DNA from: Sanghuangporus weigelae
Taxonomy: Eukaryota > Basidiomycota > Agaricomycetes > Hymenochaetales > Hymenochaetaceae
Direction of reading: 5' to 3'
NCBI GenBank assembly: GCA_033182465.1
Contig: CP137326.1
Location: 744,001-808,000 of the forward strand
Length of the DNA stretch: 64,000 nt
Below, piece after piece: positions 1-64,000 of this stretch (positions within the stretch are counted from its first letter, which is position 1; every line of letters begins with the position of its first letter). The notes beneath the pieces were generated by a model, which saw nothing but the letters and a program-made list of their open reading frames with translations, was not told where the DNA came from and ran no database searches. The translations under genes and the position numbers were made by a program.

Positions 1-2014
1 TGGACAAACCCTTCTTGGAGCGGAAATAAAAGGCGACGTCACGGATGTCCGCCTGAATCTGAGAGAGGGTCAGAGTAAACTCGTGGTGATGCTCATCTCC
101 TATCTCCTTGTACGGGGAAAACTTGACATAATTCTGCACGTTGACCTCGAAAATTCTAAAAGACGCCGGGTATCAGTCGACTTGCAAAGATTGAAAACCA
201 AAGAACGCACTTTGGGAGGAAATTGCGTCCTTGGAGAGTGAAATTTTCGATGACGAAGTCTATGTTTTTACTGACAAATTCCACTCGGGAAATGGGAACA
301 TAGCCGATCTTCTCTATCAAGGTTGGTAGAATGACCTTGCGAATGTCGGTCAAAAGGTGCGATTTGAATGCGAGTCCGCCTTCCGAGTTGAAAAGAAGAT
401 CTTTCATAAGCTTGGTCGCGTCCTCTCCAAGACGCTTGTTGAACGGATCTTCCGACCACCCGCGGAACCAAGTTTGTATAGCGTCAAGCAGACCATCAAG
501 ATGGGATTTGTACTTTGCGTCAAAAAACTTGCGAGACTCGGCGTGAAGCTGGTGGGCTTCACTTTCGAACTCTTGTTTCAAGACGAATCCTGACTCAAGA
601 AGGGCCTGCATAGCAATTATTAATGAGGATACGTAGAGGAGATTCAGTGCGGTGAAACACTCTACGTACGCGTCTTGCAAACGAGTCCACCCGGCCCCAC
701 CATTCCCGAAACTCTTCGTCAGTTTCAGCGTCCTTCTGCATGTTCCTCGCCGCACTGAACATACCCTCCATACTGCGACCATCAGCCAATCTTTCAAGTA
801 ATGTCCTCATCTCAGACGCCGCTTGATTGAGGGTTGGATCTTCAAAGAATGAGGCCGAAGTCTGGCTAGCGCCAGACGTGGTGATCCGCTTTCCATGTCC
901 GAAATATTTCTCGAGCTGCGAGATGAGCCATGTGATCGATTCTTGGTAGTCCTGGTGCTCTTGACATTCGACGACCACCTTCTTGAGACGATGCACTAGC
1001 TGGTCCTGGCGCTCTTTGGGAAACTGCTTTTGCAGGTATCCCTTCGCATTCTTTACTTCAGTGCTTGCTGCCTTTCTGTGCTTCTCTGGGACGCGAGAAG
1101 AGACACTTTGGAAGCGAGACTTTGCAGCCTTCTTCGAAGACACATCTTGTGAACCATTCGTGGCTGTGCTCTGAGTTTTGATATCGAGCGCGGACCGTCT
1201 TGAGCCTGTAGAAGTGTCTTCCTTCGTCTTTGTCGGTTCTCCTGTTCGACCAGCTTGTGGTGTTGCAGAAGAATCATTGCCCATTGCACCCTCCTGAAAT
1301 TCATGAGACGGAGCAGCCTGGTCGACATTTTCTACATCCTCTTTCTTTGGACGAGAGCGCTCAGCAACATTAGTAGCCGCGTCAGCAAAAATATCACGTC
1401 CAAGAATTTTTGCATCCGAAAGCAGCTTGCGTGTTTCGCTGTTACTGATAAGTAGCTTGAGCAAGGTGCGTAAATGTTCTCCCGCTATTATTTGACTCGT
1501 CAGTGACATGATGGGGGAGGCTATACTGCCTCTGCTTACCCTTTTTGCTGTCCTCTCTGGTTTCTTTACCAGAAACAGGCGCCTTCGTGTTTGGCTTCTT
1601 CTCCTTCACCGCAGCGCCAGAAGTGCGATACAGAAATTGCTGTACGACCTCATCCGCATTCTTCTCTGCGACGAATTTCCTGGCCTGTCGGGCGGTTAAT
1701 CACCAATCCTGAGAGCGACGTGTGCGCGGAAAACTCACGGTGTCAATCAGTGTGCGAGCATCATGCACTAGTTGTTTGCCATCATCGCTAAGCTCTTCTG
1801 CATTGATCGGCGAGTGATCACGGACGTAGAGTAGGGTCTCGTCAATCTGAGTATTGTCAGGCATGCGCCCATTCCGGAATGCCCGTATGACGCCATACAG
1901 GCGCATTTTTCTGTCGACATCAGCCTCTTGCTCTGATTGAACAGTAGGCGACGCAACGGAGTTCTTGGGCGGTCTGTCTGCAATAACCTTCTGAGCGACG
2001 GGAAGGGTTGTCAT
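1..2014 (-). CDS. HAM1-like (DUF5923/DUF4449 family) protein, 3' part beyond the window
   Basis: Large fungal protein of the HAM1-like family; its biochemical role is not established and I infer none. Five exons join in frame at 2014-1739, 1684-1540, 1484-670, 605-211 and 155-1, through introns with GT...AG ends of about 54-64 bp. Family blocks are visible: an early RKFVAEKNADEVVQQF block, a central low-complexity Lys/Ser-rich linker, then KRLGEDATKLMKDLLFNS, a DIRKVILPTLIEKIGYVPI block, and FTLTLSQIQADIRDVAFYF just before the edge. The C-terminal HAM1_C part lies left of the window. The start at 2014 is the simplest; another ATG at 2144 opens a different frame and could supply an alternative first exon. 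Family assignment is from memory of the conserved blocks. Confidence 0.8.
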
Positions 2015-3157
2015 GATGCCAAGCTGCAGTAGGTGTAGGTACGAAGAGAGGTTTCGGATGCGTTACTTGAGGGAAAGACTCATCTATGTAGTCTGAACCG
2101 CCCGTGTATGTCATTTCGGAAATCTCAGACATGAGGACAGCCACTAACGAAAGCGCCCAAGATTAGACGTCGATCCTGTCGATTCTGTCGATCCCCTGTC
2201 GATCTTGATGACCCATCTCTGCTTTAGGCTTAAAATCTCCAAGAACATAATAATGAGTCTGTCTCATAAATAACCTGTTCCACATGACGTTCGTACGTAC
2301 ATTGGGTCTTACGTAGTGGATGACGGAGATGGGAGACCCGAGATGCTCCTTACCTCCTTGGCGTTAAGTTTCAGAGTTAATTCTCGACGAGGATGTACAT
2401 ATCAATACGTCACTGGACTAGCTTCTGGCGGGGGCGGGTGTAGCCAGTTTTACCGGTTGCTTGGGAGCTCTGCTCCGGCGGTATCTTTGGAGCCACAGAG
2501 AATGTCATTGACTGAATAGGGAAGAAAGTGATAAACTGGTTCTGGAGCCGGATCTTTGGACAAGAAGCGATTTCGATGAGCACAACAATCCATTAGTGAC
2601 GCTTTCGGACTGACCTGAGAGTGATAATTGAATGCTTCGAGAAAGATGCAGCATAGACATGTGGTCGAAAGCCTGATTCTTTGTCTTGCCGCGATAATAG
2701 AACAGATGCAAACGGGCCATAGTGACAACCGAAATGAATTCATGCCGTCCCCAATTCCTCAGATTGTGTGTCAATGCTGAACATTTGTGAGCAATTCAAT
2801 ATTTCGAAGCATCTATACTGCAGGAGATAACGTTGCCACGGGAGGTCGTCCTTCCTTAGCAATTTGATAAGTTGACAATGACGAGAGTAGCGGCGTAGAG
2901 GAAGTTCCTCGGTTGTCTCGGGCGATGGAGAATCCGACCAGAAGGTATACCGTAAAGATGTTCAAAGACCCTGAGGTACACATTTTCAGCACATCCTATA
3001 CGTTTACTGGATAAACTCGTTGCAAATTTCTTGAAGTGGGAGAAGTGGGATTAAAAGAATAGTTCCAATTCTAATTCGGACGGGTTGTTTCGACCTTGTA
3101 ACGCTTTAGTCAGTATATACATACGTCCGACAACTCAGCGCAATCCAGATTTGGCCT
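2015..3157. other. intergenic, no gene seen
   Basis: Upstream region of the HAM1-like gene and 3' flank of the dehydrogenase gene. The open frames between 2316 and 2774 are short, unlike any family I know, and have no supporting splice pattern. It should hold the HAM1-like promoter, but I see no clear element. Confidence 0.5.
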
Positions 3158-4416
3158 TTAGCCTGACGATGGATTAACGCAGAGATAGCCGCCATCAACG
3201 ACAAGTTCCTGGCCATTTGTGTAACAACCTGCAGGAGAAACGAGGTAAATGACAGTCCCTGCTATCTCTTGCGCTCTGTGAGAAAAGTGTGGATAAGCAA
3301 GGCAGCAATAAAGGCTTGGCCAAAGACACGAACGTTCCAGGTCTCGCTGCAGGAATCGGAATGATGCTCTGTCCAACAGTATTTGTTTGCTCAATGCTAC
3401 AAGAGCTGGGATCTGGTATGGTACTCCGTGTCATCTCTGTTGCATAAACGCCTTCATTGACAGATAGCCGCTGTCATTGGGGTTCATTTTGACGGATAGA
3501 AATTTGTGTATATACCTGGTGCAACAGCATTGACTCGCACCGGGACACCCTTCAACGCAAATTCTGTCGCAAGTAAACGAGTAAGATGTGATGACGCGGC
3601 TTTGCCGCTGTTATAGGCAAACTGAGCAATTCTTTTAAACAAAGTAAAACAATCGCATAGGAATTTAGAACAGACTGACATGATTCTGAGCAATCCGCAT
3701 GATACCGCTTATGCTTGTGACATTTACCACCGTGCTTTGTAACAACTTTGAGTCCTCAGCACCTTTGGAAAGCAGGTCGAGGAAGGCAGTGGTGACAAAG
3801 AAGATCGAGAAAGTGTTGATGCGGTACAAGTCGGCCCACGAGTCAAACGATTCATTGTCGAATAAAGCACGCCCAAGAACGCCTGGATCCTTGTGCTCCG
3901 GTGCAGACATGTCATTGAGAAATGATGATACAGGGCCCACTTGTCCAGAACTATTGGGAACTCTAGTCAGAGACAAGCTCAGAATAGAACTGTTTCTCGA
4001 AGTACTTATTGACGAGAATGTGTAATTTCCCTTCTTTCTCCTCGATTGTTCTGACCGCCTCTAAAATACTAGCCTTGTCTGTAACGTCCATCAGTAGACT
4101 TGCAAGCGCCATTAGCTCATTAGTCTCACTACCGAAGCATCAAAATCCACTCACGGATGCAACGACCCCTTTGCGTCTTCATCGATTGAGTTTGCTGCTT
4201 TGTCCAGTACATCTTTACGTCGGCCCGAGATGTAAACTTTGGCGCCATTAGTCGCAAGACCCGTTGCAATCATAAGTCCACTTCAAAGAAATCAGAAACG
4301 GTGGGGCTTATGAAGCACTGGATTACACACATGCCAGTTCCGCCACCAGTCACTAAGGCCACACGTCCAGTAAGGTTGTAAAGTGCATCAAATGAGAGAT
4401 TCTTGTTTCCTGGCAT
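3158..4416 (-). CDS. short-chain dehydrogenase/reductase (SDR)
   Basis: NAD(P)-dependent oxidoreductase of the classical SDR family, about 310 residues over seven exons; substrate unknown. The start at 4416 begins MPGNKNLSF. The Rossmann cofactor motif TGGGTGM follows near residue 23 and ends exon 1. Further blocks in order: GLATNGAKVYISGRR, LMMDVTDKASI, INTFSIFFVTTAFLDLL, NVTSISGIM with the catalytic Ser, YNSGKAA with the catalytic Tyr and Lys, RVNAVAPG, and the C-terminal SPAGCYTNGQELVVDGGY. Each block lies in its own exon and all join in frame through short introns, so the gene looks intact. The variant belongs to a fungal SDR group often annotated only as 'NAD(P)-binding protein'. Confidence 0.9.
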
Positions 4417-7400
4417 GTCAGGATAAGTTCAAGGCAGTTCTTTCCCCGATCCCGAGGTTATTTGCACCTTAATTTAGGCGAAGGAAAGATAAGAATGATG
4501 CGTCGAGCAACATGCGCTTCCTTCACGAGCATACTCGAAGTCTTACCTGATCGCAAGGATTATTTAGAAGTGTCCGAAAAGAACTTTAGTTAGAAGAAGA
4601 GAAGCGATGAATTCGGGTGGATCAACTGGCCCTTATCTTGTCACGTGGATCAGATCATGAGGTCAGACTCATCAGCTCATCAGAGATCATGTTGCCAAGT
4701 GGTGCTTCTTGATAAGGACAGGACACATCTTTCCCTGAGAGCAGAGTTTCAGCCTTGTCCTGCGCACTTTCTCAAGTTTCAGCCCGCTGCTTCTCTGTCA
4801 GGCACGTTATACCGGCCTATTGTTTTCACGGAAGAAAAGACAAGTATGTTCTATTTTGCGACATTTTGTTCGCTGATCCCGCGAAATAAGCAAGTTTTCT
4901 GGAGTTTCATCTAAACTCCAATTCTCATGCTAACTTTCTACACTACATCCCTGAGTACAAGAAGTCTCTCAGGTAGTCATATGGTTTCGATTCAATCTGC
5001 TCCTGTACCCAGGCTCGTACTTCGAATCATAGACTTCTCAGTCTCGTTCACACTCGGTTGTTTCTGAAGTCGAACTGGGGATCCGCATAAGAAGTCCAAT
5101 GATTTGTTTCGTACCGGTGCCGCGCTCAAGCTTTGGCCGGCCTAAACCCAACTAATGTCTACCCAAGTGCATCGCAAATTATCCGGTCTCATTTCACATC
5201 ATTGCTTCCCACAAGGTCATCGTTAATGTTGGACAGGATCGATGACTCGGAGGGAAGCGGAAGATTCTGGGTTACCTCCATGTCGTTGGATTCTTAGTCG
5301 TATCCACTTAAAACGCCAATGATATCCGACAAAAATAGTCCTGGAAGTCATTTTGAGAGCTGCTTCGGCCAGGATCAGACTCACATACTTAACGAAAAGG
5401 ACCTGGAAATTTCTTTGGATGGTGTATATTTGAAAGGGGTATCGAATCTCCTGCTCATGACTATGCGGGATACCGCTTCTGGTCCGATTCCTTTGGGACG
5501 GGGCGAGGGGTAATGGTCGACTAACACTCAATGCATATGTCGAGTCAAAAACGCTGATAGCTCTCATGTAAATAAATGCAATGGCGAGTCCTTCTGGTAT
5601 AGGCTCTCACCAATTCACAAAGGAATTCTTATATATTGGACTCATTGATTGAGAGGACCAGTCTTTTCGGACAGATATGACCTCCAAATCTTTCTGATTT
5701 CAGCGAGCCTGCATACCGACATGCTTCCTGTAGGTTGGTCATCGTGCATGTTCAAACTTTAGTAAAGCTAGCTGGTTCGCTGTCGGCCGATTCTGTTCGA
5801 TGAATCATTTGACAATTACTTGTGTGTGGATAGGTTGCCAAGAGAGTTGTGCTGATCATCCAAATCCGATGATCATAGCTTGGACGTATTTTACATCCAG
5901 TATGACTTCCCTTGACGTCAAATTTACGGCCGACGTATTCTTGGAGATGCGGCGGAAGAGCTCACAGAGAGACTAATGTCTTGCTTGTAAAATTACAAGC
6001 AACGTCAGTATAAGACACGTTGCGAAAGGCAATGCGTGCGTAACTGACTGAGGAGACAAAGGCTTCGGCAGGGATTCCGCTTTTCTCGCTATACAATTCG
6101 AAATCGCACCTAGTCGAACTATGCAATTCAGATGCCTCGTTAGGCGTGTACGGCCGTCAGTTGTACCATCTAATATAAATAGGCTGCGTGTTTCCAAGCA
6201 TAAGCATCCGAACTATTGTGCCTGTCCGGGAGATAGTCATTTGCATCTGACTTGCGGGCGTTCAAGTCGAGCGAGGAACTCTCTAGCTCATGAGTCTGGC
6301 ATTGTAGTATTCGTTGCAGAGGAACTACATATGGCAAGCGTTTGTCGTCTGAAATATTAGTAGCGGACTCAAATCACCCGAAAGTACAGAGCAAGATCTG
6401 GATGGGACAAATCAACAAATGCCGGATGAGGCATTGTTCAAGGTGACCTCTGTTTCTGCGTCTATTGCGTATATTTCAATTGAGTTGGATCCTCCCGTAG
6501 CCTTCTTATTTAACATATCGCGAAACTAGCAGAAAAATTAAGAAGCGCTTAATTAAGAAGCTGAAGACAGATGGAAGTGAAAATGGACAAATAATACCAA
6601 ACAAAATTCTTTCTGCTTTGAGGGTTCCCTTCCTTCCACAAGCACTTCAGAACGCATACATTTAGCATTGCTCTTGAATTAATCGTATGGAGGGGCATTT
6701 TCTCTTCTAAGAACTGAAGTTCAGACAGGAGCAGCGGTTTCTAAATATTCATTCGCGGGATTCCTTGAGTTGTCCCTCCGCCTGATCGCACGAATGTGCT
6801 CTGAATTCCCGCAAACCATCTTCGGTATTCCTACGAAACTTTACGTATTTCGCCAGTTACTCGTTCCTAACCCTTACCGTGAATAGAAGTCTGACTCATT
6901 ACACTCGCGGAAGAAGTCCATGCTCACGACGACCGTTGGATGTTTGAGGACACTGCATCACGACTATCACAAATTCATTATGGAGCACGCATTCTGCTCT
7001 TTTCGCGCCCAGAAGACCGACAATCATTCGCTTCTTACGTTCTTGAAGTATGAGTATGGTTATCTCCTTTTGTCCTTTTGGACACACAGTGACTCGGAGG
7101 ATACGGATCATTAGCTATTATTAGGCTTGTCTACTGGAATTACGACAGCGGTTAATTACTTCAATCTTAAATGACCACGAGGTAAACTGCTGTTTACAAA
7201 TAATTAACGCTTATTCGTCAGGCCTATGGAAAGAGCCGTGAAAGCCGGCCATCTCAACGTCATTCGGAACGTTGTAACATGCTGTGAAGCCCACAAAAGC
7301 GGATCTTATGTCACCGACTGCCAAAGCCAGTTGACCGCGGACTTCGCTATCAAGGCATGCCTCTTAGAGGTCGAGCATGGCAAAAGCTACAATCTTCATT

Positions 7401-7692
7401 GACTCGCTCAACATGATGTATCATAAAAAAAGCAGAGGAAAGGATCGTCCGGGGTAACGACATTGATACAGGAGACATCATAGGAAAGCACTGGCGTAAA
7501 ACAGAACGAGCAGTAAGTCGTATATGCGATCTGCCTTAAAAATACAACTTTCATTGTCTTTAGACAACATCAGAATAATGGAAGACCCTTTGTTATGACT
7601 CTAGCAACGGCCACTCTTATGGGTTTCAGTGCCTAACAACGGGATCCGCAATGAGTTTCAGAAAAAAATTACGAATCACGAACGAACCGTGT
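4417..7692. other. 3.3 kb stretch without a recognisable gene
   Basis: Both strands were read. Open frames such as those at 4645-4914, 5223-5567 and 6121-6360 are short, have no family motif and do not join through plausible introns. No tRNA, LTR or terminal inverted repeat was found. This is long for a gene-dense fungal locus and may hold noncoding RNA, a decayed gene or dispersed regulatory sequence. Confidence 0.45.
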
Positions 7693-8664
7693 CTAGGGGT
7701 GAGTCTCCTCAGACACCTGCTTGCGTGATTTGCACGATCGCATACGCGAACCAGGAACCTTGTCAGGACCACGCCGTCTTGGCTTCTCGTCGTAGTGACA
7801 CTCTTCATGGCGGCGCACGCAATTTGAGCAAGCAGGGCGAACTGCGTCGCACCGTATCTTACGACCGCGGCTAGAAAATATTAGTTGTGACTATAAGCCA
7901 CTGGTCTTCTTCCCGGCATTTATGGTATGGGAACTTACCACTGGTGACAAGCCATGACAATCCGTTTGGCACCGCCTTTTCCATCGCCTGAGGACGTAGA
8001 CGCTTGCCCGGGAGTGGTCAAAGGGGGGAGGGGCGCGTATGGGACTGCTTCATCACCGGCACGCGCCGGATACGTCCCACCATGAGCTAGCGCGCTTGAC
8101 GATGATCCTCCAGCATGGACCTGGGTATGAACCTGGAATGAGTGGAGACTGCCTGCGGGGGACTGAGATCGAACGGGCGGTCTGAACGGTTGTGGCTCAG
8201 TCCCGTGAGCTGGAGCACGTAGTAGGTGGCCGTGATGGTGGGGTTGAATCGGTGCAAGCGTCATACTTTCGTATCGTCTAGATGTTCCGTACGCATGCAT
8301 TGCATCACGATCTGCCCTATGATAGGCTTCAGACGAATATACACCCTGCATCTCACCGGTCTGGGCTGAACCGACGCGAGGTAGGTCATAAGCGTCGTGG
8401 ACTGGGTCATAAGCCGCATGACTGAATGCTCCCGACTGTGGGTAATTCGGAGATTCAGGAGGAGGCTGCCTCGCAGCTGGCGCGTCACTGATTGTATTGT
8501 AATGAAGGCGCGCTAGAAGGTTAATCAGAGTTGAGTCAAATTTACCAGCTACTCCGGGCAATCAACCGAAAAAGATACGTACAGGAAATGCTAGGCAGAA
8601 CATTTTGACGCCTATCTTCGCCCTGATATGAGTAGCTAGAGCGCGAATGGTCTTGCTCATCCAT
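7693..8664 (-). CDS. Zn(II)2Cys6 transcription factor with C-terminal cluster
   Basis: Nuclear DNA-binding protein of the fungal binuclear zinc cluster class. Three exons (8664-8583, 8512-7939, 7870-7693) total 834 nt and give 277 residues. It starts MDEQDHSRSS, runs through a Pro/His/Ser-rich region of about 190 residues with no fold I recognise, and ends with the cluster: C216-X2-C219-X6-C226-X6-C233-X2-C236-X6-C243. Then comes a basic tail containing RRRGPDKVPGSR, typical of a basidiomycete subgroup. The second intron cuts the codon of Cys219, so no single open frame shows the whole domain. The stop at 7693 comes 34 codons after the last Cys; a further exon using the GT at about 7710 is possible but not needed. 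Targets unknown. Confidence 0.88.
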
Positions 8665-10464
8665 CTTCTAGACAAGAGAAAAAGTAAGAGGCTTGTTGGC
8701 TGGGGAAAATGGTAGACAGGCGCACGAACAAACAAGGCGCACAGATATAGAAGGAACAATTTTCTACGAATGAGGCGACAGCTAAATACGTTTTTATTCT
8801 GAACCAAAATTTCCGAAAATCACTGGCATAGAGAAAGTCCGATTCTCCAATCCAACGAGTGCGAAGGCAACACGTTTGATTCCGAATAGAGCTTCGGGGC
8901 AAAGAACGTTGTCGCGCAAGTAGGAGGACGTTCCTCGGACTCTTCCCGTTGACGCGGCTCGGAGCGCAAAGCCACGACCAGAAAAGGCGAAAGGGGTTTT
9001 TCGTCTGCTGACAACACCCAAGTGGGGATGCAAAAAAAGATCTCCGACGAAGTTTATACTATTGTGGAGAGAGCGGGCCTAGTAGGTATATGGAAAGGAA
9101 ATCTCAATGATTATGTAGAGCCGCACTTGCCAAAATGTTTCCGCTCTTGGCGGCAGAGTTCGGAAGATTTTGATCGGTCAAGAATCGACCCTCGTCAGGA
9201 GAAGACAGGTGGGCAGAGGCACAAGTAGTGGCGTAGACTATGAACAGACCGTGAATAACCGGCAGTCGGCGGACGTAAGTTCAAATAGATGCGGGTACAA
9301 TGATGATCGTTTCTTCCGACGCCGGGGACACTGAAGTAGACCAAGGAAGGTGACAAGAGAAGGAAGTATTTAAATGAACATTTCTGCTCTCCTCTTTGAT
9401 CAGATGCCGTTATGCTCGCGTCGTGTAGGGTGTCGTATGAACAACCTTCGGAAGTTTTAGTTCGCGAAGTACGTGGATAGAGAAACGTTAAAAAGGAGTA
9501 TGCACTTACGACGGCTCGGTAACGGGCGATTGGATCTGACTCGTCAAGGATCCGCGGCAATCAATGGCAAACCTGGCATATGTTTTTGTGGTAACTTCAA
9601 ATCGAACGACTCGGCATTAGAGTAGATTCGAGTGGAAAAGAGTGATAACAGTTGCTATTTCCGACGCTGCTGTGGTCTATTACGCACGGGACGGACAGGA
9701 AATCACTGGCCCTCCAACGGATTGCAAATGGCTGAATTGCCTGTGCCATCCCACCGTATCTTAGGCTGTTGCGACCGATAACCTAATAAGATTGGTGCCG
9801 CGTGGACTGCTCGTGCGCTTACCATACGTTGCCAAAACCACAGTGACGGTTAGAGGAAAAAAATCCGAAGGTAACCATGAAACACAGAAGTGTCTACAAC
9901 TCAGTGTAATAGTCAGACAGAGCAGATCAACGGAGACGACAACAGTTTACCTGGCGGACCTGGATTCGAGTATAAGTACTCATGATCAGGCTGGGGCTAC
10001 TTAGAAAGCCATAAGGAAATGATGACCAAAGAGTAGAGATCAAGAAAAGATTCCACAGGCTCAAATTAATGGTGTTCCAGGTTTAGATGGATATCGCAGG
10101 TGAATACGAGCTGTCCGTTTTGCAATCCTCATATTTGTTCAGACCGTCGGAAGAAATAAAAGGTTGAAACGCTGGACCGGTTTCGAAGTTGGTATGGTAT
10201 ATAGATTCCGAGTTACGTAATTTCGGATCGCTGACACATATGCGCTGATCATCACGTCCCTACACAGGCTTCAGCTCTGCGTGAGCTGACCGGCAATGCA
10301 CTGATGCAGTCGACGCTGACGAGCGTAGGCGACAACGTAGACGAGCTCGGGCAGTCAACGTCGATGGTGAGCACCCGTACTGACTTCTGGCGTCTCTTCT
10401 TGCCGAAACATATTGAGATCAGCAAAATTCCTTGGTACAGGGACGTGGCCCGCTTCCGTCTATC
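8665..10464. other. 1.8 kb without a confident gene
   Basis: Divergent upstream region of the zinc cluster gene (-) and the PH-domain gene (+). On the minus strand a few exon-like pieces with good splice sites appear (an ATG near 9985 followed by a GTAAAC donor, a GTAAGC donor near 9820, a GTAAGT donor near 9510), but I could not join them into one protein. The rest shows nothing clear. Confidence 0.35.
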
Positions 10465-13400
10465 ATGGCTGCCAGTGTTACCGCTTTGCCTGCTGGTCGT
10501 CGTACGTCGTCGCCGGCGCCGCGACCGACCTCGCCTGCCAACAGTCCCTTCCAACCGTCCTCATCTCAACAGTCAGGCTTGACAACCACAAGCAACAACA
10601 GCAAAACTGCTGGCCGGTTTTCTGACGCATTCTCCACCATAGTAGGCCGTAACCGAACGCTGTCAACGGATTCGAACTCAAGGGACTTGTCTCGTACAAG
10701 ACGTTTGCAGACACAGGCGCGGGAAGAACACGCAGGTGAAAGCTCCTTTGGCATCGGTGAGTTACCATTTTCATTCGCAGTTGGATTTTCTGCACCCCAG
10801 GGAAGCCCATCAGTTTGTTCAGACCGCCGTGTCTGATGTATCTTGAAGGCTCCTCCAACGTCAATGTATACAATAATTAATTGACTCAGCTAGCGATGCT
10901 TGACCGAGTATTTTGTTGTTAGTAACGATAGACTACGCTTTTCTTCAACATCGCAGCGTCTTAATGAATTCTTAATCCCAATTACTTGACTATCTTCTAC
11001 GTATTAGACAACAGAAATCCAATTCTCACATATCTTCTGTCTTCCAGATGCTGATCCCTTCGCCAGCCACCCTGGCGGCTCCTCAAATCACTTGGCTGGT
11101 GACCCTTCAACCGCATCGATCAATACTACCAATAATTCGCTTCATAGGAAGCAGCGCGGAAGTCTCTTGTTTGCCGCATCGGATGCGCTGGGATTTACCC
11201 GGGTCGGTGTATCTATCACAAAGAGAATGACCAGACGTACTTCTATCGAACAGAACGCTAATCCGTCTGCTGCACAAACCCAGACCAATCCTCAGCAACG
11301 AAGAGGTTTACCTTGGAAAGGGAAAGGGAAGCCTAAAGGCCACTGGGCTCTGCAACCTTCATCCTTACACAGCATGACAGATGTCATCGAAATTAGCGCG
11401 GCCAAGTCCGCTTTAACTTCAGTTCGTGACGAAGAAGAGGATAACGAGCGAAGAGAACGCGACCGACTCCGTGAGGCTGCAGCCGAGTCTATCGGAATTA
11501 GTCCGTTGTTTAGAGAAGATGCTTCGTCACGAGTTACAGAGAGCGATGATATGCGGTACGACAATGAATCCATAGACGAGCACTGGTCCAAAGGCCATCC
11601 TGAAGCCAGTATGGACGGCAACGCGGTTGAAAGACTTCCTGCTCTGAATCGATCCCGGACGAACGTAACTGGAACTCTCGAACAGCATGAGAAGCCTGTC
11701 GGGTTACAATTGCAGCAAACAAGAGACAATAGGCATAATCGTAGTTCTTCTCTTTCTGGCATTACGATTCCAACAACTCCAAGTGCTACCTCTCAGTGGC
11801 CACTACCGCCGCTCGTCCCTCCTGTCCTGTCGACGAATGGAAGAACACCGATAAGTTCCGCGATTAATATGACTTCTCGGCAACAACTTCCGGCCTTTCC
11901 ATGTTCGTTCTCCGCGTTAGGCCCTCTGTCGCGCAAATCTTCGACCATATTGAAGTTCTATGCTTCCTCCCCACTGCTTCTCCTCAGTTTTTCACGGCAA
12001 TGGAGAATCAGGACAATTGTATTAACTGGCCCGCCTCGCCCGAAGTCGCCTTCTTTCAGAGGTTTCCGACCTTTTACACCTCCAGAACGGTTGCCATCTG
12101 TTTATCATTTGCATCTGTTCAAGTCCTTAGGACCAGACGAGAGAGAACTCGAAAGGTTGGAGGTGAACGAGGACTCGGTGGTTTTCGTAACCGACGAGGA
12201 GATTGCGGGGAAACGATCGGTTGTCAAAGTTGGTGGTATAGACGTGGGATCAAAGAAACGGGAGCTGAACGTGGAGAAAAATTGTCAGATCTTGTGGTTT
12301 CTCGTTGTAGCTGATCCCAGTGAAGCGCAGGATTGGATATCGACCTTGAAAAGCGCCGTTCTCGACCAAAGGTATGTTGTCATTCCAAGTATGGATCTGA
12401 GGCCTAAATCAAAGCGACACAATTCTATGTTCCACATCCCGAAGTCCTTTTACTTGTGCTTACTTAGACTCTTTTTTTAGGGCAGAAAAGGCAGGGTTCG
12501 CCATGCCAACGGACTCATTATCATCGTCTGGACCAAAGGGTGATTTAGACGTCATGTTGACCATGCGTGCTCATGATGTCGCATCCACCGTTCGCGCGCA
12601 TGCTCATCTGCCTTCGAGAACTCCACATGAGGAGAATCGAGCCCGTAATTCTGACAGTCCTACGCCCACTACGAGATCTTGGTCTAGCGAACGCAGACGT
12701 CCGATATCGCCGTCCGGTAGAATGGTCTCATTGAAGGGTCTTTTTTCAGTCCCAGGACGTACTCGATCCATGTTGCATGGCAGCACAAGTCGAAGCGAAG
12801 AAGAGTCTCCGACAAGTCCGGTCGATACACCGTCTTTCACGTTGCGCGGTGCAGAAATGCTTAACATGACTCGACCTACTAATGTTGATGCTACGTCAAG
12901 CAATCCCAAATCTGCTCCTTCATCGCCAGTTGTCGCTGCCCAGGCGTTACCTGTTCCAAATCCGTTCCCTGGACCGATATTATCGACAATAGAAATGAAT
13001 TTTGACAAGGTCAGTATAAAGGACCGTGACAAGGACTTGCCGGAATGGTATTCCATTCAAAACAGTCAACGTAATAGGGGCGACTCAATGTCCTCGGTGA
13101 ATGCGGGACCAGCTCTTCTTCCTCCACCTCGTAACAGACGGCCATGGACTTCAGCTGGTCTTCTTAATAACAGCGCGAGACAAGAGCAGATGAGAGATAA
13201 CAGCCCTCCTTCCAGGAGGTCGTTCCAGAGTGCCATCTCGCTACACGGTGCAAGACTGAGTATGGACGGGAGATCACGACCCTCTTCCCCTGTTGAATCG
13301 CTTGGCACTGCAACCGGCGCTCTCGGTGCTGTCGATGTTGGCTCGAAACGTGCCTCGTTATCATCATCCGTCTCGTCCTTCATATCAACAGCACCTGACC

Positions 13401-14605
13401 GTGATCAGCATGCGGGAAGGTCCCCCTCTGGCATTCAGCGACGTATCAGAGCCGGCAAACTCCCAAAGATGTTGAGTCCACCAGCAGGTCCCCCGCCTTC
13501 TGCTCCTCAACAACCAGCGCAAACATTCTTGCTTGGAGAAGCAAATGCACAAGTTCCTGTGGACGGATCTCCGAGCCGATCATCCTCGTTGAGAAGCATG
13601 TCTAACTCGGACTCGGTTCAAAACGGAAGCCTGTTTACTGGTAGGCGTCTTTCAGAATCGTCCGTCTTAAGCGCTGGTTCTACAAACCAATCTGCTGCAC
13701 GCGGGAGCTATATTTCACTGCGAACTTCTAAGACTTTATCGCCGAAGCGAACATCCATCCCTCCACCTCCGCGACCTGCTCCGACCTCGGCTCTTCCCCC
13801 GACTCCTTCAGAAGCGATTACCACGACCCCAAATGATTCTCCAAAGCGAACATCTTTCCGGCAATCACTTTCACACAGGTCATTGCGATTTTCACTTAGT
13901 CCTCCACCTTCGAAGTCCACGTCTCCTCGGTCCGACGATCCTCTTCGTCGCCGAAGCGTTAGTAGCGGAGCGTCTGTAGTAAACGGTACCACATCTCATG
14001 TCCCGATAGCACCGCCTGCACCACCCCCCACCGGACCCTTGCCTCCCACTCCGCGAGATCCTATTTCTAACCGATACTCCATTCGAGAACGTTTGCGAAT
14101 GAAGAGTGCACCTTCGACTCCGCTAGGGGTTAGAGGGAGTGCAGGGCCGCCTACCACTTTGCCAGGTTCGCCGCCGTTGGTGACTGTATCGTCGGTCGCG
14201 TCTTTAAAGGACAATAGTTCGCACTCGGCGCTGATAGGAGAACCAATCGCAGCGATACCCAAAGATTTGAATTTTCTCAATATGTCTTCACCAGTTGATT
14301 CATCCGCTCCCTCGACTGACGACACGGACTTTTTACATGTATCCACGCCCATCTCGACGACTTTCCCGAAGCAGATACCCGCTAAATCAACTGACTATCC
14401 ACCTCCGGAACATTCTAATGGTTCACCCCCTACACCGGAAATGACGGCTTTGCCCCCACCTCCTCGACGAGGGCGGAACGGAACTATTTCTGAGAAGGAC
14501 AAGGATCGCAGCTCTCAATCACTCACGAGTAACATCACACCGGCTACGACGGATGATAGCCCATCTTTTCACACGCAACAGCCTGCTGGAGCAGTCGCAG
14601 TATAG
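10465..14605 (+). CDS. proline/serine-rich PH-domain protein
   Basis: Predicted cytoplasmic or cortical scaffold that may bind phosphoinositides. Exons 10465-10756, 11048-12371 and 12481-14605 sum to 3,741 nt (1,246 residues) in frame. Residues about 395-539 form the PH domain: it opens KFYASSPLLLLSFSRQWR, passes YHLHLFKSLGPDERELERL and VVFVTDEEIAGKRSVVKVGG, and closes with the helix DPSEAQDWISTLKSAVL. The rest is low complexity, rich in Ser, Pro, Arg and Thr, with many PPxP runs near residues 940-1080 that could bind SH3 domains. The first intron (291 bp) is longer than its neighbours and might hide a small exon. The 3' end faces that of prp8, 159 bp away. A domain-only call; I do not know the orthologue. 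Confidence 0.85.
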
Positions 14606-14764
14606 TATGGTCTCGCATTTACATTGTTCTTAGTTACTATTTGCGTATGTATCTCACTGGGAGCTCTTGGATCATGTTGTACCAGTAACATATAACATTA
14701 TTATGGATACATAGGTGTCAGAACAAAAAAGAATCGAGAAAAGAAGCTTTAAAAAAAAGGTAAT

Positions 14765-23242
<8,478 letters not shown>

Positions 23243-23421
23243 TGTGACCAAGGTCGTCGTCGATGATGAGAGTAGAGAAACAAGACAGAAAGAATCGCTC
23301 ACTCAGCGATACACCTCGCTGTCACGAACGTGACTAGTCACAGTCACGCCGCTACAAACTTGTCGCGTTGGTCACGCTCCTCCAGAGTTCGAAGTCGACG
23401 CACGAATACACAGTTTTGACA
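23243..23421. promoter_or_regulatory. shared divergent promoter, prp8 / SIKE-like gene
   Basis: Only 179 bp separate the two start codons, which point away from each other, so both promoters and 5' leaders must lie here. A dyad-like stretch (TCACGAACGTGACTAG, near 23322-23337) contains palindromic CACGAACGTGA. No TATA box is obvious. Function inferred from layout. Confidence 0.55.
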
Positions 23422-24602
23422 ATGGCCATCATGGACGACAACTATGAACGGGACCTCATGAAACTATGGGCACTGGTTGTCGATCTGAGTGAGCAGCTCT
23501 CCCATACCAAGTCGCAAGCCGATGCACTTCGTAGTCATTCTATGATTCTGAAGGTTCGTGACCCATCCTTAAAGCAACTGGTCTAGGATCTAATGACCTT
23601 CATTCGCCTGACAGGCGCAAGCATTGCATTCTGAAACGGGATTTGTGCTTAGGCGGTACCGTTAAGAGCTTAGTTTTCTCTGTTCCTAGCTGATGCGGTA
23701 ACGTTATGCAGGTTCAATCTCCACCTTTCACAAGGTCTGTCTGTGCTAACTTAAAGCGCGGACCTCACTGAGAATGCAATATAGAAGAATATGATGCGGA
23801 GCTGGAGCGGATGAACAATGCCTTGTCTTCGGAGAACCAAGGCCTCCAATATGACAACAAACAGCTCAACTCATTGTTGAAAGAGTACGAGCAGACACTT
23901 GACACGGTCATGTCCACCTTCCGTAAACATGCAGTAAGTTCGTGAATTCTCCAGAAACTTCAAAGATACTATTAAACTTTTTGATAAACCTAGCATGATG
24001 TACAGCTGAAGGAACTCGAGACGATCAGGCTGTATGAGCAATTGTTGCTAGAGTTAGAAACCAGGTCTCTCGACACACAGGTCGCCGCCGACACTTCTGT
24101 TTCTCTGCTGATTGCCAAATGCTCGCGTCTATTACGGATGGTCTTACGTCTCATGGGCGGTGAAGAGCCTACCCCTCCCACGCCTCCTTCGCCTGTGTCC
24201 AGTCCCTCGGCGGCCCCTCTCTCCACCGTCCCTAACGAGGAGAACGCATCTTCGGATAAGGTCGAAGCTCGGTTCACGCCAGAGCTTACAGAAGCCAACC
24301 AACCAGATTGGGCATTGGAACGGGAAATAGAGCTCGCTCGACTTGAACAAGAGAACGCTGAGTTGCGAATGTTACTCCAAGCCGCAGATGCAGCCGCGAC
24401 CGCTTCACTGACAACGCTTCCATCTTCGCTGCCAAAGGTACCCGTGTCGGTTATTCGCTCGCTAATGCCCTCTCGAACACGTCAACGATTACATAACAGC
24501 TTCAGCTCCGAATCATCGTCCAGCGAATTTCGCGGTGGGGGCTTCTATCCCATTCAGGGAGACCCTCAGGGCATGATTGATATGGCGGAAGAGGTTTTGT
24601 AG
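23422..24602 (+). CDS. SIKE/FGFR1OP2-family coiled-coil protein (probable STRIPAK component)
   Basis: Small coiled-coil protein; animal members (SIKE1, FGFR1OP2) and the fungal homologue SCI1 bind the STRIPAK phosphatase-kinase complex, which governs cell fusion and fruiting in fungi. Five exons (23422-23553, 23615-23655, 23712-23734, 23785-23933, 23994-24602) sum to 954 nt, 317 residues, all phases correct; two are microexons of 41 and 23 bp. Matching blocks: ADALRSHSMILK, TGFVLRRFNLHLSQEEYDAE, a heptad-rich LQYDNKQLNSLLKEYEQTLD followed by MSTFRKHA (compare LRTSLEEHQSALELIMSKY in FGFR1OP2), and the late ARLEQENAELRMLLQ (compare QLEQENKGLREILQ). A Pro-rich linker sits between the two coils. 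Family call is from remembered sequence, so moderate confidence. Confidence 0.72.
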
Positions 24603-24855
24603 TAATTTATTGTCTAGGATTGCAATCGATTATACCCTACCCCCCCCCCCAGCCTACTCTCTCCCCTTTATTTTCTGCATCACTCTTGTCAAAACGTACA
24701 TACAACCACAAGGCATCATGCCAGGTTCAGAGTGAAACTGTTGTTTGGTAAGTCTTATCTTCCTGACAAAGAGGAGTGTTCGTTGACTTACTTAGTTGGT
24801 ATACCGCTCTGCTGCATGCTGTCATGCAAGAGTGATGAAATAATACATGTTAGCA

Positions 24856-25425
24856 TCAGTCCAAGCAGATGATCGGCTTTGCGTACCTAAGTGTCACCTC
24901 CCCACTGATGATATCCAGCGTTGGCAGCAAGATCAACTGGACAAGTGACAGAGCTCCTAGACTCAGTGTCGCATTCTGTATTGTTCCACTATTTACCGTG
25001 CCTTCTGCAGGTACGATAAAGTTGCTGAACGAATGGTTGAACGACATTACAGGGATCACGAGAGTCCCGAGATCTGCGGATATCTGCGTGATGGTTGTAG
25101 ACGCTGTACCAGAATTGGATACTGAGAGACATTCTGTCGTCAGTTCTGCTACCTGCCCGCGCAAAGTGTGTATATCACCATCGAAGTTCAAGCTAGTCAA
25201 ATACCTCGATGAGTAACCTGTATTGGTTAATGACGACAATACTTACGATGCTTGATTACGGGTGAGTGAATCGGTCTGGTGACATAGTCAGCATCTGAAA
25301 ATATTCCTCGTCTCAGAACATACAGTTAATCCAACGGTAATATGTTCCACCTTTATGGCTTGAGAAAAAGCCGAAGCCGCGAAAGTCAGAGCGACAAAAA
25401 CAGTCGAGGAAGCTTGAGCAAGCAT
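24856..25425 (-). CDS. secreted protein, tandem copy B
   Basis: Predicted secreted protein of unknown function, 155 residues in exons 25425-25324, 25275-25247 and 25192-24856. The N-terminus MLAQASSTVFVALTFAASA is a signal peptide with a likely cut after SQA. The mature part is rich in Thr, Ser, Val and Leu with alternating hydrophobic residues, suggesting beta sheet. It is a paralogue of the next gene upstream: both have ASLxFD at an exon junction, a FSNF block, a PVNSG/TVNSG block, and end LDIISGEVTLR versus FDILSATYNLR. The second exon is exactly 29 bp in both. Not a hydrophobin or cerato-platanin, since it lacks the Cys pattern. It could be a small secreted effector-like or cell-wall protein; no family name is claimed. 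Confidence 0.72.
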
Positions 25426-26059
25426 CTTGTCTCAGCAAGACTTTTCGTACTCATGAACTTTTCAAGTCTTACTCATGTATGCCCGTCCGTCCGGACCAGG
25501 ACCGTCGAACTCCGCTCTGAAGGCACACCGGAATCTTCTTGGACATGTTATAAGTACCTGATTCTCACGCGAGCGGTGACAATTCACTACTAGCCCGGAG
25601 GAACACGTCCTGTCAAAGAGTTTCTCGGCATGACTCCTTGAAAAACTCTCTTCTCTGGACAGCGTCTAGGCCTTTATTTGTGGATCTTCGGTTGCCAGTC
25701 TTTACCGAAATCCGGTGCTATTGCAAGCAAGAATACCGAAACTAATCCTTCTTCAGATATCGATGGGCATGAGAAGACTAAGTGGGTAAAAGTAACACAT
25801 TCAACAACGTGTATTGAAGTTCTCATTCTTTCAAAGTAGACCGAGGGTGACACTGTAAGTTTACAGATATGAAAGGTCAGCCCCGATACGATGGAACGTT
25901 ACGGGCATTGGAAATCTAACTTTGTCGGAACGCTCAGCTGTGCAGCCGGCAGTGAGAGCGGGATCCCTCCAGTTCCGTTAACCGACAATATGCTGGCTAT
26001 TCGTCAGTATTCTTCCGTCTTGACGAACTGGGAAGAAAGTCGTGCAAGAAGGCATATGC
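25426..26059. other. spacer between tandem secreted-protein genes
   Basis: Contains the promoter of copy B and the 3' end of copy A. An open frame at 25891-26085 on the plus strand overlaps copy A and has no family likeness. Nothing else is seen. Confidence 0.4.
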
Positions 26060-26691
26060 TCACCGAAGATTGTACGTCGCGCTAAGGATATCAAACCTAG
26101 TGTTTGAGATTACGTTGAGTGTTTGTAGCGCACCCTGCGTGAGCTCAACATTTGGCACGATGCCACTGTTGACTGGGTTCAAGCCTGAAAGGACGAAATT
26201 CGAGAAGGTCTGATTGAAGCTAAAGAATGGAGTTCCTTGTGTTCCTATCTGGGCGCTCATCCCATCAACAGTCATCTCGACGAGAGGCACCGGAGTGACT
26301 ACTATGAGCGCATGAGATTGGTCTTTCTTCATATAATGTCACTACTGACCATCGAAATCCAATCTGCGTAATGAATGGAATGGGATTTCATTAGGAAGGA
26401 AGTAGAGGTGATGGACTGCTCACGATGCCGTATTCAAAAGCAACGTAAGGACCTGCAAATTTGGACTCTCAGGAAAAATCGGTGAGAAACCAGAAGTTGG
26501 TGTGCACTCACGGACATGTCAATGTTCAGTTGAGACACTTGAAGCCCAGGACTCAACAGCAAATTCAGAATCGCGGCTGGGATGTCGCCTATGCTCAAGT
26601 CAGACGAAGGTGCAGCAACAACATGCGTCTGGTTCCCCGAGACTAGTAGTACCGCTGGTAGAAACCATATCTTAAGGGAAGGGATCTTCAT
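26060..26691 (-). CDS. secreted protein, tandem copy A
   Basis: Paralogue of copy B in the same orientation. Exons 26691-26512, 26452-26424, 26363-26350 and 26301-26060 sum to 465 nt, 154 residues. The signal peptide is MKIPSLKIWFLPAVLLVSG with Ala-rich end VVAAP. The mature part includes LNLLLSPGLQVSQLNIDMS, then TASLDFD, TPVPLVEMTVDGMSAQIG and FFSFNQTFSNF, ending in NLR. It has one more intron than copy B, in the region after LDFD; the preceding intron, and the 29-bp exon before it, are conserved. The two genes must come from a duplication old enough for most residues to have changed. Function unknown; secretion is inferred from the signal peptide only. Confidence 0.7.
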
Positions 26692-27189
26692 GATCTGAGC
26701 GACGGGTCGAAGTCTGAGAGCAGATCACCGTCTCTGGACGTCTATTTATTCACGGTCAGTGAATACTTTAGCCCTCTGCTCTTGACTCATGCTCTTGCTC
26801 CAAGGTGGCACCTTGTTGACGAGATTCGGCATCAAAAGCTCCTCAGATTCCTTGGGGACCTGAGAGTCTCAGAAGCACTAGTTCAGGTCAAGATAAATTT
26901 CGGAGTGCCTTCATCAAATTCCGGACTAGGATAGACAGATGAACAGCCAGCTGAACGGCGTGTGGTCAGGTCCACGACAATGGGAAGGATGACAAATACA
27001 CAGAAGAGACGTATTGAGGCTACCAAAACGCCTCAGCGAAGATCAATAGATGCCTCTGAAGGAGCCAGACGGATGGTCGATCCCAGGAAGAACTCAGTGA
27101 GAACAGTCCTTCCGCCTAGAATTGGTAAGACATTCTGGACTAATTCTGAGCAGAAGACCAAAAGGCACTCAGAGTTGATATTCAGGTGA
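26692..27189. other. intergenic, no gene seen
   Basis: Promoter side of secreted copy A (-) and 3' flank of the SAP-domain gene (-). A TATA-like TCTATTTATTC lies near 26740, about 50 bp before the start of copy A on its strand (read as the complement). No other feature. Confidence 0.35.
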
Positions 27190-29513
27190 TCAAAGACAAG
27201 CGACTCCACGTGCATCACAGCCTAGAAGCTCCCTCCAAACTGGCCAGACCCCGTCTTCCTCACACCCGATTTCCATCCCATTGTCTCTCAAAATGAAATA
27301 TTCCCGACTCGGAGTTTGAACGATCGCAAGTGCCGGATGCAAATTTTGTATCTCCGGCCCGCCTGTCGTAAAATGAACGCTTTCAACAAGATGATGCCTC
27401 AAGTTCAATTCAGACGAGGTACTTGATGGGTAGGACAACAGAAATGACATACGCCGGGAGAAACAGGTTCACTCGTTGGCTTTCTCTTTGTAAAAGCGAC
27501 GTCGGGACAACATCCCATTCCGAGGCCGTGCCTGCAAATACTTGCGCCATATGGGATGATGACATCCACTTTCCGCTGACACTGATGATCATGATAGTAA
27601 GAACATTCGCTCCGAGAAGTCGCATACATACCTGTTTCCCACAACACAAGCTAAGATATAGCGCTCGGCGACCTTCCTTTTGTATTGACCCACTTCTTCT
27701 TCCTTGGATGTTCTCTTCAGCCACAGTGTACTGATGCCGTTCTTATACTCTTCCACATTCGTAGTTTTCATATAGTACAGGAGAGGAAACTGGGCAGTCT
27801 CGTCCCCGGCACATGATATGCGATGCTGGATGTAATCCGACCAGTCAGTGCGAAGGAATGGTCTCCCGGAAGAGCTCGAAACTGTTGAATCCAATGCATT
27901 CATGGTGATAGATGGTGGGTCTCTAGCGGCTGCAGGAAGTCCGATCACTTCACAAGTGGATTCCAGAACGTAGAACATAGAGTATCTTTGATCCTTCGCA
28001 CTCCGCGGCGAAATCGCAAGTACTGTTATTCTCCAAATCTCGCCTTTCACAACTTCTTGAGCGTCGGTCACGATGGTGTTCCTTGCCCTTTCAGTATCGA
28101 CCATGTTCAAGGAAATTGCAAACCAGAGACGAGTCATAAGGAACCTGTATGTAAAGCACTTGTAGAGCCATCTATTCTCAAATATGGAGCACGTACCTTA
28201 ACGCCACCGTAAGTTGCTTATCATTGCCTGGACAGCCCCAGAGGTTGTCCGCTACAGGCACGCGGTCTCCGAAGAATTTTGAAAGAAAGGATGCAGCATA
28301 TACTGCCCGTCTCTCGGAAACTTCACAACGCAGATGCTTGAGGTATGGCCAAAGATTCGTCATAGACATATTGTATTTCAGGGATAATTGGGAGAATCTC
28401 CGAGGCCCAAAGTTTCGGGCAATGATAGGAATGGCTGAAAGGTATACTGCGAATAAAGTGATGTCAGTGAGACCAGAACAAGAGCAGCGATTGCTCATAT
28501 CTCTGACCTGCATAACGAATAGCTCGAGACACGAGAGCACATTTTCTCCGTTCAGAATCAGAAAGTCCACTAAGGATTACAGACCATGCGTTGATGCGTT
28601 TTCTTTCTGAGAGGGATGGCGGAATGCTTATTGCGTTTAGGGACTCTGGTGGCCGAAGAAGAGGAGCTGCACTAAAGTCGAGATGTATGAGATGCTCGAG
28701 TGAGACTTTTCGTGAGGGGAGCGGCTCGGGTTCAGATTGATCTGATCTGCTTTTCGGACGAGGGACGGGCGGCCGGAAACGTTTTGAAGCGGATTTAGAA
28801 GCGAAGTGTTTTCGTTTGGGCTCTTGAGGGCTAAGAACGTGATTCAAAACCTTCGCCTTCAGCGCGGATTGGCCTCCAAGATGAGTGCTGAAAGGTGTAT
28901 TGTCTGGCTCAGAAAGACTTTGAGTCAAAGGATCGCAAATTGATTTCTTCGCAGCTAGTCCATTCGGAGGCACATTCTCGCTTCCTCTGCTAACACGCCC
29001 TTTCTCCGATAATTTTCTCTTCTTTTGAGCGGTTGATTGAGCTGCCTTGGAAGAGTCAACAGTTGTCCTCTTTGTAGCGGTGGTCTTCTCTTTACTCAGC
29101 TTTGGTCTTGCCTGTTCTGAAGTTGCCAGGCCGGTTGTAGAAGAGACAGTTGATGGTTGTATGCTTGACATCTGCTTATGCAATTTTACGTCGCCGCTTT
29201 TAGCGGGAGAAGGAGCTGTAGGAATTGTTGAGGAAATATCTGGAAAGATGGCTGTAATTCGAGAAATGGATGCAATAACCGAAGGAGACTCGGTGACCGA
29301 GCTTGCTTTGCCCTGACCGGAAGTCTTAGTTGATACCAGAGACGCGGCCTCCCGTGCATCAGCTACAGAGCCCTCATTCTGAGCAAGTTTCTGAAGCAGA
29401 GCAGCCTTCCCGAGTTTTGAATAACCAGTAATGCTGAGTTCCTTGCATCGCGCCTTTAGCTGTGGCACGGTGAATTTTGTGTAATCTAGGCCGGTAGAAT
29501 TTGGGTTGGCCAT
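27190..29513 (-). CDS. SAP-domain protein, unknown function
   Basis: Predicted nuclear protein of about 700 residues in five exons. The start at 29513 (MANPNSTGLDYTKF) leads straight into a SAP domain at residues about 9-45 (FTVPQLKARCKELS, TGYSKLGKAALLQKL), a DNA-binding helix-loop-helix motif of chromatin-linked proteins. A basic, Ser/Lys-rich linker with KKRKL and KRKHF follows and could be a nuclear localisation signal. The second half is a conserved-looking domain: CALVSRAIRYA, FSQLSLKYNMS, LWGCPGNDKQL, a GEIWRITV block, and a C-terminal half ending VWPVWRELLGC. I recall this architecture in other agaricomycetes but no tested function. An ATG 14 codons upstream is less likely. Divergent from ies6 over 236 bp. 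Confidence 0.82.
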
Positions 29514-29749
29514 GAGTAGATATTGATACGGTACGCTAGCAGCATAGATGAACAAGGTGAGGACGTAAGAAAATTGAGGTGCTGAACAGTGTATGCTACG
29601 TGGTCATCGTGGCAGAAGCAAGACGCGATTCGTTTCGTCGATCAATTTCAACGTCAGAGCTCTTTCGCCATCATCTTTAGCTCTGATTCAACAACAATAA
29701 AGGTCCATCCGTACACAACACAAATCCGGAGCTAACGAATCTCTTAAAA
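29514..29749. promoter_or_regulatory. shared divergent promoter, SAP gene / ies6
   Basis: 236 bp between two divergent starts. It holds both 5' leaders and core promoters; no TATA box is evident. Both genes encode predicted nuclear, chromatin-linked proteins, which would suit shared control, but that is inference. Confidence 0.5.
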
Positions 29750-30636
29750 ATGTACGTCCACACCATTGATCGGTATTGAGGCAATTTCATTCACGTGTTG
29801 CCCAGGCCGCCTAAAGGTTCAGGCAAACGAAAAACGGCAGCATCGTCCGCGACAAATACACCTGCCGATGCATCTGCTCCACAAACACCTGTAGGTTTCC
29901 CTTTCTCGTCAACGAGTTTGCTTTCTAGTCCAGTACTTACGGAAATCGTTCGGCGAATCGATTCTACAGACTCTCGCGGAATCCCTCTCCTACCTTACAT
30001 ATCCGCGTTCATTCAAAAATCCTGCTTACGCGAAGAATGCTGCTCGGCGGACGCGAACGCTCAAGTCTGTCCTATCACAAGAGCGAGAACGTGAGCGTTT
30101 AGACCGAGAGCGTCGACGTGCAGAACGCGAGACTGCATTAGCTGGTGCCTCTGTACCTGCGACTGCTGAGGGTGAAGAAAGAAAGGATGAGAATCAGATG
30201 GATGTTGATAAACCGAGCGGTTCCGAAATGAAGCCTACGCTGAGCGTAGTGGAAGAGGAAGACATTCCAACTTGTGAGCATTTCATGCCTTCACGGGCTG
30301 GCACAGCCAACGAAGAATACAGATACGTCCATAGAAGCTCCTCCTTCAATCCTTCCTCAAAAGCGCTATTGCGACATTACTGGGCTAGAGGTATGAATCT
30401 TTGATCCTCAACCTTTTCCTTGTTAGACTTGACGCGTCCTATTTGATGAAGGCTCCTTATACCGATCCTGCGACCGGTCTAAGATACCACGATAAAAGCA
30501 TCTACGAGTTTATTAAGACCTTGGTGAATTCTTCCTGTTTTATTACGATGTAGCGACGTCTGACTCCTACTTCTAGAATGCCAGTACCGTGAAAGAGTAT
30601 TTAGCGCTCCGAGGTGTAAATCCGATCGTCAAGTAG
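29750..30636 (+). CDS. ies6: INO80 complex subunit Ies6 (YL1 C-terminal domain)
   Basis: Subunit of the INO80 chromatin remodeller, which with Arp5 engages the nucleosome. Six exons: 29750-29751, 29806-29890, 29934-30273, 30323-30390, 30452-30523 and 30577-30636, total 627 nt, 208 residues. Diagnostic blocks: RSFKNPAYAKN and RRTRTLKSVLSQ, a charged ERERERLDRERRR helix, then the YL1_C domain: PTYTSIEAPPSILPQKRYCD, ITGLEAPYTDP, TGLRYHDKSIYEFI, and the end YLALRGVNPIVK. The start codon appears to be split by an intron: AT at 29750-29751, then a GTACGT donor, then G at 29806, which gives MPPKGSGKRK. No in-frame ATG exists in the second exon before residue blocks of the family. Convergent with the isomerase gene, 138 bp apart. 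Confidence 0.93.
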
Positions 30637-30774
30637 AGACCCTGATGATACGTATCATACGTACTCAGTTGGCTTCTCTGTGGTTGTATTAGTTTCTCCT
30701 CAGCAAGTACTATTTTGATCTAGCAAACATACAACAGCAATTTCGGCATCACTGTAAAATTACGTTGTCCGGGT

Positions 30775-32146
30775 TTACTCTGCACATGTCGCCCACCAGA
30801 CCTCTCCGTCGTCGGTGGTGCTTCTTGCAGTAAGATCGGTCTTCGGCTTCACGAAGATAATTGCTCCTTCACCCAACGTCAGCTTCTCGCGATCCGGTCC
30901 CTGCTCCTCAAAATCGATCGTTCCCTTTGTAACTATCCCAATCGTTGGTCCTTCTGCATTTTCCAGGAACTCTTCTCCTTTCCCATTTAACTGTGTCCAC
31001 AGCACAGTGAACTCCTCCAGGGGAGGGTCAAACGCCGTTGTCCGGCCTTTCTTGGACCGCTTGTACGACGTAGGCCGAAGTGCCCAATGTTGCGGTTCAC
31101 GTGCAGTGTAAGTCAGCGCTTCGACAAAGGTCTGCGTGTTGCGCGTCTCGGGAGGGACGAACGCTGCATTGAGCACGTTATCCGATACAGCCATACACTC
31201 AATGATGTCGCCCTCGAGGTATGCGTGTGCCTCATCTGCGCCAATATAAACGGCTTCTCCGCGGTTCAATGCGATGAGGTTCATAAAGAACGGTGCTGCC
31301 AACACGCCAACGTCTTGCGGGTACTGCTTGTTCAATGTTTGTACGAGTTCCGCTGCGAGCACATTGTCCCCGGTGGCTTCCGCGCCTTGTCGTTCGATCC
31401 GAGCTATCAACTTTGATACTGCCCTTGACACGAACTCCGGGCTTGCCGAGAGGAGCTTCGTGAAGATGACTTTCAGCGACTCCTTGCTTTGCTCTCGAAC
31501 GAACTTCTCGATCGCTTCGTCATGACCTATCACTGCGCTGAGTTCCGGAACACTCTGCAGATCCTTCGCTATGAGCTTCGGTTCTCGGAAGCCGATGAAG
31601 CCTTTGAAGCCATCTGCGAGTGCAACAGCAATCTCTGGTTTATGATTGGAGTCTACGAACTGTCCCGAGTCCTCATTGTGTAGTTTCTCTCCCAGCTTCT
31701 TGTCAGGATGAGCCTGTAGAGGAAGTGCTTTGCCTATGGAAAGTATCTTGAATAGGAACGGAACGTCGGTTGTATGTGAGAACTTTGCATCTTCCACGAA
31801 ATGTTCTTTATCGAACGAAGGTCCGGTGAGACGTGCTCCAAGAAACGACCGAGGAGTCGACATTATGAGACCATGCAGTGAGATTTGAGGATTGTCCCAA
31901 AGTACAGATGGTCCTTTCTTGTGTGATCCCATCCATATCTAGTACCAAAAACCATTCAATTCCGTAGAATGGAGTATTGAAACAGAGCCGGATACTCACC
32001 TCCGCATAATTCCTTGAATCACTGACTTCAAAGTCCTGCCCCACAGCAGCATGTGCAAGCTTCGTAACTAAAGATGAGCTACCAGGCTTTCCCCAGTCAT
32101 ATTCCTGGATTGATCCTTTGAGACGGAAGATATTCGAGGTAGTCAT
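30775..32146 (-). CDS. mannose-6-phosphate isomerase, type I
   Basis: Zn enzyme that interconverts fructose-6-phosphate and mannose-6-phosphate, feeding GDP-mannose for glycosylation and cell-wall mannan. Exons 32146-32000 and 31938-30775 give 436 residues, the normal length (yeast Pmi40 has 429). N-terminal GSIQEYDWGKPG is typical. Metal ligands are visible in LQAHPDK (Gln124, His126), KPEIA (Glu) and DEAHAYLEGD (His). The block YIGADEAHAYLEGDIIECM is the family signature. C-terminal EGPTIGIVTKG and GEGAIIFV form the jelly-roll end. The one intron (61 bp) lies after NYAE. No defect seen. Orthologue of yeast PMI40 / Aspergillus manA. Confidence 0.96.
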
Positions 32147-32725
32147 GTCTTGTTGTGCGTTTGTGCCACTCTAGGCCGGGCTGGGACGTTTATACCGGTG
32201 GATGAAGTGGGTGCTGACATCATTCTTGACGAAGTATTAATTTAGATGTGATCGGTGTGGGCCCTCCCTTCCCGGTACCCAAATATGTAGTTCATTTGTC
32301 TAGCATTATTAGGGATAGCTTCACATTATGTTACTATTATGTTTCGTAGAGCAACATCATCCAGAGGAATCGAACAAGGCCTGTTGATGTCGACTTTGAA
32401 CTCCATAGTTTCTATATATAGAACTCTGATGATCGTCATCCTCAGTTTGAAACAATTTCAAGATGGTCAAGGTGCAAAGTACCAGATAATGATACTTATG
32501 AAGTTACAATCGCCTTTCCCATGCGTGAATCACATTTTTGCGGACAGTTTGCCCTCTTTTTGCCGACCGTCAGGATTACTAATCTCAAATCGCTGAGTCT
32601 GTCGTATTGACAACTTCAAGACAAGGACTCTGATTTATGGTCGAGGCTGGTAGTCGAGCATTAGTGTAATACGCTGGAGCTATGAGATTCTCGTAGGATA
32701 AGATCAACGGATTGTCATACGCTCA
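32147..32725. other. intergenic, no gene seen
   Basis: Promoter side of the isomerase gene and 3' flank of the GST gene. A CT/AG-balanced, mildly AT-rich spacer; TATATATAGAAC at 32413-32424 is TATA-like but lies about 270 bp upstream of the isomerase start, far for its promoter. Otherwise nothing. Confidence 0.35.
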
Positions 32726-33545
32726 TCACCTAATGAGGTCGGCGCAGGCCTTCACAAGTTTTACCCATCTTCCGCCAGCCGATGGTCCTAGTTCCTTCTC
32801 GAATTCTTCATCGCCTATAGAAAGCCTTATCGAGGTGAGCCCAGCAAGCACATGGATATCAAAATAACGAAGATTATCCCCCGAGAAGAAAGTATCTGCT
32901 TCTGCCCAAGCTCCGAGTTTGTCGAGCTCTTCGCGCAACTTGCTCCATGCTTCTTCCCTCTCCTTGCCCTTTAAATTTGCATCCGCAAGGGTCTTGCCGG
33001 GTGGCGCATACTTTTCAAAGATCGGTCGGACGCGTTCTGGCTGCTTCTGCGTCATCTGGAATATGACCAACGGAGCGGCGAGCGGATGGATTATTTTGTC
33101 GAAGTAGCTGTCTGCAAGAGTCTGGAATCCGCGTGTCCCCGGCGGAAATAATGCCCGTTGTGGATCGGTTGATGGATACGTTGTTTCGAGGTAATCGATA
33201 ATTTTTCGTGAGTCGGTCAAGCGAACGGGAGCCCCGGAGTTCATGAGGTCGACGAGAGCTGGGAAGGTGTAGCGTGGCGAACCGTCCGGACGCGTTTCGA
33301 GAGGCGGGATGCCGGCGGCGATGCATGTCGCTGCGATATCTGGACCCTCACACCATACTGTCTCATAAGGCAGGTTCTTGTAGTTGAGTACAAGTCTTTA
33401 TTATGTCAATATCAATATCAGCTAAAGACCAAAAAACATTGTCCCAGTGCGACGAAACTCACCTCACGCGCCACGTATTACTAGATGTTGGGAGACCAGG
33501 GACAAGAGTCCTGATGTCGTAGAAAATGAGCTTGGTGCGTGCCAT
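32726..33545 (-). CDS. glutathione S-transferase, LigE-like (fungal FuA-type)
   Basis: Cytosolic GST, likely in detoxification of wood or plant aromatics. Exons 33545-33463 and 33395-32726 give 250 residues. The N-terminal thioredoxin fold starts KLIFYDIRTL, has SSNTWRVRLVLNYKNLPYET and the ligand motif VRLTDSRKIIDYLE, where cis-Pro and glutathione-binding DS are expected. The C-terminal helical domain includes ADSYFDKIIHPLAAPLV and DNLRYFDIHVLAGLTSIRL. The order and the YDI start resemble the LigE/FuA class expanded in wood-decay basidiomycetes; another fungal GST class is possible. Intact. The first intron splits an Arg codon. Confidence 0.88.
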
Positions 33546-34371
33546 AGTTTCTTCTACGAACGCGGACAACCGTGTTCTGATGCGGTACAACCCAGTCTGA
33601 CAGACCGAGCTATTATACCAACCGGGACAGTGTGAATTTCACCTAGTGTTTGAATGTTCATCTCTTCCACGAACACACCTGACACAATAGCGCTTCTTTT
33701 TCGGCGTTAGTCTGATACGATGTATGACCGAAGTCCATTTCAGCCCGCATCCCCTTCTTAATTAGTCATCGTTACCTCTTTCTGCTAAAAAAAGGCTGCA
33801 TCTGTTAGTATGGTATTCAGATCTTAATAATCGCCGTACTCGTTTCATAAGGCACTTCATATGAGCGACCCTCTGTGTCGCGGAGGGTGGTCCGCCGTCT
33901 TGGATTGCATCTAGAATTCACACGAACACTGGTCAGCTAAAGATCGTAGCGTAAATATGCATACGTACGCTAGCAAGCAATGTTAGCTTTCCTTCTTTAA
34001 GTAGCAGATGGAGTGGGACTGAGCTGGTTGAGCTTGATCAGTCCTTTGAATTGTGGCCAACCCCCGACGGAACTGCAAGAATGGAAATTCGGTATTCTGG
34101 GACAGAACCACGTGTCAAATCTCTGAAAAAGCAACCCGCACCTCAGATTACAACGGGATATGTGGTCGACTGAGCTCTCCTGCAACCTATATGCCCCAAA
34201 TCCGAATTCGGCCTACTTTGCATCCGTCCCCATTGCCTATAAATTTCAATTAGCAATTACTTTGCTTCTTTCCTTCACCTTCCAAAACGCAATCCATGCC
34301 ACTCCCTGCTTTACAAGCATATCTATTCTCGACATGTTACAATTTTCCGCATTACCAGCTTATCAGTTGTG
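33546..34371. other. intergenic with a short upstream ORF
   Basis: Divergent upstream region of the GST (-) and the unknown Cys/His gene (+). Near its right end, an ATG at about 34296 opens a 27-codon frame (MPLPALQAYLFST...) whose stop overlaps the start of the next gene by 7 nt, so it may be an upstream ORF or a missed first exon. A TATA-like CCTATAAATTTC at 34236-34247 lies about 60 bp before it. The rest shows nothing. Confidence 0.4.
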
Positions 34372-35109
34372 ATGTGTAAGTGGAATCCCGACACTAAAGA
34401 ACCGGAGTCTTCGCGATGGTGCACGCACGGGCATACAGAGCATGAGGAGCTGTACAATCCTAACGCGCAGAGTCGTCCGCCTGTAGTATGGTGTAACGCG
34501 TGCTGGACCATCTGTGCGTACCAGTCGTACAAGGAGGTCCGTAAAGGTACGGTCGTGTTTGTCTAAGCCGTGTGTGTCTCGAGATGCTGAACCTGTGACA
34601 AAGGTCTCCTTGCGACCATCTCTGACTCCTTCAATGGCACAACTCGCGCTCCTCAATATATTGACAAATTCAATGGGCCCAAGGGAGATGTAAGACGATA
34701 TTCAGAAAAGGGAACTAGACGGCATCCATCCGCACCCAAAACAAGTCCCGTATCAATTCCGCCGACACACTTGTCAGCGATGCCGCCTGTGCGGGAAAGA
34801 GTCAGTGGCCGCAGAATGCCTCAAACAATGGGAGCTCCAAATGCATTATCAGAGTTCCCGGGAGCTACCGTATCGATTCCGCCAGCCCACTTGCCTGCAA
34901 TGCCACTTGTGCAGGAAAGGGTTAGCGACAAGCGGATGCCTCAAACAGTACCGGTACCGGATGAGCTATCAGAGTTCCCTGGCCCTGGAGTAACCCCTAT
35001 GGATGACATGCCGGAGGTAGATGATGGGTACCCGATATATGGACCTCTACAGACGCATAATTTAGCAAGGTATGCTGAATTTGATGAAGGAACGGAAGGG
35101 TTGAGGTAG
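34372..35109 (+). CDS. unknown Cys/His-rich protein with tandem 40-residue repeat
   Basis: I do not recognise this protein. Exons 34372-34546 and 34604-35109 join in frame (681 nt, 226 residues) across a 57-bp GTACGG...AAG intron. The first 50 residues hold WCTHGHTEHEE and VVWCNACWTICAY, a possible zinc-binding set (two or three Cys-X2-Cys/His pairs). The second half holds two tandem copies of a 40-residue unit (SIPPxHLxAMPxVxERVSxxRMPQT...LSEFPG), Pro-rich and likely unfolded, then an acidic tail DMPEVDDGYP. Kept as a gene because the splice restores one frame and the repeat is conserved at protein level. No signal peptide or membrane segment. Confidence 0.55.
34748..34987 (+). repeat. two tandem 120-bp units inside the unknown gene
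   Basis: Unit 1 at 34748-34867 and unit 2 at 34868-34987 both start GTATC(A/G)ATTCCGCC and encode the 40-residue repeat. Most differences keep the amino acid class, suggesting coding constraint. Confidence 0.85.
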
Positions 35110-35367
35110 TATACGTCGACAAACTGTCGTAGTGCTTTCTTGCTTGCGAAGCAACTCGAGGTACTGGTGTATTTACGATTTAGTTAACCGACGTTCAATA
35201 GCGTGATTTGCACTGAGGTATCATCCTCCTCCACATATGATTCTGCTGTGCTATGCAGGTCAGAAGTACAAGAAAAAGTTATGATAACTGTGCACAAACG
35301 CAACAATTTGTCAGCAAACCGAAGAATATGGTCCGATTGTCGAACTCCTTACGCTTCTATTTACTAG

Positions 35368-36685
35368 CTACGATCCACCTAACACGCCTCTGCTTGCGGT
35401 CAACTCCGCTCCTAACTTGTATCCAAGTACCTATAGGCACCAAACAATGGAATTGAGTAATGTTGCGAAGACCAAGGGACCGATGATACATACCTTATCC
35501 CAATCTAATTTTTGTCTCGTTAATGGTAATGCGCGGCGCAAACCTTTGAACGTCTTGTCCGACATCTCCTGATATACGACATTCAATGTAGCCTGGTACT
35601 TCCCCTCCTCATGCTCGATCAGCGCGAGAATCTTGTCCGCCGCTTGATTTGATGGAGAAGACGCAGATATAGTAGATGGGAGATCGAAAGAAATGTCATG
35701 TGTCGTCGAGAGTTGGACCTTCGGAAGATAGAGCTTACTACAAATACTTGGGATGCGAATATGAATAAACATACGTTACCCTGTTCATAATAGTGGACAT
35801 TGACTAAGATTTTCCCTTCGACTTTTCGAGATTCTAAGTCTAGTTTATATTCAGACCTCCATCGACCAGACCTACACCGCACAGTCAATGGGGTTTGGTA
35901 TTTACGCAGAAGCCAGGGCGTACCAAAAGTTCTGAGGATTGTATTTGTTCGCTACAATCTGCACAATGAATTTTGAGGAAGAACCTGGGGTCGAGAAGAT
36001 GCTCGTGACGCCTTCGACAAAATGATTTGCGAGATAGTTGGTCGTTGCGTTTTCTAGGGCAGAGCTGGACGTAAAGGTAATCAATCCATGCACACGGAAG
36101 AGAATAGGCGCACTTCTATTGCACTCACCGAAATGCTTCCGATTCTTCATCAGCTGCATACGGTTGCGGATCAGATGCTTCCTAATATCTTTCGACTCAG
36201 GACTCTCTTCTGTTTCTTTGCACACAAGTGTTTGGAGTGCCTACCAATCGTAGGTGATCGAAGATGAATGTCGTCTTTGAACGGGGGTCTAAGAAGCGAA
36301 ATTCTCCCTCCGGCGCATCTTTCAATCGTCCTGCCTCGCTAATTATTACCTGAACAAGTGCCCGCAATATTCAGCACTTTGAAAATGAGCAAACATGATA
36401 GTTGAGTTCAGTAAACGCACTTGGTAGTCACACCCAGGCACATCGGCAGTAACGAACTGCTCAAGGTTGTATTGCTCGAGCGAAGGTAGTACTCCTGCCT
36501 GTAAGGCTTCGTCATCTGCAATGATATCCCGTACGTCTGTAGAACAGTAAACGCACATCGATGAAGGCGTGTCAGAACCGCAGCAAAGCTCAGAATGGCG
36601 CACCGTTGAGGACATCGTTGATCTCGCCTGGAGGTGATTGAAGGAGAAACTTTGAAGCAGCTTGAATGCGCTCTTGCTGGTCCAT
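35368..36685 (-). CDS. F-actin capping protein subunit alpha
   Basis: Alpha subunit of the heterodimer that caps actin barbed ends at cortical patches. The start at 36685 gives MDQQERIQAASKFLLQSPPG. Exons then carry DVRDIIADDEALQAG, LEQFVTADVPGCDYQ, DPRSKTTFIFDHLRL, EASDPQPYAADEE, ALENATTNYLANHF, KYNPQNFW, GRWRSEYKLDLE, VHYYEQGNVQL, EMSDKTFKGLRRALPLTRQK and the end WDKVLGYKLGAEL, followed by a short extra tail to the stop at 35368. The GRWRS, HYYEDGN-like and LRRxLPxTRxK blocks are diagnostic of CAPZA/Cap1. About 270-280 residues over eight or so exons. All conserved blocks present, no defect seen. The 3' end faces the unknown gene, 258 bp away. Confidence 0.95.
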
Positions 36686-36856
36686 GGTGAGTTGTTAATG
36701 ATATGTCGTGTTTGAAGTTGCAAAGCAAAGCAACCAACAGTCTAGGGCACGACGCGGCTTCGCTAGCATTTCCATATGAAGCAGTTGCAGATCGACACGC
36801 ATACAGTCAGCAACGTACCCAGCTTGTGGGCGGCTCTCTCCTCAAGACTACCAGCC
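36686..36856. promoter_or_regulatory. shared divergent promoter, capping protein / A-B barrel gene
   Basis: 171 bp between two start codons on opposite strands, so both promoters must lie in or overlap this stretch. No TATA box seen. Inferred from layout. Confidence 0.5.
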
Positions 36857-37315
36857 ATGGCAATATACCACATAGGTAAGTCCTTAGGAGAGCGAAGACA
36901 GATAACCGATTGATGATTCCAGTGTTGATCAAGTTCACCCAAACTGCAACGTCTGCACAGAAGCGGGCTTGGAAAGACGGCATTACCGCCCTCAAATCAT
37001 CCATCCCTCAGATCCAGGAACTGCTAAGTGGGACTAAGCTTCCGCATGTCAGAGACGGAGGATGGGACGGTGGTAGGAGGACCTGCTGGTACTTTCATAT
37101 TCAAACTGATCTTCAATGTCGAACACAGGCGTGATAATGACATTCAAGGACGAGGAGGATCTGAAAGCATATGCAGAAGCTACACCTCACCGAGAATACC
37201 AGGCTGCAACCGCCGAACAGACTGCAGGTAATTTATTGATTTACATCATGAAATAATGGCAGAAAGTTCTAATGCATATGAGGTAGACAAATTAATATTC
37301 GATCTCAAAGTTTAA
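36857..37315 (+). CDS. stress-responsive A/B barrel (Dabb) domain protein
   Basis: Small dimeric alpha/beta barrel protein of the Dabb family; some members are enzymes of polyketide chemistry, others stress proteins, so the role is open. Four exons (36857-36875, 36923-37072, 37129-37227, 37263-37315) sum to 321 nt, 106 residues, normal for the family. MAIYHIVLIKFTQTAT is the first strand, SAQKRAWKDGITALKSSIPQIQ the helix, and MTFKDEEDLKAYAEATPHREY the conserved second half. The 19-bp first exon is easily missed. The segment between LSGTKLP and VIMTF is a little unlike the usual loop, and the exact splice there is the least sure. Ends 84 bp from the convergent hydrolase gene. Confidence 0.85.
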
Positions 37316-37399
37316 TCAAGTAGTAAATATGAAATGTAAGAAGGAATTTGGCATAAGCTGAAGACAAGCAATAGGATAGCGCATATTTTTGCGGGAGGC

Positions 37400-38606
37400 T
37401 CAAAGTGTCTTCTTGAACCAGTTAACACTCGCTTCAAATGTCTTTTCAAAACCTTCCTTGGACTCGGGAATATCAAGGTTCGGACGCGCAGCGAACCCGT
37501 GGACGGTCCCTAGAATGAGAACATACAACGTCAAACCAGCGAGGCCAGAACATCAAACCTTGCGCAAATGTGCTTCACCTTTATAATCGCAAAACTCATG
37601 TTCAACGTTCTTTTGAGAAGTCAAAATCGCCTCCGTTTCATTGCGCAGCTTTGGCGTGAAAATGGGATCCTCTGGAGAAAATGACAGAGTCGTGAGTCTG
37701 CGAAAAGACAGAGAAAACGGGATTCTTCCTTCACCTTCAGCACAGTGCCATGAAGTCGGGACCTTGAATTGTGTGATCTGCTTAGTGCTGAAGCCTCCAG
37801 GATGACAGATAACAGCTGAATTTATCAAGTCCGTGCTCGCCAGACCGATTGCCGTCACGCCTGGATAGATCAAGGCGCATTGGTAATGGGGAATAGTAGA
37901 CCTTGTCTCTACGCGTACCTCCAAAGCAATACCTAGTCGAATCATATTTGATAAGTTCAACAGTTATTGAACACAAGTTTTCGAATTTACTCACCCAACC
38001 GTGCCGATTCTCGTGTAGCCTCTTTCTTCCTTGAGTTTCTTGATAAACTAGAATACATAATAAAATAATGAACTTTCTATGCGGTATTGAAGATGTCTTG
38101 AAATACGAACTGTCTGAATTCGCTGGCTCACCACGGACGGCCGAGAAGAAATCAGACGCGGAATACGCGTTATCAAGAGCCAGATCAACCCGAGTTTTTT
38201 CAAGAGCGACATTTTCTCGCCTGGCCTTTGTGGCACTCTATCGTCCAAATCTGACACTCCCATCGGAGGCCAACCTTTGTTTAAAATCATGATTCCAATT
38301 AGATTGCTCGCCACTTATACAGACAAGTGCTTATGCAAGCTTACCGCCGAACTGGTCAGGAACCCAGACGTCGTAGCCTAAATTGTCGGCGAAACGATCA
38401 GCGACTATCTTGCTGTTCACCAACGGCAAGCCGAAGATATCTGTCAGGAGCACGATAGCCTTCTTCTTGCTGTCCGCGGGAGACTCTGATTCGGCTGTTG
38501 TTGCCTGCGACCCGGGGACGAAGTACGCGCCATCGCGCATCTCGCCCTTTGGCGTGCCAGGCAAGACATACCCGCCTTTGCAATGCTCACAGTGCTTGTA
38601 GCTCAT
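37400..38606 (-). CDS. dienelactone hydrolase family protein
   Basis: Alpha/beta hydrolase of the dienelactone hydrolase group, which opens lactones from aromatic breakdown; many fungal members have unknown substrates. The start at 38606 (MSYKHCEHCKGGYVLPG) is preferred over an ATG 17 codons upstream because it matches the usual fungal N-terminus. Blocks in order: AIVLLTDIFGLPLVNSK, ADNLGYDVWVPDQFGG, a nucleophile elbow GYCFGG with the Cys split from its neighbours by introns, INSAVICHPGG, KVPTSWHCAEGE, DPIFTPKLR with the Asp, and VHGFAARPN with the His. All triad residues are present. About 250 residues, five or six exons, tail ASVNWFKKTL. Confidence 0.9.
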
Positions 38607-39308
38607 CTTTGTGATGCGTACGTACGGGGATATGATAACGTGGGTCCTGTTATCCAAAAAGTGTATGAGAGCCTTTTATCATCTCGACCCTCGCTTACGT
38701 TTCTTCACAATGTGGGGGTCGGCAAAGGTCTTGTGATTTGCATGCGTTCCCACGGATCTCGGCAGACCTGGCAGCTTCGGAGTTTCAAAAGAGCTTACAG
38801 TGAAAATGTGTGCCTCATTCGACTCGAAATTCAGATAGGCACAATGCAAAAAGAGCCACTTTTATATATAGGTCGTATAAATTGGAAGCAAAGCAAGATA
38901 TTTACCAGAAGATTTTTGCTTATTGCAGAATATATGTGAAAATATAGGCTGTCTTGTGAAAGAAATCACATTAATGTGTCCAAAAAGTCGCCAAATAATG
39001 AAAACTTTTTGGTAGAATTATCAATATACATTCAAATAAAGCATAAATGCAAAATGGAAGGTTGTACTTTGTGCTTATGAATTATTATTTCAAATGGAAG
39101 AAATGTAGTATCGGTCCTGTGGTTCTTAACAATTAAGGAAATTGAGCCATCACGTGGTGTTGAGAAGGGGGAACGCGACAAATGTTGATCTTTGTTGATT
39201 TTCAACATTTGTCGCACAAGGGTCACCAAATGACAATAAACATGTGAGAATAATATATATTTCACATCAATAGATTGTATTCATGCTAACATATTTTTTT
39301 CAGCAAGG
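38607..39308. other. AT-rich spacer at the left edge of the accessory island
   Basis: Upstream region of the hydrolase gene, becoming strongly AT-rich after 38830. It holds two perfect inverted repeats (38980-39012 and 39175-39215) and, just before 39309, a T-run ending in CAG that could be a leader intron acceptor. It may include the terminal or promoter part of the element that follows. Confidence 0.45.
39175..39215. repeat. perfect 14-bp inverted repeat (hairpin)
   Basis: GCGACAAATGTTGA at 39175-39188 and its exact reverse complement at 39202-39215 flank a 13-nt loop. It lies 93 bp before the first ATG of the fragmented gene. Confidence 0.85.
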
Positions 39309-40302
39309 ATGAGAAGATCTAAGAAGTCAAAAGAGGTCCGTGCCGCCTGGGCGGCAGTAGCAAGGAAGAGACACACACTCGCAGACAAAACGAACTCGAA
39401 AAACAATGTATCTCCATCAATTACTGAAGCTTTGAAGAGCATCCATCAGACATGATTGATATCTGGGGCATTAGACAAGTTAGCAGACGAATTATGAACA
39501 AAGGAGCAGGAGCTTATGGAGATGCGTCGAACAAACGTCAACCAATCGGAATCAAATTGCAGCTTACAATCCTCGATTGAATCCCTGGAGAATAGGCTTG
39601 CAGATATTAGAAAAGAGCTATTTTCCATGAAAATTGCGCTTACCATTGCCAACAGACGTGTCGATGCTACCCAAACTCGGCTCACCAAGTACATGAACAG
39701 ATTTTTCAACACTCGGAAATCCCTTGAGAAGAGACAGAGCACCATTTCGAGCCTGAGACAACAGTACTCAGCACTTAGCGAAGAGACGAAACGATTACAG
39801 AGCGAACTTACCAAGAAGCAACTGGATGTACACAACTACTGAACTCGAGCAGACATGTATCTCTGGCAAATCAGTGCTGCAAATCTCCGATGGCACAATA
39901 CCTGGACTCACCTCATGTCAGCAATGAATCAGAACGATATGTTGCTAAAGAGAATGTCAATTCTCACTTTGAAGTGCAATGGGCTCGAGAAGGCACTTGA
40001 GGACTGTCGAAAAGCGAACCATAGGCGTCGTACGAGGCTTGCAAATGTGAGCAAACGATTAGAAGATCTGAAAAGGGTCAGGAACAAGGTTGCAAAGTTT
40101 TTGGAACTTACTGAGAAAGGATCCTACACTTGGCCGATCCGTTGTCTTGTAATTCGTCTACTCCTCCTCAACTGTCCACAAGAAAACATTGGCAGGGCCG
40201 TAGATGCGTTCATCGAGGCCCTATCCACTCTCCATGGAATCCGAAGGAAAAAAAGACAAATAATTTCACCTTGAACAGTCAGCCGCATTGTTAGGGAGTA
40301 GG
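39309..40302 (+). pseudogene. fragmented multi-copy family gene, piece 1 (coiled-coil N-terminal part)
   Basis: First piece of a large gene of a family I recall as repeated and unnamed in agaricomycete genomes. It starts MRRSKKSKEVRAAWAAVARK, then a long coiled coil (LENRLADIRKELFSMKIAL, LRQQYSALSEETKRLQSEL), then a helical block TEKGSYTWPIRCLVIRL with LNCPQENIGRAV, and ends at TVSRIVRE. The piece stays in one reading frame over about 990 bp but is interrupted by TGA at about 39453, 39495 and 39840 and by further stops near 40275 and 40303, unless short introns remove some. The basic helical block looks like a DNA-binding region; the family may be a DNA-transposon protein, but that is inference. 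Confidence 0.6.
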
Positions 40303-41806
40303 CCCGGGGTTACACCGGTTCGATCCTTTTGCCTAAGCAGCAGTATGTTGTGCAGAGGTGATCTTATCTACCCACGTCTGGCTGTACCACGCGGTCCCTT
40401 ACTAGCCTTCCTAGTCGCGGTCCGAATTATGGATGCTTTCAGATACGAGGTGATAGTAAAGCAGATTGGGATTTCCAAGAGGCGTGATAGTACAAAGCAC
40501 ACAGTAATAGCTCGCTGTAGGGCAAGCTTTACACCAGTGTGTTAAGAGGATCGAAAGATGGGGAAATGAGGGCCTAATCCTACAACTATTTATGCTCCCA
40601 GATATTCCATTTTCTGTCCTATTTCTTACTCATCCTGTCTCCACTTTACTCCACTTTTCTCCACCTTTCTCCACCATTACATCTGTTCCTTTGTCATCCT
40701 GCTGCGCTTTGCTCCACTTTTGCTCCAATCTTTGTAAGGTCGTCTCCACTATGACAGAATTCTGTGGAGTTGCTGACTGAGACAATAGAGGTGGTGTTCC
40801 GATGTGGAATGCTCCACTGTCAGTACTCCATAACGATGTCATTGCCGTCATTGAGTGGCATCTTTGCTCTTGGAGCGATGTAGGCTGCTCGGTATGTGAT
40901 TCTTCGGAATTCCTCTCGAGGTCCAGCGAGGGTAAGCATAACTCGCACGTCCGTGTTAAGGTGTCGGGTCGGTGTAGAGTATGGTCCAAGGCATATCATG
41001 AACTGCATAAGCTCTGCTGGCGGGTTCTGCTGGGTTCTGGTGACTAGCCATGCTTTGCCTTCATATCGTATGTCTCGAATGTAATGCCATATCCTTCGTT
41101 GTATAAGAAGTTGTAACTGCTTGGTCTCCAGGTTCGCATCTCTTGGTAAATAAAGGTTTGCCTGTATCGTAGATGCTGGACATGGTGTGTGCAACTCTGG
41201 TCTATACCATCCAATCATTCTCCAAGTTATCGGGTTCGCAGTTCGAGGGGTCCGAGTTGTGATCGTGAGTTCCTCTCGTTTCTTGGGTACTATTGGGTTT
41301 GGTAGATTGGAATGCATTGTATCTTGAAGGTGTCGCTTGGTTTCGATGTGACAGTCACGCGTACCAACTGTTGCCATGCATACTATGTAGTATACTTCAT
41401 AAAGGACCATGTAAACTCGTGCACAGACTTGACAGTGCTGAAATGCCAGTGAGGTCTCCATAAACCTTATTAGCCTTTAGCCTTTTAGCGTTTAGGCTTT
41501 AGTAGTTGTGCTTCTGGACTTCTAAGAAGTTTGATCGCTTCTTTTGATCGAGGTCGCTCTGGTTGCTTGGTCGGCGGTGTTAGAGTGGTAGTCCGCGGTA
41601 ATCGGCAGTCGGCGGTGTTAGCTGTTAGCGGGATTACGTATCCGCTTTGGTGCTTCTAGCGCTCAGGTGGTAACGGGTTACTGTTGCCTAGGCCGCTCGA
41701 TCGCTTGGGCCCGTGATAGCTGGCTTGGTTACCGGTCGCGTTTGGGAAGCTGATCGTGTAGATCTGTTGATTGCGTCAATCCTGATGTGAGTTTTTGAGC
41801 GGATCC
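40303..41806. other. unclassified interruption between pieces 1 and 2
   Basis: About 1.5 kb that does not belong to the fragmented gene. It includes a TCTCCAC-rich stretch (40635-40690), an open frame on the minus strand (40820-41461), an unusual TTTAG-rich run (41465-41505: CTTTAGCCTTTTAGCG...) and a doubled TCGGCGGTGTTAG (near 41570 and 41608). No clear terminal repeats or target duplication were found, so its edges are approximate. Confidence 0.4.
40820..41461 (-). CDS. hypothetical ORF within the interruption
   Basis: Intact 213-codon frame, starting METSLAFQHCQVCARVYM and ending DGNDIVMEY. It has a hydrophobic, Tyr/Val-rich start and a more polar middle with HIETKRHLQD, RMIGWYRPELHTP and LLIQRRIWHYIRDIRYEG. 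I do not recognise any family. Composition is protein-like (balanced Arg, Leu, Thr, Pro) and the length is well beyond chance for this region, but no intron or neighbour supports it. It may be a gene carried by the inserted element. Confidence 0.3.
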   Translation of the reverse strand: METSLAFQHCQVCARVYMVLYEVYYIVCMATVGTRDCHIETKRHLQDTMHSNLPNPIVPKKREELTITTRTPRTANPITWRMIGWYRPELHTPCPASTIQANLYLPRDANLETKQLQLLIQRRIWHYIRDIRYEGKAWLVTRTQQNPPAELMQFMICLGPYSTPTRHLNTDVRVMLTLAGPREEFRRITYRAAYIAPRAKMPLNDGNDIVMEY

Positions 41807-42052
41807 TTTCACGCATCATTTCAGAGGCTGAGATAATGTCCAAGATACAGCTTAGGCATGATCTGTGCAATGCGACGTGTAAGGCTTGCGTCTGTTTCAA
41901 GCAGGATGGTGCTGAAACTTACCTTGATAGCCGTAACAACCGGTGGAGATGGGACGACCAACAAAAACCTCAACTATGAGGTGCTTAATGTGAACCTGGA
42001 CACTGAGGAGACCTACTCCCAGTCCAGTGGAACGAGGGTGCACAGGTGCCGG
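41807..42052 (+). pseudogene. fragmented family gene, piece 2 (first Asp block)
   Basis: Contains RILSRIISEAEIMSKIQL and, in a shifted frame, GGDGTTNKNLNYE followed by VNLDTEET. The GDGTT block is a family hallmark and a candidate first catalytic Asp of an RNase H-like fold. The start of this piece repeats the theme of the end of piece 1 (TVSRIVRE versus ILSRIISEAE), so it may belong to a second copy. It stops at CCGG where an LTR begins. Confidence 0.55.
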
Positions 42053-44017
42053 TGTAGTGCACTGGCCCCTCCTGTGCCAGTACACTCATACTATGACTCC
42101 CTCCCACTACAGATACCATATCCCAGTGCTGCCTACACCTCAGAGTGTGAGGGCATACTCCTACTGCACTCAAGACACCATTTGAGCATGTTTCCACCAA
42201 TTCCAGCACATGTACTGTACTGCGGCGCCCTCCTAAGGCCCAGATCGATCCGCCGATGGCTCTCTGACACTCAGACAGGTCTGCCGACGACTCCTACCCA
42301 GCACCAGGCACTATAGGACACATCCCTCAGTGACTACAGGCTGCCGATCTTACGATTTACCGTATATACAGCCTTGCAGCAACTCTAGATGCCTCCGAGT
42401 CGGCCCCCCATGGCGCCGATTGATGCGGTGGACACTCAGACATCCTCAGGTACCTTCGCCGATGCCTCCTACAGCTTACCAAGCAGTCCCCCATTGCCTA
42501 GGGAGCTACATATAGTCATATGTGCTTATATGCCTCATTACGACGTATCTGGCGCCGATCCAGCAGTCCCCCGCAGCACCGCCGCTCCGGCCACTCATAT
42601 TAGTCACTAGAGATCGCCCACACTCTGTATTGAGTGCCGCCGACGCATCGGACACCTCAGGAACACTGACTGATGCGCCCCTTGTCTCATATACGCGATA
42701 TTAGCCTCCGATCATCGGCTCCGACATTTCCCGACTTCCCCCCGATGCGGCGGCCCCCATTAGACCATGTATGGAAGGTAGGCATGTGGTACATCGGCGT
42801 GCCAAGCCTCCGACTCGTGCTGCCGAGCCCAACTCCGCTGGCGCCTGTATTATTGCAGATACTTGATATTTCATGCTATTGAATGCCCCCCTCACATTGC
42901 CACTCTCAGATTTCACCTGGGCGCTCCGGCAGCGGCCCTTGGTGACCCAGATGACTCAGGAGATGTTGTCAGACAGTAGGACATGTCGGCGACAGCAGTA
43001 GAGTATATATAGAGCTAAGATCATCTTAGAGACCATCATCTGAGAGAGCATGTACTAGACCGAGCGCCGGAGTTCGAGATATCCCTCACTCTGAGCCTCC
43101 CCCTTGACTATATATTATCCTTGACATCTCCTCTTGCTTGATTCATCATTCTACTTGCCTTTGCCACCTCTGATACGCCTCGGCCGCTCTGACATTCAGC
43201 GAGTGTGTAGAAGCTCGGGATTTAACCCTGAGCTTCCTCCACGCCTCTTTTACCTTGTCGGCACCCCTCTATCCGACGTTGGTGACCCTTTGGTGACCCA
43301 GACTTCCTATCAGACTCCTCTGCAGCGCCCTTTCCACCCTTCCATTCTAGCTTAGTCCATATATTCATCTTGTACGGTCCTTTCCTTTCATATATCACGT
43401 TTACACTACTTCGGTGGATTCGTACAGCCTCCCCCTCATTCCTGTACCCCTCTATTTGACATTGGCGATCCTTCGGTGACCCAGGCTTCTTATCAGACTC
43501 CCCTGCGCCGTCCTTTCCAGCCTTTCACTCCAGTTTATTCCATATATTGATCTTATACGGTCTTTTCCTTTCATCTATCACGTTTACGCTACTTCGGCGG
43601 ATTCGTGCAGCCTCCCCCTCATTCCTGCTTGCCCTATTTGATGTCAGCGGCCATCTGGTGACACAGGCATCATACCAGACGACCCAGTGGTGCCTTCTCC
43701 ACCCACTTGCTCCAGTTCAGCCCTCATATTTATCTCATACGGTCCTGCCAACCCTGTGTCTGAGTTTCCACTACGTCGGCAGTCGCCTCCTGTGATCCCC
43801 CCCCTTGAGCGGCGGCCCTATTAGCCTATCCCTTTCATACTTCGGCATCCCTAAACCCCTCCATCACGTCTCCGACAGTTCCTGGCATCTGCTAGGTAGT
43901 GGGGATTTAGAGTCTGATAGCATCGGCATCCCGTTTTTGGAGGTTTCTTCATACCTTCAGCACCCTTAGTAGGACAGACATTGGTAGCACCTTCAGAGAC
44001 ACACACCACCCACTACA
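42053..44017 (+). mobile_element. solo LTR fossil 1 (LTR retrotransposon, superfamily not assigned)
   Basis: Begins TGTAG and ends CTACA. It is flanked by CCGG on the left and CTGG on the right, read as an aged 4-bp target duplication. It has a TATATATAGAG box near 43004, as expected of an LTR promoter, and no coding capacity. Its sequence matches LTR fossil 2 over almost its whole length, about 10% different by eye in the first 125 bp, mostly transitions, so not recent. The conserved blocks of the host gene meet across it. Confidence 0.75.
43191..43760 (+). repeat. 183-bp tandem array inside LTR fossil 1
   Basis: About three units; the shared word ACGGTCC/ACGGTCT recurs at 43374, 43557 and 43739 (spacing 183 and 182 bp). 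LTR fossil 2 carries about one unit here, which explains most of their length difference (1,965 versus 1,617 bp). Confidence 0.75.
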
Positions 44018-45608
44018 CTGGTTTCTTCGAGTTGGCCAGACCGCAAACCACCGGGCAGTGACGCAGAGGAAGGCTCTCATTGAGAGCCTTCATGAAGCAT
44101 TCAATGTCTACAACAGGAGCCCCTTGGCTACCACCTAGAATACCTCATGCCAAGCGCTTAACGAGGCAACTTTTGCAATGAAATATCTAGGATCCCATGG
44201 GGATCATGCCGAAGACCAGAAGGCAAAACACAAATTATTAGGAGAATGGAAGAAAGATCTTACTTTGTGGGGTGTGGGAGCGGTATATTTCGAGTCGAAA
44301 ACAGATAAAGAGAAGCAAATGCTCCTGCAAGGAGCTCGAGATGTGATAGTCCGGGAATTGGGAGGCGAGAGCATCTGGGAAGCACTCCATGGCGAAGAAA
44401 GACAAGAAAAAGAAGAAGAAATACTTACAAGAGTTTGCGAGTCACTTGGCCCCGAGGCCTTCGAGTGCCTATCCGAGTCTGAGCAGCACCGTCTGAAGAT
44501 ATGGGTGTGGGTTGGTTGTGGGATGCAAAAGGATCTAAATGCCGTAAAAGGAGGAGATTCAGCAATGAGGCAGAAATGGAAAGAGCTAGGCGTCTCACCT
44601 ATACCTCTGCCTAACAAAGATAATGCGGCTGTTCTTGAGGCACTAGACAATGGCAAGAGCAACAGCGAGGACTACGAGGAGTTCAAACAGGCAGAGGAGC
44701 CCATAAGTGAAGCTCTGAGTGTAGCAATGCTACACAGACAACGTATTGCACACGATTCTACTTACTTTGGTGAATCTGGTGCATCTGATTTGAACCGACT
44801 GCAAGGTTGCAAAGATGCATATGGCTCGAATGGTCCTGTTATGTGGTGTTGCACAGACGAATCTGGTGCATCTGATTTGAACCAATGTGTCAATGAGGTA
44901 GTAAAGTGTGCTAAGCATGTTACGAAGGGTGGAGGAATCAGGACAGGCAACTTGATGGGAAAATATTTCAGGAACAAAGACAAGAAAAAGGGTCAGCAGG
45001 ATGCTTTCAAGAACCATGGGAAGCACACGTTAGGACGTACCGTTTCGTATCCAGACACATTGAACACGTGTTATTCTTTATACCTCAAAGCTGCGGCTGT
45101 GACGATAGCGCACCCGCAGTTTTACATTGGCTACCTGGAAGATGTGAGAGACAGGAAGATAAATAGAAGATTTAATCACCTGGAATCAAACATTTACAAG
45201 GTGTTACAAGACAAATCGACACTTACCGAACTTGCCGTCCTCGCTCTGTATCAGGAAGCCGTCTCTCATTCATATATTCTTGCCGTCCGAGGTAAAGAAA
45301 ACAAGCCAAAAAATGCATTAGATCTTGGGCCACTCCACAAAAAAGTTCGTACTCATATTGCACAGCTCATTTGTGAGCTGTCCATCATCCTATCTCCGAA
45401 TGCAGACCCCGTTTGAGCAACTCTGGGAGGCCTGAAGGAATGGAAATGTCCCGAGGTGGTCAGGGAGATTCACAGGAGGGCTGGGGAATGGCCATACCTG
45501 AAGGAAATCTTTATAGCTTTTCTTCAGGGGGCCTTATCAACCTGGGAAGGGTTTAGTTCGGAGTTCCAGGATGATGGAATAATTACGGCACTTACCCAGG
45601 GGGAGCGG
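44018..45608 (+). pseudogene. fragmented family gene, piece 3 (core, with 412-codon open frame)
   Basis: Largest piece. It opens with FLRVGQTANHRAVTQRKAL and EAFNVYNRSPLA, then an open frame at 44178-45416: SHGDHAEDQKAKHKLLGEWK, an alpha-helical charged stretch, EQHRLKIWVWVGCGMQKDLN (a family hallmark with a possible second catalytic residue), LPNKDNAAVLEAL, MGKYFRNKDKKKGQQDAF, YPDTLNTCYSLYLKAAAV, STLTELAVLALYQEAVSHSY and LGPLHKKVRTHIAQL. After a TGA at 45414 the frame continues GGLKEWKCPEVVREIHRR to GERC. A 25-bp direct repeat (44772 and 44859, 87 bp apart) repeats ESGASDLN inside it. Not a known named domain to me; similarity is to uncharacterised agaricomycete repeats from memory. Confidence 0.65.
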
Positions 45609-47225
45609 TGTAGCGCACTGGTCCCTCCTGTGCCAGTACACTCATACTATGGCTCCCCCTATACTGCAGATACCATATCCCAATGCCGCCTACACCTCAG
45701 AGTATGAGGGTACACTCCTATTGCACTCAGGACATCATTTAAGCACGTATCTATTGATTCCAGCACATGTACTGTACTGCGGTGCCCTCCTATAGCCCAG
45801 ATCGATCCGCCGATGGCTCTCTGACACTTAGACAGGTCCGCCGACAGCTCCTACCCAGCACCAGGCACTATAGGACACATCCCTCAGTGACTACATGCCG
45901 CCGATCTTACGATTTACCATACGTACAGCTGTGCGGCGACTCTGGATGCCTCCAAGTTGGCCCCCCATGGCGCCAATTGATGCGGCGGACACTCAGATAT
46001 CCTCAGGTACCCTCTCCGATGCCTCCTACAGCTTACCAAGCAGTCCCCCATTGTCTAGGGAGCTATATGTTGTCATATGTGCTTATATGCCTCATTACAA
46101 TGTATCTGCCACCAGTCCGGCAGTCCCCCGCAGCACTGCCGCTCCGGCCACTCATATTAGCCACTAGGGATCGCCCACACTCTGTATTGAGTGCCACCGA
46201 TACATCGGACACCTCAGGGACATCAGCTGATGCGCCCTTTGTCTCATATACGCGATATCAGCCTCCGATCATCAGCTCTGACGTTTCCTGACTTTCCCTC
46301 AACACGGCGGCCCCCATTAGACCATGTATGGAAGGTAGGCATGTGGTACATTGGCGTGCCAAGCCTCCGACTTGCGCTGCCAAGCCCAACTCCGCTGGCG
46401 CCCATATTATTGCAGATACTTGATATTCCATGCTATTGGATGCCTCCCTCATGTTGCCGCTCTCAGATTTCATCTGAGCGCTCCGGCAGCGGCCCTTGGC
46501 GACCCAGATGACTCAGGAGATGTTGTCAGACAGTAGGACATGTCGGCGACAGCAGTAGAGTATATATAGAGCTAAGATCATCTTAGAGACCATCATCTGA
46601 GAGAGCATGTACTAGACTGAGCGCCAGAGTTCGAGATATCCCTCACTCTGAGTCTCCCCTCATGTACTGAGCCTCCCCCTTGACTATATACTATCCTTGA
46701 CATCTCCTCTTGTTTGACTCCACATTCTACTTGCCTTTGCCGCCTCCGATACGCCTCTGCCGCTCTGACATTCAGTGAGTGAGTAGGGCTCGGGATTTAA
46801 CCCTAAGCCTCCTCCCTGCACTTTATACCTGTCCGGCGCCCCTCTATTTGATGTTGGCGACCCTTTGGCGACCCAGGCGTCCTATCATACACCCCTGCGG
46901 CGCCCTTTCCAGCCTTTCACTCCAGCTTAGTCTATATATTCTTCTTATACGGTCTTTTCTCTCCATCTATTGCATTTACACTACGTCGGCAGCCCCCTGT
47001 GATCCCCCCTCTCGAGTGGTGGCCCTGGTAGCTCATTCCTTTCATCCAGCGGCATCTCTAGACCCATACATTACGTCTCTGATGGTTCCTGGCACCTGCC
47101 GGGTAGTAGGTCTTTGAGAGTCTAATAGCGTCGGCATCCTGTTTTTAGAGGTTTCTTCATACATTCAGCACCCTTAGTAGGATGGACATCTGTAGCACCT
47201 TCAGATACGACACCGCCAACCTACA
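45609..47225 (+). mobile_element. solo LTR fossil 2, same family as fossil 1
   Basis: Begins TGTAG and ends CTACA; left flank GCGG, right flank GTGG (4-bp target duplication, slightly aged). A TATATATAGAG box lies near 46561. It shares the whole layout of fossil 1 apart from fewer internal repeats. No internal retrotransposon region is present between fossils 1 and 2, since host-gene sequence lies there, so these are two solo insertions rather than one element with two LTRs. Confidence 0.75.
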
Positions 47226-47450
47226 GTGGGACTTGGCTTGGAAGCCTGCAACAAATGACGCAAACGAAGGGGCCCTTGGGGCACTTCGTCAGTTCTCGCG
47301 GTGCAAGCCTAGGGGCACGGAACTTCTATTCAATGCAATTTTTAGGTTCAGGAGGAATAAGACAGAAGAATTCAGGGATGCATTACTCACCACACCTGAG
47401 CACGAAGCATTTGTGAAGAAGGAAGCACGGTGTATGATTGATAGGGTGGG
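47226..47450 (+). pseudogene. fragmented family gene, piece 4 (NEGALG block)
   Basis: After the flanking GTGG it reads DLAWKPATNDANEGALGAL, another hallmark and a candidate catalytic Glu, then FNAIFRFRRNKTEEFRDAL and HEAFVKKEARCMIDRVG. It continues directly from the GER at the end of piece 3 (family pattern ERDLAW-PATND). It ends at GTGGG, where the next insertion starts. Confidence 0.65.
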
Positions 47451-48006
47451 TGGACGATCGAACTAGGTCTGTAGGTGCGATCCTAGCAGGCTAGGGCGTT
47501 CAATCCTATAGGGAGCGAGCGAAAATGAATTGGGGAAACCAAACAAAGAAGGGTGATCCGGAAGACTCCCCTGAGATAGACCGAGACTCTGGCCTACTCT
47601 GTAGGAACCGAGGATAGTCGTAATACCTCCAGCCGGAACGGTCGGTGTGAACTATCTAAAAAGGGAAGCAAAGGGGGAGCGAATACATGTAGGCAAGATG
47701 TGATACTCAATGGTCATCTAGGGAGACCAATCCGGATGTGCTGCGGTGAACCGAGTGAATACTTCGGCGACTTGATCACCTCAGAGATGAGTCGATGAAG
47801 AAAGAAGACAAGCTGAGAGTATCCGAGTCACCCCCGGGACGTCTGGACTAGTCTAGACAAGGAAGACGAGACACCCAAGGCGGGTACTACGGCTTTCTAT
47901 AAATGACAGAGTCGGTCAGGACGGTCTGAGAGGCTTTGAAACAGAAGATGTGTGCGCTGAACAGATCTCTGGTATTCGCTATCTGAAAACTACGACATCT
48001 GGGCGG

Positions 48007-49346
48007 TGTAGTGCGCCGCACTTGCCTGTACCGGTACGTCGGTACAGGCCCCTCAGTACTCCGTACAGTATACCATCGTGCGGCGACCGCTACACCTCCG
48101 CCGCTCCTTAAGACCTTCCAAACCGCCGCTCCTTGATTCGCGGCTCAACCAATACGTCCGCCGCCTCCCGTCCTTCGAAGACTTCCCAAACCGAGTATGC
48201 TTGGCCAGCCGCACTTTCTGATACGCGGGCGCCGGGAACGTTGCAGCGGATGTATCGGCTACGGCGGCGGAAGGATATCAAACCGTATAGCCGATGGAAT
48301 ATTCGTTGGCTCCTGTTGATTGGCTTATCCGACGTCAGGTAGTGGTTTTACAAGGTCCGAGGTACCACGTTTCATGTTCATACCATGCTGCTTCGTGCGC
48401 CAAGTCCGATTGTCGGACGCGGCGGCCACTCGCGTATTCCCCTTTTAGTATTATTGCCTCCCCTGATGTTTCATATTCGTGTGGTGCAACCACTTAGCGA
48501 TCCGAACGCGCCCGATGATGATGCGCCGCGCCAATCACCGCCAGCCCGATCAGCGCGCGCTCGTGTCTTGGCAGCTTCGCGGCGCGCCCCGATCTTTGGG
48601 TCCGCACTGATTGCGCGCCTGTGACGCGCAGTCACTGTCGCCGTCTCTGTGACGCTCTTCCCCAGCATTCCCCAGTATATATAGACCTCATGTATGTAGT
48701 GTTCAGAAGCAGTAGTTCAGAATAGATCTCAGTGCACTCCTCTCGTCTCTGTTAGCCCCTTTTGCTCTCCATCGCCTTCGCCGAAGACCGTGTGCCGACA
48801 CAAGACGCCGCCCCCGTTTAAGGGAATAACAGGGGCACGTGCTCACTCGCCACTGCGCAAGTGATTGGTAGAGCTATCCCCCGTCCTGGGAATAGGCAGC
48901 GCCATCGCCCTCTTGACAATCGGCGACACCGTCGCTCTCCTGGTAATCGGCGACACCGTCGCTCTCCTGGTAATCGGCGGCACCGTCGCTCTACTAGTAA
49001 TCGCCGCCGCTCGCAGGACTCGACAGCGCCGTCGCTCTACTACTTATTCGCGACGCCGACATCTTGACTCGTCGGCGGCTCTGTCCCGTACATTATCGGC
49101 GGCACCCCCTCTATACGCAGATCATACCATAGCCCTTACAATTGAGCTCTCCCCACGACTGAGCGCGCATCCCGATCGGCAGCAGTGCTTCCGGGTCAAA
49201 TTGTCCGCCACGGCACCGAGCTGTCCAGGAGGTTTAGCCACGAGTTGGATCCCTTCTTACCTCTCTGATCTTTGACACCGCCGACGCCTCTCTGTGGTCG
49301 AACGCCGTCGCCTTCGCCGCTGCTTAAGAGGGTCTGATAGTCTACA
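48007..49346 (+). mobile_element. LTR fossil 3, nested; related ends to fossils 1 and 2
   Basis: Begins TGTAGTGC and ends CTACA like fossils 1 and 2, and is flanked by a perfect GCGG on both sides (48003-48006, 49347-49350). A TATATATAGACC box lies at about 48675. The body is GC-rich and differs strongly from fossils 1 and 2, so it is a separate subfamily. It lies inside the TG...CA insertion and is therefore younger than that insertion. Confidence 0.7.
48918..49010 (+). repeat. 27-bp tandem array inside LTR fossil 3
   Basis: Units start AATCGGCG(A/G)CACCGTCGC at 48918, 48945 and 48972, with a partial fourth at 48999; spacing is exactly 27 bp. Confidence 0.85.
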
Positions 49347-49457
49347 GCGGGTTTTATAGACTATGGGGGTCCAAAACATGTACAAAACGACTAATCTGGG
49401 ACTGGGATAGGATCGTGACAAGACGTAAGGTGAAACGTAATAAAACCACAACAAGGA

Positions 49458-49664
49458 GTGTGAAACCGACAAGACAGAAGTCTAGTGGACTACAGGAAAC
49501 TGTGAAACAGGATGAAATCATAGCAAGGAGTGTGAAACTGACGCGATAAGGGTCAGACGGACTGCAAGAGACTGTGAAAGAAGATGAAATCATGGCAAGG
49601 AGTGTGAAACTGACGCGATAAGGGTCAGACGGACTGCAAGGAACTGTGAAACAACATGAAAACT
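49458..49664 (+). repeat. 72-bp tandem array in the TG...CA insertion
   Basis: Units start GTGTGAAAC(C/T)GAC at 49458, 49530 and 49602, exact 72-bp spacing, about 2.9 copies; units 2 and 3 are nearly identical. Confidence 0.85.
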
Positions 49665-50311
49665 GTCCAGGAAGGGTCCTCTGAACCGCACAACCAAGTC
49701 GGTGAACAAACCGGATGGAGAGATCGAATGGATGTACCAATCGGCGAACTCCGATCGGAAGTCTGAACCTCGGAGGCCACTTCGGCAAAGTCCAAACAAT
49801 GGAGTGCACCTTGTGGAACATTTAGGATGAAGGTACGCAACCATTGGGTACCTCGAAACAGGTCGGAATGGTCCCTGGCGGTGTGAAACGCTGATGAGAA
49901 GGCCTAGGGTCCCTTCAGGAGTCTGGGTCCAGGCTTTGGAGTGCCGATATCTGCTCAGATGACTGAGGCGGAGGTCAGCGAGTGGTAGTGTGACAAAGTA
50001 TGAACAACGAAATATGGCGTGGCGCCTATCATGCAGTATTAGCAGGTCTTCGGGGTCTCGGAATGTGACATATGTGCAATGGAAGGTGAAATGGGGTGAG
50101 CCAAGATATGTACGAAGTCTCAGGCGCGTCCTAAGGTATGGCGGAGCGCTCGGAAGGATCGAATCGAGTCGTATACACCCTTTGTGACTGTTGGAGTCAC
50201 TCAGGCAGCTGATACACCAGTGTGTTGGACACTGGTGAAGTATGTACAATACTCGACCGCTGACGCCCAGAATAGCAGTGTGCGCTACAATGGCTCCTTC
50301 AAGCCAGTGGG

Positions 50312-50635
50312 AAGGAAAGAAAATGGGTTAGAGAGATTTTCGAGGAGGGCCAGGCCGAACTTGCTGAAAAGTGGCGCAGGATCACGGTGCGAGACAAAAG
50401 AAAGAAAGTAAAAGTGAATCGACTAAAGTTAGTGATACTTGAGACGAACGAAGAGCGAATAGGAAAAATGAACGTACCTCAGCTCAAAGAACAGCTCAAC
50501 AAACTTCGCGACATGAAGTACGTATTACTCAAGTTGACGAAGCTAACATGGAAGGACCAGATGAAGGAGGAACTCCTGAAGGCACTGAGGCTTGGGAAAC
50601 CCAGAGATACTGAGGAGACAGACGATGAAATTTAG
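50312..50635 (+). pseudogene. fragmented family gene, piece 5 (C-terminal part)
   Basis: In one frame: KERKWVREIFEEGQAELAEK, RDKRKKVKVNRLKLVI, then NVPQLKEQLNKLRDMKYV, LTWKDQMKEELLKAL and an acidic end DTEETDDEI with a stop at 50635. A basic helix followed by a SAP-like VPQLKEQL motif is the usual C-terminus of this family as I recall it. Piece 4 and this piece are one base out of frame with each other. Confidence 0.6.
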
Positions 50636-53600
50636 ATGAATCGTCATACAAAGAAAGATGTGATTGTGTGTCCACATGAGTGTGTGTCTGGATGCAAGTA
50701 TTAGAGTCCGGGATGTTTAGAAGCACCATGTACAATTCAAATCTGTCGATAGTATCATTATGTGTCATGATAATATGATCGATCTTCCCACCAGAGTGTG
50801 TCGTGTAATAGCCCCCGAGATAGCGGTCAAAGGTTCTGAGCACCTAAGAAAAGCCGAAAACTTTGATTTCAAAAGTTGTTTCTGCAGTATGAACCGTGAC
50901 CTCTCTAAAAAGTACGCCAGTCGAATGACCGGATGGCGGAATTAGCGAGAAACAGCATGGAAGAATAGATCAGTAACTTACCACTGGAAAACAAAATATG
51001 ATCAATTGTCATACGTGCATTCATTTTCCCGGCACAAGAGGCACTGAGACTGGTTGTGGGCAATATAGAATGCTCAAACCTTGCGCAGCTCAGTCTGATA
51101 CCGAGTATGATTTCTTAGTTCATTTTGGCATTTATGTGCAGTTTTTTTTGACTTGATACTAGATTGGACAAATATATTCCATTTTCGTACAAAAAGAGGC
51201 CTGGAGCCTCATTGCGTGAGTGAGATGCAGCATATTATGAAAAGAGAGGAACATTGTAAAGTTCAGCTACGTGATGTCGTGCTGAGAGTGGACTTGTGAA
51301 TAAATTCTACAGTGCTCTCACAGAGTCAACCGGTCTATTTGTCTAGACAGGTAGTCTTTCCTGTTGTTTGTTTAGCTAGGGGCAACTAATTCTTAGACTG
51401 CGTATGATATTGTTCCGTTAGGTAAGTAATGGAAGTTGATATGGATGATTTTGAGGTGACAACGTATGATAGGTGTGATTCGCTGATAAGAGTTCTGAAC
51501 TCAAACTTAATACGTACTAGGTTCTAGAAGCAGCACAGTAGTGGTTCTAGCAACCTCCCTTATCGTTATCGGTCCTAGTAGCAACGCTCTTCGCAGTACT
51601 AGCAACCACACTTATTCTTAACAGGTACTAACAGCAAACACTAAAGTAGTGTTAGCTACCTGTGCAATGACGTATCTGAGTGATATGCTGATGTCAAATA
51701 AACCACAATACTAATATTCAGCAAGGGTGGGTACAAACAAGCACCTGACTTGAGTGCACTGCGCTAAACAATGACAAACACTTCTGTGTGCTTGCAAATC
51801 TAGGGTACTGAACAGTAATGAAGTAACAGTAATTAACACCTTAGCTTTATTACCGACTGCCTAATTTGTACAGCAGTAACAAAAATTAACACTTTACTTA
51901 GACTTATGACACAAACTAACAAACTGGAGAGAGATGGTGGTGGTTAAAGGTCAAGTTGCTCTCTCTCTTGGCGTGCTCACTCGCCCGCCTTATATAGGCT
52001 GAGCTTACTAAACATTATTAAGCATTACAAAGCAAGGCCAAGAAAATAAACTAAAAATAGGACTTAAATGCACTTGCTTATATAAGAAAAATTAGGTTCA
52101 ACCTTCCTAATATAGAATCTGATTTCCATCTCGGCTTCTTGTCCTGCAAGTCCAAAGCTCATATCCCTTTATGGTATCCTAACAAAGCTTGGACTGCCTC
52201 CTGATTAGGTCATGACACATGCCTAAGCATTGACTCATTGTAACGTAGTTGTTGATAGGGAGTCTGAATTGTCTTGCACAAATCTAAGCTCATACCCTCA
52301 ATTCTGGTGCGCATTATCGGTCTGCTTCAGGTCAATAAGCGATTTGAATACCTCTGAACGGGGACCTTAAAGAAGCTTGTCAGACCCTGTATGGCTTAGA
52401 CTAATTCAGTATAAATTATATATGAGTGACGGCGTAGTCTCCTTAATCCGTATCTTCTCAAAATGCCTTCTTGCAACCCTTTTGCATGCCTTTCACACAT
52501 GTGGTGCTGCATGAAGAAGGTGTTGAGGTTAATTTGTAGGCCTTGTCGGATCACCATTAAACAGTTACAGTAAGTGTCAGCATTGATATCCAAGTTGATT
52601 TATCCTGATGTGGTATTAGAATCATGATTGAGATGACTATTACGACTAGGGTAGAGTCGCTTTTTTTGGTGATTTCGCATTGCTATCACCCTACGCTTAT
52701 CTGGTATGGGCTTCTGTCATTATGCTCATGATTTTCTTTTCTGATCGCATTGGTAGAGCACTTACGAATGAGCTAAATCTGAGTTTAAAGGATTTATATG
52801 TCGCATCCCGTAGAGCTATTGCTTGATAATAATAACTGATGCTATGCTATTCCTGCTTGTTTATGTCCAGGCAATTTCATAGCCTGACAGCGAGATACCG
52901 TATTAGGTGAGATATTCTAACTCCAACTCAAATCATGCGTACGTGCGGACCATAGGCTTTGCCGATCCCCATAATCACAATGCATTTTAGAGCCGGATGC
53001 GCTTGGGATCTTAGATACAATTAGAATATGCGCTGCATGAGGACCTCTGATAATTCCGCTAAGGGGCAGATCCAATCAATCCACATATAATTTTCAGAAA
53101 TTTTGGGCTAAGGCTAGAGGAAATCCACACATTTTGAGCCAAAATCTGGGAAAAGGCCTGAGGAGTGATCCACAAATGTTGACGAGAAATTTTGTAGGCC
53201 TGAGGTCATCATCCGAGCTGAATCAGGCCGAGTCAGCATAATTTGAGGCATATGAATCGCACATGACCGTGATGTATATTAAACATTGATAGTAATGCAA
53301 TTGAATCAAAATCTACTCATATTTAGAAAAGCCGGGAAGGAACTGAATTGTATCAATTACAATTATAAATATTCGTTATTTTTTTGAAAATAAATCCCAG
53401 ATAGGCCTGATCCGAAATCCACATATTTTTGCGGCCTGAGCCAATCCACATATATTGTATACGGCCCAGCCTGGCCTCAGGCCTATATTGGCATAATCAG
53501 GGGTCCAGCTGCATGCAATGAAGATGAAGATCAGTACAGTCATTAACCGGTCCTTTGAACACCTATTACAGATCCACTTTTATAGCTCACCATGTAACAC

Positions 53601-54277
53601 TTTTCTCAAAACTGAGTGAATACACCTGCTGATTTTTTTTCTAGTCGTAATATGGACAGCAAAAATTAATATGGCCAATGGAAAAAACATAGGTGTCTAT
53701 CACATAAAGCTCCTTTGAACACCGTGTGACATTACAAAATGTCTAATGTCGGCTAATTTGCGCTAATTTGCTGACTTGTCATAACAACATTGATCACATT
53801 ATGTAATAAAACTGCTTGTGCATCTGTCACATTTTTTGGCTTGTTTGGCTTACATCAATTTACTGAAAGCATATTCCTCCATGAAAATATAAAATAAGAA
53901 ACTCATAATAGAGTCATATTAGCTTATAAACTTAGAATCCACATTAATATTGGTTGACAGAAAAATGCACAGGACCAATTTGATCAGAGTGAGGTTTACT
54001 AGTTTCTCATAAATTTAACCAGTGTCTAATTTTTCCTGACCCAACAACTTGCCCGATTTACTTGAAATTTTGGATATCAGTTCAGATATACACTTTGCAT
54101 CTGCAGCATTTTTTTTGTGGTGAGGGATGAATAATTGAGTGAGAAAACGTAAGGTGTTTAAAGGAATGGTACTGTTTACGTAAAAGGACCGGTACGACCA
54201 CGTGTGATGTGATGATTTATCTACGAGCCGTGACTTTTCTCCAGCCAATCACCGAATCGGTTTTCTATTCCATCACA
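50636..54277. other. 3.6 kb AT-rich region without a gene
   Basis: No convincing coding frame on either strand. Visible items: a TTATATAGG TATA-like box near 51990 next to a CT-rich stretch; clustered TAGCAAC words at 51560-51640; repeated AATCCACATAT words and AGGCCTGA words at 53080-53480; TCCTTTGAACACC at 53551 and again at 53711. It looks like decayed repeat sequence, but no ends or target duplications could be fixed. The left part may hold the 3' end of the fragmented gene. Confidence 0.45.
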
Positions 54278-55907
54278 ATGTCCCTAAACATCCGAAATGT
54301 CAGGCTCGCTCATACTGATCAAGATCTCATCACGAAATTATATACTATTCACTGTCAGAGAGAGAAAGTTTTAAAGATAGAACCACAAGAGGAATTTTCT
54401 TGGAATGAGCGCGATGCTGGATATGTGAATGGACGAGGCGGGCTGTTGATTCCATCGTGAGTCGTACGTACTTGTGTCGAATGGCCTCCGTGCTGAGCGA
54501 CCAACCTGATTCCTCCCGTGTAGACTATGTCATTCGCATATACACATAGACAAATGTTTCATACTCGACAAAGGCGCTCCACTAGTCGTAGGGTAAAGAA
54601 CCCCTTCTCTTTCATGAGCACAAGCCGATGTGTCACGATTTGAAGTATACAGGGACTTCTCAGAGGCTCTTCGAGTCACTTCCGCAGTCAAAGAGACTTT
54701 CATCCGTGATACTGATGATCTATACAAGCGAGGCGAGAGACTCGTACGGGAGAGTATTGAGTCTGGCGTCACCTGTATGCGTGCACACGTCGAGGTCGAT
54801 AAGACCGTTCAAGATGCGAGTTTGAAGACTGGGATCAGGTTGAAAGAATACTTTCGGGAGGCTTGTGATATCCAACTGACATGTTCGTCGAACTCATTTC
54901 CCAAGAAGAAGACCTACATTGATAATCTGTATTTTTCCAGTATTCATGCAAGATCCTATCTTCGACAATGATACGGACGATACACCTGGTATGAACGCGT
55001 TTCTTGCTTCTCAAGCAGCCGAACGCTACACTTCTTCTCTCGGCGCCATCGGGTCTGCTCCTTATGTCGAGCGCACACGCGAGCAGCAACGCACCAACAT
55101 ACGCTTCGTACTCGACCTTGCTGTGAAGTATAACCTCCACGCGGACTTTCATATCGACTACGACTTGTCCCCACTGCCTGCAGATCCAAACTCTGATACA
55201 GCGCCATTAATTTACTACCTCCTTGACGTGCTTCACGAGATCCGCTGGACGGAACGCATGCCCGGACGGACGATAGTCCTCGGGCACGCAACCCGCCTCA
55301 CGCTCTTTTCACACTCACAACTATCCGATCTGCGCTCGCGCATAGGCTCGCTCCCCGTCTACTTCGTCGGTCTCCCGCAGAGCGACGTGTACATGATGGG
55401 GCGCGACTCCGGACAACGGCGCGGGACGCTTAATGTCTGCAAACTGGGAAGAGAGCATGATTTGCATGTCGTTATGAGCGTGAATAACATTGGGAACGCG
55501 TTCACACCGCAGGGCACCCTGGATCCGCTGGGGTTGTGTCCGCTTGGTGTTTCTGTGTACCAGGATGGGACGCTTGACGGATGCAGACGATTATTGGTAT
55601 TCAAGCCGCCTTTCTTTTCAAGTTATGCAAGTTCTGATTTGTACTATTTATATCTGCTTCACAGGAAGTAGTTTCTATATCCTCAAAACGCGCCATCGGT
55701 CTCCCTGAATCCGAATCCACTTCCGAGTCAGTTGACATAGCGATGTCGTTGATACCCACCGCAGGCTCCCCCGCAGATTTCGTGATACTGCACGAAAACC
55801 AGTCACTCCAATGCGCAGTGCTCGAGCCGTGCTTTTCGAGGACGACGATAAAAAACGGGCGTGTCGTAGCTAAAAGAGAAGCGAAGAGAGAGTTGTATAT
55901 AAGATAG
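54278..55907 (+). CDS. cytosine-deaminase-like amidohydrolase
   Basis: Metal-dependent hydrolase of the amidohydrolase fold, closest in layout to bacterial-type cytosine deaminase and fungal relatives; true substrate unknown. Exons 54278-54456, 54524-54592, 54653-54882, 54941-55596 and 55665-55907 sum to 1,377 nt, 458 residues, all phases correct. Metal ligands: SLCHSHIHIDKCF (HxH), HADFHIDYDL and LGHATRL (His). Other family blocks: GDFSEALRVTSAVKETF, RGERLVRESIESGVTCMRAH, FMQDPIFDNDTDD, LPVYFVGLPQSDVYMMGR, MSVNNIGNAFTPQG and PLGLCPLGVSVYQ. The C-terminal part SPADFVILHEN closes the small beta domain. No signal peptide, so probably cytosolic. First gene right of the repeat island and apparently untouched by it. 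Confidence 0.9.
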
Positions 55908-57574
55908 AACTAAGTAAATAAGTCAGTAAATGTTTTTACTCTGTTGGCGAGATTGGGATGTTGAAGCGTGTTGTTAGTTCACGGTGACGTCAAAGGCAAT
56001 TACTGAACTGAACTGATGTGCGGTTTATGCTTCGCGGAATATATCTATTCTATTTTATTCTATTCTCATCCAGACGTCTCTGCCTCTCCGTCGCACAGTG
56101 CTGGATCGATTTGAATTCGTCTGGGAAGCGGGAAAGCAGGAGAGCAGACGCGGCTATGAACGGCAACCCGCTTCCCCGAATGATGATGCACTACTACTGG
56201 ACAGCGCGGATCCCTACCTACTTCTCCCTACTTCCCGTCCCACGTACAAAAAACAGCTGTTGTCGACGTATCGGTAATCTTCTCTCCCGCTCTGGAAGCT
56301 TCGTCGAGTTTCATCTTGGCATTTGTTCGGCACTTGGTTTTTCGTATTTGTATTTGTATTTTTTTTTTTTTTTTGCTTCCGTTCCGCGCGTGAAGGATAG
56401 GATCCATACATGCATGCACTTCCGGACCTCGTCCTCCTCACTTCTCCGGGGGCACAGATATAGATAATAGTAATATTAATAATGAATGTTTGGTTCATAT
56501 CTGTAAGTAATCATCCATCTGCACGCGAACAGAAGAGAAGAGAAGAGAACACGGGAAGTCCTCTGAGTTCAAGTTCAAGCTCAGTCTCAGCTTCAATAGA
56601 TGTCAATGGGATGCCGAACCCTTTTATCTGCCAGTGGATTCGGATTCGGACTAGGGTGTGAAAGCGAAATGAACGCGCGAAGTCTCATCTCCTGGGAACG
56701 ACTCGGACTCGGACTCGGACTCGGAGGTAAGGTTCTAAGAATATGAATGGTCTGAGATGAGGTCAGTTGAGTTGCAGACGAGATAAATTAAGTGAAGACA
56801 GAAGCCGCGAGAACGAGAACGACAACGAGAACGAGATAGATGCACACGCCGTACGGGGAATACGAATACGAGAGAAGAGCAGGAGATGAGATACAGTACC
56901 GATATGATATGATATAATATGATTCGGATCCTACTTATACTAATACTAATACTACTACGGGATACGACTACTAGTGAGCGGGAAGCCACCGAGTGCAGCG
57001 GCGAGGAGATAAGATCGGGATGTGGTGGGGTTTGGATTTGGGTTTGGGTTTGGGAACCCCGGAGGGTAAACCAAACTCAAACTTATAAGGCGAAATGAAT
57101 GAACGAATGAGTGTATGAAAACGATTTAATGAAGTACATAAACGAATAAATGAACTGAAATGAACGGCTTTGCTAGGTTCTACTACGGGAGTAATGTGTC
57201 ACAAAAACAAAACGGGGAAGACGGAGAGAAAGGAAAGTGAAGAAAAGGAGGCTTGGGAGAGCAAGGTACTACAACAACAATTGGAGAAAATTTCAGAGTA
57301 AAATGAGAGAGAGAGAGAGAGCAAGAGAGCAAGAAAGTGAGACAGCACGAAAGCAGAGGAAAGGATACAAAGAAAGGCGAAACAGCGATAGTGTAGCACA
57401 GCAGGATAACGAGCAGCGAAAAAAAAAAATACTCCTAGACGATAGGTAAGGTAGAAATAAAAGAAGAAATGAAAGACAACGACAGAGCGAAGAGACCAAG
57501 AAACAAAGAAACCCACGAAAGAAAAAAAAGGAAGGTAAAATCTCGAAATGAAGAGAACTCCACATGCGTTCTCT
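55908..57574. other. microsatellite-rich spacer and CU-rich 3' flank of the RGS gene
   Basis: No gene seen. Simple repeats: ATTCTATT words at 56045-56068, a T-run at 56360-56374, GGACTC triplets-of-two at 56704-56725, GAACGAGAAC words near 56810-56840, GATATGATAT at 56900-56920, GGGTTT words at 57030-57052. From about 57185 to 57565 the plus strand is almost all A and G, which in the RGS transcript is a CU-rich 3' untranslated region. Confidence 0.55.
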
Positions 57575-60208
57575 CTACCCCTCCGACGGAACAGGCAGCG
57601 AAACGACCACCCCGCACGCGACGATGCATAGCAGCGCCGCCAGGCACGCCGCGCGCACCACGATCTCCCATTGTGCGCGCGCGACGACGGGCGCGAGCAC
57701 TCGCGTGACAGGCCCGAAGGCCGGGACGCGCGCCTCGAGGGCGCAACGCGTGCGCCAGCTCAAGCTGCTACCACCCCTGGAGCCGCCTTCTGCGAGGCCT
57801 TCGAGATGGATAGCTTTGCCTTGGCCTGTGTGTTCTTTGGCGTGTGGGTAGAAGTCGCTGAACGTGTTGTATGATGAGGCAGAATGAGAGTGGTGTCGTG
57901 AGTGGAACAGTGAGAAGAGACGCGGGAGGCGAAGGAAGAATGGGAGGTGTGATCGTGAGTTGTTATTGCTACCACGACCACCATGCGAACGCTCATGGCC
58001 CCACCAACTTGCTCTCCTGCACCTCGCTCGCATCTCCGCTACAGTATCAGCAGACGCAGGGCCCTTCTCACACAACCGCGCAGCGTCGTCCGAGTGCGCG
58101 GGAGAGACAGGGCTACACTCCGTCGCTGTCCCGACAGCAGTAACAGTGTTCAACCCCAACCCGAAACCAGACGTCGTCGGCGAAGGGAGCGTCAATTGCG
58201 CTTTCTCGTCTACGAGACCACTTAAATCGCTCGTGTCGAGGAAGATCTCAGGCGCACGAGGTCGCGTTCCTGTTACCGAGGCAACGGGTGCAGGCGGCGC
58301 GGGAGGAGCGGGTGGAGGTGGAGGTGGCAGGATCGGTAACGCGTCAAAGTCAAATGGTCCTAATGGTAGTAGGACTGACGGTGATGTCGGTCCCGCTTCG
58401 AGGTCCTCTACCTTATTACAGATAGATCGCGAACGCGAGTGCGAGTGCTTGCGTCCTCGAACGGAGTCGGCATCCGAGTAAGGATATGCCGGGATGAACG
58501 GGGCAGTCGGGACCTGTGGGGCGGGTAATGATGGCTTCGCGGGCGTCGGAACTGACGTACTCGGACCAGCTGGTGCAGATGTCGAAGGAGCAGAAGAGCC
58601 TGAAGGAATGGCAGATTGTGCAGGAGGCGCCGGCAATCCCGCCAGGTGGACCTGTCCCGTCGAACCAGTTGCAGCCTCGCTCGCAATCAGCGCCAGGGCA
58701 GCATTTACGACCGCCGGGTCATCCTCTGCTGCCGTGTCAGGTGAAGGCATCGCAGGCGAGATGTAGATCCCGTGATCGCTCGCCGTACTCATCCCGTCCT
58801 CCTCACACTCTTCATCGTCCACGAAGCTCTCGTCATCCGACGCGTACGCAGGGACAGATCGCGTTTCCGAGTCAGCGTAGATGTTACTTCCATGCCCGTG
58901 AGGAAAAACAAGACTGGATGTGCCTCCTCGGCTTTTGAGCGACGAGATCGAGATCGTGTGCGCGTGTGTTTGCGATGTGGCATTCGTGAACGACGTCTGC
59001 GTGCCTGTCCCGGTGAAACTTGTATCAGTTGAGATGGAGACGGTGGTGGTGGTCCCGTACGAAAGCGAAGGCGTGTTCGTCGGAATGCGAATAGCGATTC
59101 TCGGCGGCGCTGTTAATGCTCGTACAGGGCGAGTTGGCACAGCGACGCTTGCTGGACTTCGAGATTTGGGTTCAAGCGGCGGAATAAAAGTCGGCGGAGG
59201 CGGTCGCACGAGTTCAAACCTACCAAGAAAGAGTCAATACCTCACTCAGCTGCTATAATACATAACATACTTTCGTAGTTGCCGAAAGTCACCAAAGATG
59301 TAAATCATCATACATATTCCACGAAGACTGGCAATAAAGATTGTGAGGCCGAACCAAAGTCCGGGTAGGATGACGAGTCGCTCCCATCGACTCTGCGAAC
59401 GCGTAAAGTTGACCGCAAGAGGTGGGATGGTGCCGACAAGGAGGAAGAAGATACCTGCAGCGATACCACACGCGGCGCGGTAGGTCCCGACATTGCTATA
59501 CGCGGCGCGGACACATCGCGCCAAGCTACCCCGTAAAGCCTCCTCAACATGCGCGCGTGCAGGTGCTAACACGGCCGGGTCTGGATGCCCGCTGACGACG
59601 GCGAGCGCGTCGAGGAGCGCAGGAGGTAAGGACAGCTCGTACGGCGCCCCGGGGACAAGGAAAGTTTCGCGTGCGCGGGAGAAGAAGAGCGCTAAGGCAG
59701 GCGAGTAGGGAGTTGTGACGGACCACGCGACGCGGTAGGCCGCGGGAGAATGTGTCCCTCCACGCCCATGTTGAATATGACTCCTATTCTTTGCCTCTCT
59801 CGCGCGTACTTTGGCGATCCAGCGGTCATACTTTGCGATATACTCTCTCAGCCAGAGTATGAAATAGAGATTCTCGACTGATTGTTCGACGTAAAGGAGC
59901 CATTCTTCGAAATCTTTGAGAGAGAGTGGTGGGAGGTGTTTTCGATCGAGGACGTCCTCGAGGCGGACGTCGAATATGGGAGTGAGGCCAAATGAGCGAA
60001 CCTTGCCGACTGCGGCGGGCGGGGAGCACAATCGTTTTGGGAGGGAGAGGAGACCTCTGATTGTGAAACGCGAAAGCCTTGGTTGAGTTTGTATGAAAGG
60101 CGCTGTGCCGGGGGACATGGTCGTCGCCTGAAGGAGCGACGGCGCACGATGGGCGGAGGGGAGAGAGAGCTGAGAGCGATGAGAAAGAGAAGGCGGGCGA
60201 CTAGCCAT
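57575..60208 (-). CDS. RGS-domain membrane protein
   Basis: Predicted regulator of G-protein signalling fused to membrane segments, resembling yeast Rax1-type proteins. Exons 60208-59271 and 59219-57575 give 860 residues. Residues about 80-235 are RGS-like: LEDVLDRKHLPPLSLKDFEE, YVEQSVENLYFILWL, and the late PARAHVEEALRGSL. Two membrane helices follow (ACGIAAGIFFLLVGTIPPL, LPGLWFGLTIFIASLRG), then a 400-residue Ser/Pro/Thr-rich cytosolic region with HSHSRSRSI, a poly-Pro run, and a third membrane helix at the extreme C-terminus (VVRAACLAALLCIVACGVVV). The RGS domain is interrupted by a long insert rich in basic residues, so GAP activity is uncertain. An ATG at residue 31 is an alternative start. 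GC-rich compared with its neighbours. Confidence 0.82.
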
Positions 60209-62366
60209 TATTATAAGCAGCCGTGACGTTCTTCCATGCCATGTGTCACGTGTATCGACACATACATTACATGCATTTGTGTAATGACATAGGGATTCGC
60301 CGCTTCCTTCTTGCCTCTTCTGTCCTATTACATCGCACCGGAGAAGCTTCCTCCTCTCTTTCCGGCGGCGTACTTTCCCACTCCCCCGCTCACCGACAGT
60401 AGCGGCGCCGGCCGTCTTCCTTTCAGTCTAATCATGCCATTCGCGAACGTGCCGTATGTTTCTTTCCTCGTTCCTCCTCGTCGACGCCCGGTAGGCTCGG
60501 TGATTGTTGCTCCTCCTGTCCGCCACCTCTTCCTTCTCTTCCGAGTCCATCCACGCGGATGTCTGCCTTCTCTGCTACTATTTGTCACGCAAGGATCTTC
60601 GCTCTCTAGTGTCTCTCTCCTGTTTAAAAGTCAAAACCGCTCGTCTGCGGACGTGGCATATCCCTCTGTTGTCTGATTAGACATCACAATTAGAGAATTC
60701 TCTGCAAGTTGCGTCCTTTCAAAGATCATCTATCACTAGCCTGAAGCTTCTCGTCTTCCTTCCAATCTACATTGCGTCCTTCGTCCGTCGTATATTACAC
60801 ATACGTACACCTTCCAACATCTACGCCGAACGTATCTCCGTCATCCTAGTGCGTTGGGTAAAACTCATTCTGTCTATCTATCAATTTGCCTTTTTTTTTT
60901 TTAGGTTGACGGCGGGATCTAGAATACCTTCGCTCCCGTCCTAGGCCTTATCGGAATTATACGATCTAGATCCTGGGTACACTGATTGCCCATTTACAGC
61001 TCCTCGATTCCCTTTTGCCAATAAATACTTTACACATTTGTTGGACTCGCCTTGTCCGAGTCTATCTGTCTGTCTAGGCAACCTGGGCTTGTCCGTGTAT
61101 CTGTCTCTCCTCCGCCACCAAATGCTGGCAGGGACTGGCCCTTGAAAACGCCTACTACTTAGGTTTGGTGTCTCCAGATTACAGCTGTTGCAACCCAACT
61201 TTGAACACCCGCCGCAGACTAGCGCTGTGCTGCCAGCCAGTCAGCCAGCCAGGTTACGTGGAATGGTAGACACCACCACTGACAACGAGGATACGGAGGG
61301 CGTTGAATGGTGTATGTCGCGTCATAGACACGCATATGCATATATTCATATGCATGTTGTTGATAATTGCTGCTGATGTGGAGTACATGTTTAAGGTTCT
61401 CTGGCTATTTGACGGACGACGGGCATCCAGTGCCATAAGACGGGACTGCAGCAACTTGAACATGCGCACCCGCTGTCTGTTCGCCCCAACGCCTGTCTTC
61501 ACGGCCCGTGAACGCGTCGCAAATATTCCTGTCTATCTCTTTATTTAGAATTTCAATCTCGTCCGTCGCCATCCCGCGAACGAGAACTTGACTTGACTTT
61601 ATGCATATGTTGGGCTGATGGGAACTTCTTTATAGCAAGGTACTTTTTTTTTTTTGACAGTACGCCGGAACAGTACGTGGGTAATCCTATACAGACCGTA
61701 CACGCAGTCCCTATGCCTCCTTCTCCGAGTTCGTACGTACGGCTTACATTGTTCATATTCAATAAACTTTGCTCCTGAGTCAAGTGGCAAGAGCGCGCTC
61801 GAGGCTTCCTGCTCCGTCTTGCTCGCCCTGCTCGTGTACGTGACCTCGCTCCCGTTTTTGCAGACTACGCATGTATGCGTATATATTGGGTGAGTACTTG
61901 ACATGAACACTGCTGTGTGCAGTAGTGCTGCTACTTACGTTTTTTAGCGACGTAGCCGACGCTGCCGGCTGCGTTCTGCACTCCCTTCTTGACCTTGTAG
62001 GAGTATAGTAGCTTGCTGATCCGCCTTCGGTCTTCATCTTGGACTCATCTGGGAACGGAATATCTAGCGTTAGGGACTCTCTCGGACGTGCTAATTCTGA
62101 AGAGAACCTGACGTACATTGTTCGAGGAGCAGTTGCGTATTCGCACCTGCAGAAAGATTCATGCAAAAAGAGAACGGGGATGGTGGTAGGTTTGCTCGCC
62201 TATGGACATGGTCGTGATGGTTCCGGAAGAAAGACTCGGAGACTCACTCTTCTCGATTCCAGATGGCATTATTGTTATGGTAGATCATTTTTTTCTGTTT
62301 TCTTTTCTGCGTGGGCAGCATTTCAATAATAATATTAATAATGTACAAGTAGAACTGTATTTGATA

Positions 62367-62404
<38 letters not shown>

Positions 62405-63237
62405 TGGGATACATGCATGCATGAACATGTAAAGCCGGTGATAGCTCTTACCGCTTACTGTAGTAACTACTTAGTGGCGTTCGTACGTACGTCCGGTACC
62501 TATGTGCGAGTTTCTCTCTCTTCGATCCCGATTACGATTTCCTGTGCCCGATTACGATTCCTATCTCGATTGCGATTGCGATTGCGATTTATGATTCGGG
62601 ATGAATGGTGAATCATCATGGAACTGAATGATACATAGTAAGTGAGTAAGTACAACACAACAAGTAGCGCGGCGGCGCGGTTCTTTGGTGGGTTCCTACA
62701 GGATCAAGTACGTACCTTCCCCTCCCTTCCACACGCCTTGCGATGTAAGGGGATTTTGGCCGGATGGACTGCGTCGAATGATCTACCTTAAGGATGGGCA
62801 TAAATTTATGAAGTGACAAGTTTTCATTATCAAGTATATTCGTGTCTGTTCCTGCAAGATCCAGACCGTCTCACGAGGGTGAATATATCTTATACGAGTA
62901 TCTGTATGTATGATAATCTACTGATCACATCAAGAAGAGATAGAAAAGCAGACACGTATATGGGCGTGTACATGTAAGAAAAATACTGTAATGTCCGTGT
63001 GTATAATACAGAACTCAACAAAACACGATACAATCTCCTTTTCTTTTCCCCTCATTTCTTACCTCTTTCTCGATGAGAAAAAAAAAAAATTAAACACGTT
63101 GAAAGATTAATAGGGTACGAGTTAGGAAAGACGGAATGGAAAGACGTGGAGTACAGAGAACAGAGAGCAGAAAGCAAAAGTCGTACAAAGACAAAGACAA
63201 TTACATGGGGAATAGCAAGGAGGGGGAAAAGCGTAAA
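60209..63237. other. 3.0 kb spacer without a confident gene
   Basis: Upstream of the RGS gene and 3' flank of the right-edge gene. 60,300-60,900 is CT-rich on the plus strand and ends in a T-run plus TAG (about 60,904), like a long leader with an intron, but no long frame follows. The frame at 60311-60676 is Pro/Leu/Ser-rich and lacks any family motif. T-runs at 60890 and 61645, a TTAC microsatellite at 62368, and GATTGC words near 62568 are present. Confidence 0.4.
62368..62403 (+). repeat. (TTAC)9 microsatellite
   Basis: Nine perfect TTAC units, 36 bp, in the spacer; likely polymorphic between strains. Confidence 0.95.
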
Positions 63238-64000
63238 TTATCGATTTGAAGGAGTCGTTTCTGTATGCCGTCGTCCTCCGACGACTGTCGTTCCTTGCTG
63301 CTGCTGACTCGGATTCGGATTATTCGAATTGGAGTTTGGATTTGAGTCCGATTCCGATCGGGAGATGGGAACGGACACCTTCCACTGCATCTCCGCCGTA
63401 CCCAGTACAATGTCCGGCAAATCCTCATCCTCATCCTCGCCTTCCTCTGCGGCGCGGGAGCCATGTTGTTGCTGTCGACCGTCACCCCTCCAGACGCGTG
63501 GACGATATCGAGAAGGCATGGCGATCATGATGCTCACTTGTAACCTCGCATCTTCGACAGCAGTGTCTACGTTGGCGTTGTTAGCGTGTTCGTCGGGACT
63601 GGGATTTTGGGACTGGGAATGTGCGGAGGGTTCTTGCGATGCGTCAGCATTGCCGTGCGCTGAAGTGTCCGAGGAAGGTCCGGTATTGGATTGAGGAGGT
63701 CGGGCGGAACGGGGATTAAGGAATCGTGGACGATGCCAGTTGATGTTGTGCCCGGTTACGAGCCCAAAGGAGGCTGTCTCGAGGAAAGTGGGCCGGGCGG
63801 CTGGAGGAGCGGGCTGCTGTCCTGCGCCTGTGAGTTTGTCGGACTGGATTCGAACGGAGACAGGCTGGATGATATTAAAAGCATTGACATTTTCAGCAAT
63901 ATGATATGAAACCATGATGGTAGGTAAGGGAAAGTGACGTACCATCAGGTTCTCCCACTTCATTTCTTTCGATTCATCAGGCGGTGGGGGAGGGGCGATA
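63238..64000 (-). CDS. unidentified protein, C-terminal part (gene runs off the right edge)
   Basis: Exon from the right edge to 63943 ends DESKEMKWENLM; a GTACGT donor and a CAG acceptor at 63865 join it in phase 0 to the exon 63864-63238 (209 codons with stop). This exon begins PVSVRIQSDKLTG, contains FGLVTGHNINWHRPRF, a Ser/Asn/Pro-rich linker, LQVSIMIAMPSRYRPRVW, an acidic run EGEDEDEDLPDIVLG and a poly-Gln stretch near the end. The VSIMIAMPS and LPDIVLGTAE pieces look conserved, the rest disordered. Similar tails exist, as far as I recall, on large basidiomycete membrane proteins, but no membrane segment is in the window, so I name no family. Confidence 0.65.
   Translation of the reverse strand, partial: IAPPPPPDESKEMKWENLMVRHFPLPTIMVSYHIAENVNAFNIIQPVSVRIQSDKLTGAGQQPAPPAARPTFLETASFGLVTGHNINWHRPRFLNPRSARPPQSNTGPSSDTSAHGNADASQEPSAHSQSQNPSPDEHANNANVDTAVEDARLQVSIMIAMPSRYRPRVWRGDGRQQQHGSRAAEEGEDEDEDLPDIVLGTAEMQWKVSVPISRSESDSNPNSNSNNPNPSQQQQGTTVVGGRRHTETTPSNR

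Follow-up and report, generated by a model that had tools for sequence, protein, structure and literature searches.

The locus considered here raises the question of what kind of gene lies scattered in five pieces over positions 39309-50635 of the window, that is, of the whole 64,000-nt stretch of the Sanghuangporus weigelae genome that was analysed (GCA_033182465.1, CP137326.1:744,001-808,000, forward strand). The first-pass annotation had described an unnamed, repeated family with a possible RNase H-like core, and had suggested an undescribed DNA transposon or a domesticated relative of one. The window copy is very probably a decayed autonomous class II (cut-and-paste) DNA transposon, and the gene its transposase.

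A disrupted gene in the window

The gene is best seen in L031, a compact 4,604-bp element of the same family with open exons, the terminal inverted repeat (TIR) TGGGGGTCGGCAATGG and the 7-bp target duplication CAACAAA. The exon 1 and exon 2 products of L031, run separately against the window with tblastn, recover on the plus strand the five pieces in the annotated order and with the annotated sequence blocks: 39309-40298 (exon 1, 37% identity, 4 stops, E 2e-56), 41930-42025 (66%, E 6e-6), 44022-45626 (47%, 2 stops, E 6e-152), 47230-47451 (66%, E 1e-23) and 50309-50587 (35%, E 2e-9), the last one in an open frame that continues to 50635. They are a single gene disrupted by insertions and stops. 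The interval 39309-50635 does delimit the gene pieces, but the element is wider and occupies 38713-52971 from TIR to TIR. At its right end, segments 51250-51275 and 52885-52971 match the end of L052 in a by-eye reading. The window copy has the following features.

38705..38712, no strand: target duplication TCACAATG, left copy (same 8-mer on both flanks)
38713..52971, plus: whole element from one TIR to the other, decayed and carrying nested insertions (TIRs by pattern, exact location)
38713..38760, plus: left terminal region TGGGGGTCGGCAAAGG...GCGTTCCCACGG (76% identity to the L031 left end, 112 bp)
39309..40288, plus: putative transposase exon 1 with basic start, coiled coil, helical block (possibly DNA-binding) and 4 stops (tblastn, L031 exon 1)
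40289..41811, no strand: solo LTR insert, TG...CA (boundaries by direct reading)
41817..41878, plus: end of exon 1 (by-eye comparison with L031)
41879..41930, plus: predicted GT-AG intron of 52 nt, inferred from sequence; the L031 intron at the matching place has 51 nt
41931..42025, plus: exon 2 piece with the first Asp, GGDGTTN (tblastn)
42026..44021, no strand: insertion related to that at 45627-47229, approximate boundaries (repeat match, tblastn gap)
44022..45626, plus: exon 2 piece with NHR, HGDHAED (candidate second Asp), GCGMQKDLN (CxxH site, H to Q), helical insert and 2 stops (tblastn, copy alignment)
45627..47229, no strand: second insertion of the repeat seen at 42026-44021, approximate boundaries (repeat match, tblastn gap)
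47230..47451, plus: exon 2 piece with the Glu motif PATNDANEGALG (tblastn)
47452..50308, no strand: further insertion or insertions, approximate boundaries (gap between tblastn pieces)
50309..50635, plus: basic C-terminal tail with a SAP-like helix block (tblastn, open frame)
51276..52884, no strand: insertion in the 3' untranslated part, approximate boundaries (splits a stretch continuous in L052)
52924..52971, minus: right terminal region, reverse complement TGGGGATCGGCAAAGCC... (TIR pattern, direct reading)
52975..52982, no strand: target duplication TCACAATG, right copy, 3 bases (TAA) outside the TIR

The solo LTR is flanked by the 5-bp duplication CGCAT (40284-40288 and 41812-41816), and a part of it has at least 45 matches in the genome, the window included.

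Copies of the gene in the genome

The family is indeed repeated, as had been supposed: this genome contains about 12 gene-bearing loci and about five fragments. Two copies, L031 and L034, retain long open frames. In L031, exon 1 is open and so are about 747 codons of exon 2; a 51-nt GT-AG intron separates the two. The alignment of L030 with L031 is confined to positions 2864-7468 of the latter and stops at the TIRs. Between these two copies, 121 of the 163 C-to-T or G-to-A differences fall at CpG, a pattern of decay that would fit a mobile, silenced element. Four comparisons give low dN/dS values of about 0.19, 0.18, 0.17 and 0.12, which are rough, since dS exceeds 1 and is near saturation.

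Terminal repeats, target duplications and short derivatives

TIRs and target duplications, which the first-pass annotation had proposed to look for, are present in several copies. In a motif-free scan of five loci, L031 (CAACAAA, 7/7), L033 (TTGTTAA, 7/7) and L034 (6/7) proved to have TIRs bordered by matching 7-bp flanks. The same scan gave TIRs without matching flanks in L030, one match without matching flanks in L036, and other inverted matches, also without matching flanks.

Both ends are located in 15 elements, eight gene-bearing and seven non-coding; the boundary of L034 is taken from the motif-free scan match, and later insertions interrupt three of the 1.0-kb copies, so that the pairing of their halves is assumed. 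The 7-bp flanks are identical in six of the 15 elements and agree in at least six positions in nine, whereas none of the 210 non-partner flank pairs used as a control reaches 6/7. At a flank length of 8, no element out of 15 is exact. The six elements below 6/7 are L030 and two 1.0-kb copies, with no match; L064, matching only once its boundary is shifted; and the window and C7 copies, with duplications displaced by 3 and 1 bases, respectively.

The ends of the family begin with TGG (GTGG in L034). With one mismatch allowed, the TIR pattern has 50 matches in the genome, as against 15 for the reversed pattern. A non-coding family of 1,036 bp is represented by 20 matches, three of them full length, the query counted. 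Compared with the C7 element, which carries transposase fragments, this non-coding element matches the left end over its positions 593-1036 and the right end over its positions 1-300. Judging by these matches, the 1.0-kb family arose by deletion from a copy that carried the transposase. The strands and ends of the C7 element suggest that it is inverted.

Taken together, the family has TIRs, a duplication of constant length, and dispersed copies with non-autonomous derivatives, the features of class II TIR transposons. The initial guess of a transposon was right, because the relatives of the window copy have inverted ends, 7-base duplications and short parasitic derivatives. The other option, a domesticated relative, is not favoured, as the ends and target duplications are still present.

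Conserved residues of the putative transposase

Among the copies covering the respective sites, D7, D106 and C211 (11/11 each) and E564 (12/12) are invariant. H214 of the CxxH motif is found in 10/11 copies, the sole miss being the window copy (CGMQ). The acidic triad proposed initially stands in part: the Asp of GDGTT (11/11) and the Glu of NEGAL (12/12) are retained, but the Asp of KDLN, present in 10/11 copies, is dropped as the middle catalytic residue because it is replaced by Glu in L033. The second catalytic Asp is probably better placed in HGDHAED (11/11), and the KDLN block holds the CxxH motif (GCGMHKDLN). Acidic residues in DDE-like order are kept even in decayed copies. The conserved residues fit a D-D-[CxxH]-E pattern, in which their role would be catalytic and the chemistry of the RNase H type. 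According to the accessible part of PMC3706591, hAT, Kolobok, P and MuDR carry CxxH or DxxH downstream of their second Asp.

An AlphaFold model of the core, made with 35 aligned rows that are all fragments from a single genome, is good for the helical parts only and does not show an RNase H core: block pLDDT values over the first 60 residues are 31-43, strands are not assigned, and pTM is 0.47. Between CxxH and Glu, the model places an insertion made up entirely of helices.

Searches for known relatives

No transposase model, including those of P, MuDR, Kolobok and KDZ (PF18758), and no THAP domain is among the Pfam matches listed for the family products. No hAT-related model, PF05699 included, is listed for the exon products at E up to 1. 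The same holds at E up to 10 for 20 pieces from the catalytic and C-terminal parts, a setting at which the HMMER filters still discard most matches above E of about 0.1. The only PF05699 match of the genome and the PF18758 matches are at loci other than those of the family, and the open frames there have no significant similarity to it; this direct comparison with hAT and KDZ covers the few copies in this genome.

A sequence search of PDB gave no meaningful match. Two short peptide patterns matched 155 stretches in bacterial and archaeal genome contigs and 35 in viral contigs, with no relative confirmed among them; since the scans used just these patterns, distant bacterial, archaeal and viral relatives could escape. 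In the open-access literature searched, no match to the sequence motifs of the family was found in printed text, and no description of it was recognised among the matches listed, as far as their accessible text goes.

Proposed mechanism

The best reading is a family of autonomous TIR transposons that belong to the CxxH group (hAT/P/MuDR/Kolobok-like) and have 7-bp duplications; it is possibly a new superfamily, possibly a very divergent hAT. One protein is recognised in the element, the candidate transposase of about 1,100 residues. The predicted layout of this protein starts with a basic N-terminus and a long coiled coil; there follow a helical block, probably for DNA binding or dimerisation, and a split catalytic core in the order GDGTT (first Asp), NHR, HGDHAED (second Asp), GCGMHK (CxxH), long insertion, NEGALG (Glu), basic tail. 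The transposase would bind the TGGKGRTCGGCAATG-type ends and then excise the element; insertion with 7-base staggered cuts would create the 7-bp target duplications. It may also mobilise the short deletion derivatives in trans.

Alternative explanations

It is very improbable that this is a host gene family or a domesticated transposase with neighbouring repeats present by coincidence. The long open frames of L031 and L034 and the low dN/dS would agree with such an origin, but it is already contradicted by the ends and target duplications of L031, L029 and L033. Also against it are the TIRs that several copies carry between matching 7-bp flanks, the deletion derivatives, non-coding but with the same ends, and the CpG decay of L030. 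A single-copy host gene is ruled out by the multiple copies and the TIRs with matching flanks.

As to the place of the transposon among known ones, superfamilies are delimited in Repbase by convergence in iterative profile search (accessible part of PMC4455052). Chances are about even that the family is an undescribed superfamily of Agaricomycetes, with TGGKGRTCGGCAATG-type ends, 7-bp duplications, a coiled-coil D-D-[CxxH]-E transposase of about 1,100 residues with its own helical insertion, and autonomous copies along with MITE families of its own. A very divergent hAT branch, with 7-bp instead of 8-bp duplications and a dimerisation domain altered beyond recognition, is possible but on balance doubtful; as the best reading leaves the superfamily open, this branch is compatible with the proposed mechanism. 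The order of motifs in the family recalls that of hAT (DG.T, H.AE, D.A.N, C..H.LN, PAT....E), and the modelled all-helical segment between CxxH and Glu is where hAT transposases have a helical insertion. The duplications of hAT are 8 bp long, 5-8 bp in variants, and its TIRs start with YARNG; the TGG of the family does not fit YAR. The Pfam searches likewise speak against hAT, both in listing no related model at either threshold and in placing the PF05699 match at another locus with no significant similarity nearby. On the other hand, hAT7 families with 7-bp duplications occur in rust fungi (Pucciniomycetes), according to the accessible part of PMC12730594, and provide a precedent. Membership in some other known superfamily (P, MuDR, Kolobok, KDZ, Dada or Merlin) is unlikely. 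It would agree with the long duplications and with the CxxH group, which includes P, MuDR and Kolobok. However, no transposase model is listed, the TIRs of the family speak against Dada, and 7 bp differs from the duplications of Kolobok (TTAA) and MuDR (8-10 bp). The KDZ matches of the genome lie elsewhere, and open frames there have no significant similarity to the family, but the length of 7 bp alone does not exclude KDZ, because the duplications of KDZ2 and KDZ3 of Cryptococcus span 4-8 bp in the accessible part of PMC12810828.

Significance

An anonymous repeated fungal protein becomes a testable mobile element, with ends, duplication length, active-site candidates and an open-frame copy. 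If, as the first-pass annotation has it, proteins of this sort occur commonly in mushroom-forming fungi, the family would account for many of the "hypothetical proteins" and unclassified repeats there and would add to the known lineages of cut-and-paste transposons. The family would also supply an origin for fungal MITEs with 7-bp duplications.

Comparison with known transposons

With hAT, in which 7-bp duplications are possible, the family shares TIRs, CxxH after the second Asp and a helical insertion before Glu, whereas its Glu motif is NEGALG instead of ERxFS, and a long N-terminal coiled coil stands in place of the BED finger. The P superfamily (THAP9) also belongs to the CxxH group and has a coiled coil, followed by a split catalytic core that contains a large helical insertion. 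It differs in its 8-bp duplication and unrelated TIR, and the family has no listed match to THAP or to a transposase model.

Abr1 of Agaricus bisporus resembles the short derivatives in being short and non-coding with TIRs, and it reportedly has 7-bp duplications; this comparison is by description, not by ends. An element homologous to Abr1 is called hAT-type in one paper (accessible part of PMC10051438).

KDZ (Kyakuja-Dileera-Zisupton) elements are found in fungi, this genome included, and have a large transposase; their duplications are of 8 bp, or 4-8 bp in some Cryptococcus families as far as the source is accessible, versus 7 bp here, and the family has neither PF18758 nor significant similarity to the KDZ copies of this genome. 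Dada is similar in belonging to the CxxH or DxxH group and in duplications of 6-7 bp. The family has TIRs, whereas Dada, in the accessible part of PMC3706591, has none, carries zinc fingers and targets small RNA (snRNA and tRNA) genes.

Copies of the gene and the element in the window

The broken gene of the window belongs to a real family of DNA transposons with terminal inverted repeats (TIRs), of which at least one copy is, judged by its sequence, autonomous. In this copy, L031 (contig C1, 2.86 Mb), exon 1 is open, the GT-AG intron is 51 nt long and exon 2 stays open for approximately 747 codons. With L031 as query all five gene pieces that the first-pass annotation had placed at 39309-50635 were recovered in order, and are thus real; the window copy has four stops in exon 1 and two in the main piece of exon 2. 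Insertions separate the pieces from one another. The element itself extends beyond the coordinates of the annotation, which are corrected here.

Features of the window element
38713 and 52971: ends of the element
40289-41811: solo LTR inside the gene, with a 5-bp duplication, CGCAT
42026-44021 and 45627-47229: pair of related repeats, 3.2-3.6 kb apart, that also interrupt the gene

With a 1-kb query that spans part of the solo LTR, at least 45 matches are obtained in the genome, the window included, at 90-100% identity. Comparison by eye of the right end with a separate copy, L052, identifies approximately 51276-52884 as one more insertion. A 91-codon open frame at 38334-38606 on the minus strand has a match to PF01738, the dienelactone hydrolase family (E 8e-5). 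The left end of the element is located about 107 bp upstream of its start, and thus the element may lie within the promoter of this gene.

A protein search of the same genome (33.9 Mb, 13 contigs) with the longest window piece produced 26 matches, corresponding to about 12 loci if those at C7:2042 kb and C7:2058-2061 kb are taken as one element. With exon products of two other copies as queries, about five further fragments appeared (C11:37 kb, C8:1136 kb, C9:1676 kb, C8:1665 kb, C4:739 kb).

Element ends and target site duplications

L031 and another copy, L030, are about 94% identical, and the similarity ends at the inverted repeats. The ends of L031 are TGGGGGTCGGCAATGG at 2867 and its reverse complement finishing at 7470, flanked on both sides by CAACAAA. 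A scan of five loci, whose sole assumption was 14-bp inverted repeats near the gene, yielded the same type of ends, together with two identical 7-bp flanks, both in L031 and in L033 (TTGTTAA), which belongs to a different subfamily. The flanks match at 6/7 in L034; in L030 the TIRs are present and the flanks do not match, and the single hit in L036 also has no matching flanks. The scan gave other inverted matches without matching flanks as well. TCACAATG is common to both flanks of the window element.

Fifteen elements with both ends were considered, eight gene-bearing and seven non-coding (six of a 1.0-kb family and L064). The 7-bp flanks are identical in 6/15 and match at 6/7 in another three, whereas none of the 210 non-partner flank pairs of the control reaches 6/7, and 8-bp flanks are identical in 0/15. 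The gene lies inside a TIR element, and the earlier guess of a DNA transposon was right. Several observations count against a 7-bp duplication: L030 and two non-coding copies have no flank match, L064 matches only after its right boundary is moved, and shifts of one and three bases are required in the C7 and window copies, respectively (in the window, the right flank copy stands three bases away from the TIR). In this count the boundary of L034 was chosen from the flank match of the scan, each of three split copies in the 1.0-kb family was presumed to be a whole element, and L036, L037, L038 and L039 were excluded, as no end pair was identified in them.

Non-autonomous derivatives

MITEs usually are internal-deletion derivatives of transposase-bearing elements. 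A 1,036-bp non-coding repeat matches the genome at 20 places, of which three, counting the query itself, span its full length. Its positions 593-1036 resemble the left end of the C7 copy, upstream of its match to exon 1 (78% identity at 593-998, 94% at 987-1036), and positions 1-300 match the right end (71%). As both ends match, the repeat is an internal-deletion derivative of a transposase-bearing element.

C7:2034500-2063900: transposon copy (L081, L040, L035, L082)

Judging from the strands, the left part of this copy, with exon 1 in it, seems to be inverted with respect to its remainder. A terminus of the type seen in the family also starts the 201-bp stretches L044, L050, L051, L053, L054, L055, L056, L057 and L059, and therefore several additional non-autonomous families probably exist.

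Conserved residues and predicted structure

Counting every copy that covers a given position, the Asp of GDGTT, the NH pair, the Asp of HGDHAED and the Cys of CxxH are conserved in 11/11, the His of CxxH in 10/11 (the window has Gln), and the Glu of NEGALG in 12/12. This conservation supports a candidate D-D-[CxxH]-E arrangement, with about 99 residues from Asp to Asp and about 350 from CxxH to Glu. The first-pass annotation had assigned the middle catalytic residue to the Asp of KDLN (10/11); it is replaced here by that of HGDHAED.

In four comparisons between copies dN/dS is approximately 0.12-0.19, with dS above 1 and thus near saturation, suggesting a protein that stayed functional during the spread of the copies. 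L030 and L031 differ by 232 substitutions; 163 are C-to-T or G-to-A, 121 of these at CpG, as would be expected if L030 is a methylated, silenced copy.

The AlphaFold2 model (35-row alignment; mean pLDDT 67.5, pTM 0.47) is confident in most of 350-530, 120-200 and the helical tail. It assigns no strands, and the regions of the catalytic motifs have low confidence (pLDDT 31-43 in the first 60 residues, below 50 at 93-109, 208-224 and 549-570), hence it speaks neither for nor against an RNase H fold.

Relation to known superfamilies

Among the Pfam matches listed, none is to a transposase model, whether the queries were the pieces of the window and the exon products (E 1) or 20 pieces from the catalytic and C-terminal regions (E 10); for one coiled-coil piece these are the best 25 of 75 weak matches, and the HMMER filters, which remove most weak matches, bear on these negatives. 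No description of the family was recognised among the literature matches listed, and the protein motifs matched no paper. Elsewhere in the genome there are one match to PF05699 (hAT) and three to PF18758 (KDZ), including the following.

C5:1872413-1873171 and C7:2635275-2635891: KDZ transposase fragments

Open frames at the PF05699 and PF18758 loci have no significant similarity to the family. The motif string is presumably nearest to that of hAT, and thus a very divergent hAT is the chief alternative to a new superfamily. A CxxH or DxxH motif is described, in an excerpt of PMC3706591, in hAT, Kolobok, P and MuDR. The length of the duplication alone is not decisive, since 7-bp duplications occur in rust hAT groups (excerpt of PMC12730594) and 4-8 bp are reported for some KDZ families (excerpt of PMC12810828). 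In Repbase, according to part of PMC4455052, separate superfamilies are marked by transposases that fail to converge in PSI-BLAST.
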